In this document: positions 1-64,000 of the stretch, one piece after another
Layout: every line of letters starts with the position of its first letter
Position numbering within the stretch: the stretch's first letter is position 1
Assembly (NCBI RefSeq): GCF_013181195.1
Contig: NZ_SMZP01000011.1
Span: 1-64,000, forward strand
Source: Caulobacter sp. RHG1
GTDB lineage: Bacteria > Pseudomonadota > Alphaproteobacteria > Caulobacterales > Caulobacteraceae
Reading direction: 5' to 3'
DNA length: 64,000 nucleotides
The notes under the pieces: generated by a model
What the model was told of the DNA's origin: nothing
The model's database searches: none
Seen by the model: only the letters and a program-made list of their open reading frames with translations
Position numbers and translations under genes: made by a program

Positions 1-329
1 CAGGCCTGGCCGGGGCGGCCACCGGCGCGGCCCAGACCGGGGGCGTCCTGGGCATGGCCAAGGCCGCCGGCGGCGCGGCTGTCAGCCCGCTGCGAGCCGC
101 AGCCCAGGGTCTGAAGGCGCGGTTCGAAGCCGCGCGCCAGGCCCAACACGGCGCCCCGCCCACACCACCCGGCCAAGGCGACGCCAGCCAAGCCCCACCA
201 GCCTGGGCTCAACGCATGCAGACCCGCCAGCACCTGTCGCATGGCGCGGCCACCACCGCCGCCGCAGTCAACTCCGGCGACGCCGCTGGCGGCGGCGGCG
301 GCTCCGTCGACCTTTCGGAAGGATCGTGA
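1..329 (+). CDS. trbL: TrbL conjugal transfer protein, C-terminal part (5' end outside window)
   Basis: The frame is open from the window edge to a TGA at 327-329, so only the last ~108 residues are present. What is visible is a low-complexity Ala/Gly/Pro/Gln-rich hydrophilic tail with no membrane segment, which is how the C-terminus of TrbL/VirB6-type proteins looks after the polytopic inner-membrane part. Identification rests mainly on position: it is directly followed, with a 3-base overlap at the alternative GTG, by trbF, trbG and trbI in the canonical order. TrbL is an inner-membrane component of the type IV secretion channel. The short tail alone would not identify the family. Confidence 0.75.
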   Translation, partial: GLAGAATGAAQTGGVLGMAKAAGGAAVSPLRAAAQGLKARFEAARQAQHGAPPTPPGQGDASQAPPAWAQRMQTRQHLSHGAATTAAAVNSGDAAGGGGGSVDLSEGS

Positions 330-334
330 TCGCC

Positions 335-1018
335 ATGTTCCGACGCGCACAAAGCCACTACGGGCGAACGCCCGACCCCGAGACGCCCTATCACCGCGCC
401 CGTCAGGCCTGGGACGATCGCATCGGCGCCGTCGCCGTGACGGGCCGCCGCGTCTGGGCCCTGGCCCTCGCGGAGGGCGGCGTCATCGTGGTCCTCAGCC
501 TGGCTCTGGTCTGGACGAACGCCCGCGGTTCGGTGGTGCCTTGGGTGGTCGAGGTCGATCGCTTTGGCGAGGCTCGCGCCGTCGGCCCCGCCATCGCCGA
601 TTTCCAGCCGACCGACGCCATGATCGCCGAGCGCTTGGAGCGTTTCGTCAAACAGGTTCGCTCGATTCCGGCCGATCCGGTGGTCCTGCGCAACGACTTG
701 CTGACGGCCTACGACTTCGTCAGCCCCAACGGCGCCAAGGCCCTGACGGCCTATGTCGGCGAAACCGCGCCATTCATCCAGGTCGGCAAGGCCCAGGTCT
801 CGCTCGAAGTCTCCAGCGTGGTCCGCGCCTCGCCCACCAGCTTCCGCCTGGCCTGGACCGAGCGCCGCTACCAGAACGGCGCCCTGGCCACGACCGAGCG
901 ATGGTCGGCGATCTTCACCCTGACCAAACTGCCCAAGCCCACCCGCGACCGGCTCAAGAAGAACCCCCTCAACGTCGCAGTCGACGCGATCGACTGGTCC
1001 AAGGAGATGGCCTCGTGA
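335..1018 (+). CDS. trbF: TrbF, VirB8-like type IV secretion protein
   Basis: A 227-aa bitopic inner-membrane protein of the VirB8/TrbF family, which links inner-membrane and periplasmic parts of the mating channel. Residues 1-30 carry the family-typical start MFRRAQSHYGRTP and a WDDRIG motif, residues ~40-61 form the single membrane helix, and the rest is the periplasmic VirB8 domain. The in-frame GTG at 326 overlaps the trbL stop, but the purine-rich GGAAGGA at 317-323 is only 2 bases from it. The ATG at 335 gives the usual TrbF N-terminus and is preferred. It overlaps trbG by 4 bases (GTGA), so the genes are translationally coupled. Confidence 0.92.
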   Translation: MFRRAQSHYGRTPDPETPYHRARQAWDDRIGAVAVTGRRVWALALAEGGVIVVLSLALVWTNARGSVVPWVVEVDRFGEARAVGPAIADFQPTDAMIAERLERFVKQVRSIPADPVVLRNDLLTAYDFVSPNGAKALTAYVGETAPFIQVGKAQVSLEVSSVVRASPTSFRLAWTERRYQNGALATTERWSAIFTLTKLPKPTRDRLKKNPLNVAVDAIDWSKEMAS

Positions 1019-1893
1019 ACGACGCTCTCGCCCTCGCCATGCTCATCTTGGTCACCATCGACGGCTCGCCTCAGGCCGACGGACCAAAGCCGCCGCCGCG
1101 CGCGCCCACTGCGCTTGCGGGCGATCCAACACAGGAAACCCTGACCAGCGCCGCCTTGGCCGCCCGGGTGGAACCTCGCTCCGACAGCTTTCTGGGCGCC
1201 ATCCAGCGCTATGCCTGGACCCAGGGCGCGCTCTACCAGGTCTACGTCGCCCCCGGCCAGGTCACCGACATCGCGCTCGAACCCGGCGAGCAACTGGCCG
1301 GCTCAGGTCCCGTCGCGGCGGGCGACACCAGCCGCTGGATCATCGGCCGCTCCGAAAGCGGCGCGGGCCCGACGCGCCGCGCGCACATCCTGATCAAGCC
1401 GACCCAAACCGGACTTGCCACGAACCTGCTGATCAATACCGATCGGCGAACCTACCGCCTGGAGCTTCGCACCGCGCCGCGCGGCTACATGGCCGGTGTC
1501 GAGTGGCGATACCCCGAGGACGCCTTGATCGCGCTCCGCGTCGATCCGGCGCCGGCCCTGGCCGCGCCCCTCGCGGCGACGGCGACGCCGTTCGATCCGC
1601 TCAGCCTGCGGTTCGGCTATCGGATCTCCGGACCCAAGGTCGCCTGGCGTCCTAGCCTGGCCTTCGACGACGGCCAGCGTGTCTATGTCGCCCTCCCGCC
1701 GAACGCCGCTCAGACCCAGCTGCCGCCGCTGTTCGTGCGAGGCCCCGAAGGCGGCGGCGAACTCGTCAACTACCGCGTCCACAACGGCTATATGGTCGTC
1801 GACAAGCTCTTCGACGCCGCCGAACTGCGGATGGGCGGCAAACGTGGCGCCAAGACCGTCCGGATCGACCGGGTCCAGGAGACGTCGCGATGA
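1015..1893 (+). CDS. trbG: TrbG, VirB9/CagX-like type IV secretion protein
   Basis: A 292-aa protein of the VirB9/TrbG/CagX family, which with VirB7 and VirB10 homologues forms the outer-membrane core complex of the conjugation channel. The N-terminus is weakly hydrophobic (residues 5-14) and can act as a signal sequence. The middle has the beta-rich N-lobe with a YRLELR strand and EWRYP. The C-lobe has FDDGQRVYV, LPPLFV, GPEGGGELVNYRVHNGYM and DKLFDAAELRMG, all typical TrbG signatures. It starts at the GTG overlapping the trbF stop. The frame stays open upstream through trbF, but that part is an out-of-frame shadow. It overlaps trbI by 4 bases (ATGA). Confidence 0.92.
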   Translation: MNDALALAMLILVTIDGSPQADGPKPPPRAPTALAGDPTQETLTSAALAARVEPRSDSFLGAIQRYAWTQGALYQVYVAPGQVTDIALEPGEQLAGSGPVAAGDTSRWIIGRSESGAGPTRRAHILIKPTQTGLATNLLINTDRRTYRLELRTAPRGYMAGVEWRYPEDALIALRVDPAPALAAPLAATATPFDPLSLRFGYRISGPKVAWRPSLAFDDGQRVYVALPPNAAQTQLPPLFVRGPEGGGELVNYRVHNGYMVVDKLFDAAELRMGGKRGAKTVRIDRVQETSR

Positions 1894-3050
1894 CGCCGCC
1901 CGACACCGAAGACAACGCCCCGCCGGCGCAGGACGCGTTTCGCCTGCGAGGGTCTCCTCCGCCCGTGGCCCGGCTCTCGCGTAAGGGCCTGGCGGTCCTT
2001 GGCGGGATCGGCGCGGCCGCGGTCGGCGCGGCTCTGACCTTCGCCCTGACGCCGCGCCTGCATGTTCCAGCGCCCCAGGATCCGCCGCCGACCTCGGACG
2101 CACGACAGCCTGCCGAAGCCGTCACCGCCGCGCCCAAGGACTATGCGGCCACGCCAAGGCTCGGGCCGCCCCTGCCTGGCGATCTTGGACGGCCGATCCT
2201 AGCGGCTCAGGCCCGTGACGACGCCCTCGTTCCAGCTTCAGCCCCGCCCCCCGCGCCAGCCGTCCACGCTCCGACACAACCCTCGCCCGCCGAGCAGGCC
2301 CGTCAGGCCGCCCTGACCAGCGCGATCCTGGCCGATGTCGGCCAGGGCCGCTCAAGCCCAGCCGCCGCCAGCCAGAACCAGATCTTCAGCGCCGCGCCCG
2401 AGGCCTTGATCGCATCGGCCACCCCGGCTGCGACGCCGCCCCCGGCGCGAGCGTCCGTCAAACTCACCGCGATGAGCTCCCCCTACACCCTGCTGGCCGG
2501 CTCGATCATTCCCGCGGCGCTGATCACCGGGCTCAACAGCGACTTGCCCGGGCAGGCCATCGCCCAGGTCACCGCCGACGTCCACGACACGGTGACCGGA
2601 CGCATCCGCCTGATTCCGGCGGGCGCCCGCCTGATCGGCGCCTACGATGCTCAGGTCGCGTTCGGTCAACGGCGTATCCACGTCACATGGACGCGCCTGG
2701 TGTTTCCCGACGGTGCCTCGATCTGGCTGGCACGCCAGACGGCGTCGGACCTGCAGGGCTTTGCGGGCCTGGCGGACCAAGTCGACAGCCACTGGGGCGC
2801 GATCGCCCGCGCCGCCGGCCTTTCGACGCTGTTGGGCGTGGGCGCCGAGCTGGGTGCGGACGACCAGGGCGACATCGCCAGGGCCCTGCGACGCGGCATG
2901 CAGGACACGGTCAACCAGGCCGGTCAGCAGATCGTGCGCCGCCAACTCGACGTGCGCCCCACGCTGACAATCCGCCCAGGGCATCCGGTGCGGCTCATCC
3001 TCACCGAGGACCTGGTTCTTGATCCCGTCGCCAAGGAGCCAACGCCATGA
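1890..3050 (+). CDS. trbI: TrbI, VirB10-like type IV secretion protein
   Basis: A 386-aa VirB10/TrbI-family protein, which spans from the inner membrane to the outer-membrane core and transduces energy for DNA transfer. Residues ~35-55 are the single membrane helix (LAVLGGIGAAAVGAALTFAL), followed by a Pro/Ala-rich periplasmic linker to about residue 190. The C-terminal TrbI domain has SIIPAALITGLNSDLPG, VTADVHDTVTG, LIPAGARLIGAYD and WTRLVFPDG, the conserved beta-barrel repeats. It starts with ATGA overlapping the trbG stop and ends with ATGA overlapping the DUF2274 start. All sizes match intact genes, so this operon part looks functional. Confidence 0.94.
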   Translation: MTPPDTEDNAPPAQDAFRLRGSPPPVARLSRKGLAVLGGIGAAAVGAALTFALTPRLHVPAPQDPPPTSDARQPAEAVTAAPKDYAATPRLGPPLPGDLGRPILAAQARDDALVPASAPPPAPAVHAPTQPSPAEQARQAALTSAILADVGQGRSSPAAASQNQIFSAAPEALIASATPAATPPPARASVKLTAMSSPYTLLAGSIIPAALITGLNSDLPGQAIAQVTADVHDTVTGRIRLIPAGARLIGAYDAQVAFGQRRIHVTWTRLVFPDGASIWLARQTASDLQGFAGLADQVDSHWGAIARAAGLSTLLGVGAELGADDQGDIARALRRGMQDTVNQAGQQIVRRQLDVRPTLTIRPGHPVRLILTEDLVLDPVAKEPTP

Positions 3051-3262
3051 AGCTCAAGCTCGCTGGCCTCGAAGACGACCGGCCCGTACGCATCACGCTC
3101 GAAATCCCTGCGAGCCTGAACCGCGACCTGGCGGCCTACGCGGCAGTCCTGAGCAAGGAGACCGGCACGCCCCCTGTCGAGCCCGCCAAGTTGGTGGCGC
3201 CGATGCTCCAGCGCTTCATCGCCACCGACCGGGCCTTCGCCAAGGCGCGCAGGAGCCTATGA
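3047..3262 (+). CDS. DUF2274 family protein
   Basis: A 71-aa soluble protein matching the DUF2274 pattern: a basic beta start (MKLKLAGLEDD), VRITLEIPASLNRDLAAYA, then a helical part ending LVAPMLQRFIATDRAFAKAR. The RITLEIPASLNRDL stretch looks like a ribbon-helix-helix-type DNA-binding fold, which is an inference. DUF2274 genes typically sit directly behind trbI in proteobacterial ICEs, as here, with an ATGA overlap. The last 6 bases overlap the convergent LysR gene. The function is not established; control of transfer-gene expression is a reasonable guess. Confidence 0.88.
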   Translation: MKLKLAGLEDDRPVRITLEIPASLNRDLAAYAAVLSKETGTPPVEPAKLVAPMLQRFIATDRAFAKARRSL

Positions 3263-4216
3263 GCGCTCGGGCGTCTGCCCCCTGACCAGCAGGCGCAGAA
3301 ACCGCGCCAGCGCCGGCCGGTTGTTTCGGCTGGACCACAGCGCCATCACATCGACCGTCTCGTGATCGAGCGGAATGGCGATCACCTCGGGATGACTGGT
3401 TTGGGCCAGGGACGCAGGCAAGATCGTGAGCCCCTGGCCCCACGCCACCAAGCTCACCAGCGTCGCCAAACCGACCGCCTCCCGACGCGTCTGGGCCTGC
3501 TCCCCCCGGGCGCCGTGCATCCGCAGCGCATCTTCGACGACGCCGGCGTGATCCCGCGCCAGGATCAAAGGCGCATTGACCAGATCGGCCCACGCCAGGC
3601 GTTCGGATCGGGCCAGCTCATGGTCTCGGCGCACCAGGACCATCAGCGTTTCGCGCCAAAGCCGATGAGCCTTGATATGGCCCTGGGGCCGACCGCCGAA
3701 CTCGCAGATCAGGTCGATCGCCTGAAGGTCCAGCGCTCGCCGCAGCTCGGCTGGAGAAGCCTCTGCGACCTGAACCATGGGCGCGCCGGACGCCCCGAGC
3801 GCCCGGCGCAGCCAGTCGCCCAGACCGCCCTCGCCCACCGGCGCCGAGACGCCGATGCGCAGTCGGCTGGCCTCCGCCGCGCCCAACTCGCGCGCCAGAC
3901 CCGCCGCGCCCTCCAGCTGATCCATCGCCGCACGAGCCTCGACAAGAAAGCGCTCGCCGATCGTCGTCAGCCGGACGCCGCACGCCGATCGTTCGAAAAG
4001 CGCCGCTCCCAGCTGGTGCTCGAGGTCCCGGACACGGCGACTGACGGTGGACTGCTCGACATGCAAGGCTGCGGCGGCCTGTCGAAACGACCGATGCTCG
4101 GCGGCGCTGACCACATAGCGAACCTGGTGCAGCTTGATGCCGCGCAGACGGTCTGGACCACGCCGCGCCAAGCCTTGGCTATCGGGATCAGCACCATGTC
4201 GAGCAGGACCGAACAT
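3257..4216 (-). CDS. LysR-family transcriptional regulator
   Basis: An up-to-319-aa LysR-type regulator. The winged helix-turn-helix covers the region KLHQVRYVVSAAEHRSFRQA through QSTVSRRVRDLEHQLGAALFERS, followed by the linker helix and a periplasmic-binding-like effector domain. The only ATG is at 4216, which puts ~27 unusual residues before the family-typical KLHQVRYV; the true start may be a downstream non-ATG codon. It converges on the trb operon tail with a 6-base overlap. LysR genes in this position are common in Trb-type ICEs, where they may control transfer or cargo. Its ligand is unknown. Confidence 0.88.
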   Translation of the reverse strand: MFGPARHGADPDSQGLARRGPDRLRGIKLHQVRYVVSAAEHRSFRQAAAALHVEQSTVSRRVRDLEHQLGAALFERSACGVRLTTIGERFLVEARAAMDQLEGAAGLARELGAAEASRLRIGVSAPVGEGGLGDWLRRALGASGAPMVQVAEASPAELRRALDLQAIDLICEFGGRPQGHIKAHRLWRETLMVLVRRDHELARSERLAWADLVNAPLILARDHAGVVEDALRMHGARGEQAQTRREAVGLATLVSLVAWGQGLTILPASLAQTSHPEVIAIPLDHETVDVMALWSSRNNRPALARFLRLLVRGQTPERS

Positions 4217-4445
4217 TAAGCCTGGCCGCCTGATGACGCCGCGTTCAAGCGACCCTATCAGTCAATGATCTGCACAACGCCGCGTTGAGCCAGCATATAG
4301 TTGGAAAATAGGTCGCCAATAGACAGCGACGACCTCTGCTCGGTGGCCGTAACCGCAACTTCTGCCGATCAGCCCCGCGCGACCTAGCCTCATCCCGTCG
4401 CATCGCGGCTAGACTTGGCCTTGAGCGACCAGGGGGAGATTGGCA

Positions 4446-5513
4446 GTGACCGAAACGAACAGTCAGGCTGATTTAGCCATTCTATGCTCGGCCTGCTTTC
4501 GCAACGAGGGCCTGCGGCTCGATGCGGTCAGGTTGGGCTGGGCCAGCGATGAGCCCTGCCCCCATTGCGGAGCGACCGACGGCGCCAAGCTCTCAGATGA
4601 GCGCGCCCGACACCTAGCTCACCGGTTCTTTGTGGTCGGCAGCCTGGTCAAGACAGAGTACGGTGGCGCCTCGGTCATCCAGTTCAACAGCCGCGTCGAG
4701 ACCAGCCTCGATCCGAACCCGCTGCACGGCGATGACGCCCAGCTCCTCAGCCAAACCCTGGGCATCGGGTTCTTCTACCACGGCCCGCCCATCTGGGCGG
4801 TCGGCGAGATCGAGCCCCTGAAGGCGCTGGAGGATCCCCAGACCCGCGCGCCTATCATCGCCCGGATCCTGGCCGAGTATCCCCGATTTACGCTGTCGCC
4901 CGATCAGACCTTCTATCGCCTGCGCAAGGCTGCGGCTCGACCGCAGGACCCCGGCGAGTACGACAGTCCACCCGACGAATTCTGCGGCGGTGGCCGACTC
5001 GATACGCCCGACCTGCCGATCCTCTACGGCTCAGCCGACCTCGAACTCTGCATCCATGAGTGCCGCGTCACGGTGGCCGACGAGCTCCACGTCGCCACCC
5101 TGAAGGCCACCCGCCCGCTCAGCCTCCTGGACCTGACGGCCCTGATCGATGACGGGACCACCTCGTTCGAGAGCCTGGACATGGCCGTCCACCTGCTGTT
5201 CCTGGCCGCAAGCCACTCCTATCCGATCAGTCGCGACATCGCTGCGGCGGCCCACCGGGCCGGCTTAGATGGCGTGCTGTTCCCGTCCTACTTCAGCCTG
5301 CTGCGCACGGGCCAACCGTTCCTGGAAACCATCTACGGCCTCTCCACGCGAGTGTTCGCGGGCGCGGCCGAGTACGAGGCGGTCAAGATCGTCGAGAATA
5401 TCGCCCTTTTCGACCGGCCGATCGCCGACGGCCGCGTCGCGGTCACCTGCATCAATCGGCTCTATCTGCGCCAGGCCAGCTACGACCTGGGTTTCGGGCC
5501 AGCGACCTACTAG
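4446..5513 (+). CDS. RES-domain protein with N-terminal zinc ribbon (putative NAD+-degrading toxin)
   Basis: A 355-aa protein. Residues ~11-45 hold a zinc-ribbon-like CSAC...CPHC pair. The C-terminal half holds the RES signatures: FYRLRKA (conserved Arg), GGGRL, LPILYGSADLELCIHECR (conserved Tyr and Glu) and a final RLYLRQASYDL. RES domains in RES-Xre toxin-antitoxin pairs hydrolyse NAD+. No Xre antitoxin gene lies next to it, and the domain layout is longer than the ~150-200-aa TA toxins, so it resembles stand-alone RES proteins in defence islands. The GTG at 4446 is chosen over the TTG at 4440 because AGGGGGAG at 4431-4438 is well spaced only for the GTG. Confidence 0.82.
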   Translation: MTETNSQADLAILCSACFRNEGLRLDAVRLGWASDEPCPHCGATDGAKLSDERARHLAHRFFVVGSLVKTEYGGASVIQFNSRVETSLDPNPLHGDDAQLLSQTLGIGFFYHGPPIWAVGEIEPLKALEDPQTRAPIIARILAEYPRFTLSPDQTFYRLRKAAARPQDPGEYDSPPDEFCGGGRLDTPDLPILYGSADLELCIHECRVTVADELHVATLKATRPLSLLDLTALIDDGTTSFESLDMAVHLLFLAASHSYPISRDIAAAAHRAGLDGVLFPSYFSLLRTGQPFLETIYGLSTRVFAGAAEYEAVKIVENIALFDRPIADGRVAVTCINRLYLRQASYDLGFGPATY

Positions 5514-5725
5514 GCCCACCCTGCTTGGGGCGGGTCAGCTTGACCTCGAAGTCATGAGAACATAAGTAGAACATTGAGGCGCGCAGCCCTACCGCGACGC
5601 CACGCGTTTATGCCTCAGGTGACGGCCCCACCGCGCCTGTGGCATGATGCCGCCGGGCTTTCGCGGAGCCAAGGTGCCTCGGGCGCTGTTACGCGCTGCT
5701 TCGAGAATCGAGATACCGTCAAGCC

Positions 5726-6634
5726 ATGCTGATCTATCGTCGCACCAGCGTCCTAGACTCGCCTGCACAGACGCTCGTCAACACGGTCAACTGTGTCGGC
5801 GTGATGGGCAAAGGCATCGCCAAAGCTTTTAAGGATCGCTACCCGGAGATGTTCTCCGCCTACAAGCGCATCTGCGACGCGGGCATGCTGGAACCCGGCA
5901 AGCTGTGGCTCTGGAACAGCAGCGACCAGTGGGTGCTCAACTTCCCCACCAAGGTCCACTGGCGCAATCCCTCGCGCTTGGAATGGATTGAGATGGGACT
6001 GGACAAGTTCCGCGCCGAGTACGCCAACCGCGGCATCAATCAGATCTCGTTCCCGCGCCTGGGCTGCGGCAATGGCGGCCTGGATTGGGAAGACGTGCGC
6101 CCGCTGATGGAGCGCTATCTGGCGAACCTGCCGATCAACGTCTTCATCCACGATTTCGAACAGCCCATCGGCCTGCCCGAGCACTTGGAGGCGCTCTCCC
6201 AGCAGCTGCGCACCGCCGACACCCCGTGGGCTTCGTTCGACCACTTCATGAACGCGCTGGATCAAGCCCTCACGGTTTCCGGCGGCGATCTGCACGACAT
6301 GACCACCGATGCACCGTTCCATGCGCGGATGGTCGGCGAGAGCCTTGAGATCAAGACCGCCGCCGGCGTCACGCTCCTAGACGACGAAGACCTGCGCGGC
6401 GTGTGGCTGAGCCTCAAGTCGGGCCTCCTGACCGCGCGGGAAGCAGGCTGGTCGGAAACCACCAATGGCGGCCCGCTGCTTTCGCTGTTGAGCGTCTTGC
6501 CCCAGGTGCGAGCGCTGCAGATCCAGCGCCGGGCTGGCGATCAGCCCGAACTGGCGCTTGAGCTGCGTCGCCAGACGCCCTCGCCCGCCGCCGACTGGTC
6601 CTCAGGCTCGCAGCGGGAGCTGTCGTGGGCCTGA
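5726..6634 (+). CDS. darG: DarG-like macrodomain protein (putative antitoxin of DarT)
   Basis: A 302-aa protein whose first ~150 residues are a macrodomain: NTVNCVGVMGKGIAKAFKDR carries the ADP-ribose loop, and ISFPRLGCGNGGLDW the second conserved loop. This is the DarG type, which removes ADP-ribose from DNA thymidines and so reverses DarT. Residues ~150-302 form a helical region with no motif I recognise, in the position where DarG carries its toxin-binding domain. The next gene is a DarT homologue overlapping by 10 bases. Canonical DarTG loci have darT first; here the order is reversed. Confidence 0.85.
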   Translation: MLIYRRTSVLDSPAQTLVNTVNCVGVMGKGIAKAFKDRYPEMFSAYKRICDAGMLEPGKLWLWNSSDQWVLNFPTKVHWRNPSRLEWIEMGLDKFRAEYANRGINQISFPRLGCGNGGLDWEDVRPLMERYLANLPINVFIHDFEQPIGLPEHLEALSQQLRTADTPWASFDHFMNALDQALTVSGGDLHDMTTDAPFHARMVGESLEIKTAAGVTLLDDEDLRGVWLSLKSGLLTAREAGWSETTNGGPLLSLLSVLPQVRALQIQRRAGDQPELALELRRQTPSPAADWSSGSQRELSWA

Positions 6635-7602
6635 GCGCGGCCTTCATCGACGCACACATCCAACGCTGGGCCGGCAATCTCGACAGCCGGTTCTTCCCGC
6701 ATCGCCGCCTATGGCCTGAGCTGCTGTTTCATCACGCGCCGCTCGAGAACGCGATCAGGATCATCAACTCTGGTCAGTTGTTGTCGCGCAACGGGTCCAA
6801 CGGCGTGCGCGGCCGCGACGTCGCCGCCGGCGGCGTCATCGACAACCGCGACCGGGCGCACGACTTCGTCCGGCTGTATTTTCGGCCGCGCACGCCCACC
6901 CAGTTCAATATCGAAGGCATCCGCCGGCCCATCGACTGCCGGTACGAGAACGGCCACGCGCCGGTCCTGGTGATGTTCGTGCTCGACGCGCGCAGCATCC
7001 TGAGCATGCCCAACGTTCGATTTTCCAAAATCAACATGCAGCTCAACGCCGCCCGCGATGGCGAGGACGAGGCGTTCTTCAACGAGATCGACTTCGCCAA
7101 GGTCTATCACGAAGGCGCCTACACCGACGCCTCGATCAAGGACCATAGGTGCGCCGAGGTGCTGTGCCCCTCGCCGCTGCCCCTGGTCCAGCATCTGCGT
7201 GGGATCATCTGCCGATCAGAAGCCGAGCGCGAAACGCTGGCCTACCAGGCCGGGCCGGCCATCCTCCCCTATCGGGAAAGACTGGTCGCCTCCGACGACC
7301 TCAAGGTCTTCGACAAGAACTTCCCCTTCGCCAACCGGGTCGCGGTCTCGAACGAGGGTGTGTTCTTCACCCTCAATCCGCGACGCGACGGACAGAACAT
7401 CAAGGTCCATGTCCGCATCACGCGGCCCGACGGCCAAGTCGTGTTCGAGATCACCTATCCGGACATGCCCGCCTTGACCGACACTGGCGGGTCCTGGGTC
7501 ACGCGCACGCCGCTCGCCGATGGCGGCTATGTCGTCTCACTGACGGTCGACGACCACCTGGCCTACCAGGCCGCCCACTATGTCGGCGAGGTTCTGTTCT
7601 AG
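6625..7602 (+). CDS. darT: DarT-like DNA ADP-ribosyltransferase toxin (DUF4433)
   Basis: A 325-aa protein starting at a GTG inside the darG end (10-base overlap, other frame). DarT features: LLFHHAPLENAIRIINSGQL (the NAD-binding H...N...I...G pattern), VRLYFRPRTPTQFN (arginine of the ARTT-like core), and HRCAEVLCPSPLPL, whose Glu matches the catalytic glutamate position. Residues ~1-215 form this enzyme domain. Residues ~215-325 are an extra C-terminal beta-rich domain (VFFTLNPRRDGQNIKV...) absent from minimal DarT, possibly an immunoglobulin-like or target-recognition module. DarT modifies thymidine in single-stranded DNA and blocks replication. Catalytic activity here is inferred from motifs. 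Confidence 0.84.
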   Translation: MGLSAAFIDAHIQRWAGNLDSRFFPHRRLWPELLFHHAPLENAIRIINSGQLLSRNGSNGVRGRDVAAGGVIDNRDRAHDFVRLYFRPRTPTQFNIEGIRRPIDCRYENGHAPVLVMFVLDARSILSMPNVRFSKINMQLNAARDGEDEAFFNEIDFAKVYHEGAYTDASIKDHRCAEVLCPSPLPLVQHLRGIICRSEAERETLAYQAGPAILPYRERLVASDDLKVFDKNFPFANRVAVSNEGVFFTLNPRRDGQNIKVHVRITRPDGQVVFEITYPDMPALTDTGGSWVTRTPLADGGYVVSLTVDDHLAYQAAHYVGEVLF

Positions 7603-7626
7603 GCCTGCGCCCCTGCACGCGACTGG

Positions 7627-8955
7627 CTAGATTCGACCGCTAAGCATCTTCTTCAGTTCATCGTCGACGAGCGCCTTGGGCAGGTCCAGGAAGTCGAACA
7701 GCCCATAGAGCGGCACCATGAACCCGTACACCAGTTCCGGTAACTGCTCGGGGATGGACGACGCGACCGCGCTCATCATGTGATCGAACGCGTCCTGCCG
7801 GCAGACCCGCCCCTCATGGACGAACCGCGTACCTTGGACGTGCACCAGTTCGCGTCCTGCCAGGCCGCGCCATTGGACCATGAAGTTCACCTCGGCATCG
7901 GGAACGCCCAGGGCCGCTGCGAACGCGGAGGCCTGCATCAGGCAATCACCGATCCGCCAGACCGGCACGGTGAGATCGAAGACCGTGCCCGGCTTGTAGC
8001 GGTGCGGGATCTCATCCTCGTTGTAACCGCGGATCAACAACGCCTCGCCCTGCGGCGAAACCCGCCAGAAATCCGAGTATGCGGTGATCTCGTCGCCTTG
8101 GGCCAAATTGCACTCGATCGCCCCGTCCTTGACGTACGGACGGAGCTCATCGCGGGTCGGCACCCACCACGGGGGCCAGCCCGTGAACCGCGTCGTCGCC
8201 CGGCCGATCGCCTCCAGCAACTGCGGCTTGGCCAGCGGCGCCGGCTCTGGTGTCAGCCGATATGCAACCTGATAGTGGCCAGGCGGCCGGATCAGGGCGC
8301 CGGTCGGCGTGTGCGGCAAGATCGCTTCCCAACGCTGCATGCCGTCCTGGCCCCAGGCTTCCAGCTTGGCGCTGGCGGAGGGCTCCACGGGCTCGGCCGC
8401 CGTCGCTGCCCCCGTCATGATTCCCCGGATCGCATCCAGCATGGCGTCGCGCCCGGCCATCACGCAGCGGTCGATCAGCTCACGCCACTCAGCCGCCGTT
8501 GCCGGCTCAGCGCTCTCGATAGGCGGGCGACGGATGTAGACCTTGCCGACGCTGAGCGTCTTGCCGCAGGGGCTCCCGCGCTTGGCCTGGATCGGCGTGC
8601 GGTGCCCACCAGAGACCTGGATGATCGGATGGACCCCGATCGGCGACGGCACATGGTGAACCAGCACGTGGAGCGCAGGCTCGGTGAAGGTCGCGATGAT
8701 CCTGGAGATGACGTCGGGCGCAAAGCCATCGAGCGTTTTGGGGCGTCCCGGGGCCGGCGTGAACACGCCCTTCTCGTCGGCCAGGCCAATGACGATGAAC
8801 CCGCCGCCATGATTGGCCAGGGCGATCGCCGCGCGCGACAGGGTCGCCTGGTGGGCCTTGTCGGTGAGGTCCAGCCACGACTTGATCTCGATGTGTAGGT
8901 CTTCGCGCGGGCTGGTGATCAGCGCCTCGAGTAACGCGTTGTGCGCCGGATCCAT
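7627..8955 (-). CDS. Schlafen/AlbA_2-domain protein
   Basis: A 442-aa protein. Residues ~15-160 form an AlbA_2 (Schlafen AAA_4) domain: EDLHIEIKSWLD, RAAIALANHGGGFIVIGLAD (typical core) and GKVYIRRPPIES at its end. This domain binds nucleic acid and in some homologues is a ribonuclease core, with the acidic/lysine pair EIKSW being typical. The rest (~165-442) is a large unassigned region with no Walker motifs. It is the last gene of a minus-strand operon, 9 bases behind the HNH-like gene. Context suggests a defence role; this is inference. Confidence 0.8.
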   Translation of the reverse strand: MDPAHNALLEALITSPREDLHIEIKSWLDLTDKAHQATLSRAAIALANHGGGFIVIGLADEKGVFTPAPGRPKTLDGFAPDVISRIIATFTEPALHVLVHHVPSPIGVHPIIQVSGGHRTPIQAKRGSPCGKTLSVGKVYIRRPPIESAEPATAAEWRELIDRCVMAGRDAMLDAIRGIMTGAATAAEPVEPSASAKLEAWGQDGMQRWEAILPHTPTGALIRPPGHYQVAYRLTPEPAPLAKPQLLEAIGRATTRFTGWPPWWVPTRDELRPYVKDGAIECNLAQGDEITAYSDFWRVSPQGEALLIRGYNEDEIPHRYKPGTVFDLTVPVWRIGDCLMQASAFAAALGVPDAEVNFMVQWRGLAGRELVHVQGTRFVHEGRVCRQDAFDHMMSAVASSIPEQLPELVYGFMVPLYGLFDFLDLPKALVDDELKKMLSGRI

Positions 8956-8964
8956 GACCAGCCC

Positions 8965-9759
8965 CTACCCTTCTTGGTCTACTTGGCCGGCGTCTCGCCC
9001 CAGGCCAAGCTTCAACATCAGATCGTGCTCGATCGGTTTGGCGCTGGCGGCGATGACCTGAGCCCGACACCAAGCGAAGAACTTCGGGTGGCGCCAGCGC
9101 AGCGCCAACCGTTCGAACAGGGTCAGGCGCGACCAGAAGACAAACCGCAGGGCGCCGATGGAAACCGTCGAGTGAAAAGCCCGCGGCTCACCGCTGGCGA
9201 TATGGCCGTAGACCACCAACCCGCCGTGAGCGGCATAGGGGTGATCGCCGAAGGCCTCGCTGGCCCGCGCATATTCCCAGTCATGATCGACCTGCAGCCA
9301 CACACAGTTGGTCGCGTTCAGGCCGAGAGCAAAAGCGGACATGTGCACTGGCCGCGGCGCCTCGACCTCGGCGAGGTGGGCGCAAAGCATCTTGGCGAAG
9401 AAACGGAAGAGATTGAGGTAGGGCTCGCTGCCCGGCGCATAGCGTGGATCAATCAGGGCCAGGCCCGGCTCCTGACCATCGGCGATCAGCGCCCGCGCCG
9501 CCGCGACGAGGCGGTCAAACTCCTTGTCGGCAGGTTGGGTCGTGGCGTTGTTGCAGGGGCCGCACATCGGCCGGTCGAAACACAGTTCCTGCGACTTGGG
9601 GCCCCGCACGGGTCGAGCTACCCCGCCCTGCTCGCGGATGAACATCTTGTGGCCGTCGAACTCGGCACGGATCTGGGAGGCCTTGAGCTTGTGCTCCCCC
9701 GTCGGCTCGGCGGTCGAGCCGCATAGCGAACAGGCCTTGGCGTTGAACGGCTCGAACAT
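8965..9759 (-). CDS. HNH-like zinc-binding protein
   Basis: A 264-aa protein. Residues ~8-62 contain CSLCG, GEHKLK, RPMCGPCNN: two CxxC pairs around an EHxxK core and a trailing Asn, the layout of treble-clef HNH nucleases, which use His and Asn to cut nucleic acid with one metal ion. The rest of the protein is unassigned, with the FFAKMLCAHLAE helix typical of HNH proteins in defence loci. The start is taken at the ATG at 9759, 23 bases behind the MNT-HEPN stop; the longer frame would overlap that gene. It ends 9 bases before the AlbA_2 gene. Confidence 0.72.
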   Translation of the reverse strand: MFEPFNAKACSLCGSTAEPTGEHKLKASQIRAEFDGHKMFIREQGGVARPVRGPKSQELCFDRPMCGPCNNATTQPADKEFDRLVAAARALIADGQEPGLALIDPRYAPGSEPYLNLFRFFAKMLCAHLAEVEAPRPVHMSAFALGLNATNCVWLQVDHDWEYARASEAFGDHPYAAHGGLVVYGHIASGEPRAFHSTVSIGALRFVFWSRLTLFERLALRWRHPKFFAWCRAQVIAASAKPIEHDLMLKLGLGRDAGQVDQEG

Positions 9760-9782
9760 CGCCCCCACGCCCGCGGGTCCTC

Positions 9783-10712
9783 TCAGCCGATATCGGCGCG
9801 CAGCGCGGCCAGCCGGGCCTCGCCGAGAGCCTGGACGCGGTCGCGAAGCATGCCGATCCGCTCTTCCAGCCACGCCAATTCTGCTGTGGTGATCCGGTAG
9901 TGCGGTGAATACCGCGCCTTCACATAGGCCTCACGCAGCAGCTCGTAGCAGCGCTTCTGGAACTTGGTGTCGGTTGGCCAAATCTCGGCCAGGGACGGCT
10001 CCAACCCTTCGGCGAGCTTGCGCAGCTGATTAAGGTTGTGGGTCTTCGGGCTGTACAGCGTCAGGACTAGGAAGAGCGCGTGGTAGTAGCGTTCCGTCGC
10101 CTGATGCAGCATGAACGCAGCGATATTGGCCTCGCCCTCATCCCGCGAAAAACGGAAATTCTTGAAGAATCCGTTCGCGCTACTGAACCAGTCTTCATAG
10201 TAGCGCTGGCTTTCGTCCAGGGCCTGCTCCGGTGTCAGCGGCTGTGCTTCCGCGAACGGATGGTCCGGCTCTTCGAACAACACGATCCCTTCACGGACGA
10301 TGTCCATGAAAAAGTATCGGCCCAGCGCCAGTTGCTGGTTCACGTCGTCGATGTCGTGGACGATCAGGCTGACCGGCGTGCGGAGGAAATCGCCCGCGAT
10401 CAGCGCATCCACCAGGATGCCATCGGTCTTGCTCCAGAACTCGGGGAAATCCGTCAGGTCGACGTGATCCACCACGATCAGGAGATCGAAATCGGAGAAG
10501 TAGCGGCCGATGGGGTCGGAGACCCAGTCGTTGCGGGCGTGGCTTCCGAACAGGATGATCTTCAGCAGCTTGCCGTCGCGCAGACGCGGCGCTGTCCGTT
10601 GGGCGATCGCCTCGGCAAAGCCCTCGCGAATGGTGTCCACCACCCATTTCAACTGACGCCGTTTGGCGGAGGGCAGATGGTCGAGACGCCTATTCATTCG
10701 GCCCAGTTTCAC
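9783..10712 (-). CDS. MNT-HEPN fusion protein (nucleotidyltransferase plus HEPN)
   Basis: A 309-aa protein. Residues ~45-110 form a minimal nucleotidyltransferase: LFGSHARND (GS motif, 55-62) and SDFDLLIVVD with the two metal-binding aspartates. Residues ~150-309 form a HEPN-like helical bundle (HQATERYYHALFLVLTL...KTHNLNQL). In two-gene MNT-HEPN toxin-antitoxin systems the MNT AMPylates and silences a HEPN RNase. Here both are in one chain and the HEPN part has no obvious RX4-6H pair, so this is more like the fused nucleotidyltransferases found in defence loci. It is the first gene of a three-gene minus-strand operon. Confidence 0.8.
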   Translation of the reverse strand: MKLGRMNRRLDHLPSAKRRQLKWVVDTIREGFAEAIAQRTAPRLRDGKLLKIILFGSHARNDWVSDPIGRYFSDFDLLIVVDHVDLTDFPEFWSKTDGILVDALIAGDFLRTPVSLIVHDIDDVNQQLALGRYFFMDIVREGIVLFEEPDHPFAEAQPLTPEQALDESQRYYEDWFSSANGFFKNFRFSRDEGEANIAAFMLHQATERYYHALFLVLTLYSPKTHNLNQLRKLAEGLEPSLAEIWPTDTKFQKRCYELLREAYVKARYSPHYRITTAELAWLEERIGMLRDRVQALGEARLAALRADIG

Positions 10713-10916
10713 GCTTCGAGCTCAGGTTGCAAGGCTTGATCCAACGCCTGGATTCACAAGGACTTGAATCTCTACCGGGAGTCGGGCGCTGACGGCCACG
10801 ACCGGCAAAAACCCAAGCCCGCGAATGGGTGTGGTTGCGCCAACATCAGCTTCTTCCAGCTGCGTCCGATGGTATAGCTACGCGACTCCCCGTTGATCTG
10901 CCGCCTGACTGAGCAC

Positions 10917-13900
10917 GTGACCAAGCGCGACGATTTTTCCAGCAAGATCGTACTGCAGATCGCCAAGCGCGCCGGCTGGCTCTGCTCGGACCCCAACTGC
11001 CGGGCGCCCACCATCGGCGCGACCCAGGACGGCCAGGGCGAGATCAACATCGGCACCGCCGCCCACATCTGCGCCGCAGCGCCCGGCGGCCCACGCTACG
11101 ACGCCACCCAGACCGCCGACGAGCGCAAAGCCGCCGACAACGGCATCTGGATGTGCCGCGACCACGGCAAGGCCATCGATTCCGATCCTGCAGCCTTTCC
11201 GGTGGAGATGCTGCGCGCCTGGAAGCGCCAGGCCGAGGACGACTCGTGGCATCGCGTCGTTCGCCACAACCCGCAGGAGCTCGTCGCCCCCAAGCCCGCC
11301 ACCAACCCGGTGTCCGAACGCGTTCGAGCCGCGGCCCAGGCCGATCTCGAACGCTTGCGCACCGGCGGCAAGTGGCCGGCGACCACTCTTCCCCTGCCTC
11401 TGCAACTGCAAGGCTTCGACGCGCCGCTGACCACCCAGGCCTTGGCCCAGGCTGGGACCGCCCTGCAGGACATGATCCTGGTCGCGCCGCCTGGCATGGG
11501 CAAGACGACAACCCTGCTGCAGATCGCCGAGGGTCTGCTCGCCAACGCCACCGGCACACCGCTCTTTGTCGCCCTTGGCGAATGGGCCGCCCAGGACGGG
11601 ACGCTTCTGGAATCGATCCTGCGGCGCGCCGCCTTCGCCGGCTTGTCCGACCAGGCGCTGCGCGAGGCGGCCGGCGCCCAAGGGGTGTGGCTGCTGCTGG
11701 ACGGCTGGAACGAGCTGGACGCCGCCGCCGCCAAGCGCGCCCGGATTCAGGTTGAAGACCTCAAGGCCGAACTTCCGGCCCTGGGCCTCATCGTCTCGAC
11801 CCGCCGTCAGGCCCTGGACGTGCCGTTCTCGGGCGCTCGCCTCGATATCATGCCCCTCAACGAGGACCTCCAGGCTAAGATCGCGCGAACCATGCGCGGC
11901 CAAGTCGGCGTGGACCTCATCGATCGCGCCTGGCGCACCGCCGGCGTCCGCGATCTGGTCACGATCCCGCTCTATCTGACCGCCCTGCTCTCCCTGCCCG
12001 ACGGCACGCCGTTTCCCGAGACCAAGGACGCCGTTATCTGTCTCTTCGTCGCGGCCCATGAGCACCAGCCCCAGCACGCCGAGACCCTTCGCGCTGTGCT
12101 CGATGGCTTCCAATCGAACTATCTGGAAGCCCTCGCCGTCGCGGCCACCACGACCGGCAACACCACCCTGGCCGACACCGACGCCCGCCCCTGCATCACC
12201 CGGGCCGCCAGGGCGCTGGAAGACGACGGCCAGATCAGCGCGCGCCCTGCGCCCAACCTTGTGCTCGACACCCTCGTCAGCGACCATTTGCTGATCCGCA
12301 GCGGCGACAGCGCCGGCTTCACCTTCCAACACCAGCAGTTCCAGGAGTGGTACGCCGCGCGCTGGGTGCAGCGCCGTATCCTGGACGACTTGGAAAATTC
12401 TGCGCGACGGACCGATCTCCTCGCCCGGGTCTTCGATCTGCCGGTGTGGGAAGAAGCCATCCTCTTCGCGGTCGACCGGCTGGCCCGCGGCGACCAGGCC
12501 GCTCGCCGCGCCTGCGCCAACGCGATCCTGGCCGCCTGGGACGTCGACCCGATGCTGGCCGCCGAGATGGTCTACCGCGCGACCGACGCGGTCTGGGTCC
12601 TGGCGGCGCCCACGCTCGAGCCGCGGGTCAGGCGCTGGCATCGGCCCGGCCAGACCGATCGCGCGCTGATCTTCATGCTGACCTCGGGCCGACCGGAGTT
12701 CCAGGACATCCTCTGGCCCGTGCTGGCCAGCGAGGATCGACAGAATGCCCTCTGGGCGATGCGGCAACGGGTTCGGTTCCGGCCTGGGATCCTCGGTCCG
12801 GACGCCGCCGCCCGGATCACCGCGCTGCCTATCGAACAGCGGCTCACCCTGCTCTACGAGCTGGCGGCGCGCAGCGGCATGGACGGCATGGACCTGGCGA
12901 CCGACATCGCCATCGCCGATCCCGATCCACAGGTGAAAATCCGCGTCGTCGAGGCCCTGTCGTTCCGCCGGGGCGACAACCACGTCGCGCGCGTCCTGGG
13001 CAGCGCGACTGATGAAACCATCGCCCTGGCCGCGGATCGCAACATCATCGACATCGTCGAACATGAGGGCGTGCGCGAGATGATCGCCCGGGCTCGCGGG
13101 CGCTTGCCCGCCGAACCGCCGAGCCTGGTCAACCGGCTACGCGCGATCGTCAATCCAACGCCTGGCCTGGACCTCACCGACGACCTGATCGCGATCATCG
13201 CCACCGAGGACCTGCGCGCCAACGACTTCGTCGCCTCGCTCGTTCATGACGCCATTCGCATGTACCCGAAGGCTGCGGCCGAAGGCCTCCTGGCGCGAGT
13301 GCGAGCCGGAAGGCCCTTGCCTTACGGCAGCGACGACATCCTGGCCGCCGCCCAGCTGAATATCGATAACGACGACGCGCTGCTGGCGCTCGCGCTGAGC
13401 CCTACGCGCGACCATGGCCGCGACGCCCATGCGGCCACATCCGTCCTTGGCCCGGCCGGCATTGCGCGGCTCATCGACGCCTACCTGGAAACCGTTCCAA
13501 CCGTCCGCACTGACCTCGAGGCGTCACGTCGATACAGCGACCTTCAGGACCGGCTCAGTTGGGCCCCAATCGATCACCTGTTGGCGATCGTCATGGCGCG
13601 TGCCGAGGGCGCAAACAACGAGGGGCTGTCGCGTCTGGCCGATCTGCTCCGGCGACGACTGACTCAGCCACCGCAGCGTGGACAGGCTCTGACCAGCGAC
13701 GTCCCAGCGACGGTCGCGGCGCTGATCGCGACTTGGGCCGACCAGATGCTCGCCACGGAGGCCAGCCGCCAGCAAACCGCGAGCTTGGCCCAGCTCGCTG
13801 CGGCCGCGCCATCGCCCGGAATCTTGCCCATCATCAAGCGGCTGCTCGACGACGAACTTCAGCGCTACCGAGATTTCCGGGAGGCCGCTGCGGCGTCAGG

Positions 13901-15293
13901 CTGGCGTCAGTCCGAGGTCTTGCACGAAGCCCAAAGCCCGCTGTCTCGTGACTACCAGACCGCGCTCTCCGCCATCGGGACGCCGAATGTCGCCACCCTG
14001 GCAGCCGACTACCTGACCGATGAGGAGTTCGGCGACAAGGCGGCCCTGATCCTCGCCGACATCTGGCGTCGGGCCAACGATCCGCCTCGACCGCATCACT
14101 TCGCGATCGTCGATTTCTCCCGGGTCGCCGACAAGCGCGCCGAGCGCGCTGCCAACCCCGAGGCGACCAGCCCAGCGGCCGAGACCATCCTGGCGGCCGC
14201 CGAGCAGATCCTGGCCTCAGATCCCGACCAGGCCCAGCAACGCTTGGCCGTCAGGCTCGCCACAATCGCGCTGCGCCTTCCACATGGCCAAAAGCCCACG
14301 CTCGTGCGGAGCCTCATCGATCTGGCGCCGCGCGAACACCGCGCCAACCTACTGCTTGCCCTGGTGCTCTCGGGCGAGACCATCGCCTTTGACGATGTCG
14401 CCACTGGCCTGGCGGAGACTTTTGAGGCGGCCAAAACACAAACCTGGATCCTGACGGACAACAACGCCTGGGCGTTGAGAGATTGGCTTCGCCTCCTGCC
14501 CTTCGTCGATCGCCCGCTCGAGATTCCGGCTCTGGTTGCGGACCTGCCCCAAGCGCAACGTCGCGCCCGGTTCCTGGAGGAGGTTGTCAGCGGACTTGCC
14601 CAGGCGCCGTCCCCCGAAACCGAGGCTGTGCTTTTCGCCCTGCCGCAGCAGGATCCGGCCTTTTACCAAGAGCGCCAGTGGCGCGACACCGTGCTGGCCT
14701 TCGACGCGCACTCAGCCCATTGCAGGCTTATCGACCTGATCGCTGACGGGACCGACCTCGGCGACGCCGGCGACCACTGGCACATGGTGCGCACCATCGC
14801 TGGCTTGGTCGCCGAAAGGCCGGATCTGCGCGCCTACCTCTATCGGCGGCTCGACGGGGTCCAGGAACTTCCCGGTCTGGACAGCCTGGCCGGTATCGTC
14901 GCCGAATGCGCCGACGATACCGGCGTACTGATCCTGGTTCGGCTGGAAAACGCGCTCGGTCGTGGATTTCTCGACCGGCATGCGATCGAGGAGGCCGTCA
15001 CCGAGCGTCGTCCCTACGAGGGCATGCAGAACGCCTATGACATCGTCCCTCGTCCAGCCGCGGCGCTGCGCGCCAGCCTGCTAGCGATGGTCACGGACGG
15101 CGGATCGCGCGATGCGGCGGCCCGGCGCCTGGCCGATATCGACCTGGCCCGCGACGAGCACGGCTCGCCCGAGTATGACCCCCGTCACCCCGACCTCGCG
15201 TCCGGTCGCGCTTGGCCGATCATTCCCATCCCTGTGTTCGTGAATCAGAGCCAAGCTGGTGGCGCGCAGACAACGGACGATCGGCGAGAGTAA
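10917..15293 (+). CDS. HNH-nuclease NACHT/STAND NTPase (NLR-like defence protein)
   Basis: A 1458-aa protein of three parts. Residues ~1-110 are an HNH nuclease of the kind also found in Cap5-type effectors: C23/C28, NIGTAAHICAAAPGGPR (H50) and NGIWMCRDH. Residues ~185-400 are a NACHT NTPase with Walker A PPGMGKTT (191-198) and Walker B VWLLLDGWNE (257-266). From ~420 on is a long helical-repeat region that would serve as the sensor. NACHT proteins of this build are bacterial NLR relatives that sense phage and fire an N-terminal effector. The GTG at 10917 gives the family-typical MTKRDDFS start; an in-frame TTG lies at 10893. Confidence 0.86.
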   Translation: MTKRDDFSSKIVLQIAKRAGWLCSDPNCRAPTIGATQDGQGEINIGTAAHICAAAPGGPRYDATQTADERKAADNGIWMCRDHGKAIDSDPAAFPVEMLRAWKRQAEDDSWHRVVRHNPQELVAPKPATNPVSERVRAAAQADLERLRTGGKWPATTLPLPLQLQGFDAPLTTQALAQAGTALQDMILVAPPGMGKTTTLLQIAEGLLANATGTPLFVALGEWAAQDGTLLESILRRAAFAGLSDQALREAAGAQGVWLLLDGWNELDAAAAKRARIQVEDLKAELPALGLIVSTRRQALDVPFSGARLDIMPLNEDLQAKIARTMRGQVGVDLIDRAWRTAGVRDLVTIPLYLTALLSLPDGTPFPETKDAVICLFVAAHEHQPQHAETLRAVLDGFQSNYLEALAVAATTTGNTTLADTDARPCITRAARALEDDGQISARPAPNLVLDTLVSDHLLIRSGDSAGFTFQHQQFQEWYAARWVQRRILDDLENSARRTDLLARVFDLPVWEEAILFAVDRLARGDQAARRACANAILAAWDVDPMLAAEMVYRATDAVWVLAAPTLEPRVRRWHRPGQTDRALIFMLTSGRPEFQDILWPVLASEDRQNALWAMRQRVRFRPGILGPDAAARITALPIEQRLTLLYELAARSGMDGMDLATDIAIADPDPQVKIRVVEALSFRRGDNHVARVLGSATDETIALAADRNIIDIVEHEGVREMIARARGRLPAEPPSLVNRLRAIVNPTPGLDLTDDLIAIIATEDLRANDFVASLVHDAIRMYPKAAAEGLLARVRAGRPLPYGSDDILAAAQLNIDNDDALLALALSPTRDHGRDAHAATSVLGPAGIARLIDAYLETVPTVRTDLEASRRYSDLQDRLSWAPIDHLLAIVMARAEGANNEGLSRLADLLRRRLTQPPQRGQALTSDVPATVAALIATWADQMLATEASRQQTASLAQLAAAAPSPGILPIIKRLLDDELQRYRDFREAAAASGWRQSEVLHEAQSPLSRDYQTALSAIGTPNVATLAADYLTDEEFGDKAALILADIWRRANDPPRPHHFAIVDFSRVADKRAERAANPEATSPAAETILAAAEQILASDPDQAQQRLAVRLATIALRLPHGQKPTLVRSLIDLAPREHRANLLLALVLSGETIAFDDVATGLAETFEAAKTQTWILTDNNAWALRDWLRLLPFVDRPLEIPALVADLPQAQRRARFLEEVVSGLAQAPSPETEAVLFALPQQDPAFYQERQWRDTVLAFDAHSAHCRLIDLIADGTDLGDAGDHWHMVRTIAGLVAERPDLRAYLYRRLDGVQELPGLDSLAGIVAECADDTGVLILVRLENALGRGFLDRHAIEEAVTERRPYEGMQNAYDIVPRPAAALRASLLAMVTDGGSRDAAARRLADIDLARDEHGSPEYDPRHPDLASGRAWPIIPIPVFVNQSQAGGAQTTDDRRE

Positions 15294-15377
15294 ATTCTCA
15301 AATACCAACCCCCGATTGTTAACCTTGACCATATTGTGCTAGCTTGGCCGTTACCGAGAGTTTGAGGGGGAACGGTC

Positions 15378-16640
15378 ATGCGCCGAGGCTTCGAAAGCGT
15401 CTGTGCTGCTTTGATCATTCTCGCCGCGGGGCCTGCCGCCTCGCAGATCGCTGCGACCGGTGATGGAACTGGACTGGGCAAACCCGCATCATTGGGCGGG
15501 CTCAAGGGCCTCAAACCGAAGATCACGCTTCCCAACGGCGCTGAGCCCGTCACCCTCGACGATCTCAAGAACAAGGCGCCCTACATCAACATCACACCAG
15601 GGCTGGATGCCCCTGATCGCCCATTTGGCGACCTCCTGGCCGGGACGATCCGCTTCCCCGGACCAGACCCGACCAACCAGACCCCCGCATCACCTGGCGC
15701 GGCCGCCGACATCGTGGGCGGCATCAAGGAACAACTGCGTGAGCTCTGCGGAAACCGCACCACCGGCGAGTGCGGCCAGATCCCTGATTTGACAAAGGTC
15801 GCAAACGATCTCCGATCGGCCAACACGGCCTATCCGAACTGCTCGGCGGCAGTCTCCAGCTACCTGACCTACTATCCGCGCCGGCCGGTGCCCCCCCTGA
15901 TCCAGCGCACCTACGACCAGGCCTGCCTGGCCGCGTCGGTTCCACGCGAAGCACTATTGGCTGATCCCTATCCGACCCTCCTGACGACCGCGGCGCCCGG
16001 TCAAGTCTCGGCGCTGCGCTCGATCGGCTTGCTCGAAGCCGGCGGCAAAATCTTTTGCGGCGCCCTGCTACGCAACGACCGCACCATCGTCACCGCTCGC
16101 CACTGTTTCGACGGACGTGGCGGCGCCTATCTCGCCGCCGGCCAGGTCACGGTCCATCCGATCGACGGTCGCGGCGAGGCCTGGACGCTGGCCGCCACGA
16201 TCCAGAAGCAAGGCGCGGATGGCGGCAAGCTCACCAAGGATGATTGGGCGATCGTGGCCATCGACACGACCGCGGCGATCGGCGCGGCCGATCTGTCCCT
16301 GGCTTCGCCGTCCAAGCCGGGAGCGGCGACCGTCGTTGGCTACTTCACCGGCCACACCGCCACCCCGCCGCCACCAGGCAGCGCTAACGGCTGGCAACGC
16401 GGGGTGCGTTGGCCAAAGCCGGGCCTGTGTCAGGTCATCCAGATCAAGCCCGGCTGTCTGCAGATGGCCTGCCAGACCGTCGAAGGCTTTTCGGGGGCGC
16501 CGATCTTCAGCCTCGCCCCCGGCCAGTCCAAGCCGACCGTGATCGGTTTCGTCAGCCGCCCGGCCACCGTCAACGCCGGCGCCTGCAGTACATCGGCCAG
16601 CTCCATCACGCTGGCGGCTAGCGCCGAGGGGATCGGCTAA
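15378..16640 (+). CDS. Secreted trypsin-like serine protease
   Basis: A 420-aa protein with a signal peptide (residues ~1-22, ending PAAS). The second half is a chymotrypsin-fold protease: FCGALLRNDRTIVTARHCFD (catalytic His in TARHC), DDWAIVAID (catalytic Asp) and VEGFSGAPIFSLA (catalytic Ser in GFSGAP). The SGAP form is typical of bacterial trypsin-like enzymes. Residues 25-200 are an N-terminal extension of unknown role with several cysteines. GAGGGGGA at 15362-15369 is a good ribosome-binding site for the ATG at 15378. It probably forms an operon with the next gene (19-base gap). Confidence 0.82.
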   Translation: MRRGFESVCAALIILAAGPAASQIAATGDGTGLGKPASLGGLKGLKPKITLPNGAEPVTLDDLKNKAPYINITPGLDAPDRPFGDLLAGTIRFPGPDPTNQTPASPGAAADIVGGIKEQLRELCGNRTTGECGQIPDLTKVANDLRSANTAYPNCSAAVSSYLTYYPRRPVPPLIQRTYDQACLAASVPREALLADPYPTLLTTAAPGQVSALRSIGLLEAGGKIFCGALLRNDRTIVTARHCFDGRGGAYLAAGQVTVHPIDGRGEAWTLAATIQKQGADGGKLTKDDWAIVAIDTTAAIGAADLSLASPSKPGAATVVGYFTGHTATPPPPGSANGWQRGVRWPKPGLCQVIQIKPGCLQMACQTVEGFSGAPIFSLAPGQSKPTVIGFVSRPATVNAGACSTSASSITLAASAEGIG

Positions 16641-16659
16641 ACCACCCGGGGGGACCGTC

Positions 16660-18096
16660 ATGAAGATCTCAACCTTGGCCGTCACGGCCATCGGCCTCGT
16701 GCTTGCCGCACCGAGCCTGGCCAACGCCCAGCGCACCGATACGACGTCGAGCGCGCGGCTGTTCGTGCGCGACACCTGCATCCTAACGCCGTCAAACGCG
16801 GTCAATGCAGAAGTCGACGCCGACAAGCGCGAGTCAGCTTTCGCACTGGCTCTGGCCACGGTCGGGGCCAAGGTCGTTGGCGATCTGGCCACCAGCGCGA
16901 TCAACGCCGCCGGCGACGCCTTGGTCAAAGCCTCCCAAGAGCAGGGCTTCATCGCCGAAGGCAGCGGCCACTATTCGGCCTATCAGGTTCGCCTGGCCGC
17001 CGACGGGCGCAAAAACGCCGATCTGGAAACACCCCAGGCCTGCCTCATCCTGGTAGCGCCGAGCACCGCCGCCAATCCCGTCACCACGGTCAGCGCCCAG
17101 GCGCTGAAGGATCTGGACGCGGTGTCGCGCAAGCAGGGCCGAGGCCTGCGCCACCTCGACGACGGAGCCAACCTCAGCGCCGAACTGGCCTCGGTCGGGG
17201 CCCTTAGCGCGCCGGCGGTCTATGTCGAAGCGATGATGTGGTCCTCGCCCGACGGCCTGATCGTTCGTCCGGTTTTGGTCTGGTACCAAACCCCCCTGCC
17301 CGGCGCGCCGCCGGCCAAGCCTTCCGCCGCCGAACTCCACGTCACCCTGGCCACACCCGGCAACGCCGCCTCGACCACCAGCCTCGGCGCCCCTTTCGCC
17401 GTGGGCCGCATCCGCCTGCCCAAGCTTGCCCCAGGCACGGCGATCGGCGTTGACGCCTTGGCCGGCTATGACGTGATCAGCCTTCCCTCCCGCCCCACGG
17501 CCGGCAGCCCCGATACTGCCCTGTCAGCGACCAACGCCGTCTACACGGCCGCAGCCACGGCCAACGCCGAGGCCGAGAAAGCCGCTTCCGCCCTCGTCGC
17601 GGCACAGCGCAAGCTCGCCAAGACCAAAACTGCGGAGAACGAGGAAGCGGTTACGGTCGCCGAGGAAACCAAAGCTGCCAAGGTCAAGGCTGCCCAGGCC
17701 TCCGCCTTGGAAGTCGGCTCCCTCACGGCCCCGCGGGTCGGCGCCACCAACGCCCAACTGCGCTTTGTGGTGATCAAGGACGCCAACAAGTTCGGCTTGG
17801 CGATCGGCGCGGCGCTGAAGAGCCATGCGGCCGAGGTCGGCACCGCCGTCACCGCCAAGCTCACCCCCAAGGCGCCGACGCCCGAATGGAGCGCCACCGA
17901 CACCGCCTACGTCACCGCCATCAACAATGTCGGCGCCAAACAGCGCGAGATCGACGGGCTGAGCGGGACGCCCGACCCGACCGCCAGCGCCCGCCTCAAC
18001 GACGAACTCACGGTCCTCAAAGCTCGCGCCAACGAGGCGGCGGTCACGGCCGGCTACACCATTCCCTATCCTGGACTTCTGCCGTCACGGACCTAG
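16660..18096 (+). CDS. Secreted protein of unknown function
   Basis: A 478-aa protein with a clear signal peptide (residues 1-23, cleavage after ANA). No family is recognised. Residues ~45-90 are Ala-rich (FALALATVGAKVVGDLATSA...), and residues ~290-345 are a long Ala/Lys/Glu helix (ANAEAEKAASALVAAQRKLAK...) likely to be a coiled coil. A GGGGGGAC site lies 7 bases before the ATG. It is co-directional with the upstream secreted protease, so a shared envelope role or a substrate/partner relation is plausible but not shown. Confidence 0.7.
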   Translation: MKISTLAVTAIGLVLAAPSLANAQRTDTTSSARLFVRDTCILTPSNAVNAEVDADKRESAFALALATVGAKVVGDLATSAINAAGDALVKASQEQGFIAEGSGHYSAYQVRLAADGRKNADLETPQACLILVAPSTAANPVTTVSAQALKDLDAVSRKQGRGLRHLDDGANLSAELASVGALSAPAVYVEAMMWSSPDGLIVRPVLVWYQTPLPGAPPAKPSAAELHVTLATPGNAASTTSLGAPFAVGRIRLPKLAPGTAIGVDALAGYDVISLPSRPTAGSPDTALSATNAVYTAAATANAEAEKAASALVAAQRKLAKTKTAENEEAVTVAEETKAAKVKAAQASALEVGSLTAPRVGATNAQLRFVVIKDANKFGLAIGAALKSHAAEVGTAVTAKLTPKAPTPEWSATDTAYVTAINNVGAKQREIDGLSGTPDPTASARLNDELTVLKARANEAAVTAGYTIPYPGLLPSRT

Positions 18097-18533
18097 ACGC
18101 CGACGTCGCCGTTGAGATGCGAGCGCGCGCCCCGTAGATTGATTGTGCGGGGCCGCGCGCCGCCGCCTGCGTCCGACATGCCAGGGGCCGCGCCTCGCGC
18201 GGCGGCATGGGCGCTGCTCGGCACGCGCGGGCTCCTGGTTCTGCTCGGAGTTTCCACCCCCGCCCCTTTTCCTTCCGCGCACCGAACAAGGTTCGCTTGC
18301 CTGCGAAATCCAAATCGGTCACGATTCCCCTGCCGGAGCGCGAGCTTCGGCAGGGGCGTGGAAACCCCTGAGCAAGATCTGGTGACATAGGCCGCCGACG
18401 ACCGCGTCGGGGGCATGCGTTCTTGTGCGGAACGATCGCGAGCGCCTGCGCGTCTCGCGGCCTGCTCTCTCATGCCGTTTCCGCGGGCTCGGGTTCGACC
18501 GCTCGCCCCTTCCTTGAACCCGGGAGAAGGTCG
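18097..18533 (+). other. 437-bp intergenic region upstream of the sigma-factor gene
   Basis: No convincing gene. It holds one copy of an intergenic element that recurs at 29868-29990 and, within it, an inverted third copy of the element core on the minus strand at about 18350-18378. A hairpin with 9-bp perfect arms lies at 18327-18335 and 18348-18356. GGGAGAAGG at 18521-18529 is the ribosome-binding site of the following gene. Confidence 0.6.
18131..18385 (+). repeat. Intergenic element, copy 1 (with inverted core copy)
   Basis: The core TGCTCGGAGTTTCCACCCCC at 18243-18262 is near-identical to TTGCTCGAGGTTTCCAACCC at 29960-29979. Upstream of both cores are alignable GC-rich stretches beginning GGGCCGCG and containing a CGCGGG block. 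A reverse-strand copy, TTGCTCAGGGGTTTCCACGC, runs from about 18376 down to 18357. The copies are diverged and no terminal repeats or transposase were seen, so this may be an ICE backbone regulatory segment rather than a transposable repeat. Confidence 0.6.
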
Positions 18534-19064
18534 ATGACGCATGTTGGGAAACCTGTCCCGACAGCGCCTCAGGACGCGGTCACGCTGGACGCCCTCTATC
18601 GCCGTTACGCGCGATGGCTGGGTCACATGTTGCGCAGGCGGTTTCACGACGTCGATCCAGCCACGTCCGAGGACCTGGTGCAGGAAACCTACGTCCGTGT
18701 TGCGCCCTACCATGCGCGCGGCGTCATCCAGCACCCGCGCGCCCTGCTGCTGAAGGTCGCCACGAACCTGGTCCATGACCACCGCCGCCGGTTGCTGCGA
18801 GGTGGAGCAGCGCCAGTCCTGATTGAAGAAACCCTCGAAAGAGAGGAACATGTCTTCGCACCGGCGCAGGACGAAGCGGTCCTCTTGGGTCAGCTGATCG
18901 AAAAGCTGCCGGCAAAGCTTAGGGATGTTTTTGTCTTGAGCCGTTTCGCCGGTTTCTCCAACCAGCAGACCGCCGACCACATGGGCCTCTCGGTCAAACG
19001 GGTCGAAGCGCTCTTGACCCAAGCCCTGGCCATTCTGGCCGCTCAGATGGCGGCGAAAGATTGA
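18534..19064 (+). CDS. ECF RNA polymerase sigma factor, FecI type
   Basis: A 176-aa extracytoplasmic-function sigma factor. Region 2: LDALYRRYARWLGHMLRRR and SEDLVQETYVRV; region 4: LPAKLRDVFVLSRFAGFSNQ followed by VKRVEALLTQAL. With the FecR gene right behind it and a TonB receptor with an STN domain next, this is a FecI/FecR cell-surface signalling unit. It should direct RNA polymerase to the receptor and isopeptidase genes. The start at 18534 is fixed by the strong site GGGAGAAGG 4-12 bases upstream; an earlier in-frame ATG lacks one. Confidence 0.92.
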   Translation: MTHVGKPVPTAPQDAVTLDALYRRYARWLGHMLRRRFHDVDPATSEDLVQETYVRVAPYHARGVIQHPRALLLKVATNLVHDHRRRLLRGGAAPVLIEETLEREEHVFAPAQDEAVLLGQLIEKLPAKLRDVFVLSRFAGFSNQQTADHMGLSVKRVEALLTQALAILAAQMAAKD

Positions 19065-19066
19065 GC

Positions 19067-20035
19067 ATGCCCGAGGACACGTTGGAAAGCTCGCCAACCA
19101 CCACCGCGGCCAACTGGCTGGCCCGTCTGAACACGACCACTGTGTCGGCCAAGACGATGGACGAGTTTCGCGACTGGCGCGCGCAGCCGGGCAATCACGA
19201 GGCCTTCCACGAGGTCGCACAGCTCTGGGCCAAATCCGCGCAAGCCAAGACCCAACCCGGCGTCCAGGCCGCGCTCGAGGCCGCCCTGGCTCGCAAGGCG
19301 CCCAGGCGTGCGAACAGGATCGGCTTTGGTCTGGCCGTGGCCACCGCCATGGTGACCGTCTCCATCGGCGGATACGTCACCTGGCGCAGCATCGCCGCAC
19401 CCAACTTCGACACGGGCGTGGGCGAGCAGCGCCTGGTTCAACTGTCCGACGGCAGCAGCGTCCGCCTCGACACCAATTCCAAGGTCACCGTCCGCTATAG
19501 CCAGGGTGCGCGGCGGATCACCCTGGCCCGCGGCCAGGCCTATTTCGAGGTCGCGCACGACGCTGCCCGCCCGTTCCTGGTCGAGACGCCCCAGGCGAGC
19601 GTACGCGCGATCGGCACACGGTTTTCGGTTCGAGAGGACGGCGCGACAACCAAGGTGACCTTGGTGCAAGGCCGCATCGAGGTACGCGACGGCCACAACG
19701 CCTCGCCGCGCCTCCTGACCGCCGGAGAGCAGATCATCGCGACCCAGGCGCTTGGCCCAGTTCAAAAGGTCGACGCCAAGGTGGCGACCAGCTGGACGAC
19801 CGGGCGGCTGGTCTTCCGCGGTGTGCCGCTTCAGCAGGCGCTCGTCGAGATCAACCGCTACAGCCGAAAACCCATCCGGCTAGACCCCGCCTACGACCAG
19901 ATCGAAACGCTCACCGGCGCCTTCGACAGCGCCGACACCGACGCCATGGTCGCGGCTGTGGCCAGCCTGCGAGGCCTCAGCGTCGAGCATCGGCCCGACG
20001 GCTCGATCCTTCTGCGTCAACGTCCCGACGCCTGA
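19067..20035 (+). CDS. FecR-family anti-sigma factor
   Basis: A 322-aa inner-membrane protein. Residues ~1-85 are cytoplasmic with the FecR N-terminal motif (AANWLARLN...FRDWRAQPGNHEAF). A membrane helix follows (GLAVATAMVTVSIGGYV). The periplasmic part has the FecR domain: LSDGSSVRLDTNSKV, RRITLARGQAYFEVAHDAARPF and a C-terminal STN-interacting region (RLVFRGVPLQQALVEINRY). It relays the receptor's ligand signal to the sigma factor. ATG 19067 lies two bases behind the sigma-factor stop; a TTG at 19061 overlapping that stop is an alternative. Confidence 0.92.
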   Translation: MPEDTLESSPTTTAANWLARLNTTTVSAKTMDEFRDWRAQPGNHEAFHEVAQLWAKSAQAKTQPGVQAALEAALARKAPRRANRIGFGLAVATAMVTVSIGGYVTWRSIAAPNFDTGVGEQRLVQLSDGSSVRLDTNSKVTVRYSQGARRITLARGQAYFEVAHDAARPFLVETPQASVRAIGTRFSVREDGATTKVTLVQGRIEVRDGHNASPRLLTAGEQIIATQALGPVQKVDAKVATSWTTGRLVFRGVPLQQALVEINRYSRKPIRLDPAYDQIETLTGAFDSADTDAMVAAVASLRGLSVEHRPDGSILLRQRPDA

Positions 20036-20166
20036 TTGAAGAAAAATCGTCACGATCGCGAGGGTCACCCCCTGATTTCGAAGTCTACCCCTCCGACACC
20101 ATCCCGCGTCATACAAACCTGTCCTGAGACAGGCGCAGCGGTGTCGAAGGGGGATTACCGCTCGCC

Positions 20167-23163
20167 ATGTCGCATCCGTTTCGTCGCCGCCTAGCCTCCA
20201 GCCTGACCCACGCGGCCCTGCTGGCCGCTCTCGCCGCGCCCACCGTGGTGGTCGCGCAGCCCCAACAGCTCGCCTTCGACATTCCCGCCGGACCGTTGGA
20301 CAAGGCGCTGCTGGCCTTTGCCGACCAGTCCAAACTGCAAGTTCTCTACGATGACGCAACCGTCCAAGGGCGCCGGGCCGTGCGCCTGCAGGGCCGGTTC
20401 ACGGCCCAGGACGGCCTCAGGCGCTTGCTGAGCAAAAGCGATATCGCCGCCGAGCAGATCCGCCCCGGCGTCTATGTGCTCAAGCGTATCGGCCAGCTCG
20501 CCGCCAACCCGCCGCTGAGCGCGGTCGAGCCCGAACGTCTCGTCGCCGAGCCCACGACCGAATTGGCGGAACTAATCGTCACCGGGTCGTTCATTCGCGG
20601 CGCCTCGCCCTCCTCGCCCATCGTCACTGTCAGTCGCGATGACATCGACCGCTCGGGCCGCGCCAGCGTCGCCGACGTGCTGGCCGCCCTGCCCCAGAAC
20701 TACGGCAACGCCGCGTCGCCGACGGCGCTCTTGGGGCTAGCCGACACCAGCGGCTCCAACGGATCTCTGGCCCGCGGCGTCAATCTGAGGGGCCTGGGCG
20801 CCAATGCCACCCTGGTGCTCGTCAATGGACGTCGGATGGCCGGCTCGGGTTCTAGGGGAGACATCGCCGATATCTCGGCCATCCCCACGGCGGCCGTTCA
20901 AAGGGTCGAAGTCCTGCTCGACGGCGCTTCGGCGCTGTATGGCTCGGACGCGGTGGCCGGCGTGGTCAATCTGATCCCGCGCCGAGATTGGAACGGTGGT
21001 GAACTGCGGCTTCGACTGGGCGCTACACGCGGTGGCGCCGAACAGGTGCAGGTGTCTCAGGCGGCTGGTCACACCTGGGATCACGGCCATCTGCTCCTGG
21101 CGCTCGAATACCAAAGGGACAACGAGCTCTCATCGGCCAAGCGCCCCTATACCGCCACCTCCGACCTGCGAGCATTCGGCGGCGCCGATTATCGAACCAT
21201 CTACAGCTTCCCGGCCAATATCGTGGCCTACAGCGCCAGCGTGGGGGCCTACGTGCCGACCTACGCCGTTCCCGCCACGGGGGCCAAGGGCGTATCGGAC
21301 CTGATAGCAGGCGGGCGAAATCTACAGAACCAGCGTCAGGGCTACTCAGCTTTGCCCCGGCAGACGCGATACAGCGGCTTCCTGGATTTTCGGCAGGAAC
21401 TGAGCGACCGCCTGACCCTTGCCGGGGACCTTCGGTTCACCCGTCGAGACTTCGCCTACAGCGGCCAGGGGGCGCCGTCGATCTTTCAGATCACGGCCGC
21501 CAACCCCTACTTCCTCTCGCCCAACGGAGCGACCAGCCAACTCGTCGCCTACAACTTCTACAACGAGCTGGGCGCATCTCACTCTTCCGGCCGGTCAAAG
21601 AGCTTTGGCGTCAGCCAGGCGCTTGAATCGAGACTATGGAGCGACTGGCGCGGCGAAGCCTATCTGGCCTACGCCCAGCAGCAGAGCTATCTCGCCCTCC
21701 CCCGTCAGCTCAGCAGCACGTTTCTGAACGAAGCTCTCGGCAATTCACCCGACAACCCGGCGACCGCCTTCAGTACGGCCAAAGACGGGTTCTTCAATCC
21801 GTTCGGCGGCGGCCGCGCCAACAACGCCGCCATCCTCGATTTCATCGGATCCGGCTGGCAGACGATCGACACCATCAGCCGCGTCGGCACCGCCAACATC
21901 AAACTAGACGGCTCGCTCGTCGACCTGCCTGGCGGCGCCCTGAAGCTCGCAGTCGGGGCGCAGTTTCGTCAGGAGCAGTTCAAAAACGCGGTGCGCATCT
22001 CATCGTCGGCGAACGCACCGGCGACCTATGGCGGCCGCACGTTCATGCGCAACATCTCCGCCGCCTTCGTTGAACTGCGCGCTCCTCTCGTCAGCGACAG
22101 CAATGCTCGGCCCGGCATCCAGCGCTTGGAACTCTCCCTCGCAGGCCGGGTCGAGCACTATGAAGACGCCGGCTCCAGCGCGACGCCGAAGATCGGTCTT
22201 CTCTGGTCGCCGGTTCACGACCTCTCCATCCGGGGGACCTACGGGCAGTCCTATCGGGCGCCCAGCCTGACCGAGGTCAACGAAGAAGGCTCCATCTCCT
22301 CGTCGACCTTGACCGCACCGAACGGCCAGCTCCTGGCCGTGGTTCGCTATGGCGGCAACAAGGATCTGAAGCCCGAAACCGCCAGATCATGGACCTTTGG
22401 GTTCGACTGGACTCCCGCCTTCGCCAAAGGTGTGACGATCAACGCAACCGCCTTCGACACGCGCTTCAAGAACCGTATCGGCAGGCCCGTGCTTGAGAAC
22501 TTCCAGAAGGTCCTGACTGATCCGGCATTCACCCCCTTCGTTCGACGCGTTGTTCCGGCCAGCAACACGGGCGACTTGGCCGATGTCCAAGCCTTGGTCG
22601 CGGCCTCAACGAACACGAGCATCAAGCTCTATCCGCTCACGTCGTTCGGGGCGATCATAGATGCGCGGATCGTCAATGCCGCCGAGCTCAATGTTCGTGG
22701 CGTCGACGTCAGCGCCGCCTATAGCTTCATCTATGAGGCCAATCGGTTTTCCCTCGGGGGCAGCGCAACCTATCTGCTAGATTTCAAGCGCCGCCTGACC
22801 CCGACAGCGCCGATCACCGAGTTGGTCGACACGGCGGGCAATCCGGTGGATCTGCGGCTGCGTGGCTCCGCCTCATGGGCGCGCGGTCCGCTCAGCGCCA
22901 ATCTCACGATCAACTATGTCGACGACTATGCTGCGACGGCCTCGAAACGGGTCGACAGTTGGACCACAATCGATCTGCAGCTGACTTGGACCGCGCCCGA
23001 CCAGACCGGATCGCTAAAGGGGTTGGGACTGGCGATCTCCGCCCAAAACCTCTTCGACACGGACCCGCCATTTTACGGCAGCGCCTTGGGCGTTGGCTAT
23101 GACGCGGCCAACGCTGACCCGCTTGGCCGGTTCGTTTCGGTCCAGCTGAGCAAGCGCTGGTAG
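20167..23163 (+). CDS. TonB-dependent receptor with STN signalling domain (lasso-peptide locus)
   Basis: A 998-aa outer-membrane receptor. Residues ~1-33 are a signal peptide ending VVVAQ. Residues ~36-105 form the STN domain (LAFDIPAGPLDKALLAFADQ...VYVLKR) that contacts FecR. The plug has VTGSFIRG, a DVLAALPQN motif and RRVEVLLDGASALYGSDA-like sequence. The beta barrel ends RFVSVQLSKRW with the terminal aromatic. It sits between FecR and the lasso isopeptidase, so the likely ligand is the lasso peptide, as in astexin- and caulosegnin-type loci. A 6-bp hairpin (20118-20133) lies in the 131-bp leader. Confidence 0.92.
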   Translation: MSHPFRRRLASSLTHAALLAALAAPTVVVAQPQQLAFDIPAGPLDKALLAFADQSKLQVLYDDATVQGRRAVRLQGRFTAQDGLRRLLSKSDIAAEQIRPGVYVLKRIGQLAANPPLSAVEPERLVAEPTTELAELIVTGSFIRGASPSSPIVTVSRDDIDRSGRASVADVLAALPQNYGNAASPTALLGLADTSGSNGSLARGVNLRGLGANATLVLVNGRRMAGSGSRGDIADISAIPTAAVQRVEVLLDGASALYGSDAVAGVVNLIPRRDWNGGELRLRLGATRGGAEQVQVSQAAGHTWDHGHLLLALEYQRDNELSSAKRPYTATSDLRAFGGADYRTIYSFPANIVAYSASVGAYVPTYAVPATGAKGVSDLIAGGRNLQNQRQGYSALPRQTRYSGFLDFRQELSDRLTLAGDLRFTRRDFAYSGQGAPSIFQITAANPYFLSPNGATSQLVAYNFYNELGASHSSGRSKSFGVSQALESRLWSDWRGEAYLAYAQQQSYLALPRQLSSTFLNEALGNSPDNPATAFSTAKDGFFNPFGGGRANNAAILDFIGSGWQTIDTISRVGTANIKLDGSLVDLPGGALKLAVGAQFRQEQFKNAVRISSSANAPATYGGRTFMRNISAAFVELRAPLVSDSNARPGIQRLELSLAGRVEHYEDAGSSATPKIGLLWSPVHDLSIRGTYGQSYRAPSLTEVNEEGSISSSTLTAPNGQLLAVVRYGGNKDLKPETARSWTFGFDWTPAFAKGVTINATAFDTRFKNRIGRPVLENFQKVLTDPAFTPFVRRVVPASNTGDLADVQALVAASTNTSIKLYPLTSFGAIIDARIVNAAELNVRGVDVSAAYSFIYEANRFSLGGSATYLLDFKRRLTPTAPITELVDTAGNPVDLRLRGSASWARGPLSANLTINYVDDYAATASKRVDSWTTIDLQLTWTAPDQTGSLKGLGLAISAQNLFDTDPPFYGSALGVGYDAANADPLGRFVSVQLSKRW

Positions 23164-23198
23164 CCGCCCCCTCCCTAAAAGGCATCAGAGTTTTCGTA

Positions 23199-25685
23199 AT
23201 GCGCAAGCTTTTGTCCTGCGCGGCGCTTGGCCTTGTCTTGATTGGCTCCTGCGCCGCCTCGCGTCCGTACACAGTGGACGATCTGGTCGGACTGGAAGTG
23301 TTCAGCGGCGTGTCGGTAGACCCCACCGAGCACTGGCTGCTGATCGACACGCTGAAGCCCTTGGACCAAGCAGGTCGGTACGACTACCTGCAAGGCTCGG
23401 GTCCAGCTCGCGGACGCCCTCTTCTGGTCGACCTGACGAAACCAGCCGCCGCAGTACCCCTTCTGCCCGACATTCAGGGCATGGGATACACGATCGGTCC
23501 CTTCTCTCCGGATGGCGCGCGGATTGCGGTCTATCGCCACAAGGATGAGCTGTGGGAGCTCGGCGTCGTCACGCTCGCCAATCGCCAGATACGTTGGCTC
23601 GGGCTTTCGACTGACATCCCCTTGTGGGGATCAGGCCTGCAATGGCGTTCGGCGACCGAGTTGGTCGCACTAGGCCTCGCTCCCGGCGATCTCCCAGCCA
23701 AGATCCGTCGCGGACGCCAAGCCATGGAACGCCTCAAGTCCAACTGGGCGACGGCATTAGAAGGTGAAGCCGCCAGCTACACTCGGATCGGCAGCGGCCG
23801 CTACGCGGGCGTGAGGGACCTGCCACCACCGAAAGCCCTACTGCGGATCGCCGTCGACACCGGCAACATTGAGGCCGTGGCGAAGGGCCAATTCAAGGAC
23901 CTCGAAATATCGCCCAGTGGCCGCTTCGTCGCCTTGGTCGAAGCCGAAATCCCAACCCAGCCTGACGCGGCCACACCGCCCCGCATGATCGACTTCGAAG
24001 GCCGGCGCCCGACCGTCGCGATCTTCGAGCTGTCGAGCGGTCGGGCGATCCGACCGACACTTCAGGAGATCCTGCCCACACTGCTCTCCTGGTCGCAGGA
24101 TGATCGGCTGCTAGTCTTTACGCGTGACCAAGGCCACGTTTGGGCCGATGGCGATCTGCGGGAGGTCAACGCAAGAACTGGCGTGATCAGGCCCCTGACG
24201 AATACCCAACTTAGGGCCGATGTCGCCATGCCTGTGAGGGAGCTCGGCTACAGCGTCGTTCAAGCGGGCTGGTACGGCAAGGCGCCGATCATCCTAGCCC
24301 GTCGCGCCGGCGACCAACGCCCCGACTGGTTTGAGCTAGCGCCCAGCCAGGCGATCAACCTGACGAGGGCGATCCCAACCGCGCCAACCGCGGCTGCAGC
24401 CGCCTCGGTCGAAGGGCTCTTGGTTCAGGCCGGAGCTGAAGTTTGGCGGATCTTGCCTGGCCGCCCCAAGCGGCTTGGAAAGGAGGCTCGCCTAACTTTC
24501 ACACCCCGTACCGACGGTGGCGCTCGTGCCCCGCTCATCAACCTGACAACTTCGGCCGCCTGGATCCGAACGGGCAAGCAGGATCGTCAAGTCATTCGAC
24601 GGCTCGGCGATCACGTGGACCAAGCAGTCATGCCGGCCGCCCCAGGCGAGCGCCCCCTGCTCCTAACCCGCCATGGATCGATCAGCAGTACGACCAACGA
24701 CCATGGCGTGCGAACGATCAGCATAACCCGAGCCAACCACATCGTGCCCCTTCTGACGCTAAACGCGGGGCTCTCCGATATTGAGCTGCCGAACCGGCAG
24801 CCGCTCAAGCACAAGGCCCCCAACGGGCGGGAGCTGACGAGCTGGCTCTACACACCGCCCGGTCTCAAACCCAACGAACGGGCGCCGCTGATCGTAAAGA
24901 CCTACCCGAATTTGGATCAACCAGAGCCCCCCGGTGGCGGCCTCCCAAGTTCTTCCTTTTCGATGTTCAGCACGAGCCTGCTCACTGCCGCCGGCTACGC
25001 CGTCCTGGACGCTTCCTATCAGCGGAACCCCGCTTCGGTTGAACCCAGCGACGGCTTCACTCAGGCTTTGGTCGATGCAACGGACGCGGCGATCGCGACC
25101 GGCCATGTCGACCCAAACCGCATGGCGCTGATGGGCCATAGCTTCGGCGCCTACGCCACGATGATCGCCGTCGCGCGCACGCACCGCTTCAAAGCGGCAA
25201 TTGCGAACATGGGCATTTCGGATCTGACGTCACATATGCTGACGGCGCTGCCGCACTATCGCAGCGTGCCGGAGGACGGCATGCCTGCGGCCGTCCCCTA
25301 CAGCTGGGGCGAAACCGGGCAAGGCAATCTAGGCGCAGCGCCCTGGGACGCCCCACAACGCTATATCCGTAACAGCCCTGTTTACGGAGCTGGTGCGGTC
25401 GAAACCCCGCTACTGCTCGTTGGAGCTGATCAGGAATGGGGCTCGATCGGGCAGATGGAGGAAATGTTCTACGCGCTGTGGCGCCAGAACAAAGACGCCA
25501 AGCTGCTGACCTTCTGGGGCGAGACACATGGGCTCGAAAGTCCGGCCAACATCCGTGCCTACTGGTCGGAGGTCTTCTCCTTCCTCACGCCGCTGATCGG
25601 TCCGACGGCTAGTTCGGGCGGCGATAGCCTCGCCAGCCGCTCCTCCCACGACCGAACCCAAGCCTCAATGGCGAGCAAACCGTAG
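23199..25685 (+). CDS. Lasso peptide isopeptidase (S9 prolyl-oligopeptidase family)
   Basis: An 828-aa S9-family serine hydrolase. The N-terminal half is a beta-propeller (WD-like blades such as YTIGPFSPDGARIAVYR). The C-terminal alpha/beta-hydrolase domain has S648 in MGHSFGAYA, D744 in LLVGADQEW and H777 in WGETHGLES. Homologues such as AtxE2 cut the Gly-Asp/Glu isopeptide bond of their own lasso peptide. A hydrophobic N-terminus with LIGSCAAS suggests export, possibly as a lipoprotein (Cys19). It follows the TonB receptor by 35 bases. Its 3' end overlaps the convergent C gene by 127 bases. Confidence 0.93.
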   Translation: MRKLLSCAALGLVLIGSCAASRPYTVDDLVGLEVFSGVSVDPTEHWLLIDTLKPLDQAGRYDYLQGSGPARGRPLLVDLTKPAAAVPLLPDIQGMGYTIGPFSPDGARIAVYRHKDELWELGVVTLANRQIRWLGLSTDIPLWGSGLQWRSATELVALGLAPGDLPAKIRRGRQAMERLKSNWATALEGEAASYTRIGSGRYAGVRDLPPPKALLRIAVDTGNIEAVAKGQFKDLEISPSGRFVALVEAEIPTQPDAATPPRMIDFEGRRPTVAIFELSSGRAIRPTLQEILPTLLSWSQDDRLLVFTRDQGHVWADGDLREVNARTGVIRPLTNTQLRADVAMPVRELGYSVVQAGWYGKAPIILARRAGDQRPDWFELAPSQAINLTRAIPTAPTAAAAASVEGLLVQAGAEVWRILPGRPKRLGKEARLTFTPRTDGGARAPLINLTTSAAWIRTGKQDRQVIRRLGDHVDQAVMPAAPGERPLLLTRHGSISSTTNDHGVRTISITRANHIVPLLTLNAGLSDIELPNRQPLKHKAPNGRELTSWLYTPPGLKPNERAPLIVKTYPNLDQPEPPGGGLPSSSFSMFSTSLLTAAGYAVLDASYQRNPASVEPSDGFTQALVDATDAAIATGHVDPNRMALMGHSFGAYATMIAVARTHRFKAAIANMGISDLTSHMLTALPHYRSVPEDGMPAAVPYSWGETGQGNLGAAPWDAPQRYIRNSPVYGAGAVETPLLLVGADQEWGSIGQMEEMFYALWRQNKDAKLLTFWGETHGLESPANIRAYWSEVFSFLTPLIGPTASSGGDSLASRSSHDRTQASMASKP

Positions 25686-27403
25686 ATTTCGCCATACCTC
25701 CCAACGTGGGCCAATTCCTCAAGAGAAAGGCGGATTTCGAGCAAGTCTCGATCCAGAATACCGGCTGCGACGAGCCGCCCATCCAGGAGAAACGGCGTTA
25801 TCTCGTCCAGACCGGCGGCCAGGGCGTGGCCGTAAAAGGCGGTCATGTCCCCCTTGGTTCGCCTGTTGGCGACGACGCCGGGAAGGCGCTCGGCAAACGT
25901 ATCTCTGGCGAGGCCGCGTGATCGGCCGCCTTGGACAAGTCGATCTGCAGGAATCGACAGGCAAAGCTCCACGACCGGCTGAGACAGAAGCGGATGAAGG
26001 ACCGCAGCCTCCCGTCCCCGCCGACTTCGCCCCCTTACTAGCTGGATGTAGGCGAGATTCGCGATCTGTAGGCGTTTGGCCGGTGGCAAGCCATCCGCCA
26101 TCTCGATCCAAGTGTGCCTCGCCACCGCTGAACCAGACAGCCTGTCGTGAGCTGAGGTGAGCGTGTGGGACGACGCTTTCGCGCTCTGGGCGTGGCCGAA
26201 AACTTGGCGCAGGACTGTCCAAACCGAGACTTGGTTCCAGACCGCGATCTCTCGCAGGAACGCCCAAGACAGTCCTTTGAACCCCAACCGGCGAAATCGG
26301 TCGGCTGCTACCGTCGGCGTTTCCATCTGAAAGAAGACCACGTCGCCGCCCTGGCCTGTCATGATGGCGCTAGCTCCAGCCGCACGAGCAGCGCTCCCCA
26401 TCGCCTCATCGAAGCCGATGTCAGCGGCGTTGAAGGTCGGCCTGGGCCCATCTGCCACATCAAGGAAACTTGTCGGCCGAACGACCAACTCAGCTCTGGG
26501 CACTTCAGTCAGCTCCACGCCAAGCCGCTCGGTCAAAGCCCGCGCATATGGCCGTTCATCGCCCACCCAGTCGTCGATGAAGTGATTGAGCCACGACTTC
26601 ACGTCTGCGCCCTGCGAAACGAGGGCCGCCGCGACGATCGAAGAATCCAGGCCGCCAGAGACTTCGGCAATCACCGGCCCGTAGGCTGCAGCCCAGGCGC
26701 CGACACACCGATCGACAGTTTGGCGAAGCTTTCCTTCCAGGTCTCCAGAAGGTGGCGGACGCCGCGCGACCTCGCCCGGCGCCCAGATGCGCCTGCGCTG
26801 CGGGCCAGACTGCTCGAACGCGATCAACTCACCCGGTTCGATAGCCTCAACCCCTAGCAGGAGGCTGCAGGTCTGCGCCATGTTCGGTGCAGTCACTACC
26901 CGGCGCACCATCACCCAATCGATCGCAACACCGTCGGTGAAATGGCGCAGCACCGCGTGAGGTAGGCTTGAGGCGACAACCACCACATCGGCATAGCGCA
27001 AACCGAAAGCATCGATGCCGCCCATCGGATCACGATAGACACCCCAAACGTCCCGCTGCACGGCCGGGAATAGAGCGACATAACGACCCCAGTATTGGTC
27101 GCTAAGATGCCTGGAGGCTGTGGCCAGATCCACATCGCCTGCTAGCTCGGCAATACCGTCTACAAGGTCGCCATCAGCGTTGAACACATCGCCGATCACC
27201 ACGCCACCGCGCGTTCCCCAGGGAACAACCCGAGCTGCGGAATCCCCAAAGCCAAAGACCCATAAGCCCGGCCGTTCATAGGCTAGGCGCCATCCTTCGC
27301 GTTCGAGATCGGCCTTTACCCTCACGATCGCGGTGGTGCCGGCGCCGGAGACTTCACCGTTAAGCCAGGCAAGGGCCACAAACTGGTCTCGCGCCACGAT
27401 CAT
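25559..27403 (-). CDS. Lasso peptide C protein (asparagine-synthetase-like macrolactam cyclase)
   Basis: A 614-aa homologue of McjC. Residues ~1-200 resemble the glutaminase half of asparagine synthetase B but without an N-terminal Cys (starts MIVARDQ), as expected for lasso cyclases. The synthetase half has the ATP-pyrophosphatase loop EVSGGLDSSIVAA (SGGLDSS at 249-255). It adenylates the ring Asp/Glu and joins it to Gly1 of the core. The ATG at 27403 overlaps the B-gene stop (ATGA), which fixes the start; a longer frame would run into the B gene. The last 127 bases overlap the convergent isopeptidase gene. Confidence 0.93.
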   Translation of the reverse strand: MIVARDQFVALAWLNGEVSGAGTTAIVRVKADLEREGWRLAYERPGLWVFGFGDSAARVVPWGTRGGVVIGDVFNADGDLVDGIAELAGDVDLATASRHLSDQYWGRYVALFPAVQRDVWGVYRDPMGGIDAFGLRYADVVVVASSLPHAVLRHFTDGVAIDWVMVRRVVTAPNMAQTCSLLLGVEAIEPGELIAFEQSGPQRRRIWAPGEVARRPPPSGDLEGKLRQTVDRCVGAWAAAYGPVIAEVSGGLDSSIVAAALVSQGADVKSWLNHFIDDWVGDERPYARALTERLGVELTEVPRAELVVRPTSFLDVADGPRPTFNAADIGFDEAMGSAARAAGASAIMTGQGGDVVFFQMETPTVAADRFRRLGFKGLSWAFLREIAVWNQVSVWTVLRQVFGHAQSAKASSHTLTSAHDRLSGSAVARHTWIEMADGLPPAKRLQIANLAYIQLVRGRSRRGREAAVLHPLLSQPVVELCLSIPADRLVQGGRSRGLARDTFAERLPGVVANRRTKGDMTAFYGHALAAGLDEITPFLLDGRLVAAGILDRDLLEIRLSLEELAHVGRYGEIYGLLAIEAWVRSWEERLARLSPPELAVGPISGVRKEKTSDQ

Positions 27404-28044
27404 ACCGCCAAGATTGGCGTGTAGCGCCGAACACGTAGCAGGCGATCGTTGAGCACTAGGCCATCGAACTGCACCCAACAGTGGGCAGCAAACGGCCAAG
27501 TGCTAACGCCGAACACCCAGCGAGTTCGGGGCGCCAAGTTCTTGAGATGGGCGCGTAGGAGAGCAGCACGGTAGAGACACTGGCCCTGAAATGGGAGCCA
27601 AGGCAGAACGGCGCGTAAGACTAGAGCCCGCTCAATGACGTCAGCCGCCGCGCCCTGCCCCTCACTGCTCAGCCGCGGCTCCACGATCGTCGAGAGCTGC
27701 GTCGAATTTAGCCGTGCAGAGACCCGTGCCGAAAGGATCGCCATTTTCGCTCGGAACGCCACGGACACGGTGGGGTCGGGTCGATCGTAGAGGTCTGCAT
27801 CAGCGGGCAGCAAAGCCAGCGACGGCCGACGGTCCGCGCCCCGCGCTCTCGTCCCGAGACCCGCGTCCGCGAGCTCACTGATCAGATCAGCATCATCGAT
27901 GGTGGCTCCCACACCCGACGGCTCCAGGCGAACCGAGCGTTCAGCTAGCGGCAGAACCACATAGTCGTTGCGATCGGCGTCTAGGACGACAAGATCTCGG
28001 CCATGCATGACCGCGTGAACGCGAGGACCCCAGTACCAATTCAT
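27400..28044 (-). CDS. Lasso peptide B protein (fused RRE and transglutaminase-like leader peptidase)
   Basis: A 214-aa fused B protein. Residues ~1-80 form the RiPP recognition element that binds the leader (VMHGRDLVVLDADRNDYVVL...). Residues ~90-214 form the transglutaminase-like protease that removes it, with C156 in FQGQCLYRA, H188 in WPFAAHCWVQ and D200 in VLNDRLL as the catalytic triad. The gene lies 63 bases behind the precursor, separated by a strong hairpin, and overlaps the C gene by ATGA. Confidence 0.93.
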   Translation of the reverse strand: MNWYWGPRVHAVMHGRDLVVLDADRNDYVVLPLAERSVRLEPSGVGATIDDADLISELADAGLGTRARGADRRPSLALLPADADLYDRPDPTVSVAFRAKMAILSARVSARLNSTQLSTIVEPRLSSEGQGAAADVIERALVLRAVLPWLPFQGQCLYRAALLRAHLKNLAPRTRWVFGVSTWPFAAHCWVQFDGLVLNDRLLRVRRYTPILAV

Positions 28045-28067
28045 GCTTCACCCGTGCATCGAAAGAC

Positions 28068-28100
28068 GTGACCGGGCGCACCTACGCCGCGCCCGGTCAC
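28068..28100 (-). terminator. Strong stem-loop between the lasso precursor and B genes
   Basis: Perfect 12-bp arms GTGACCGGGCGC (28068-28079) and GCGCCCGGTCAC (28089-28100) with a 9-base loop, starting 8 bases behind the precursor stop. There is no T-run, so it should act as an attenuator or 3'-end mRNA stabiliser that keeps precursor levels above those of B and C. Hairpins at this place are common in lasso loci. Confidence 0.75.
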
Positions 28101-28107
28101 GATCCGT

Positions 28108-28227
28108 TCAGGCCGGCAGATCGTACTGACTGATCACCAGCGTCTCTTCGTTCGGGCCGTCGAACCCGAGGGTCCGGCGCTTGGCGTCGGCCAGTCGGAT
28201 CAGCTTGGTCTTGCGGGTCTTGCCCAT
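28108..28227 (-). CDS. Lasso peptide precursor (A gene)
   Basis: A 39-aa precursor too short for routine calling. The leader is residues 1-20 (MGKTRKTKLIRLADAKRRTL) with the conserved Thr at position -2. The predicted core is GFDGPNEETLVISQYDLPA (19 residues): Gly1 would be linked to the side chain of Glu8, giving an 8-residue ring, with an 11-residue tail; Glu7 is the less likely acceptor. Gln14-Tyr15 are candidate plug residues. GGGAGA lies about 8 bases before the ATG. The gene is directly upstream of B and C and downstream of a GntR gene. The ring size and plug are inference; the leader/core split follows family rules. Confidence 0.9.
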   Translation of the reverse strand: MGKTRKTKLIRLADAKRRTLGFDGPNEETLVISQYDLPA

Positions 28228-28394
28228 GACGGGATCTCCCTTGAGAAGCGTCGCGTGATTGCGACAACCTCAGGAAGCGCCCGCAGAAACAGGCATTCAA
28301 ACTATATCTAGAATATTTGAGCGCCCATATCCGCGCTCATCAATTACGACACCAGGGATATAGGCTACCTATTGAAGGTCTATATTCAAGATAT
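28228..28394 (-). promoter_or_regulatory. AT-rich lasso-operon promoter region with a paired operator-like motif
   Basis: The 167 bp between the GntR stop and the precursor ATG are strikingly AT-rich in their distal part. ATATCTAGAATAT at 28304-28316 recurs on the other strand at 28382-28394 as ATATCTTGAATAT (one mismatch, 66 bp between the copies). The pair probably binds a regulator, with the adjacent GntR protein as the first candidate. I could not assign a convincing -35/-10 pair. Confidence 0.55.
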
Positions 28395-29042
28395 TTACCG
28401 CTCTCCTTGTCGACGGATCAGCGCAACGATGTGACCGGCCGCGGCACGCCGGCGCTGGTGATAGCCGCCAATCTCGCTGGTCAGTGAGCGCCATTCTCGG
28501 GCGTCGTAGAGCTCGATCAGGGCGCCGATTTCATCGACCATGCCGGTGAGCACCATCGGCTCGGTGCGGCGCGCGGGAGCGAGCCGGTCGGCGAGCGAGG
28601 CCTGACTTGCGACAAGCGTTCGACCACCGCCAGCTCGCACGATCACAGCAAACAGGCGCTCACCCGCGCGGACCGGGTCGGCCTTCCAGAGCACCGGGTC
28701 GGCCAAGAGAGCTTCACGCGGCTGCTCCACGCGGATGCCCGAGGCCTCGGCGCCTTCCAGGACCGTCAGCGCCGCGCCGACTTGAAGCTGATTAAGGTCG
28801 TAGAGCTCGACAAGGTCCAACGGATCGACACGCCAGCTGAAGTAGCCGCGCCCACGGCGGTCCTCGATGAGCCCCTCGCCTGCCAGCCGTGACAGCGCCT
28901 CTCGAACCGGCGTTGCACTCAAATCCAACTCGCGGGCCAGGTCGCTGATCGGAAGGGGCTCTCCCAAAACGAAATCGCCTCCGCGTAAGCGTTCGCGCAG
29001 CGCCTCCAGCGCTCGACTGAATGGATCAAGCTCTCGGACCAC
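28395..29042 (-). CDS. GntR-family transcriptional regulator (FadR/FCD-like)
   Basis: A 215-aa regulator. Residues ~8-75 are the GntR winged helix (ALEALRERLRGGDF..LPISDLARELDLSATPVREALSRLAGEGLIEDR). The rest is a helical FCD-like effector domain (LVELYDLNQLQVGAALTVLEG...). It lies upstream of and co-directional with the precursor, B and C genes. Regulation of the lasso operon or itself is inferred from position and from operator-like repeats on its 3' side. A 15-base AT palindrome lies upstream at 29128-29142. Confidence 0.85.
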   Translation of the reverse strand: MVRELDPFSRALEALRERLRGGDFVLGEPLPISDLARELDLSATPVREALSRLAGEGLIEDRRGRGYFSWRVDPLDLVELYDLNQLQVGAALTVLEGAEASGIRVEQPREALLADPVLWKADPVRAGERLFAVIVRAGGGRTLVASQASLADRLAPARRTEPMVLTGMVDEIGALIELYDAREWRSLTSEIGGYHQRRRAAAGHIVALIRRQGER

Positions 29043-29351
29043 CGTTCACCTCACCAAATACCCCCTCCTGAAATACGCACAATTGTCCAGCCACCCCTCA
29101 AGACTACGAACAACCGAAACATGAGAATATATTAAATATATAATTCACCACACATACTTGCTAAAATACCGCAAGAAACTTGCGGATCGCTAACAACAAT
29201 TCGCGATCGTTTGACCAGCTTCGTTTTCGAGCAGACCTTGAGCGCCTCCCGCCCGAACTCATTCGTTGGCGGATCATCCGCACATGACCGTTGATCCTGA
29301 CCACGAAGCGCGAGAGGGTCGCCCCCAGGTTGATTTTTCCGTATCGAGTTC
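29043..29351. promoter_or_regulatory. 309-bp intergenic region between GntR and XRE genes
   Basis: Divergent promoter region, AT-rich at 29120-29215. It contains the palindrome ATATATTAAATATAT at 29128-29142 and a hairpin CCGCAAG-AAA-CTTGCGG at 29169-29185. No coding frame is convincing. Confidence 0.5.
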
Positions 29352-29822
29352 ATGACCAGAGGGAGTAGCAATCCGCCGCCCTGGAGCGCCCTGCTCTCGA
29401 AGGCGGTGCGCCTCCTTCGACGCGCGCGCGGCGCGACGGTCGGCGACATGGCCGACGCCATGGAACTGCAGGTCCGCACCTATGAACACTTCGAAAGTGG
29501 ACAGGCTCGGCCGAACTTCGAGCGAATGCACCGCTTTGCGCATGCGACCGACGCCGACCCCAACGGCCTGATCACTTCGCTGCTCATCGGCTCGCCGGAG
29601 TTCGCCGTCCGCGTAGCCGACAACAAGCTGATGACCGCCTTCCTGATCGAGCTACAGACCTTCGACCAGGCCGCTGGCGACGATCTGCGCCGGCTCGACA
29701 CCTTGACCATCGTCTCGGAGTTCTCCGCGACCTTCGAACGCCTGCTCGAGGAAGTCCGGCGCCGCGCAGACCTGGCGGCGCGATTGCAGGGCGGCCTGGG
29801 TCCATCAGACGAAAACCAGTAG
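29352..29822 (+). CDS. XRE-family helix-turn-helix protein
   Basis: A 156-aa protein. Residues ~12-72 look like a Cro/C1-type HTH: LLSKAVRLLRRARGATVGDM, MELQVRTYEHFESGQARPNF (recognition helix and E-x-G turn). The C-terminal ~80 residues are helical and unassigned. It stands alone, divergent from the lasso GntR gene and followed by the second intergenic element copy. Its target is unknown; regulators of this type are common in ICE cargo. Confidence 0.75.
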   Translation: MTRGSSNPPPWSALLSKAVRLLRRARGATVGDMADAMELQVRTYEHFESGQARPNFERMHRFAHATDADPNGLITSLLIGSPEFAVRVADNKLMTAFLIELQTFDQAAGDDLRRLDTLTIVSEFSATFERLLEEVRRRADLAARLQGGLGPSDENQ

Positions 29823-29867
29823 GAGCTTGCCGCCCGCGGCGACGGCGCCTACCGTCGTAGGCGGCGG

Positions 29868-29990
29868 GGGCCGTTATATAGGCCGCGAGCCGATGCGATC
29901 AGGGCCGCGTAGCGCGGAAGTATCGCGGCGCGCGCGCTGAAGTCACGGGCCTCTGCACTTGCTCGAGGTTTCCAACCCCCGCCCCCTATA
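29868..29990 (+). repeat. Intergenic element, copy 2
   Basis: Diverged direct copy of the element at 18131-18270: a GGCCGCG block, GGGCCGCGTAGCGCGG, an ACGGGC block and then the core TTGCTCGAGGTTTCCAACCC (29960-29979) followed by CCCGCCCC. Unlike copy 1 it lacks the inverted core and the 9-bp hairpin. It lies 3' of the XRE gene, so the pair brackets about 11.5 kb containing the lasso cluster. Confidence 0.58.
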
Positions 29991-30050
29991 CCTCGCGACA
30001 CAGCATCGATGGGGCTTTTGAGCCGCCGTGATCTGGGCCAAGCTCTACCT

Positions 30051-30650
30051 ATGTGGAAGCCGTCTCGCCCCATTCTCGCCCTTGGCGCCGCCTGCGCGGT
30101 GGCCACGCTCGTCGTTGTCGGCGCGGTGACCAAGGATCGCTCGCTGTTTGGTCAGACCGTAGCGGCCTGGGCCCAGGCGATCTTCGCCGCGGCGGCCGTG
30201 TTCGCCGCGGCTTGGCTCCAGGAACGGTACTTGCGCCGCCAATCCCAAGAGCAACGTCACCAGAAGATCCACAACGCCGCATCGGCTGCGCGCTGGGTGC
30301 TGCAGACCTACGAACGCATTCATCAAGCCGTTGATGGTCGCAGCCTGCCCTTGCGGGACTTCGTCAATCTCGATGGCCAAGGGGCATTTGCAACGGCCGC
30401 CAAGGTGCTGGCCGAGCTGAGGTTGGGCGACCTCGATGACCATGAGCTGGCGACGGCGGTCCTGACCCTACAGGGCGTGATTGCCGACATCAGCGCCAAG
30501 CGTGATGAACAACTCGACATCGCAAAGCGCGCGCCCAACGCGGTCGTCACCGAGCGCTGGCTAAAGCAGGACTACGTCGCGGTGTTCAACGCCGCCTCCG
30601 CCGTCGAGCGGCTCGCGGCCCGCGCGACCGGGCGCAAAGCCGCCCTCTAG
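30051..30650 (+). CDS. Membrane-anchored protein of unknown function
   Basis: A 199-aa protein from the ATG at 30051 (an in-frame ATG at 30009 would add 14 residues). Two N-terminal hydrophobic helices (PILALGAACAVATLVVVGAV and WAQAIFAAAAVFAAAWL) are followed by a ~140-residue cytoplasmic helical region (KIHNAASAARWVLQTYERIHQ...). No family was recognised. It lies just upstream of, and co-directional with, the nuclease/HEPN pair (61-base gap), so it may be a membrane-anchored component of the same locus; this is inference only. Confidence 0.65.
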   Translation: MWKPSRPILALGAACAVATLVVVGAVTKDRSLFGQTVAAWAQAIFAAAAVFAAAWLQERYLRRQSQEQRHQKIHNAASAARWVLQTYERIHQAVDGRSLPLRDFVNLDGQGAFATAAKVLAELRLGDLDDHELATAVLTLQGVIADISAKRDEQLDIAKRAPNAVVTERWLKQDYVAVFNAASAVERLAARATGRKAAL

Positions 30651-30711
30651 CCCTTCCCAAACAGCAGCGACACGCGACGCCAGCCCCTCTTACGAGACCA
30701 GAGCAAGATCG

Positions 30712-31638
30712 ATGCGGATCACCAATCCACTCTCGCCAATTGAGATCTTCACCGAACTTCTGCGCCGCAATGCCGTGACAGATTCCGAAACAGTCCAGTT
30801 CAAGAACTTCAAACACGACAAGGACCTCTGCCCTTCGTTCACGGAGATTTTGGAGGGCGTGCTTGGCGTCTTTGGCAGCTACCACACCGACGTCCACGAC
30901 ATTCAAGGCTTCTCGGACGAGGGCATCGATGTGCTCCTGCGCTATCGAGCCGACGACGGTGAGCACAAGATCGGCCTCCAGATCAAAAGCTACGACGAGT
31001 TCGAGCTGTGGGCCAAGGAGAAGCTCGACGTCCTCAAGACGCTCAAGGCGCAGTATGCGACCGCCATGCACACGGTCCGTACTGAGGAATATTTCGTTGT
31101 GCTCTGCACCGACGCCGCCAAACATCGTGGCCGGATCCGCAGCATCACCTCGGCCCTGAAAACGTTCGCCAACTGCACGATCGTCAAACCCAAGGAAGCA
31201 CTGGGCCTGTTGCAGCTCGGCGGCCTGGACACCTTCATCCAGGCCACGCGCCTGATCTGTCAGGATGACCGTACGCTTCAAGCGGCGGAATCCTACGTCG
31301 CCGACATGCCGCCTGCCCAGGCCTACGCCGTCATCGCCCTGGTCTGTGGTGCATTTGAGAACGGGCCGGACCTGGATGAACGTGACATCGTCGAGTTCCT
31401 GCGCGAATGGGAGGAAACCTTCCATGCGCCCCGACTGGATGCCCATGAGGAAGTCGACATCATCGACGACCTCGTCACCGAACAGATGATCGGCTACGCG
31501 GACGGTGTCTATCGGATCGATGTCCGACGCCTGCCCGAACAAATCTGTGCGCTCTATTTCGACCAAAAGGTTCTTGGCACGCGCACCGATCGCAGCTTCC
31601 GGATCCGCCTGGCCAAGCTCCTCGATCTTGCGCCATGA
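30712..31638 (+). CDS. PD-(D/E)XK-like nuclease protein
   Basis: A 308-aa protein. The region EGIDVLLRYR...IGLQIKSYDEF has the Asp (D73) and QxK (Q90, K92) spacing of Mrr-like restriction endonuclease cores. A preceding helix and a following alpha/beta stretch (YFVVLCTDAAKHRGRI) complete the fold. The C-terminal ~110 residues are helical and unassigned. It overlaps the next gene by 4 bases (ATGA), so the two products very likely act together. The long minus-strand frame across it (30586-31707) is a shadow. Confidence 0.78.
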   Translation: MRITNPLSPIEIFTELLRRNAVTDSETVQFKNFKHDKDLCPSFTEILEGVLGVFGSYHTDVHDIQGFSDEGIDVLLRYRADDGEHKIGLQIKSYDEFELWAKEKLDVLKTLKAQYATAMHTVRTEEYFVVLCTDAAKHRGRIRSITSALKTFANCTIVKPKEALGLLQLGGLDTFIQATRLICQDDRTLQAAESYVADMPPAQAYAVIALVCGAFENGPDLDERDIVEFLREWEETFHAPRLDAHEEVDIIDDLVTEQMIGYADGVYRIDVRRLPEQICALYFDQKVLGTRTDRSFRIRLAKLLDLAP

Positions 31639-32294
31639 CCAACCTCCCGCTTGAGCCGTTCGATCCTCTCGCCGAAGCGGACGAGGCCATGAACGCACTC
31701 GCCACATGGCTCGCGGACGTTCCCGGCGGCGTTTGTATTTTCTGGCCCAGCCCCACGAGCCCGGCCGCCCTTACCAGCTTTCCGACCATCGACGCTTGGC
31801 GTCGGGCTCTGGAAGCGCTCGATCTGGATTCCGCCTGCGCCGCACCCGCCGTCGTGCGCGTCAAATATCGGCGAGCTCAGAAGCTCTACCTGCTGGCATG
31901 GGCCGATGCCGACGTGATGTTAGCTGCAGAAATAGTGGCGTTTACCGCTCTGGAGCTCGCGCTCAACGATCGCTTCGGCCTCCTGGTCAAAGCCCTGTCG
32001 CCGCCGAGGAAGAAGAAGGAACCGTCCGCTACAGGCATGATCGCCACGCCGCCGCTCTCAGACCTCCTCGACCACCTGGTCACCCACCAGGGCATTCGCG
32101 AGTTGGATTTCCCCACCGCGCTGATCGGTGGCGGTCGCGTCATCAACCGTTTGCGCAAGATCGGCCCCTTGGCTGATCGCCCGACCCTCGCAGAGATGCG
32201 CAACCGTCACGCCCACGGCTCGCCGATCGAAGGCGGACCACTCTCAGGCCTGCTCCATGTGATCCGCGACCTGATCCACTACTGTTACGCCTGA
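31635..32294 (+). CDS. Protein with a HEPN-like RX4H motif, partner of the nuclease gene
   Basis: A 219-aa protein translationally coupled (ATGA) to the PD-(D/E)XK-like gene. Near the C-terminus EMRNRHAHG gives R189-x4-H194, the RX4-6H motif of HEPN RNases, after a helix with ELALNDRFG typical of HEPN domains. Residues 90-180 are helical (AAEIVAFTALELALN). A HEPN assignment is plausible but based on one motif. If right, the pair combines a DNA nuclease with an RNase. Confidence 0.68.
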   Translation: MTNLPLEPFDPLAEADEAMNALATWLADVPGGVCIFWPSPTSPAALTSFPTIDAWRRALEALDLDSACAAPAVVRVKYRRAQKLYLLAWADADVMLAAEIVAFTALELALNDRFGLLVKALSPPRKKKEPSATGMIATPPLSDLLDHLVTHQGIRELDFPTALIGGGRVINRLRKIGPLADRPTLAEMRNRHAHGSPIEGGPLSGLLHVIRDLIHYCYA

Positions 32295-32457
32295 CACACG
32301 TTGCGCCGCCAAGCCGACCTTCACGAGGACTGTCGTTACGAGCAGTATGCGCCAGAAGCGGACCCTTGCTCGTCGGCGGAAAGCGGGCCTTTGAGTTTCC
32401 GGTGCCCAGCGGATTTTCACTGCGACCTCGAGTCTGGATCGGTGCCCCGCGCCATGT

Positions 32458-34254
32458 TCACGGCAATACACCCCCCGTGGCGAGATCCGCGCTCATCCGT
32501 GCGACGAACCCACGTACGGCGTCATTGTGGATCTCAGCGTCGAACGGCGTTCCCATCATCGCCAGCCGCCGAGCGACAAACCAGTCCTGAAACGACTGGT
32601 GAGCAAACCGAAACATGCGTTGGCGACTAACAGGGCCCCGGCCGGCCGGAAGCAGCAGCGAGTTCAACGCGATTTCCTCGATCCTCGCGACCTCCGCCGA
32701 GACCATGCGGAGGATTTCTCTCAAGCGATCCTCCGTTATGACCGCCGCCTCATCCCGCAGTCCAGCGGCGGCAATTTCGCTGGCGACGTCCTGCATCGCT
32801 AAGATCAGGCGCTCCCCCTCCTCCTCCCGCCCGAGCCGGTTCGCGAGTTCGCCCGCTCGGACAACGGCCGCCGCTCCGGCGCTGTGGCGATCCAAGTACA
32901 ATTTCCGCCGAAGGTACTTGCCGTAGAGCCGATGCAACTCCCGTTCGGGTTCTGCATCGCGCCATGCGTCGTGGGCCAGCATGCCCAGAAACAAGGGCCG
33001 TCTGGGGATATCACCATAGACCGAGACATAGCCGCCGCTTTGCACCAGCTGTCGGAAGCGTTCGAAAGCCGCAGGAGGCGGACTGGATTGGGCCGCTTCG
33101 TAGCGGCGCAGGAATTCATCGATCAGGGGGTCCGGCCAGTCGCCCAAGGCTACGAGCTCAAAGAACGGCCGCCCGAAAGACCGACCGTCCCCCGCCTCGA
33201 ATTCCTGCCGACGCAGTTGGAGCAGTTCGTCCCGGATCGAGGCGACCAGCGGAAGCCCCAGATCCACGACGCCACCCCAGAGCGCCGACATGCGCTGGGG
33301 ATCGGCCCAATGGGCGCATTCGTCCAAACCGTCGATCAACAGCAACCAGTCGCGTGATCGGGCGAGTTCCTTGCGCAAAGTCTCGCGAAGCGTGAAGAGG
33401 ACGTGCTGCGGGGCTTCCCACCCGGACGGCATGATCTGCTCGAGCAGGCTTTCGGTAAGCCCCGCGCCGTTGACAAAAGCATTGTCGGACAGCAGCGCCG
33501 CGGGCACGTAGATGACGTGACCGGCGGACGCGATCCAGTCTTCCGCAATCGCGTGCAGGGCGCTGGTCTTTCCGAAGCCAAAGCTCGCCGTGAAGAGGAA
33601 GCGGGGCGGAGAGCGGTCCTTTCCAACATGCTCGGCATGGATCGCGGCCAGATATTGACGTACGGCCTTGTTGGTCCAATCGGCGGGCCATTCTCGTGCA
33701 ACGCCGCGGTGCTCAAACGGGACGTCGGCGATATAGCGGACGACTTCCAGCCGCTCGACGAACTCTGCGAGCAGCCGCGCCCGGGATTCGGTCGCCCAAT
33801 CGGCCAAGCGATCCCGGGCAAGAATTCGAAGCTGGTCGACGAAGGCGTTTAGATCGAGAAGCTTCGCCTCGGTCGCCTTACCGCTCGCGACCAGGTCATC
33901 GAGATGGGGTTCGACCGTTGCGCGATCCGGCTGGCCCATGCGCTTGTTGACGATCAGCCAATAGCTCGCGACGGGTGGGCCAACGCGCTTGAACTTCTGG
34001 ATCTCTTCGACGCAGGCCTCGACCTGTTGCTCGCTGATCGCTAGCTCAAAGCCCTTGCACTGGATCGCCATCGTAATCGCGTCGGTCGACTCGTCGTATT
34101 GCGACACGTCAATACCCAGGCAGTCCAACGCGCCCAGGCGGCGCGACCGCGCCACTCGGGGGATCAGGCCCGTCAGTAGATCGACCACCAACCCTTCGAG
34201 CGCGTCGTGGGTGGTGGACCGAATGAGGTGCCGGAGATCTGCGAAGCCGGGCAT
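32458..34254 (-). CDS. Mrr-like nuclease fused to a NACHT/STAND NTPase
   Basis: A 598-aa protein. Residues ~15-110 form a restriction-endonuclease-like domain: LDCLGIDVSQ with D49, and MAIQCKGFE with Q65 and K67. Residues ~215-400 form a NACHT NTPase with Walker A ASFGFGKT (223-230) and Walker B WLLLIDGLDE (303-312). The C-terminal part is helical and ends FRFAHQSFQDWFVARRLA, the winged-helix end of NACHT modules. The layout matches nuclease-effector STAND defence proteins, without a long repeat sensor. The ATG at 34254 is chosen; 58 upstream residues lack similarity. The 299 bp upstream hold no convincing gene. Confidence 0.84.
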   Translation of the reverse strand: MPGFADLRHLIRSTTHDALEGLVVDLLTGLIPRVARSRRLGALDCLGIDVSQYDESTDAITMAIQCKGFELAISEQQVEACVEEIQKFKRVGPPVASYWLIVNKRMGQPDRATVEPHLDDLVASGKATEAKLLDLNAFVDQLRILARDRLADWATESRARLLAEFVERLEVVRYIADVPFEHRGVAREWPADWTNKAVRQYLAAIHAEHVGKDRSPPRFLFTASFGFGKTSALHAIAEDWIASAGHVIYVPAALLSDNAFVNGAGLTESLLEQIMPSGWEAPQHVLFTLRETLRKELARSRDWLLLIDGLDECAHWADPQRMSALWGGVVDLGLPLVASIRDELLQLRRQEFEAGDGRSFGRPFFELVALGDWPDPLIDEFLRRYEAAQSSPPPAAFERFRQLVQSGGYVSVYGDIPRRPLFLGMLAHDAWRDAEPERELHRLYGKYLRRKLYLDRHSAGAAAVVRAGELANRLGREEEGERLILAMQDVASEIAAAGLRDEAAVITEDRLREILRMVSAEVARIEEIALNSLLLPAGRGPVSRQRMFRFAHQSFQDWFVARRLAMMGTPFDAEIHNDAVRGFVARMSADLATGGVLP

Positions 34255-34553
34255 GCGGCAACTATGCGGCGAGCTTCCGAGCTTGGCCATTCCCCGCTCG
34301 CAGCTTTCCATCTTCGTTGAAGCGCCCAACTCCGCCCCGTCGCTCCGCGTCGTCCCAGTGCCGCAGACAGTCTTTTGTGCGGTACAGCTCCGCGCCACTA
34401 CCGGACATTGGCGCACCTTCGGGAACACGACTTTGGGCTGATGCGAGTTTTACCACGCAGACCGCGCCAAAGCTGAGGCGCACACAGAGTTCCATCCACC
34501 GCTGCGAGGACCATCGGTCTGCCACGACCGAGGGGTCCTCATGGTGGCGCCAC

Positions 34554-35399
34554 CTAGGTCAGGACCGCTAGTAGGTCATCGAACGTCATGAATCGGACAC
34601 CGTAAGTCTCCGTCAGCCAGGCGCGGTTGATAGGATCGAGGACGGAGTTCCGGGCGTTGCTGTTGCCCACATCAGCCGAACAAAACACGTCGATTCCGTA
34701 GGCGATGTGAGAGCCCAGAGCATCTCCATCAGCCCACTCGCTGAAGGCACGCTTCACCCCATTCTCTTCGTGGATGTCCTTCGCTTCCTTCAGCGCTCGG
34801 AACCACAGGTCGTGGGGACTGTTGATCGCAAGCCGCTCGCCCAGCGCCTTCACCTGCGCAAAACCGACACCCCGCGCTTCAATGGCGCGACAAGCAGCAT
34901 GGGCGGCATCGATCCAACGACCGAGATCGTCATCAGGAATGGCGAGATAGTACTCTCCCGTTTCGTCGGTAATGTCGAATGCGCCAATGCGCGGCACGGC
35001 CCTCAGTGCTCGAACCCCGAGAGCCTTAGCTGCCGCCACGCGTTTTGCGACCTCGGGGTGCAGGGATTTTCGGTCGTCCTGCGTGACTGTCAACGTCACG
35101 TTGTAGGTCTCCAGGTTGCCGTCGCCGATCTCCGCTCGGAGCTTAGCTGGGAGATCGTTGCTCGGGGTAATCACAGGGGGGCTCTCTGTGATCACCGTCT
35201 TCGTTCCGCCATAGACCCCAGCCCGGTCAGGGTTCTGGATACCTTCGATGGTCAGCATTGTGACTGGATAGAAGCCGTGAATCTCACCGGCTTCCAGTGC
35301 TTGACGCACCCGAACCAGGCCGGGCTGCCGAGGATCCTTAGGAAATCGCTCAGGACGGCAGGCCAGATCGAGGACGTTGGTATCGAAGGTGACGCGCAT
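34554..35399 (-). CDS. PIN-like domain protein
   Basis: A 281-aa protein. The N-terminus FDTNVLDLA (D6) matches the first PIN-domain acidic strand. The C-terminal DALGSHIAYGIDVFCSADVG matches the last PIN helix and acidic residues (D..D), and FMTFDDLLA ends the fold. The protein is longer than VapC toxins (~130 aa), with an inserted alpha/beta stretch between residues 45 and 200. No antitoxin-like gene lies next to it. Nuclease activity is inferred from the motifs. Confidence 0.65.
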   Translation of the reverse strand: MRVTFDTNVLDLACRPERFPKDPRQPGLVRVRQALEAGEIHGFYPVTMLTIEGIQNPDRAGVYGGTKTVITESPPVITPSNDLPAKLRAEIGDGNLETYNVTLTVTQDDRKSLHPEVAKRVAAAKALGVRALRAVPRIGAFDITDETGEYYLAIPDDDLGRWIDAAHAACRAIEARGVGFAQVKALGERLAINSPHDLWFRALKEAKDIHEENGVKRAFSEWADGDALGSHIAYGIDVFCSADVGNSNARNSVLDPINRAWLTETYGVRFMTFDDLLAVLT

Positions 35400-36008
35400 T
35401 GGTAGGGATCCAGCGGCGCAAGGCGCTGCGCGTGTGTCATATGGCTGAAGTGGCTACGGCCCGCCAGCTCAACCTGTGCGATTATTCCCGCGATCTCCAC
35501 TTTGCGCCAGGAGCAGACATTGGGTCCTCTCCAGGAACTTGACGTTTGGGCGCCCCCTGCTGCTGGCCGTGACCCTAGGGCGCTGGGCCTCGCAACAACC
35601 TCGCCGTCAGAGACCCCTACGGGCCCTGCCGGGCGCTTTTCGTGGGAGGAATATGCTTGAGCATTCGCCTGACGACACCGTGAGGCGTCTCCAATGAGGT
35701 GTCGAAGCGATGCTTCAACTCGCACACTAAGCGATCGAGAGCTGAACATCAGCAACCGATCGGGAATAGAAATCCGCCAGCCGCTGGGAACCGGGCCCAT
35801 GGCTTACTTCTCGAAGTTTCTGGTTGGCCAGCGCGGTGGCGATGCACAACCAGCATTGCTGTCACTCGGTGCCCAGCGGCGTGGCGTCCTATGGCCATGG
35901 CTCCGATCTACCCTCCACACCTACGCCAAGACCCACTCCGCCGAAGACCGCGCTTTCGCTCGCCGCCGACAATCGCCAACGATCGCGCGTCGACCAGAGG
36001 AGCAGACC
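35400..36008. other. 609-bp intergenic region between PIN-like and AlpA genes
   Basis: I see no supported gene here. An open frame continues upstream of the AlpA ATG to 35694 but has no ribosome-binding site or similarity. AGAGGAG at 35996-36002 is the ribosome-binding site for the AlpA gene. Confidence 0.5.
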
Positions 36009-36326
36009 ATGTCGGATCCAACCCCCGCCGCCCAGGCGAATACTCACCCCACCGCCCCGGTCCGCCCAATTCGGCGCACCGAACTGCGCAAGCTCGTGCC
36101 ACTCGCCGACAGCACCATCTACGATCTTGAGCAGCGCGGCGACTTTCCCCGTCGCTTCGCCCTAACCCGCCGCTGCGTCGTCTGGGACCGGGCCGAGGTC
36201 GAAGCCTGGCTGGCCAAACGCAAGGCCGATCCGATCGTCAACGATGAGCGGGCTCCTGGCCCCGACGTTCGGTTGCGCCGATCTCGCCCCGTCGCACGAT
36301 CAATAGCTGCCGCCAGACGCCGCTAA
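36009..36326 (+). CDS. AlpA-family phage-type regulatory protein
   Basis: A 105-aa protein. Residues ~20-72 fit the AlpA excisionase-like winged helix: RRTELRKLVPLADSTIYDL, RGDFPRRFALTRRCVVWD, AEVEAWLAKRK. AlpA proteins regulate integrase/excision or satellite genes of integrating elements. The 33 remaining C-terminal residues are Arg-rich. The nuclease gene starts 40 bases downstream on the same strand. The start at 36009 fits the family; upstream sequence in frame is not similar. Confidence 0.85.
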   Translation: MSDPTPAAQANTHPTAPVRPIRRTELRKLVPLADSTIYDLEQRGDFPRRFALTRRCVVWDRAEVEAWLAKRKADPIVNDERAPGPDVRLRRSRPVARSIAAARRR

Positions 36327-36366
36327 CAACCTAGGCGGTAAGAGCATAAGGTCGTAAGCTTGGCCC

Positions 36367-37272
36367 ATGCCTCCGCTCAGACTGTTCTTCCTGCCACCTC
36401 AGAATTGGACCGACTTCGAAACCTTGACGGCTTCGACGGCCCAGCGCGTTTTCTCCACGCCTTTCGTCGACACCGTCGGCATAGCGGGCCAAACGCAGCA
36501 CGGCCTGGATGTCCACATTCCCGACCTTAGGATCGGCATCCAGTGCAAGCGCCATCTGAAACTAGGCGCTAATGGCCTTCCTCGCCCCGGCGGCCCCCTA
36601 ACGCCAAAGACTCTTCGCGACGCCGTCGAGGAAGCCGACAAGGGTCCATGGCGGCTCAAAAAATTCATCCTGGCGACGACGGCTTCCGCTGACGTGAAGC
36701 TGCAGGTGGCCGCCTTCCAATTGAGCGAAGAGCGTGCCGCACTAAAGCTCTGCGGCGTGACGATCTGGTTCTGGGAACAGTTCGTCACCCATCTGAACAA
36801 CTACGATGAACTAGCTCGCCACTACTACGAGAACGTGCTGCAGATCAGGTCGCCTGACGACCAGGACCGCAAGATCATCGATGTCGTCACCCGAGCTTTC
36901 GATCGTCCGGCCTTCCAAGACCCCATCAACAATGAGCACGGTGATGATTTCAAACAGGCGTTGGAGGATACAGTGCACGCCCTCAACACGGGCGAACTCA
37001 TCGATCGTCGCAGTCGCCATACCTTTGAATCGGCTCATGGAGGCCGCAGTGACGTCCTGAGGGACGGATGGCGAGAAGCGCTGGATGACCTCTATGACGA
37101 GGTCGCGCTGCTTCGTAAGACCTACGCTGTGGCCATCAAACAAGGGAAGATTGCCTCGATCTCTGGATACCTGCGGTCCCGCGACCCAGTCACCGAGCAG
37201 TTCATGAACGAGCATCGGCAGGCGATCCGTGCGGCAATGCGCCAGCTGCGCGATGATGCTGGCCTTCCTTGA
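36367..37272 (+). CDS. Restriction-endonuclease-like (PD-(D/E)XK) protein
   Basis: A 301-aa protein. Residues ~14-100 include QTQHGLDVHIPDLRIGIQCK, with D48 and Q59-x-K61 as the PD-(D/E)XK core, then FILATTASADVKLQV, the usual following strand. Residues ~180-290 are helical. Cytoplasmic, with no NTPase or methylase partner next to it. It follows the AlpA gene by 40 bases. A single-gene nuclease toxin or a partner of a distant gene are both possible. Confidence 0.75.
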   Translation: MPPLRLFFLPPQNWTDFETLTASTAQRVFSTPFVDTVGIAGQTQHGLDVHIPDLRIGIQCKRHLKLGANGLPRPGGPLTPKTLRDAVEEADKGPWRLKKFILATTASADVKLQVAAFQLSEERAALKLCGVTIWFWEQFVTHLNNYDELARHYYENVLQIRSPDDQDRKIIDVVTRAFDRPAFQDPINNEHGDDFKQALEDTVHALNTGELIDRRSRHTFESAHGGRSDVLRDGWREALDDLYDEVALLRKTYAVAIKQGKIASISGYLRSRDPVTEQFMNEHRQAIRAAMRQLRDDAGLP

Positions 37273-37478
37273 GGGATATCGCAGGCCACCTGCGCCACGA
37301 TGTCGCCAGCGCCGCCCCCAAGGGTGGAAGCATGGCCCGGGCTCAACATCGAAAGTGAATCCGTACTGCTTTTCGAACTCTCTAAAGCTCAGTGCAGGGA
37401 CCCACTGCCAGCAAAGTCGCTGAAGTATTCTCCCTGCCATGTGCGCGAGACCGGTGCGTACGAGGCGACAACGTCCAG

Positions 37479-39215
37479 CTAGAGAACATCATCGAGCGGC
37501 GCGGCAGGGGCGTTATTGGCGACGGCTTCACGGCGCCTGGCCCAGGATGCTTGGAAGGCGGGACCACGAGAGTCCGGCGGACTCGTCGGGGGCGTGACAA
37601 AAATGGGCACCGGCGCGGGCAGGTCAGGCCCGATAACGACGGCCTCGCCCGGCGCCAACATGGGAATGAACTGAGCCGCGCCGCGGTCGAGATCACCACA
37701 GGCGCTCTCGACCGTGTCACGGTCCTGTTTGTTGGTGAGCCTATGAACGAAGAGCGTCCCTAGTTGGCTGAGGACGTCGTGGGGGATGTCGCGCGGCCGC
37801 TGGGTAGCCAGCACGCATGTGAGCCCGTACTTCCGCCCCTCCTTGGCGATCAAGCCGAACGCATCCAACTGCGTGCTGCCGTACTCGTCGCCAACGCTGC
37901 GACCGAGGAATTGGTGAGCCTCGTCGAGCATCACGACCAAGGGACGATCCTTGAAGCGCCCCTCGCGTGCCAGAGCCAGCAGGTGGCGTCCGATAATGTT
38001 GAGCAGCACCTCCCGGGTGTGATGCTCGAAGCGAACTTCACGGAACGAGATCACCGCGACGCCACGCTGATCGTCGGCGATGAACGCGTCCAATTCGTCA
38101 ACCAGCGAAACGCCCTTCTGTTGGAACAAGCACTGGAGTTCCGGCGACTGGATCTGCGTGGTGATGCGCGCGACAAGGGCCTCGCAATAGCTAAGCGTGT
38201 TGTTGTCGGGACCGCCGAAGTTGGCTGGATTGTCACGATCCGAAGAGTAGATGCATTCAGCCTTGATCTGGTCGGGCAGCCATTGAATGTCGAAATCGCA
38301 ATGGGGTGCGTGTAGGGCCTTGGCGTTGACCTCTAGGGCTTCGTAGAACGGTCCTCGCGGCTTGCCGCGTTTGACCACCCGACCCTTGGAATATGTGACG
38401 CCGTTGGGCGCGACGACGTTGGTGGCGGTCACCAGTTTCAGACTCTTGATCGCCTCGCGAAGCTTCGGACCTTGGCTCTGCCCGCCAGGCTTGAAGACCG
38501 TGAAAAGATCGTCTTCCGTGACCCGGCGATACGGGAAATGAACGTGCTTATGGCCCGGGATTTCTTCGAAGGCGAAAACCTCGTCAACGGGGTCGATGTC
38601 GACGAACTCACCGGTAGGATCGAGAAGGATCGCCTTTCCGCCGTTGGCTTTCAGCTCTTGCAACAGCATGGCCAGCGTCCAGCTCTTGCCTCCGCCCGTG
38701 GCGCCGAAGACGCCGGTATGACGACCAAAGACCTTTTCCGGCGGTAGGTGAATGTCGACGCCTTCTGCGGCGTCGATGCGCCCAACCCGGAGCGTGGCCT
38801 CGCCAGGCTTGGCCACGGCGTTTCGAATGAGTTCGGCCATCAACTTTGGATCGGCCAGATAGACGCTGTCACCGATACGAGGGAAAGCAGGGAGGCCGCG
38901 CTTGAGCGTGTTTGCTCCCTGCTCGACCGTCGCCAGAAGCTGCACATGCCCAATTGGATTGGGCTCGATCGTAGCCCCAAGCTTAGGCTCGACCGAGAGC
39001 CGCTCACCATCGGGAATTCGGGTCTCGATCACGCGGCCAAGGATCTTGATGCGATCGCAGTCGACGAAAACAAAGTCTCCGACCGCACCCCGCGACAAAC
39101 CGCGCCGCTCTGGGCGCGCGGTCGCCTTGGGCAGATTCACTTGCACCTGCGAGGCCGTCACCAGGGTCACTGTGCCCAGATAAAGATCTGGATTGACGGG
39201 ACTGGCCAGCTTCAC
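37479..39215 (-). CDS. herA: HerA-type hexameric ATPase of a SIR2-HerA defence pair
   Basis: A 578-aa protein. Residues ~10-130 form the HAS-barrel (VGDFVFV...). The FtsK/HerA-like ATPase follows, with Walker A GATGGGKSW at 171-179, the conserved LLDPTGEF, Walker B PLVVMLDEAHQFLG, ATQRPRDIP (sensor motif) and the C-terminal RLTNKQDRDTVESAC. It overlaps the SIR2 gene by ATGA. In known SIR2-HerA systems the two proteins form a supramolecular complex that depletes NAD+ or cuts DNA on phage infection. All motifs needed for ATPase activity are visible. Confidence 0.9.
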   Translation of the reverse strand: MKLASPVNPDLYLGTVTLVTASQVQVNLPKATARPERRGLSRGAVGDFVFVDCDRIKILGRVIETRIPDGERLSVEPKLGATIEPNPIGHVQLLATVEQGANTLKRGLPAFPRIGDSVYLADPKLMAELIRNAVAKPGEATLRVGRIDAAEGVDIHLPPEKVFGRHTGVFGATGGGKSWTLAMLLQELKANGGKAILLDPTGEFVDIDPVDEVFAFEEIPGHKHVHFPYRRVTEDDLFTVFKPGGQSQGPKLREAIKSLKLVTATNVVAPNGVTYSKGRVVKRGKPRGPFYEALEVNAKALHAPHCDFDIQWLPDQIKAECIYSSDRDNPANFGGPDNNTLSYCEALVARITTQIQSPELQCLFQQKGVSLVDELDAFIADDQRGVAVISFREVRFEHHTREVLLNIIGRHLLALAREGRFKDRPLVVMLDEAHQFLGRSVGDEYGSTQLDAFGLIAKEGRKYGLTCVLATQRPRDIPHDVLSQLGTLFVHRLTNKQDRDTVESACGDLDRGAAQFIPMLAPGEAVVIGPDLPAPVPIFVTPPTSPPDSRGPAFQASWARRREAVANNAPAAPLDDVL

Positions 39216-40477
39216 GGCGCCTTGCCCTCCTCGCCACGCAGCACACGGATTCGCGCGGCATGGCGCTCGCGGTCTGTCTCACCGATCAGATCGGGCAGCG
39301 CGTGCGCCATGTCGCTGAACCGCCCGTTGATCAGATGCAGACGCGCGTCGCCGCTGGCGGCGAGGCGGTGGAACGCGGCGTAGAACTTGTTGGTCGTCGC
39401 CAACGGCGCGTTGACGGCATGCTCGTCCAGGGCCAGGGCGCCGGCCGACAGAAACGCCGGATCACAGATCACCAGGCGCATCGAAAGGTTCGACTCGATG
39501 GCCGACAGGATCGGCCGGCTGAGGTGATCGTCGTTGAAGCCGAAGCCCGAAATCACCAACGCCGTGTCGGGCTCGCGCAACGCCGCCTGCAGCGCGCCCA
39601 TCATGTCGAGATAAGGGGCGTCGAACGCCTCCTGGTATTTACTTGAGCGTGGATAGATCAAGATCGGCTCGCCCACGTCGTTTCGCGACCGAATGATCTC
39701 GCCGTCTGGCATGCGCCGCCAGTCGATCGAGCCGTGCAGCTTGTAGAGGTGGAAGACGTTCTCGATATAGTCGGGAGCGTCCTTTCCCGCCTCGCGCCGC
39801 ACGATATCGTGGTCGAAATGCCCACGATCGTAGGTCTGCACCAAGGTGTGGGAGAACCCGTCGATGATCGTGAAGCGGTGACGCCGCGCGGCCTCCTCAA
39901 AACAAAGATCGTAGTTGGTAGTAAAGAACTTGGCGCGCGGCTTACGGTGCCCGCGCCGGCCAACCTTCTGCACTACCAGGGCGTGGGCGTCCAAGTTGGT
40001 GTCCGCGTCCACGAAGTCGACGGTCGCCAGAATGCACCGCTCGGCGTCGGCGACGAACTTGCGCATCTGCTCGGTCGTCGCGTCGGTGGACGTCTCGTTG
40101 AGTTCCAGGAAAAGCTTGCAGAGCGTGAGCAGCTTTTCGATGTTCTTGTCGACGTTGGCGGAGGTAAAGCGCTTGCCGACTTCCTCGAAGGTCGCTGTGC
40201 CGACCGCCGCTTCGACGGCGATCCAGAGCGCCGCCATTCCGGCGGGTTCGGGTTTGCCGACCGGGTTCTTGGCCGCAAATGAGGAGCCGGTGCCAGTCAA
40301 GATGACGAGATTGGTAGCGTTCAGAGCGTTGAGAAACGCGCTCTCGATCAGGCGCTGGCTTCCAGCTTCCGTTCTTCCGTCACCACCGACCCTGTCAGCG
40401 TAGGATCGCCACCCCTCGCCAGGCAAGAACAAGCGCAGATGTTTGGCGTCGGGTGCGTCGGTCGCCCAGTTTGGCAT
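39212..40477 (-). CDS. SIR2-domain protein of a SIR2-HerA defence pair
   Basis: A 421-aa protein. Residues ~40-330 form a SIR2-like NADase domain: VILTGTGSSFA (57-67, Rossmann NAD loop), FTTNYDLCFEEAARRH (conserved Asn-Asp) and FHLYKLHGSIDW (the catalytic-type His), then ALVISGFGFNDDHLS. In defence systems such domains degrade NAD+ rather than deacetylate. It is the first gene of the pair and overlaps herA by 4 bases. Confidence 0.88.
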   Translation of the reverse strand: MPNWATDAPDAKHLRLFLPGEGWRSYADRVGGDGRTEAGSQRLIESAFLNALNATNLVILTGTGSSFAAKNPVGKPEPAGMAALWIAVEAAVGTATFEEVGKRFTSANVDKNIEKLLTLCKLFLELNETSTDATTEQMRKFVADAERCILATVDFVDADTNLDAHALVVQKVGRRGHRKPRAKFFTTNYDLCFEEAARRHRFTIIDGFSHTLVQTYDRGHFDHDIVRREAGKDAPDYIENVFHLYKLHGSIDWRRMPDGEIIRSRNDVGEPILIYPRSSKYQEAFDAPYLDMMGALQAALREPDTALVISGFGFNDDHLSRPILSAIESNLSMRLVICDPAFLSAGALALDEHAVNAPLATTNKFYAAFHRLAASGDARLHLINGRFSDMAHALPDLIGETDRERHAARIRVLRGEEGKAP

Positions 40478-40633
40478 ACGTCAAGGTCGTCCAAGTGAAG
40501 CTTAATCGACAGTAGACGCGTCCACCTCGCCCGCATAGGTGGCGACGCCCGTTTCGGGCGTGGCCTGCGTTGAGCCGATTGGCCGCAAACGCGGGCACTG
40601 CAATCGTGACCGGTCATCCCGACCGGCCACACC

Positions 40634-41545
40634 TCAAATCCGCTCCGAGAACCGCTCGAATGCGGTAATCCGGCGCGGGGAGAGCTGCGGATCATAACCG
40701 TAAATCTCTTGGGCCAGATAAATCATCTCGGCGTGATAGGCGTCCTCGGCAACGTCGATCCACCAAGCCTTTGGCGCCAGGTTCTCACCGTCGTTCCAGC
40801 GATAGCCACGCGCCTTCAGCGCTTCCTTGTGATGGAAGGGCGCGTTGACGGCGGCGATACGCCAAGTCGTGGTCCGGGCCGTCTCAAGCATGTGACGCAG
40901 CGCAGTCTGGCCTGTCGGCAAGGTGTGCGACAGGATCTCGATGCCGGCGTAGCAATCGTTTTCAGCGCGGTGCCCAGCGAAGAAGAAGCCGGCCTCGGCG
41001 GCCAGATACTTGAGCTTTGTGCCTTCGAACCCGAAGGCGGCCCAGTCGACCTCGCGCATCGAGCACGCCCAAGACTTCAACTTGAAACTCTCACAGAACC
41101 GCTCGACGAACGGGCGGTCGAAGGCTGCGTTGTGCGCTACGACGATTACGGCTGGACCAATAAAAGCAGCGACCTCAGCAGGATCTATTACGTGGCCCGC
41201 GACCATGGCGTCGGTGATACCCGTGACTTGCGTGATCTCGGGCGGGATGGGTTTACTCGGCTGGCGCAACCGAACCCAGGGCTGACCGACGAAGCAGATT
41301 TGACCGATTTCATCGTACTGGAACGGGATCATCGCCAGTTCGATGATCTCGTCCTTCTGCGCTGAAAGGCCCGTTGTCTCGGTGTCGAGATAGATGCCCC
41401 AGCGCAGTGTCGCGGCATTAGTGGGTGCGACGACAGTGTTACGCTCGAACTGGCGCAGAATCTTGTAGCGACCACTGGCTTCAAGTTGGCGCGCCATCGC
41501 CTCAAGGGCGTCGAAGGGGGGATGCTGTGGCGGCAGGGCGTTCAT
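40634..41545 (-). CDS. DEDDh 3'-5' exonuclease (DnaQ/RNase T-like)
   Basis: A 303-aa protein. Exo I IYLDTETTGLS (D and E), Exo II VVAHNAAFDRPF (D) and Exo III FAGHRAENDCYAG (His-x4-Asp) are all present, so it is a DEDDh exonuclease like the DNA polymerase III epsilon subunit. Residues ~210-303 are a C-terminal extension with a WRIAAVNAPFHHKEALKARG stretch. It stands alone upstream of the SIR2-HerA pair (156-bp gap, same strand); whether it belongs to a defence locus is unknown. Confidence 0.85.
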   Translation of the reverse strand: MNALPPQHPPFDALEAMARQLEASGRYKILRQFERNTVVAPTNAATLRWGIYLDTETTGLSAQKDEIIELAMIPFQYDEIGQICFVGQPWVRLRQPSKPIPPEITQVTGITDAMVAGHVIDPAEVAAFIGPAVIVVAHNAAFDRPFVERFCESFKLKSWACSMREVDWAAFGFEGTKLKYLAAEAGFFFAGHRAENDCYAGIEILSHTLPTGQTALRHMLETARTTTWRIAAVNAPFHHKEALKARGYRWNDGENLAPKAWWIDVAEDAYHAEMIYLAQEIYGYDPQLSPRRITAFERFSERI

Positions 41546-41706
41546 AGGATTCGATCGGAGTTTGCCACATCAACGGTGGAATGAGACGCATTTAGCCCGC
41601 TTCGGGTGTCCGCAGCGGCGCCGACGTGACGCGGTGGAATGTTCGCAGTCGAGCATGACTTCAGGTGCGTCACCGCCCTATGGACACAATCAAGTTCCGC
41701 AACGGG

Positions 41707-41749
41707 CCGAAAGCGGTAGCGCTGCCGACAGTAGCGCTACCGCTTTCGG
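41707..41749. repeat. 17-bp perfect inverted repeat next to the integrase 3' end
   Basis: CCGAAAGCGGTAGCGCT (41707-41723) and AGCGCTACCGCTTTCGG (41733-41749) with a 9-base spacer, ending 3 bases from the integrase stop. It could be the integrase terminator (no T-run seen) or a recombination-related site. Confidence 0.7.
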
Positions 41750-41752
41750 CAA

Positions 41753-43010
41753 CTATGCGGCCGGATCCAAGGTGACCCCATGCTCCAACGTTGGCTTGAG
41801 CGTCGGGACGTGCTTGTGGCCAGAGACCCAGGCATCGATCATGTCGGCCCACTCCTGGAGCATATGGCGGCGCTGCGTCGCGTACTCGGCGACATTGTAG
41901 ACCCGCCGAGAGGTGCGCCGATCAACGTGAGCCAGGCAGCGCTCGATCCAGTCCTCGTCGAAGCCGATCTCGTTCAGAAGGGTCGATCCGGTCCGCCGCA
42001 GATCGTGGACGGTGAACGGCGCCAGCGCCAGGTCATTGGCCTTGGCTCGCTCGGCGATCGACGTCGTCACCCGATTGAACGTCGCGCGCGACATCGGTTC
42101 GTTGGCGTCGTAGCGCGACGGCAAAACATATCGCGACCCGCCAGAGCAGGTCTTCAGCGCGATCAGAATGTCGAGAGCTTGGGTCGACAGGTAGACGTTG
42201 TGGGCTCGCCCGCACTTCATCCGGCTCTTCGGAATCTGCCAGACCGCGTTGACGAAATCGACCTCGCTCCAAACCGCGTCTTGGAGTTCACTCTTGCGCA
42301 CCATGGTCAGCAAGATGAACTTCATGCCCAGACGGATCGTCGGCAAAGTCGCGACCTGCTCCAGCAGCGTGTAGAATAGCCGGATCTCTCGAGGCGACAG
42401 GGCGCGCTCACGCGGCGTGAACGTCCAGATCGAAGACGGGCTGACCTCCTTGGCCGGATTCTCCACCTTCTCGCCATGGAGCCTGGCGAAGGCGTAGATC
42501 AGGTTGATCTGATCGCGGATGTGGACGGCCGTCGCCGGCGCGGATCGATCCTTCACCTTCTGGCAGAGCGCCCGCACGTCCTGCGGCTCGATCTCGGTCA
42601 GAAGCCGGTTCTCGAACGCCTTGGCGATGTCGCGCTCGAAGATACTGCGGCGCATGGCGCGCGTGCTCTCCGCCATGCGCCCCTCCTCCAGCCATTTGCG
42701 GCCGAACTCGCCGAACGTCTTCGCGGCTTTGATCTTCGCCTTGGCCCGCTGCTTCTCCATGGCGGGAGACACCCCCTCCCGCACCTGCCTGCGAGCTTCC
42801 ATGACGAGCTCGCGCGCCTTCAGCAGGCTGACGCCGCCAGGCCCGTAGCGACCCAGGGTCAGAGTCCTCACGTCGATTGTTCAGGCGGTAGTCGAGGCGG
42901 AAGGTTATGCCCCCCGCGGAAGAGACCACGACGTACATACCGTCACGGTCGGACACCTTGTAGGATTTTCTCTTTGGTTTCAGGCTCTTGAGAGCCGCGT
43001 CGGTAAGCAT
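41753..43010 (-). pseudogene. int: P4-type tyrosine integrase, frameshifted
   Basis: Two frames together give a ~418-aa integrase of the DUF4102/P4 type. The N-terminal part (from ATG 43010: MLTDAALKSLKPKRKSYKVS, FRLDYRLNNRRE) changes frame at about 42866. The rest continues VRTLTLGRYGPGGVSLLKAR with the catalytic R (MVRKSEL), HDLRRTG (H-x2-R) and the nucleophile Tyr region (HVDRRTSRRVYNVAEY). One extra C within CC at 42866-42867 (plus strand) restores the frame if removed, giving RRETLTLGRYG, a family motif. So this is either an inactivating mutation or a sequencing error. Confidence 0.85.
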
Positions 43011-43713
43011 GGGGACGGTCTCCGCGCCCCTGAAAGCAGGCAAAATCCGTCGCTATACCGCCACCTCGTTTTCGGGATGCCGATCGCGATTTTCTTTTGT
43101 GATTTCAGGAGCTTGTTGCTGGAAAAGTACCGTCAGGCCCGACGTGAGCTGACGGTACCAGCCGACCCGGCGCAGGAGCAAGGTGCGCTCCGGCCCGTCA
43201 ATTAGACGACATTTGAAACTGTGCCCGCCGATAGTTGTCGATACTTGGCGGCGAGAATCACAAATTATTTCAGTGACTTAGGCGACATCCGCGATAGATC
43301 GCGAACGTCGCCGGAGAGGCCTGAATCATTCTCCCACTCGATCATCAATCAATCGCACAAGCTGTTGAATGAAAAGGACATTTCCACGAACATTTCGCGC
43401 GATGCCGTCCAAAGCGCCGTCAGAAATGCCGCCAAATAACCGACTGTTTTTACAGACTTTTTTGGCGGTAAACTTGGCGTGATTTCACCAAGAGGCGCAC
43501 TTCCAGGAATTTTCCGCTCCATCGACGACGGAGCGCTTCCCAACCAGCTTCCCAGTGCCTTTCCTCTTTGATTTTCCTCAAAACCTACCGCGTCGATCTA
43601 TGTCTAGGGTAAGGCTAAGGGCCTGAACTATCGCCACCGGCAGCTCTTTGCACCGCGCCGCTTTGCCGGCTCCTTGGGACCCTTCCATGACATTCGCTCA
43701 AGGGACGACGTCG
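43011..43713. other. 703-bp intergenic region right of the integrase
   Basis: No tRNA and no clear att sequence seen. It holds an inverted repeat GTACCGTCAG (43127-43136) / CTGACGGTAC (43149-43158) with a 12-base loop, and an 8-bp pair CCGCCAAA (43429-43436) / TTTGGCGG (43461-43468) that could be a weak terminator. A small frame at 43221-43439 has no support. The DUF411 ribosome-binding site lies at 43700-43706. Confidence 0.5.
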
Positions 43714-44160
43714 ATGGTTACTCGCCGCTTCGTTCTCGGTGCAGGCGCGGCTCTGACTGCAACACCGGTAGGTGCTCAGACCCGCAATTTGCTAGTCTAC
43801 AAGACGCGCTATTGCGGTTGTTGCTCTGGGTGGATCACCCACATGCGGCGCGCCGGCTTTCAGCCCACCGTGATAGAGCGAGATGATCTCGCGCCTATCC
43901 GCGCCAAGCACGGCGTTCCCGAGACGCTGTCCTCTTGCCACACGGCCATTGTCGGCAGGTATGTGCTCGAAGGTCACGTTCCTCCCGCAGATATCTTGAG
44001 GCTGCTGAAGGATAAGCCGCAGGCGTTGGGTCTAGCCGTACCGGGCATGCCGGCGGGATCGCCCGGGATGGAACAACCAGACGGCGCCCGCCAGCGCTTT
44101 AGCACCTTGCTGGTTCTCGATCGCGCCGGACGCACACGCATCTTTGCCACACATGGCTAA
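43714..44160 (+). CDS. DUF411 metal-binding exported protein
   Basis: A 148-aa protein. The N-terminus TRRFVLGAGAALTATPVGA is a Tat-like signal (RR-x-F-x-L). The mature part has YKTRYCGCCSGWITHMRRAG, the DUF411 CGCC motif, and ends TLLVLDRAG. DUF411 proteins bind copper or other metals in the periplasm. The start at 43714 has AAGGGAC 8 bases upstream and gives the RR near the N-terminus. It begins the metal-related part of the window. Confidence 0.85.
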   Translation: MVTRRFVLGAGAALTATPVGAQTRNLLVYKTRYCGCCSGWITHMRRAGFQPTVIERDDLAPIRAKHGVPETLSSCHTAIVGRYVLEGHVPPADILRLLKDKPQALGLAVPGMPAGSPGMEQPDGARQRFSTLLVLDRAGRTRIFATHG

Positions 44161-44278
44161 CTCGTTGGACGAACGCTTACACAATGACGGACGACACGCC
44201 GTTGTCATCACCGCCACGAGCACGCGGGGCGCCCTGCTCTTAAGCGCTTAGCGAGAGAGAACGCGGACCACACCAACC

Positions 44279-44650
44279 CTAGTCGAAAAGTCCCCCGAGA
44301 AAGCCCCGGCGTCCGCCGTGGCGTCCCCCGCCATGCCCTCCGCCATGCTTGCTTCCGTGCTTGCCGCCATGGCTGCCCTGGTGATCGCTCTCCCATGGTC
44401 CGCCGTGCTCCGGCGCGGGCTGGCGCGGCGCCGGCGCGGCCTGCGGCGCAGGCGCGGTCTCATAGGCGAGGCTTCGCTCGATAATCTTGTCGAGTTCACC
44501 GCGATCCAGCCAAACTCCTCGACATTTCGGGCAATAGTCGATCTCGATACCCTGGCGATCGGTCATCACCAGATCAACCCGGCAGACCGGGCAAGGCAGT
44601 CCTCCCTCGTGGTGGGCGGCCGGAGCAAAGGTGGAGTCGGTCATTCGCAT
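44279..44650 (-). CDS. TFIIB-like zinc-ribbon protein
   Basis: A 123-aa protein. Residues ~20-65 are a zinc ribbon: CPVCRVDLV...IDYCPKCRGVWLDRGELDKI (two CxxC pairs), the zf-TFIIB domain typical of small prokaryotic proteins. The C-terminal ~55 residues are Pro/Ala- then His/Gly-rich (GSHGGKHGSKHGGGHGGG) and could bind metal. Its neighbours are metal-homeostasis genes. The ATG six bases downstream (MTDST) is an equally good start. Confidence 0.8.
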   Translation of the reverse strand: MRMTDSTFAPAAHHEGGLPCPVCRVDLVMTDRQGIEIDYCPKCRGVWLDRGELDKIIERSLAYETAPAPQAAPAPRQPAPEHGGPWESDHQGSHGGKHGSKHGGGHGGGRHGGRRGFLGGLFD

Positions 44651-44897
44651 TCTCCTTGGGGAGACCAGACGCGGGCGGGCGCAAAGCCGGCGAAATTCGA
44701 AGCTCGACGCGCTTGACTGACAGTACGTCCCACAGGCGGCGACATAGTGGCGCTCCTGGTGTTTTCCGAAGAATAGGCCGCCGCGCTACACACGGTGATC
44801 GTATGCGCGGCGCCAGGCCTTGTCGCTTCGAAAGATCAGCGCAACATGCCCCCAAAGGCCTCGGCCACAGGGGCTGGACGCGCCGGAGACCCCAGGC

Positions 44898-45380
44898 ATG
44901 ATGACCTTCAATTCAGCCAGCTTTTGGGAAGCGGCCAATCACATCTTCAATCTGGCCCTGGCCTTCGCCTTGGCCCTGCCGGTGGGCTGGGATCGCGAGC
45001 GCGGCGACCGGAGCGCGGGGCTTCGCACCTTTCCCCTGGTGGCGATCGCCGCCTGCGGCTTCGTGTTGGTCGGCATCGCCGTTCTGGGCCGAGAATCCAT
45101 GGGCCAGGCCCGGATCATGGAAGGTCTGATCACGGGTGTCGGATTCATCGGCGGCGGCGCCATCCTCAAGCAGCGCGGTCGAGCATCGGGCACTGCGACC
45201 GCCGCCAGCCTGTGGGCGACAGGCGCCTTGGGCGCGGCGGTAGGCTATGGCCTCTACGACATCGCCGTGGTGCTGGCCCTGACCACGTTCCTGACACTGC
45301 GCTGGTCCCAGCCCCTTAAGAAGGCCGCGCAGATTGAGGCGATCCGCCCGGGAACACTCGGTGACGATCGCTCGCTTTAG
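44898..45380 (+). CDS. MgtC/SapB-family membrane protein
   Basis: A 160-aa inner-membrane protein of the MgtC family: LALALPVGWDRERGDRSAGL, MEGLITGVGFIGGGAILKQ, TAASLWATGALGAAVGYG, the core MgtC helices. Members modulate the F-ATPase or Mg2+ homeostasis. No C-terminal ACT-like domain is present. The first of the two adjacent ATGs (44898/44901) is taken; GGAGA lies about 9 bases upstream. Confidence 0.86.
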   Translation: MMTFNSASFWEAANHIFNLALAFALALPVGWDRERGDRSAGLRTFPLVAIAACGFVLVGIAVLGRESMGQARIMEGLITGVGFIGGGAILKQRGRASGTATAASLWATGALGAAVGYGLYDIAVVLALTTFLTLRWSQPLKKAAQIEAIRPGTLGDDRSL

Positions 45381-45412
45381 TTCCGGTTCGCCCAGGCGTT
45401 CAAGGAGCCAGC

Positions 45413-46021
45413 ATGACCGCGTCGGGCAAGCCGAGAGATCAGGCCGAAAGGCGCACCCTGTGGGTCGTGCTGCTCCTAAATGGGGCCATCGCGGCCGGCT
45501 TCTTCATGACGGGCGTGATCGCCGACTCCAGCGCCCTGATCGCCAATGGCGTCGACAACTTGTCCGATGCGGCAGTCTATGCGCTGAGCTTGCTGGCCCT
45601 GACGCGCGGACAGCTGTGGAAGCGCCGGGCCGCGACGGTCTCGGGCCTCATGCTTCTGGTGTTCGCTGTCGGCATCGCCATCGACGTCGCGCGCCGCTTC
45701 TTCCAAGGTAGCGAACCGATCGGCCCGACCATGATGGTGATGTCGGCGATCGCCGCTGCGGTGAACTTCTACTGCCTGCGCCGACTGCAGCGGCTGGAAG
45801 CCCCCGACGTCAACCTTCGCGCCGCGACGACCTTCAGCTTCAACGACTTCATCTCCAACGGCGGCATCCTGATCGCCGGCGCGATGGTATTTTGGTTGGG
45901 CGTTAACTGGCCGGATCTTCTTGTGGGCCTGGCTACTGCCCTCGTCGCCGTCAAGGGCGGTATCGAAATCCTCCAGGATGCGCGCAACGAAGCGCGCAAA
46001 GCCATAGAAACGCCCGTCTAA
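45413..46021 (+). CDS. Cation diffusion facilitator (CDF)-type transporter
   Basis: A 202-aa membrane protein of the CDF fold, about 6 helices: helix II has ANGVDNLSDAAVY (D-x3-D metal site), helix V has FNDFISNGGI in place of the usual HxxxD. The cytoplasmic C-terminal domain is missing, so it is a short family member. It lies 32 bases behind the MgtC-like gene, on the same strand. Confidence 0.82.
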   Translation: MTASGKPRDQAERRTLWVVLLLNGAIAAGFFMTGVIADSSALIANGVDNLSDAAVYALSLLALTRGQLWKRRAATVSGLMLLVFAVGIAIDVARRFFQGSEPIGPTMMVMSAIAAAVNFYCLRRLQRLEAPDVNLRAATTFSFNDFISNGGILIAGAMVFWLGVNWPDLLVGLATALVAVKGGIEILQDARNEARKAIETPV

Positions 46022-46082
46022 GCTCCCGATCGGGTGATCCGCTCAACAGGCCAAACCACCAATCGCACTATACCCCCTCACT

Positions 46083-46601
46083 ATGGGTCTGCGGCGTTGT
46101 CGATGGCGGCCGAAATCGCGACAATGGCGGCGTTGGATTCCTTTCGGAGTCGCTGTGGCCTTCCGCCTCCCTAAAACAGTTCGGCAAGCGATGGTGGCCT
46201 TTGCCACCATGCTGACGATGCTTGTGGCGCTGCAGGCCCAGATGGACATCCTGAGCCATGGAGCCGAGCTCCACATAACCGCGAGCGCCGAGACACATCA
46301 GTTGGCGGATCCTGCCGCGGACGCGCGGGAGCAGCCTGGATTGCTCCTCGAGGTAACCCCTGTTCCGACCGTCAGGGTCCAGGCGTCGAGTGAGCCCCAA
46401 ACCGCGGCTCCTGCCCCGCCCGGCGCTCATCACCACCACACCGACGGCGGCTCCCTCTACCGGGTGGCGACGGACGCATTAACGCCATCCTGGAAGGAAG
46501 CGCCGATCACGGCCTTCCCGCTGGAAAACGACGATCGGCCAGGCTTAGGGGCCAATCCACAGGACCGGCCGCCCAGATCTCTTCTCGAACGCGCTGCCTA
46601 G
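46083..46601 (+). CDS. His-rich exported or membrane-anchored protein of unknown function
   Basis: A 172-aa protein with a hydrophobic stretch (AMVAFATMLTMLVALQA) at residues ~37-53, then a Pro-rich part with a GAHHHHTDGG patch. It resembles other small His/Cys-rich proteins found near cation efflux genes. The N-terminal start is uncertain: the first ATG precedes an Arg-rich stretch, and GTG 46155 or ATG 46191 are alternatives. Metal binding is inferred from composition. Confidence 0.55.
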   Translation: MGLRRCRWRPKSRQWRRWIPFGVAVAFRLPKTVRQAMVAFATMLTMLVALQAQMDILSHGAELHITASAETHQLADPAADAREQPGLLLEVTPVPTVRVQASSEPQTAAPAPPGAHHHHTDGGSLYRVATDALTPSWKEAPITAFPLENDDRPGLGANPQDRPPRSLLERAA

Positions 46602-46643
46602 ACCTGCGCGACTTTTGTCGCTCCGCCTGTTCGAGGATTCTCC

Positions 46644-46742
46644 ATGTCTATGAGATTCAACATCCGCTTCGCGCGGATCTGCCTACGCGTGCGCTTCCAC
46701 CTCCAGCACGCTCGACCAAGCACAGGGGGGGCTTTCGCATGA
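46644..46742 (+). CDS. Small ORF, 32 aa, translationally coupled to the next gene
   Basis: An ATG at 46644 opens 32 codons of a basic, Arg-rich peptide (MSMRFNIRFARICLRVRFHL...). The TGA overlaps the ATG of the next gene (ATGA), which suggests it is translated as a leader or a small protein. There is no family match and no strong ribosome-binding site (GAGGATT about 10 bases upstream). Confidence 0.4.
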   Translation: MSMRFNIRFARICLRVRFHLQHARPSTGGAFA

Positions 46743-47245
46743 CCCTCACCTTCGCGACCTACGTCTTCACCTATCCCTGGGTGCTCACCATCGCCTTCTT
46801 CGCCATCGCCGGTGGCGTGATCGGCGCAATGATCTGGAGCTGGCAACTGCGCGCGGACAAGATCGCCGCGCTCTATACAGACCCGGATCCGGAAACTCGC
46901 TGCATATATCTCGACAATGGAACGCTGCGGCTGGACATCATCCGTCGGCGTGCGGCCTGGCGGTTTCGCGTCAAGCCACTCCTGGGCCTTCTTCAGGTCG
47001 AGGACATTACCATCGTGACGCTTCGCCCGGACGGCTCAAGCGAAACCTTCACCTTCGAAAAACGCGGACGCGACTTCTTGTCGATCACGAAGGTTCACCT
47101 CCCCCACGTGTTTGTGGCGCATCTGTCGGTCGGCCACGCCGAACGAAGCAGAGAGTTCGTCGTGTCGTTCGGTGGAGATCGTGCGCGTGGCGGGCTCCAC
47201 GACGTCGCTCGCCGTTCCAAGGTCAAGCCCAGGCCGGAGGACTGA
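46739..47245 (+). CDS. Membrane-anchored protein of unknown function
   Basis: A 168-aa protein with one or two N-terminal hydrophobic segments (YVFTYPWVLTIAFFAIAGGV, IGAMIWSW) followed by a basic cytoplasmic beta-rich domain (RCIYLDNGTLRLDIIRR...). I do not recognise the family. It starts four bases inside the end of the small ORF. A hairpin at 47281-47312 may end its transcript. Confidence 0.6.
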   Translation: MTLTFATYVFTYPWVLTIAFFAIAGGVIGAMIWSWQLRADKIAALYTDPDPETRCIYLDNGTLRLDIIRRRAAWRFRVKPLLGLLQVEDITIVTLRPDGSSETFTFEKRGRDFLSITKVHLPHVFVAHLSVGHAERSREFVVSFGGDRARGGLHDVARRSKVKPRPED

Positions 47246-47587
47246 CCAAGCCGGCACGCCACCTCTCTAAGTGTGGGAACTTTGCAGGCCGGGCCGTGGC
47301 TCGGCCTGCAAAACAGCCCTGGCTCCCCCTTTCCCTCACGGCTGCCGCTAATGAGCGGACATGGGTGGGGCCACGGGCCCAAGGCCAGCGTCGCACGGGC
47401 CGTTCGATGGTGTGACAAACATGCTCGACACTGCAGGTCGCCATCCTGCTCAGTTCCCCCACAGGGGGTGCCGTGCGCCCGGCTACAGAACAGACGGCCC
47501 AGGCATTCGACATTCCCTTTGCCTTGCAATGCGTCGGGCAGGCCTTCCAAAGAGCGAATTAATCGCGTGGCGTTGGCAGCGTGGACG
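47246..47587. other. 342-bp convergent intergenic region with a hairpin
   Basis: TTTGCAGGCCG (47281-47291) / CGGCCTGCAAA (47302-47312), 11-bp perfect arms and a 10-base loop, lies between the plus-strand membrane gene and the minus-strand XRE gene; it may be a bidirectional terminator though no T-run follows. No gene seen in the rest. Confidence 0.55.
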
Positions 47588-47998
47588 TCAGCTCCCCTCG
47601 TCGACGAGGGCGCGGACCAGCGCCAGAACCTGCGCCTTACAATTGGGCGGCAGCGGTTGAAAGGCCCTGACAAGCGCCAGGCCCTCGGGGTGCATTAAAA
47701 GGGGATAGACCGTTCTGCCCCACCCATTGCCAGGCGCGGACGCCGCGGACGCGTCCGGCGCTGTGTCCGGCAGGCCCTCGAAGAACCAGGCGACACCACA
47801 CCTCAACACCGCGGCGAGCGCATAGAGCTTGGAAGCGCTGATCCGGTTGGCGCCGCGCTCGTACTTTTGAAGTTGCGGAAAGGTCACGCCAGCGGCCTTG
47901 GCGACGTGGGCCTGGCTAAGCCCCAGGCTTCTGCGTCGTCCCCGCAGGCGCGCGCCCACGTACAGGTCTACGAAATGCGGCGTCGTGGTCGGCGGCAT
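47588..47998 (-). CDS. XRE-family transcriptional regulator
   Basis: A 136-aa protein. Residues ~14-72 form a Cro/C1-type HTH: VGARLRGRRRSLGLSQAHVA, VTFPQLQKYERGANRISA. The C-terminal part includes FEGLPD and a helical stretch. This form (GARLRGRR..LGLSQ) is common in Caulobacterales chromosomes. The start at 47998 (MPPTTTPHF) is preferred over one 12 codons upstream. Confidence 0.85.
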   Translation of the reverse strand: MPPTTTPHFVDLYVGARLRGRRRSLGLSQAHVAKAAGVTFPQLQKYERGANRISASKLYALAAVLRCGVAWFFEGLPDTAPDASAASAPGNGWGRTVYPLLMHPEGLALVRAFQPLPPNCKAQVLALVRALVDEGS

Positions 47999-48074
47999 CC
48001 AGCCTCTCTTTGCGAAGCCTTCGGCGACGCGCATGGGTTATCGAAGTTGGCCCGTGAAAACGGATGATCCTGGC

Positions 48075-49169
48075 CTAGATCGTCGCCTGACCGGGGTGGG
48101 GACGACGGGCGAAGGGATCGCGGGCTCGCAGCCAGCGCCGCGCGGGCCGTTCGGCGGCGTGATAGACGATCACCGAAACCAGGAAACAGGCCACCATCAC
48201 GCCGAGCCAGGCCGCCCAGGCCAGAGCTCCGACCGGCTGAACAGGCAGACGGCCGAGCAGTTCGAAATAGGCGATGTCGACCGGTAGGTGAGTCATGTAG
48301 ACCGCGTAGGAGACCTCGCCGAGGTAGACGGCCAGAGGCACGGCCAGCATCCCGACGCGGCCAGATTTATCGCGCTCAGCCAGGCAGAAAATCAAAGCCG
48401 CCAGGGCGGGCCAGATCCAAATGTCGGCCAGGCCAAGGCTTGTCGAAACGACGATCCAGGCCAAGGCCGCGCCCGTCCCGATCCGGGCGAGGCCCAGGGT
48501 CATTGATCGTGTCTGGCCAAGCCGGTGCAGGGCCACACCCATGGCGAACGAAGGGACGATACGTAGCGCCCCGCCTTGGGCGGTCATCTGGGTCAGGTCG
48601 CCACCTCCCCTCCCAACGAGAGCGTCGAGAAGGAAGAACAGGCCGGCGGCCAGAAGAACCGCCAGCACCGGTCGGGCGCGCAGCGCCATCGCCGCAACGG
48701 CCGCAGCCGGGAAGGCCAGGTAGGCGAACCATTCGGCTGAGATCGACCAAGACGGAAAGTTCCACTGCACCGTCGGCGTGGTCCACCAAGCGTGGATCAG
48801 CAGGATTTGCTGGGGCAGTACGGACGGGTCGAAGGCGATGGGATCAAAACTGGCGCCCTGCCAACGTCCGAGCGCCCACAGCGCTATCGTGCCCGCCAGG
48901 GTCAACAGGTGCACCGGGTAGAGACGCGCCAGTCGCGCCCAGAGAAAGGCGCGGTACTGAAACCGACCCTCTTCCCAGGCGCGCAGATAGACATGAGTCA
49001 GGATGAAGCCGGAGAGGATGAAGAACAGGTCGACCCCGAGGTAGCCCTTGGCCACCAGTCCAAACCGCTCCAGATCCAGGCCCAGACGGTTTCGGAAATG
49101 ATAGACCAACACCCAGGCGGCCGCGACGATACGCAGGCCCGTCAGGGAGCGGATATCGGCTGGATACAT
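48075..49169 (-). CDS. Acyltransferase 3 family membrane protein
   Basis: A 364-aa integral membrane O-acyltransferase. ADIRSLTGLRIVAAAWVLVYHF is the family start, with the R and H of the catalytic site (YHF), then GYLGVDLFFILSGFIL and RFQYRAFLWARLARLYP. About ten helices are visible. Such enzymes acetylate polysaccharide, peptidoglycan or lipids. It lies 28 bases behind the CDF gene and may be transcribed with it, though no link to metals is evident. Confidence 0.86.
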   Translation of the reverse strand: MYPADIRSLTGLRIVAAAWVLVYHFRNRLGLDLERFGLVAKGYLGVDLFFILSGFILTHVYLRAWEEGRFQYRAFLWARLARLYPVHLLTLAGTIALWALGRWQGASFDPIAFDPSVLPQQILLIHAWWTTPTVQWNFPSWSISAEWFAYLAFPAAAVAAMALRARPVLAVLLAAGLFFLLDALVGRGGGDLTQMTAQGGALRIVPSFAMGVALHRLGQTRSMTLGLARIGTGAALAWIVVSTSLGLADIWIWPALAALIFCLAERDKSGRVGMLAVPLAVYLGEVSYAVYMTHLPVDIAYFELLGRLPVQPVGALAWAAWLGVMVACFLVSVIVYHAAERPARRWLRARDPFARRPHPGQATI

Positions 49170-49197
49170 GTCCTTCCCCTCAGGAGAATCTTCACCG

Positions 49198-50088
49198 TTA
49201 GGTGTGGCCGCCTTCTTCCAGGCATTCGACGCGTTCGGTCTGGATGGTGACGTGATGAAGGTCGAAATCGGTCTCCAGCCGTTCGGCGATCGCCAGGCGC
49301 ACGCTCTCGCCGTCCGCGCCCTCGGTCAGGACGACATGGGCGGTGCAGATGGCTTGGTCGGCGCCGCTGGTCCAGATGTGCAGGTCGTGAACACCAGCCA
49401 CCCCGGGGGTTTCGGCGATGACCTTGCGCACACCGGCCAGGGCCAAACCCGAAGGCGCGCCTTCGAGAAGAATGCGCGTGGTGTCCTTCAGGAGGATCCA
49501 GGTTCTGGGCAGGACCCACAGACCGATGCCGATGGCGACGATGGGATCGACGAAGCGCCAACCGGTGAAGCGGATGACCAGGGCCCCGGCGATAACGCCG
49601 ACCGAGCCGAGCATGTCGGCCCAGACTTCCAGATAGGCGCCCTTGACGTTGAGGCTCTTATCCTTGTGGCTGGAGAGCAGACGCATGGAGATCAGGTTGA
49701 TAATCAGGCCAAGAGAGGCCACCACCAACATGCCCAGCGACTGCACGGGCTCGGGTTCGACGATACGCTTGATCCCCTCGACCAACACGTAGATCGCCAC
49801 GGCGAACAGCAGGATGGCGTTGAAGGCCGCGGCCAGGATTTCGAACCGCCGGTAGCCGAAGGTGAAGTCCTCGGTGGCCTTGCGCTGGCCCACCTTGATG
49901 GCCGCCAGAGCGATGGCCAGCGCCACGGCGTCGGTGAACATGTGGGCGGCGTCCGACAACAGGGCGAGACTGTTGTAGACGACACCGGCCACGACCTCGG
50001 CCACCAGGAAGGTGGAGGTCAGGGCCAGGGCGATGGCGAGCCGGCGGCCATTGGCCTGGCCTGCTCCGTGGTCGTGTCCGGCTCCCAT
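49198..50088 (-). CDS. Cation diffusion facilitator (CzcD-type zinc/cobalt/cadmium exporter)
   Basis: A 296-aa CDF transporter. His-rich N-terminus (GAGHDHGAGQ), helix II SDAAHMFTDAVAL (HxxxD) and helix V EVWADMLGSVG (DxxxD-type), plus a C-terminal cytoplasmic domain (GVAGVHDLHIWTSGADQ). This is the CzcD form that exports Zn2+, Co2+ or Cd2+ in exchange for H+. It is in the metal-resistance run behind CzcA and the FlgC-like gene, same strand. Confidence 0.9.
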   Translation of the reverse strand: MGAGHDHGAGQANGRRLAIALALTSTFLVAEVVAGVVYNSLALLSDAAHMFTDAVALAIALAAIKVGQRKATEDFTFGYRRFEILAAAFNAILLFAVAIYVLVEGIKRIVEPEPVQSLGMLVVASLGLIINLISMRLLSSHKDKSLNVKGAYLEVWADMLGSVGVIAGALVIRFTGWRFVDPIVAIGIGLWVLPRTWILLKDTTRILLEGAPSGLALAGVRKVIAETPGVAGVHDLHIWTSGADQAICTAHVVLTEGADGESVRLAIAERLETDFDLHHVTIQTERVECLEEGGHT

Positions 50089-50185
50089 GCGATGGGTTCT
50101 CCAGGGGCGGCCTAGAGGCCGCCGCGTTGATCAGATCAAAAGGGTCAAAGCGTACTGACGACCGCGGCAAGCAGCCTTTGCGGTT

Positions 50186-50602
50186 TTACTTCTTCAGAAT
50201 CGATAGCGTGCTGGCGTCCATCGCGTCCTGGTTTTCGAGGACGTTGAGGTTGGCCTCGTAGGCGCGCATGGCCTGTTTGAGATCCAGGCTCTCGGCCAGG
50301 GAATTGACGTTCGGCAGCAGGACGTAGCCGGCGGCGTTGGCGCCCGGATGGCCTGGGTCGTAGGCCTGCGGAAACGGCTTGGGATCCAGCCGAACTCCGC
50401 TCAAGGCGACGCCCTTGCCGTCCCCCAGTTCTTCGACCTTGAAGACGGGGATCTGCCGCCGGTAGGGCTCGCCACCCGCGGTGCGCGCCGTTGAGTTGGC
50501 GTTGGCGATATTCTCGGCCAGGAGCTGGATACGCTTTTTCTGGGCCTGCAGCCCCGACACGGCGATGGCCGTGCTTCCACCTTCTATTCCAGGCTTGCTC
50601 AT
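50186..50602 (-). CDS. FlgC-like flagellar rod protein
   Basis: A 138-aa protein. The N-terminus AIAVSGLQAQKKRIQLLAEN has the rod/hook N-terminal motif (IANANST following), and the C-terminus AMRAYEANLNVLENQDAMDA matches the flagellar basal-body rod C-terminal domain. FlgC is a rod component at ~135-140 aa, so the length fits. It lies between the CzcA and CzcD genes, where flagellar genes are not expected. No other flagellar gene is seen. The start at 50602 (MSKPGIEGG) is preferred. Confidence 0.78.
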   Translation of the reverse strand: MSKPGIEGGSTAIAVSGLQAQKKRIQLLAENIANANSTARTAGGEPYRRQIPVFKVEELGDGKGVALSGVRLDPKPFPQAYDPGHPGANAAGYVLLPNVNSLAESLDLKQAMRAYEANLNVLENQDAMDASTLSILKK

Positions 50603-50671
50603 CGGATGGCTCCGCTCTGGGGTTGAAGAAAAGAGGCGGCGCGCCGGACGATCCGACGCGCCGCGTTTCAC

Positions 50672-53880
<3,209 letters not shown>

Positions 53881-53884
<4 letters not shown>

Positions 53885-55047
53885 TGTTCCGCCTCCCCTT
53901 TGCCCAGTTCGGCCTTCAGCAGGAAGGCGCCCTTGGCGGCGATCTGGTCACCGGCGCGTGCGCCCGAGACGATCTCGACTTGGCCGCCGCCGCGGCGGCC
54001 GACGCGCACGGGACGCGGCTCAAAGCCGGTCTTGGTGCGCACGAAGATCACGTCGCTGCCGTTGACAGACTGGACGGCCTCGTCCGGCACGGCGAAGCGG
54101 TCGCTCGCGCCCGTCGTGGCGTTGCGGGGCGTGATGCGCGCGCGCAGGGCCTGGCCCGGCGTCAGCATCTGCGACGGACCGGCCAGGGCCAGCACGGCCG
54201 TGGCCGAACGGCTCTCTGCATCGAGGCCCGGCGTGACGCTGCGCACGACGGCCGGGATCGAACCATTGGCCGTCTCGACCACGGCCGGGTCGCCCGGCTT
54301 GACGCGCTGGGCGTCGGCGACCGGCAAGGCGGCCTGGATCTCGATGCTGCCGGGGTCGGCGACCCGGAACAGCTCCGAGCCGGCGGTCACATAGGCGCCG
54401 AGGGTGGCCGTGGCGGCGGTGATCCGGCCCGAGATCGGGCTGGTCACGGCCAGGGTGCGGCCGTTGCCGCTGACGCCAGCGGCGGCGCTGGCGCTGCTGG
54501 CGCGCCCCAGTTCAGCCTCGGCGATGGCCGCCGCGGCCTGGGCGGCTTCCAGGTCTTGACGCGCCGTGATCTTGGCGTCGAACAGCTTGCGTTCGCGGGC
54601 CAGGGCCTGGCGGGCGGCCGCGGCCTTGGCGGCCGCGGCGCTGCGATCGGCGCTGATGGTGGCCGCGTCGCGGCTCTCGATCGTGGCGATCACCTCGCCG
54701 GCGGCGACGGGGTCGCCCAGGCGCTTGTTGATGCGCACGATCGCGCCATCGGCGCGGGCGGCCAAGGTGGCCGCGCCATGGGGCGTCGCCACCACCGTGG
54801 CCTGGGCCGGAACGGCGGCGTCGAGACCGCCGCCGGCCAAGGTCATCAGCTTGATGCCGTCGGCGGTGATGCGCTCGGGGGTGATGTTGACGTGGGGCTT
54901 TTCCCCGGCGTGGTCTTCGCCGGCTTCAGCGGCCGGGGCCGCCTTGGGGGCCAGCAGGGCCTTACCGGCGAAAGCGCCGATGCCCGCGGCCAGCAGGCTG
55001 CTGACCGCCACGGCCGTCAACAGGGTCTTTCTATCGTTGGACTTCAT
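53881..55047 (-). CDS. czcB: CzcB-type periplasmic adaptor (membrane fusion protein)
   Basis: A 388-aa periplasmic adaptor. Residues 1-30 hold a signal or anchor helix (TLLTAVAVSSLLAAGIGAFA), then a barrel-hybrid with RADGAIVRINKRLGDPVAAG and the helical hairpin AAAKAAAARQALARERKLFD, then VTSPISGRITAATATLGAYV, typical of adaptors. It connects CzcA to CzcC. It overlaps czcA by ATGA and follows czcC by 10 bases. Confidence 0.92.
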
Positions 55048-55057
55048 GATGAGGTTC

Positions 55058-56290
55058 CTATTGCGCTGCGGCGCGTTCGAGCGCGGCCAGCGCCTGGGCG
55101 CGCTCGAGGCGCGCGGCGATGAGGTCGGTGCGAGCAGTGGTCAGCGCGGTCTGGGCGTCGAGCACGTCGAGTAAGGAGAACTTGCCCGCTTCGAAGCCGC
55201 TACGCGCCAAGTCCACGGCGGTCTGGGCCTGGGGCACGATCTTGGTTTCAAGCGCCTCGAGCCGGGCGTTGGCCGCCCGCAACGAAGCCTCCCCGTCGCG
55301 GACCGCTCGAACCGAGTTGGCCAAGGCTAGACGCTCTCGCGCCTCGGCCGCCGTGGCGTCGGCGCGCGCGGCCGCGACCGTGCCCTGGTTGCGATTCGAA
55401 ATCGGGATCGGGGCGGTGAAGCCGACGATCAACGCCGAGTCGCCGGTCTGCTCGAACCGGCGAACACCGGCCTGGACCGTGACGTCCGGGCGGCCAATGG
55501 CCCGTTCGCGGTCGATGACGGCGCGCGCCGTTTCTCGCTCGGCCCGCGCCAGACGCACGTCGAGGGTTTCGGCCGGGTCGATGAGGCCTGGCGCGGGTTC
55601 GGCGATCGGGGCCTCGCGCGTCAGTTCAACCGCGTCGTCCGCCTCCCCCCACAGGGTGGCGAGGGCGCGGCGGGCGGCGGCCGCATCGGCCTCCGCGGTG
55701 ACGACGGCGGCGGCGGCTTCGCGGCTGGCGGCTTCCGCGCGCATCGCTCGAAGCGGCGGTTCGCGCCCGGCCTCAACCAGCGTGCCGGCGACCCGAGAGA
55801 GCCCCTGGGCCCGCTCGGCGGTCTCGCGCGCCAAGATCAAGCGATCTTCGGCGGCGATGGCCTGGGCGTAGCGCACCGAGACGTCGCGGGTGAGGTCGGC
55901 CTTGGCGATGATGAAGCCGATGCGCGCAGCGTCGACCTCGGCGGTGGCCGCGGCCACGCGAGTGCGCCGCTTGCCGCCCAATTCCAGCCGCTGGCTGATC
56001 GTGGCCGTGGTCTCGGCCACACCAAAACCGCTGTACTGGCCCGAGCCGGCGACGTTTTCGGTCTGCAGGCCCGCTTCGGGGTTGGGGATAAGACCGGCCT
56101 GGCGGGCGCGGCCTTCGGCCGCCCTTACCGTGGCCTCGGCGGCGGTGACGAGGGGTGACTGGGATTGGGCGCGCGCGGTGGCGGCGCTCAGGGTGAGCGG
56201 CTCGGCGGCGGCGCGCAAAGGCGCGCCGAGGCCGGCGAGCGCCAGGACCGCGCCAAAAATGGCGGCGGGCCGGGCATATCGGGAGTGCAT
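55058..56290 (-). CDS. czcC: CzcC/TolC-type outer-membrane efflux protein
   Basis: A 410-aa protein of the outer-membrane efflux family. Signal peptide (~1-28, AVLALAGLGAPLRAAA), two OEP repeats with long Ala/Glu/Arg-rich helices (LAFDQ-type end DLARSGFEAGKFSLLDVLDA). It provides the outer-membrane channel of the Czc pump. It is the first of the czcCBA genes and follows a small His-rich gene by 59 bases. Confidence 0.9.
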   Translation of the reverse strand: MHSRYARPAAIFGAVLALAGLGAPLRAAAEPLTLSAATARAQSQSPLVTAAEATVRAAEGRARQAGLIPNPEAGLQTENVAGSGQYSGFGVAETTATISQRLELGGKRRTRVAAATAEVDAARIGFIIAKADLTRDVSVRYAQAIAAEDRLILARETAERAQGLSRVAGTLVEAGREPPLRAMRAEAASREAAAAVVTAEADAAAARRALATLWGEADDAVELTREAPIAEPAPGLIDPAETLDVRLARAERETARAVIDRERAIGRPDVTVQAGVRRFEQTGDSALIVGFTAPIPISNRNQGTVAAARADATAAEARERLALANSVRAVRDGEASLRAANARLEALETKIVPQAQTAVDLARSGFEAGKFSLLDVLDAQTALTTARTDLIAARLERAQALAALERAAAQ

Positions 56291-56349
56291 GGGAAGTCCC
56301 TGCTTACGAACTGACGATGGCGATCACGCGCGCGATGGCGCGGCCGGGG

Positions 56350-56733
56350 TCAGGCTCGAGGGGGCTCTTTGGCGCCGTCGGGAATCCGCGACGGCGGAAT
56401 GGTCGACGCAGGCGGAACGAGACGAACACTGCCTTGCGGAATCTCAGCGATCAGCGCGCCGGTCGGCGGCGCCGGCGCGGGCGCGTGATGGCAATGACCC
56501 TTGTGGCAGACTTCCCCACCACTGATCTTGCCGGCGCCATGGTTGTCGGAATCCGCACCGAGATCGGACGCGACGAAGACGGGCGTGTCACCCGCCTCGA
56601 ACTGCTGGGCAGCGACGTAGGTGTCGCCCAGGCACTCGCCGGCGCGCACCGAAGGCGCCGTCAAGCCGATCACCAGCAGGCACGCGATAAGCGCCCCCGC
56701 GAAGGTCTTCAGCCATGTGCTCAAATCCAACAT
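56350..56733 (-). CDS. Small exported His/Cys-rich protein of unknown function
   Basis: A 127-aa protein with a signal peptide (residues ~1-31, ending VRA) and a metal-binding-like patch GGEVCHKGHCHHAPAPAP. It precedes czcC on the same strand and carries the shared upstream motif at 56772-56786, about 40 bases before the ATG. A periplasmic metal chaperone or sensor is a reasonable guess; no family recognised. Confidence 0.68.
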   Translation of the reverse strand: MLDLSTWLKTFAGALIACLLVIGLTAPSVRAGECLGDTYVAAQQFEAGDTPVFVASDLGADSDNHGAGKISGGEVCHKGHCHHAPAPAPPTGALIAEIPQGSVRLVPPASTIPPSRIPDGAKEPPRA

Positions 56734-56771
56734 CGATTAGCCGTATAGCTTTCGCGCCGCAGCAAGGAAAT

Positions 56772-56786
56772 ATGTTACAAAATCAC
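56772..56786. promoter_or_regulatory. Shared upstream motif, copy 1
   Basis: ATGTTACAAAATCAC, one mismatch from the copy at 61402-61416. Both copies are ~40-50 bases before the ATG of a small exported protein gene on the minus strand, so they likely mark a common operator of the metal genes. Confidence 0.55.
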
Positions 56787-56840
56787 GCGACCTTCTGGCG
56801 CAGTTCGTCTGCGAAAGGTCAGATCAAGACTTCGGTTGGA

Positions 56841-57305
56841 TCAAATCCGCGTGCGGGGGCGACCGCGGCTCACCAGCTTCAGAGCGGCGCCGGCGGTGAC
56901 ATACTTGCGCAGCGCGTCGATGCGCCGCGCATACACGGCCTGGAGCTTGTCCCGCTCGGCCTGATTGCGAAACTGAAGCGCCGCCAACCCGGTGATTTCG
57001 GTGCGATGATAGAGGAGCGTTCCGCTCGAAGCCGCCTCCAGCAGGAAGTATTCTCGCGCCCTGGCGAAGAACACGCCAGACGAGAAGGCCAGTTCCTCAT
57101 TGTCCTTCAGAGCGATGATCCTAGCGCGCATCCTAACCCGCTTGTCGGGATTGACGCCGACGCCGAGATGTACGCGCGCGCCGAGCACCGGCACGCCGGA
57201 AATCTCCCAATGCGGATGCCAGTTCGGATAGCAGCCAAACTCTGTCAAAGCGCGCCAGACCTTCGGCACTGGCGCTGCGATGTCGGTCTCAGTCTGAAGG
57301 ATCAT
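56841..57305 (-). CDS. SRPBCC-family (START/Bet v1-like) protein
   Basis: A 154-aa protein. The start MILQTETDIAAPVPKVWRAL and FGCYPNWHPHWE are typical of the SRPBCC (polyketide-cyclase-like) fold, and the C-terminal LAALQFRNQAERDKLQAVY helix completes it. The fold binds hydrophobic ligands. It lies between the small membrane protein gene and the His-rich gene and has no evident tie to metal export. Confidence 0.82.
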   Translation of the reverse strand: MILQTETDIAAPVPKVWRALTEFGCYPNWHPHWEISGVPVLGARVHLGVGVNPDKRVRMRARIIALKDNEELAFSSGVFFARAREYFLLEAASSGTLLYHRTEITGLAALQFRNQAERDKLQAVYARRIDALRKYVTAGAALKLVSRGRPRTRI

Positions 57306-57358
57306 GGCCTACCTTTGCAATGTTGGCCGCCCAGGCGGGGGCTCTGGAATGGCGATGC

Positions 57359-57592
57359 TCAAGGGGCGGACGCCGGGTGAGGGGCGACGTGGGATGTCTG
57401 GGGTTGACGGCTGGAGGCGGAGATGGGCGCCGGGTGACCCGGATCGCTCGCGCGGTAACCGATACCGATACCCAGCAGAACGAGCGCTAGTGCTATGCAC
57501 GCCAGCGCCGCCCCGAGATCGACCCAGGCGCGCCGGACGCTACGCCTGGCTAACGCCGTCGCGAGATCCTCTCCACGATCAGGCCCGGTCAT
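57359..57592 (-). CDS. Small membrane protein of unknown function
   Basis: A 77-aa protein with one hydrophobic helix (WVDLGAALACIALALVLLGI, residues ~24-43) and a Ser/Pro-rich tail. The ATG overlaps the P-type ATPase stop (ATGA), so it is co-translated with it. It may be an accessory of the ATPase; no family recognised. Confidence 0.6.
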   Translation of the reverse strand: MTGPDRGEDLATALARRSVRRAWVDLGAALACIALALVLLGIGIGYRASDPGHPAPISASSRQPQTSHVAPHPASAP

Positions 57593-60192
57593 GGCGCACG
57601 CATCGTTTTCGCCACGGCCAGCTGGGCGGGCTGGGCGCCGCGCTCGCGGAAAGCGAGCAGGCGTAGCGCATTGACCACAACCAACAGCGTCGAGCCTTCG
57701 TGGAAGATCACGGCCTCGCCGATTTTCATGCCGAAAATCGTCGCCGGGATCAGGAACGCCACGACACCGAGACTGACCCAGAGGTTCTGGCGAATGATGG
57801 CGCTGGTGCGCCGGCTAAGACCGACCGCGAACGGCAAATGGTTGAGATCGTCGGCCATCAACGCCACGTCGGCGGTTTCGAGCGCCACGTCCGAGCCGGC
57901 CGCGCCCATGGCCACGCCGACGGTGGCGTTGGCCATCGCCGGGGCGTCGTTGACGCCATCACCGACCATGGCCGCCTTGCCGAACTTCTGGCGCAAGGCC
58001 TTGATGGTCTCGACCTTGTCTTCCGGCATCAGGCCGCCGCGAGCCTCGTCCAGGCCAAGATCGCGCGCGATCGCGTCCGACACCGACTGATTGTCGCCCG
58101 AGAGCATGACCATGTGCTTGATGCCCAGCGCCCGCAGACGCAGGATCACCGCGCGGGCCGCCGGCCGGGCGGTGTCCATCAAGCCCAGAACGCCCAGATA
58201 GCGCTCTCCCTGGCGCACCATCACCACCGTGCGGCCGCTCGCCTCCAGGCGCTGGGCATCAGCCCACACCGCCTCTGGCGGCCGCTGCCCCTCGCCACTC
58301 TCGAAGAACTTGGGCTTGCCGATCACCGTCGCCAACCCGCCGACCCGGGCCTGAATGCCTTGGCCAGTCAGACTCTTGATATCGGTGGCCTCCAGACGCG
58401 GTCGCCCCTCCAGCCTGGCCTCACCGTCGCGGACGATGGCCGCGGCCAGGGGGTGGTCGCTGAGCGCTTCGACGGCCACGGCGACCGCTAGCAATTCATG
58501 GTCCTCGACGTCCTCGGCGGGAACCACGTCCGTCAACTTGGGCCGCCCTTCGGTCAGGGTGCCGGTCTTGTCGAAGGCCAGGGCCGTCAGGGTCCCGAGG
58601 TTTTCCAAGGGCCCGCCGCCCTTGACCAGGACCCCTCCCCGCCCCGCGCGCGCGACACCGCTCAGGACCGCACTGGGCACAGAGATGGCCAGGGCGCAGG
58701 GGCTGGCGGCGACCAGAACGGCCATAGCCCGGTAAAAGCTGACGCTGAACGGCTCGTCGATCACCAGGAACGCCAGCATCAGCAGGCCCACGAAGACCAG
58801 CACCAGCGGGACAAACACCTTCTCGAACCGGTCTGTGAACCTCTGGGTTGGCGAGCGTTGCGCCTCAGCCTCGGCGACCATGCGCACCACGCGCGCCAGG
58901 GTGGTTTCGCCGGCCTTACGCGCCACGCGCACATCGAGCGCGCCCGCGCCGTTGATCGTGCCGGCGAAAACGCGGTGCTCGGCGCCGGCCTTGGCGAAGT
59001 CCAAGCCGGTCTCCTGGCTGGCGCGCTTGTCGACGGGAATGCTCTCGCCCGTTACCGGGGCCTGGTTGACGCTGCTTTCGCCGCTGACGACGACCCCGTC
59101 GGCGGGGATGCGCTCATTGGGGCGCACCAAGACGATGTCGTCGATCGCCAAGGCCTCGACCGGGACGTCTTCCACACGGCCTTCACGCCGCACCAGAGCC
59201 CGCTCCGGAGCTAGTTCGGCCAAGGCCTCGATCGCCCGGCGCGCACGCCCCATGGCATAGTGTTCGAGGGCGTGACCGATGCTGAACAGGAACAGCAGCA
59301 ACGCGCCTTCGGCCCATTGCCCCAGCGCCCCGGCGCCGGCGGCGGCCACGAGCATCAGGGTATCGATCTCGAAGCGTCGCTTGCGAAGGTTCTCCACCGC
59401 CTCGGTCAGGGTGAACCAGCCGCCAAAGACATAGGCCGCGCCGTAGAACACCAGCGAGATCCAACTGTCGCTTTTCAGGCTGATCAACCAGCCGGCCAGA
59501 AGCATCACCCCTGACAAGATCGCGAAGATCAGCTCGGTCTTCTCGCCCAGCAGGCCGCCATGCGCGTGGTTGTGGTCCTGGCCCGATCCTGGCCGATCCT
59601 GGCCATGGTCGTGGCCGTCGTGGGCGCCGGGCTTTTCCGACTTTGCGCCGCCGCTGGCATGCTTGTGTCCAGCGCCATGCGCGTGACCATCGTGGTCACG
59701 GCCATGGACCTTGGATGACGACACGCCTGCGCCCGTCGTCGTTTGATCGCTCTGGAGCTTGCCCCCGGCCGACCGGATGGCCGCGCGCAAAGCGGTCTCG
59801 TTAGTTTGTTCGCGATCGAATTCGACAAAGCCGCGCCCTGTCGCGGCCACCTCGGCCGTCACCACGCCCGGCAGCGCACAAAGATCGGCGGCCAGTCGTC
59901 GCGCATTGGCGACGGTCAGGGTGCTGGCTAGACTGAAGGTGAAGTGGCCGAAGCGATCGCTGATCGTTCCGCCCGCCTGCAGCACGAAGGCGCGAAGCTG
60001 TCCCAGCGCAATCTGGGTGTCGTCGTAGTGGATGCATAAGACGCCCTGCCCGGGCGCCTCGTGATCGACATGGGCGTCGAGGACGCCGGGTCGCCCCGCC
60101 AGCACGGTGATCAGACTCGAGACGCAGGCCCCGCAGGCGTCGGCGTCACGCGGCAAGACCAGGGGAAGGGCTAGGCGGAGCTTGTCGGACAT
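57589..60192 (-). CDS. P1B-type heavy-metal ATPase with N-terminal metal domain and His-rich linker
   Basis: An 867-aa cation ATPase. Residues ~12-80 hold a heavy-metal-associated domain (DACGACVSSL, C20/C23), residues ~165-225 a His/Gly/Asp-rich linker (HGRDHDGHAHGAGHKH...). The core has VTGESIPVDK, DKTGTLTEGRPKL (phosphorylated Asp, ~residue 540) and MVGDGVNDAPAMA. The membrane motif is SPCALAIS (~residue 497) instead of CPC, and a later helix has FHEGSTLL, together pointing to the P1B-4 group (Co2+/Zn2+-type) rather than ZntA. It follows the DUF190 gene by 10 bases. Confidence 0.9.
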   Translation of the reverse strand: MSDKLRLALPLVLPRDADACGACVSSLITVLAGRPGVLDAHVDHEAPGQGVLCIHYDDTQIALGQLRAFVLQAGGTISDRFGHFTFSLASTLTVANARRLAADLCALPGVVTAEVAATGRGFVEFDREQTNETALRAAIRSAGGKLQSDQTTTGAGVSSSKVHGRDHDGHAHGAGHKHASGGAKSEKPGAHDGHDHGQDRPGSGQDHNHAHGGLLGEKTELIFAILSGVMLLAGWLISLKSDSWISLVFYGAAYVFGGWFTLTEAVENLRKRRFEIDTLMLVAAAGAGALGQWAEGALLLFLFSIGHALEHYAMGRARRAIEALAELAPERALVRREGRVEDVPVEALAIDDIVLVRPNERIPADGVVVSGESSVNQAPVTGESIPVDKRASQETGLDFAKAGAEHRVFAGTINGAGALDVRVARKAGETTLARVVRMVAEAEAQRSPTQRFTDRFEKVFVPLVLVFVGLLMLAFLVIDEPFSVSFYRAMAVLVAASPCALAISVPSAVLSGVARAGRGGVLVKGGGPLENLGTLTALAFDKTGTLTEGRPKLTDVVPAEDVEDHELLAVAVAVEALSDHPLAAAIVRDGEARLEGRPRLEATDIKSLTGQGIQARVGGLATVIGKPKFFESGEGQRPPEAVWADAQRLEASGRTVVMVRQGERYLGVLGLMDTARPAARAVILRLRALGIKHMVMLSGDNQSVSDAIARDLGLDEARGGLMPEDKVETIKALRQKFGKAAMVGDGVNDAPAMANATVGVAMGAAGSDVALETADVALMADDLNHLPFAVGLSRRTSAIIRQNLWVSLGVVAFLIPATIFGMKIGEAVIFHEGSTLLVVVNALRLLAFRERGAQPAQLAVAKTMRAP

Positions 60193-60202
60193 GGCGCGTC
60201 TC

Positions 60203-60556
60203 CTACTCGGCGTGCGGCTGCGCGCGATGGCCGCCGTAGCGCAGCACCTCGACCTTCTCGAAGGTCATCAGGCCGATGTCCTTCAGATCGGCCAGGGCCG
60301 GGAGGAAAGCGCGCAACCGCGCTTCCTCATCGACGATCTCGATTACGATGGGGAGATTGTCGTTGAACTCGAAGGGGCGCGGTTCGTGGACGCGGGCCGA
60401 CTCGCCAAAGCCCTTATTGCCGCGCAGCACGGTTGCGCCGGCCAAGCGCGCTTCGCGGGCGCGTTGGACGATGACGTCCCGCAAGGAGCGGTCGCCGACC
60501 GAGGCGTTGTCGTCGGTATAGATGCGCAGCAGGACCGCTTGTCCGGGAATCTGCAT
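60203..60556 (-). CDS. DUF190 family protein
   Basis: A 117-aa soluble protein of the DUF190 fold (PII-like): LLRIYTDDNASVGDRSLRDV, GATVLRGNKGFGES, NLPIVIEIVDEEARLRAF. Such proteins are small signalling or metal/nucleotide-binding partners, often next to transporters. It heads the ATPase unit here, with a 355-bp leader upstream containing strong hairpins. Confidence 0.85.
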   Translation of the reverse strand: MQIPGQAVLLRIYTDDNASVGDRSLRDVIVQRAREARLAGATVLRGNKGFGESARVHEPRPFEFNDNLPIVIEIVDEEARLRAFLPALADLKDIGLMTFEKVEVLRYGGHRAQPHAE

Positions 60557-60911
60557 GGAGTGTCTCCAGTCTCGTCACGCCCGTCGCAGGCTCTGCGCGC
60601 GACGGCGGGGTTGGAAGGCTTAGCGCCGGCGTGATGCAAGGGGGCTGAGATCACGCCGGCGCCCCGACCAGCGACGCTCTGCTCAGCGACGCTGACGGTT
60701 CCTCAACTGGGGTCTGGCGACCGGGGCCCAGTTGGAGGATCGGGTGTGCGATGAGGCGCTGGGGCTGAAACCAGAGCGGTTCAGGCGCGAAGTCTCACAA
60801 CGCGCCGGCGTGCAGCCGCTTGAGGCGACCGGTCACGCAGGACGAACAGCATGGGGGTTGGACCCTAGAGCCTTAAACGCGGTCAATCCGCCGATCGGCG
60901 GAAGGCGCGGG
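60557..60911 (-). promoter_or_regulatory. Structured 355-bp leader upstream of the DUF190-ATPase unit
   Basis: On the plus strand GCGCCGGCGTGAT (60623-60635) / ATCACGCCGGCGC (60650-60662) gives a perfect 13-bp stem with a 14-base loop. TCCTCAACTGGG (60700-60711) / CCCAGTTGGAGGA (60727-60739) gives a second stem with one bulge. The second lies 3' of the 60912 gene and may be its terminator; the first is in the leader of the DUF190 gene. I do not recognise a riboswitch class. Confidence 0.5.
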
Positions 60912-61352
60912 TCAGGCCCTAGGTGGGCGATCCAGCAAGTCGGCGCGCGCGGTCAGCGGTCGCGAATCTTGCTCTGGCCGCCAGTCGGCGGGGCTGGCGA
61001 CGGCGACTGCCTCGGCGGCGAAGGACGTCGGCAGGCTCAAGCCGTGGGTCACGCAGTGGCCCGTGCAGGCAATGGCGGTGCTCTTGGCAGGCGCTTGGCG
61101 TTCTCCAGAGTCCTTCAGGACAGCTGGCGCATTCCCCTCGATGGTGAGCGTTAGCGGCGCCGTCGAGCGCAGGGATTCCATAGCCTCGTGCTCGGCTGGA
61201 CCGCAGACCACGACGCCGAAAACAAAGACCATCGCGACAAGCATGACCATGAGCTTGGCGACGGCGCGTCGCACGGCTCCCCCACGGCGTGAAATCCGCA
61301 AAGCGGTCTCGCCGCCAAGTGCCCGAGCATGGAAAGCCATAGCCGCCATCAC
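60912..61352 (-). CDS. Membrane-anchored or exported small protein of unknown function
   Basis: A 146-aa protein with a hydrophobic helix (LMVMLVAMVFVFGVVV, residues ~34-49) and a mature part with ACTGHCVTHG, a Cys/His patch like that of the small protein at 56350. The C-terminus is ARADLLDRPPRA. The first ATG gives a long Arg-rich N-terminus; shorter starts are possible. It begins the minus-strand metal run and has the shared motif ~50 bases upstream. Confidence 0.6.
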   Translation of the reverse strand: MMAAMAFHARALGGETALRISRRGGAVRRAVAKLMVMLVAMVFVFGVVVCGPAEHEAMESLRSTAPLTLTIEGNAPAVLKDSGERQAPAKSTAIACTGHCVTHGLSLPTSFAAEAVAVASPADWRPEQDSRPLTARADLLDRPPRA

Positions 61353-61401
61353 CGAACCTATACCGCCACGATGAGGCCTTCGAAATGCGTTATTTAATTA
61401 C

Positions 61402-61416
61402 ATGTTACATAATCAC
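61402..61416. promoter_or_regulatory. Shared upstream motif, copy 2
   Basis: ATGTTACATAATCAC in an AT-rich stretch, one mismatch from the copy at 56772-56786. It lies ~50 bases before the ATG of the first gene of the minus-strand metal run. Confidence 0.55.
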
Positions 61417-61614
61417 ACCCCATCATGTCTTTCTTCGCGGACGCGAAGACTGAAAACGTCTGATTTTCAGACCTTGGATAGACTTACATCAAGCGTTTGC
61501 GTGGGTTGCGACACCCCATCGCATGTCGCCTGACGCAAGCCATCGGGCTGAACGCCCACCCAGCGCCCTCGTCGCCCGCTGGAACGCCTTCGGCTTGAAC
61601 CCGATTGAGCTTGG

Positions 61615-62382
61615 GTGCGGATCGCGACCTTCAACATCAACAATGTGCGCAGCCGGTTCGACATCCTGCTGGAGTGGTTGGACGCGGCCCAGCCGGATGT
61701 CGTCTGCCTGCAGGAGCTAAAAACCGAGCAAGCTGGCTTTCCGGTCGAGGCCCTCGAGCAGATGGGTTATGGCGCGGTTTGGAAAGGTCAGCGGACCTGG
61801 AATGGCGTGGCGATCCTGGCGCGCGGCATGACGCCGGTTCTCACTCGCACCGCCCTGCCGGCCGATCCCGACAAGAGCCAAGCCCGCTACATCGAGGCGG
61901 CGGTGAACGGCGTGCTGATCGGTTGCCTGTACCTGCCCAACGGCAATCCCAATCCCGGCCCCAAGTTCGACTACAAGCTGGCCTGGTTCGAAGCCCTGAA
62001 CGCTCATGCCCAGACCCTGCTGGACAGCGGCGCGCCCGTCGTGCTGGCCGGCGACTACAATGTCGTCCCGACCGAGGCCGACATCTACCCCCGCCATTCT
62101 TATGGCGACGATGCGCTGCTGCGGCCGCAAAGCCGGGCTGCGTTTCAGCGCCTGCTGGATCAGGGCTGGACCGACGCTGTGCGGACACTCCATCCCGATG
62201 CGCCGCCTTGGACCTATTGGTCGTATCTGCGCGAGCGCTGGCCCAGGGACAAGGGTCTGCGGATCGACCACCTCCTGGTCTCGCCTAGCCTGGTTGACCG
62301 ACTCCAGGATGCGGGCGTCGACCGGTGGGTCCGGGGCCTGGACGGCGCCAGCGACCACGCCCCCGCCTGGATCGTGGTCTGA
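61615..62382 (+). CDS. xthA: Exodeoxyribonuclease III
   Basis: A 255-aa EEP-family nuclease. RIATFNINNVRSRFDILLEW, VVCLQELKTEQ (metal Glu), WNGVAILARG, VVLAGDYNVVPTE and LRIDHLLVS...SDHAPAW carry all catalytic residues. It repairs abasic sites and removes 3' blocks. It starts at a GTG (61615) in the family-typical place, MRIATFN. It is followed after 2 bases by a small gene. Confidence 0.93.
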   Translation: MRIATFNINNVRSRFDILLEWLDAAQPDVVCLQELKTEQAGFPVEALEQMGYGAVWKGQRTWNGVAILARGMTPVLTRTALPADPDKSQARYIEAAVNGVLIGCLYLPNGNPNPGPKFDYKLAWFEALNAHAQTLLDSGAPVVLAGDYNVVPTEADIYPRHSYGDDALLRPQSRAAFQRLLDQGWTDAVRTLHPDAPPWTYWSYLRERWPRDKGLRIDHLLVSPSLVDRLQDAGVDRWVRGLDGASDHAPAWIVV

Positions 62383-62384
62383 CG

Positions 62385-62711
62385 ATGAAGCCCGCCGCCC
62401 CGGTCACGCCCGACGGACGCTATCTAGTCGTTCGTGGCCGCTTGTGGCGGGCCAGCAACCCGGCGCTGCCGCCAGATCACCGTCAGGCGCTGGTGAACGC
62501 CTTGATGACGGCGCGCCGGGCGGTGCGCGCGGCCCTGGCCGCCGACAATCCCCAACAGCTGGCTCTGGCCCGCGCCCAGGTCGACGCGGCCAAGGTTGGC
62601 CTGGGCGAGCGTGGGCCGGTCTGGTGGACCGATGGCGCGCCTGATCTCAATCGCCACATGGCCAAGACCACGCCCTATGCCGATTGGTGGGCCGGCCTCA
62701 TCCAGGCTTAG
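62385..62711 (+). CDS. Small conserved-looking protein of unknown function
   Basis: A 108-aa protein (MKPAAPVTPDGRYLVVRGRL...) starting 2 bases behind xthA, so likely co-transcribed. It has a basic N-terminus, a helical middle (RAVRAALAADNPQQLALARAQ) and ends RHMAKTTPYADWWAGL. Proteins with this pattern are found in alphaproteobacteria, but I do not know a function. Confidence 0.75.
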   Translation: MKPAAPVTPDGRYLVVRGRLWRASNPALPPDHRQALVNALMTARRAVRAALAADNPQQLALARAQVDAAKVGLGERGPVWWTDGAPDLNRHMAKTTPYADWWAGLIQA

Positions 62712-62897
62712 CGACGCTCGTCCCCCGCCACGCCAGGCCACATTGACGCCTGGCCCGCCGGCGCTCAAATTGAACGCGGATCGCAGTTCCAGACGAGTCG
62801 TCGGGTCAAACACTGCTTCAGACAGTTTTCTACCGCAGCTCTTGATGAGCACGGTCGCGGCATAATCGACGATCTGCGGCCGATCATTGAGGCTGTG

Positions 62898-63632
62898 ATG
62901 AAGACGTTTCTCGACCTTGCGGCGCTGCCGGCGCTGAAAGAAGACCTGCGCCACGCCCTGCCCGGCGCGCGCGCCTCCGACCGCATCGAAGCCCTGGCCC
63001 GGGGCCTGGGCTACAACACCTATGCCGCCATGAGAGCGGCGCTGACCAATGGCGGCGTCCTGGTCGCACCGGACGACCTGGCGTTCCAGGCCTATCTGGC
63101 CGCGCGCGGCGACCCACCGAACGAACGGGTTCTGCGCCGAACCTTAGCCAAGCTTGATCTGCGGCGGGCGATGGACCGCGAGGCCGACCTGACGACGGCG
63201 GGCTTCGGCGTGGGTTGGGACCGGCGCGAGACGGCTGCGGTGCGTCGGGAGAAGAAGAGGCAGTGGCGCGCGGACCTGCTGCACGATGTTTCGGCCGACG
63301 AGTTCGAGCTGGCGCGGCTCTATGTCGACCAACTGGTCCCACGCAAGACGCTGAACCGCGACTTCAGCACCTATGGCCTCAAGCACCAGGCCGAGCGCCT
63401 GTCGCGCGACCGGGGGATCGCCGCGCACCTAGGCAACTACGTGCCCAACGGGGTATTCATCGCCGCGGCGATCTCGGCCGGCTTCACGGTCAAGCGGTGC
63501 CAGCCCGACGACTTGAACGGCTTCATCAACGCCACGACGCCCAGCATCAGGGCCGCCCAGACAGGACAGCTGATCGATCGGACGACGGCGTCCTGCGTCC
63601 TCGGCCACGCCTTGCACGTCGTGACCGGCTAG
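62898..63632 (+). CDS. Protein of unknown function
   Basis: A 244-aa soluble protein (MKTFLDLAALPALKEDLRHA...). Residues ~25-55 (SDRIEALARGLGYNTYAAMR) look like a helical DNA-binding-like start, but I recognise no family. A GTG precedes the ATG directly. Codon use matches the neighbours. Confidence 0.7.
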   Translation: MKTFLDLAALPALKEDLRHALPGARASDRIEALARGLGYNTYAAMRAALTNGGVLVAPDDLAFQAYLAARGDPPNERVLRRTLAKLDLRRAMDREADLTTAGFGVGWDRRETAAVRREKKRQWRADLLHDVSADEFELARLYVDQLVPRKTLNRDFSTYGLKHQAERLSRDRGIAAHLGNYVPNGVFIAAAISAGFTVKRCQPDDLNGFINATTPSIRAAQTGQLIDRTTASCVLGHALHVVTG

Positions 63633-63674
63633 GCCTTGCGGCGGGCTTGGGACGCCAAGCCCGCCGCAACCAAA

Positions 63675-63989
63675 CTACACGCCACCTCGGCCGGCGAGGT
63701 AGGCGCGCGCCCAGGTCCGGATGCGCCCCTCAACCTCCATGCGGTGCCGCACGAGGGCCCTGAAGGTCGGGTCGGTGTCGATGATTTCGTTGGATCCGGC
63801 CGCGTCGATCCGTACGTCATACTCGGCGCACAGGGCGATAAACGCGTCGATCTCGTCGGGCAGCGGATCCTTGGGCGCCTTTTGCGCCAGCCAGTCCTCA
63901 AGGCTCAGGTTCGCCTTGGTCGCGCGCCGCGTCTCGTAGGCGCGCTGGGTTTCGGAGAAGCCGGCGATCAGAGCCGCAGGATCGGGCAA
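63675..63989 (-). CDS. Small protein of unknown function
   Basis: A 104-aa protein (MPDPAALIAGFSETQRAYET...), convergent with the previous gene. It has a helical build and no recognised family. The ATG lies 11 bases from the window edge, so a longer form cannot be excluded. Confidence 0.55.
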   Translation of the reverse strand: MPDPAALIAGFSETQRAYETRRATKANLSLEDWLAQKAPKDPLPDEIDAFIALCAEYDVRIDAAGSNEIIDTDPTFRALVRHRMEVEGRIRTWARAYLAGRGGV

Positions 63990-64000
63990 AGTCGGTTCGT

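Follow-up and report, generated by a model that had tools for sequence, protein, structure and literature searches.

The caulosegnin I-III cluster of Caulobacter segnis (L064 and L105, which are the same stretch) is the described system against which the locus analysed here is best read. Caulosegnins appear as class II lasso peptides in a table of PMC12427821, the accessible part of which also gives the sequences (Table 1) that L064 encodes letter for letter; their rings comprise eight and nine residues, according to the accessible text of PMC13352647. Isopeptidase clusters are described, in the portion of PMC9266682 that is accessible, as almost constant in layout and enigmatic in role.

The locus of Caulobacter sp. 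RHG1 lies in a 64,000-nucleotide stretch of DNA (hereafter the window). On the minus strand the order is GntR regulator, precursor gene A, hairpin, B and C; facing these on the plus strand are a sigma factor, FecR, a TonB-dependent receptor and an S9 peptidase (Table 1). The caulosegnin cluster holds homologous B (37%), C (35%), isopeptidase (32%) and receptor (44%) genes, and GntR, FecR and sigma factor genes too, arranged as in RHG1. It differs in its cores and in having three precursors, each with Gly at leader position -8, whereas RHG1 has one, with Ala -8, Arg -3 and Leu -1. All 12 wide loci have homologues of the receptor, isopeptidase, C, B and GntR proteins, and their relative order and orientation do not vary. 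With a GntR gene before A, and receptor and sigma/anti-sigma genes beyond the isopeptidase gene, the RHG1 layout fits the isopeptidase-cluster type; as it matches both the family and the published description (PMC9266682), the cluster is by layout an ordinary member.

We regard A as almost certainly the precursor gene of a new lasso peptide. It is highly likely that this precursor is of class II and of the alphaproteobacterial isopeptidase-cluster type, with processing by B and C, a ring closed on Glu8, uptake through the TonB-dependent receptor and opening by the S9 enzyme.

Table 1. Features of the RHG1 lasso locus, in window coordinates.
Feature	Positions	Strand	Remarks
ECF sigma factor	18423..19064	+	true start possibly inside frame
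FecR-like anti-sigma regulator	19061..20035	+	
TonB-dependent receptor	20167..23163	+	N-terminal STN domain
S9 serine peptidase, putative lasso isopeptidase	23199..25685	+	Ser648, His777, probable acid Glu746
C protein, asparagine-synthetase-like lasso cyclase	25559..27403	-	ATG overlaps B stop by 4 nt
B protein	27400..28044	-	N-terminal putative leader-binding (RRE-like) domain, C-terminal cysteine protease
Hairpin directly 3' of A stop	28067..28101	-	14-bp stem, then TCTTTC
Lasso precursor gene A	28108..28227	-	39 aa and stop; orthologues; codon changes
Core peptide GFDGPNEETLVISQYDLPA	28111..28167	-	predicted Gly1-Glu8 macrolactam, 11-residue loop and tail
Leader peptide, 20 aa, MGKTRKTKLIRLADAKRRTL	28168..28227	-	Ala -8, Arg -3, Thr -2, Leu -1
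GntR-family regulator	28395..29042	-	precedes A
HTH regulator, frequent neighbour	29352..29822	+	in 9/12 loci at >60 bits

Cluster genes and predicted pathway

The initial annotation had placed intact B and C genes, with their catalytic residues, after A, and both profile scores and aligned residues bear this out. B matches NF033537 (lasso_biosyn_B2) at 57.7 bits (cut-off 33) and PF13471 at 59.7 bits (cut-off 26). C matches PF00733 (Asn_synthase) at 92.4 bits (cut-off 21) and falls below the cut-offs of both NCBIfam lasso-type cyclase models, as does the caulosegnin C protein. Cys156, His188 and Asp200 of B are invariant in all seven aligned B proteins; when the set is widened to 13, the Cys and His remain invariant and Glu takes the place of Asp200 in two. 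The SGGLDS loop of C is invariant in four of four aligned C proteins. The C frame is open from a TTG at 27499; its likelier start is the ATG at 27403, which aligns with the orthologue starts and shares an ATGA with the B stop.

The model of B (mean pLDDT 89.4) has a strand-rich N-terminal domain and places the protease residues in a mixed helix/strand domain. A Foldseek search of the PDB with this model gave no match at E <= 0.001, so the RRE fold of the N-terminal domain stays putative; PDB sequence searches with B, with C and with a B profile gave no match.

For the S9 protein, the best NCBIfam match is the Atxe2-family model, at 75.7 bits (cut-off 400). Subfamily differences probably account for this low score, since the S9 enzymes of the caulosegnin locus (47.6 bits) and of a caulonodin VI/VII-like locus (66.0 bits) also score low with this model; the best model for the caulosegnin-locus enzyme is a dipeptidyl-peptidase, at 54.7 bits against a cut-off of 900. 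By sequence, the S9 protein retrieved AtxE2 at 2.5e-09, with a general S9 peptidase ranking ahead of it (5.6e-14). The structural model (mean pLDDT 76.7) has the S9 fold, with a best Z of 30.4 and an rmsd of 5.5 over 533 residues. Many S9 peptidases share this fold, and AtxE2 is not among the matches listed by the fold search; the fold therefore does not mark the protein as an isopeptidase. All 11 aligned S9 sequences have Ser648 and His777, and the catalytic acid is probably position 746, which is Glu in three and Asp in eight of them.

By analogy with the family, the N-terminal domain of B would bind the 20-aa leader and its cysteine protease domain would cut after Leu -1. C would use ATP to activate the side chain of Glu8 and link it to the Gly1 amino group, with the tail trapped in the eight-residue ring, so that the peptide would be threaded. 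The TonB-dependent receptor probably re-imports the lasso, perhaps with cargo, across the outer membrane and probably relays a signal by way of FecR and the sigma factor; the isopeptide bond would then be opened by the S9 enzyme. The observed basis of this scheme consists of the genes and their motifs, the conserved layout and the conservation of Glu8.

A Pfam scan of 16 RHG1 proteins (15378-34428) found no ABC exporter. A search for repeats as candidate operators returned an imperfect 10-nt pair (28323-28332/28356-28365), an AT palindrome (29134-29145) and a 9-nt pair (29185-29208). The lasso cluster adjoins a segment (30712-34428) that is possibly a defence-like group: it encodes a protein with a sub-threshold XopAX-family match (162.6 of 350 bits), one unknown protein and a large protein that matches NACHT weakly (23.1 of 26.7 bits); PADLOC gave no match for these three.

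Precursor gene A and its leader

The initial annotation had described a 39-aa frame at 28108-28227 with Thr -2, Gly1, Glu7 and Glu8. The frame is present at that position with those residues; its strand, which had been left unstated, is minus. Read from 28227 to 28108 the full 39-codon product is MGKTRKTKLIRLADAKRRTLGFDGPNEETLVISQYDLPA, and the plus-strand reading of the same interval is unrelated. The ribosome-binding-like sequence AAGGGAG lies immediately 5' of the ATG, and the core has no Cys. When both strands of the 64-kb window were scanned for open reading frames of 30-60 aa with cores of 14-25 aa, A was the single frame to carry the lasso pattern T-x-G-(5-7)-[DE]. The computed monoisotopic mass of the predicted lasso product is 2045.958.

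Orthologues of A occupy the equivalent locus in three other Caulobacter genomes, G040, G003 and G071, where A is 82, 64 and 54% identical and C 63, 57 and 46% identical, respectively, in the same gene order; these loci were not met in the literature searched. Their core residues differ from those of RHG1 at 7, 12 and 10 of 19 codons, respectively, and G040 and G071 each have a second precursor. Compared to the nearest orthologue the leader shows two synonymous and no non-synonymous codon changes, and the core three synonymous and seven non-synonymous. A kept leader and a varied core are the pattern expected if conserved enzymes read the leader and the core is free to change. A search with the 39-aa precursor against 199 genomes drawn from the family gave matches in three genomes; the orthologue-bearing G040 and G003 are not among these and were probably outside the draw.

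A survey of 53 Caulobacter lasso loci (52 and RHG1; weaker C matches and some short contigs were left out) kept 97 candidate precursors, which come from 50 of the loci. The pattern specified Thr -2, a small residue at -6 and hydrophobic residues at -9 and -12, with only the first match per frame taken and rows further cut by length and distance filters; the second G071 precursor (Cys -8) was missed by it and stands outside the 97. Slightly different filters gave 98 precursors from 51 loci, of which the one from L058 may be a chance frame. At least two precursors occur in 39 of the 50 loci, whereas A is the sole precursor of the RHG1 locus: no second one was seen between A and the GntR gene in the three minus-strand frames of 28228-28420.

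Two further frames are recorded in their own right. In one of 75 genomes of the genus (G036; L044:6305-6532, plus strand) a 75-aa frame holds two apparent tandem leader-core units, LIGLGSARRHTR then ADSHIGDMELIPVRLYEPTG, followed by VVRLGSAEQATR then ADSPTGDFELIPVRLWQQG; judged by its sequence it is a possible two-core lasso precursor, and no paper on tandem or multiple-core lasso precursors was found by title or opening lines of the abstract in the literature searched. Near position 9031 of L091, in Caulobacter sp. S45, a plausible precursor (MRLGSAKRLIQ then GVSGDFVETALTKQPIPMG, start uncertain) has Ile, not Thr, at -2.

Gly -8 is present in 92 of the 97 precursors. The RHG1 leader keeps Thr -2 and has Ala at -8, and so departs from the Gly -8/Thr -2 arrangement that we take to be the GxxxxxT pattern of alphaproteobacterial lassos. 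The five exceptions are RHG1, G040 and G003 (Ala), the second precursor of G040 (Arg) and one precursor in L056 (Cys); in G071 the first precursor has Gly -8 and the second Cys. Taken together, Gly -8 is missing from five of the six precursors of the RHG1 clade (RHG1 and the three orthologous loci) compared to one of 92 outside it. Arg -3 is similarly rare, with four of its five occurrences among the 97 in the clade. Outside this set, 14 loci from Phenylobacterium, sphingomonads, Henriciella and others were examined, three of which belong to a single species; 13 showed a plausible Gly -8 precursor, picked by eye with chance frames or wrong cuts without Gly -8 set aside, and in L104 no plausible precursor was seen.

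As the nearly universal Gly -8 is missing, processing of A by B is not certain. If its loss marked decay, A would be poorly processed and the cluster would make little or no lasso, and both the Ala at -8 and the presence of a single precursor might be read in this way. We consider decay very unlikely: the leader differs from that of its nearest orthologue by synonymous changes only, leaving the protein unchanged, Ala -8 is common to three genomes, and A, B, C and the isopeptidase and receptor genes are all open with catalytic residues retained.

The core peptide and the hairpin 3' of A

An eight-residue ring through Glu8 had been predicted, and comparison of the orthologues favours the prediction. 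The six clade cores (GFDGPNEETLVISQYDLPA, GFQGQYEETLAISQVNPPA, GFDGPYLEPLAMWQMMPPA, GIEGNYQEFLGTRQVNPPA, GIEGPYVEALVTLQPKPPA and GIDGMFLEAAGGLRWTPTP) all conserve Gly1, Gly4 and Glu8. Tyr15 varies among them, as does position 7, which reads E, E, L, Q, V and L, with Glu in only two. Given a constant Glu8 beside a variable position 7, the aligned cores indicate that the ring very probably joins Gly1 to Glu8, a closure much likelier than one on Glu7. A seven-residue ring within the same cluster draws on the Glu that does occur at core position 7 and on the range of positions, 7 to 9, that the class allows for the ring acid (accessible text of PMC10368454); against the variation at position 7, and with an acid at 8 or 9 in every one of the 97 Caulobacter precursors, we give it only a slim chance.

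The core GFDGPNEETLVISQYDLPA is absent from the 46 cores compared, out of 62 rows of a published lasso catalogue table (the comparison omitted the disulfide class I and III rows, among others; marks for disulfides and spaces were stripped, and an odd letter in astexin-1 was entered as Q). Its first eight residues, GFDGPNEE, did not occur in the literature searched, although an earlier in-silico catalogue may list them. The claim that no described lasso peptide has this core is thus upheld over that range; the loose astexin-type likeness noted for the SQY tail needs correction. The best alignment score among the 46 belongs to caulonodin IV (SFDVGTIKEGLVSQYYFA) and not to an astexin. Caulonodin IV shares LV and SQY with the RHG1 core, in loop and tail, but starts with Ser, has Glu at 9 and is identical, ungapped, at only five positions; SQY is not kept in the orthologues. 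The RHG1 peptide is a new sequence within a well-known lasso family, and its A/B/C layout is ordinary.

The klebsidin ring, GSDGPIIE, is identical to the RHG1 ring at five of eight positions, and klebsidin, going by the title of a reference, is said to inhibit RNA polymerase. We rejected a klebsidin/microcin J25-like ring as evidence for such inhibition, as 12 of the 97 Caulobacter cores reach five of eight with some non-Caulobacter catalogue peptide and the match is therefore not special. That the RHG1 peptide is an antibacterial RNA polymerase inhibitor of this type, neither imported nor opened by the isopeptidase, is extremely unlikely in view of that count, of the 16 scanned proteins with no ABC transporter among them and of the accessible text of PMC9266682, by which antimicrobial activity is mostly absent from isopeptidase-cluster peptides.

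The hairpin between A and B scores -34.9 kcal/mol over a 61-nt stretch, with a z of -4.16 compared to 200 shuffles. Of the 98 Caulobacter precursor genes, 72 have a stem of 8 bp or longer within 55 nt 3' of the stop, as do only 3 of 98 coding controls. Each locus supplied a single piece of B as control, which served again for any additional precursor there; the mean stem in shuffles is below 6. After 26 of the 98, including the second G040 precursor, the stem is short or absent. Of 73 GC-rich stems, 71 have a sequence of their own. TTT occurs within 10 nt after the stem in 13 of the 73, compared to 3.1% of random 10-mers; most lack a clear T run. It is possible that the hairpin acts as a leaky terminator or as a stabiliser of the A mRNA, either of which would account for its presence. 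According to the accessible text of PMC6092494, nearly all peptides tried gave higher yields, by 1.8- to 84.5-fold, once a strong ribosome-binding site was placed in the A-B gap, a gain to which removal of extra precursors may have contributed. Such a gain would fit a leaky terminator or stabiliser, though it is no test of either. The accessible part of the lasso literature searched on hairpins and the intergenic region contained no description of a hairpin after lasso precursor genes.

Leader and B protein in the RHG1 clade

Lasso C and the B protease family each have three matches in the RHG1 genome. Besides the locus described here, it carries clusters L036 (G000:C11:470000-488000), with four candidate precursors, and L037 (G000:C2:13000-32000), with two. 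The L037 and RHG1 leaders differ mainly at -8, -3 and -1 and are otherwise nearly identical (LVRLGDAKRLTK against LIRLADAKRRTL), and it is this difference within one genome that makes a private leader code worth testing.

The B proteins of the clade also carry residues of their own. Position 5 is Trp in all four clade members, while among 49 others it is Leu in 40 and Trp in one; position 14 is His in all four, and Ile, Val or Leu in 43 of the 49, with His in none. At position 30 the clade has Val or Leu, which none of the 49 has, 41 of them having Cys; at position 27 the three Ala -8 loci have Asp, again found in none of the 49. In the model of B, residues 2-5, 9-14 and 27-31 lie in strands of the N-terminal domain, where the clade-specific residues may touch the leader.

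One tentative reading, which we hold to be possible and rather less than probable, is that the leader (Gly -8 to Ala, Arg -3, Leu -1) and the N-terminal domain of B (Trp5, His14, loss of Cys30) changed together and so set up a private pathway among the three. The clade forms a single branch of the B tree with support of 100/99, which means that the changes in leader and B represent few events. Weighing against a private code are its restriction to one clade, the retention of Gly -8 in G071 together with Arg -3 and Leu -1, and the fact that descent alone predicts clade-specific residues. A comparable separation has been described in Bacillota, where, according to the accessible text of PMC13381572, experiments with the paeninodin and LPP RREs show that a leader motif (the Trp or Tyr of WxxP/YxxP) and a pocket of the RRE keep RiPP pathways separate in one cell. 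The RHG1 counterpart would lie at the proteobacterial leader positions -8, -3 and -1, as far as sequence alone can indicate.

The peptide itself is one further sequence in a large lasso family. If true, the private code would represent a natural orthogonal leader-RRE pair in Proteobacteria. The RHG1 leader, together with two coexisting lasso pathways, offers a route to ask how cross-processing is avoided within one cell, and the leader and its B protein may provide an orthogonal pair for lasso engineering.
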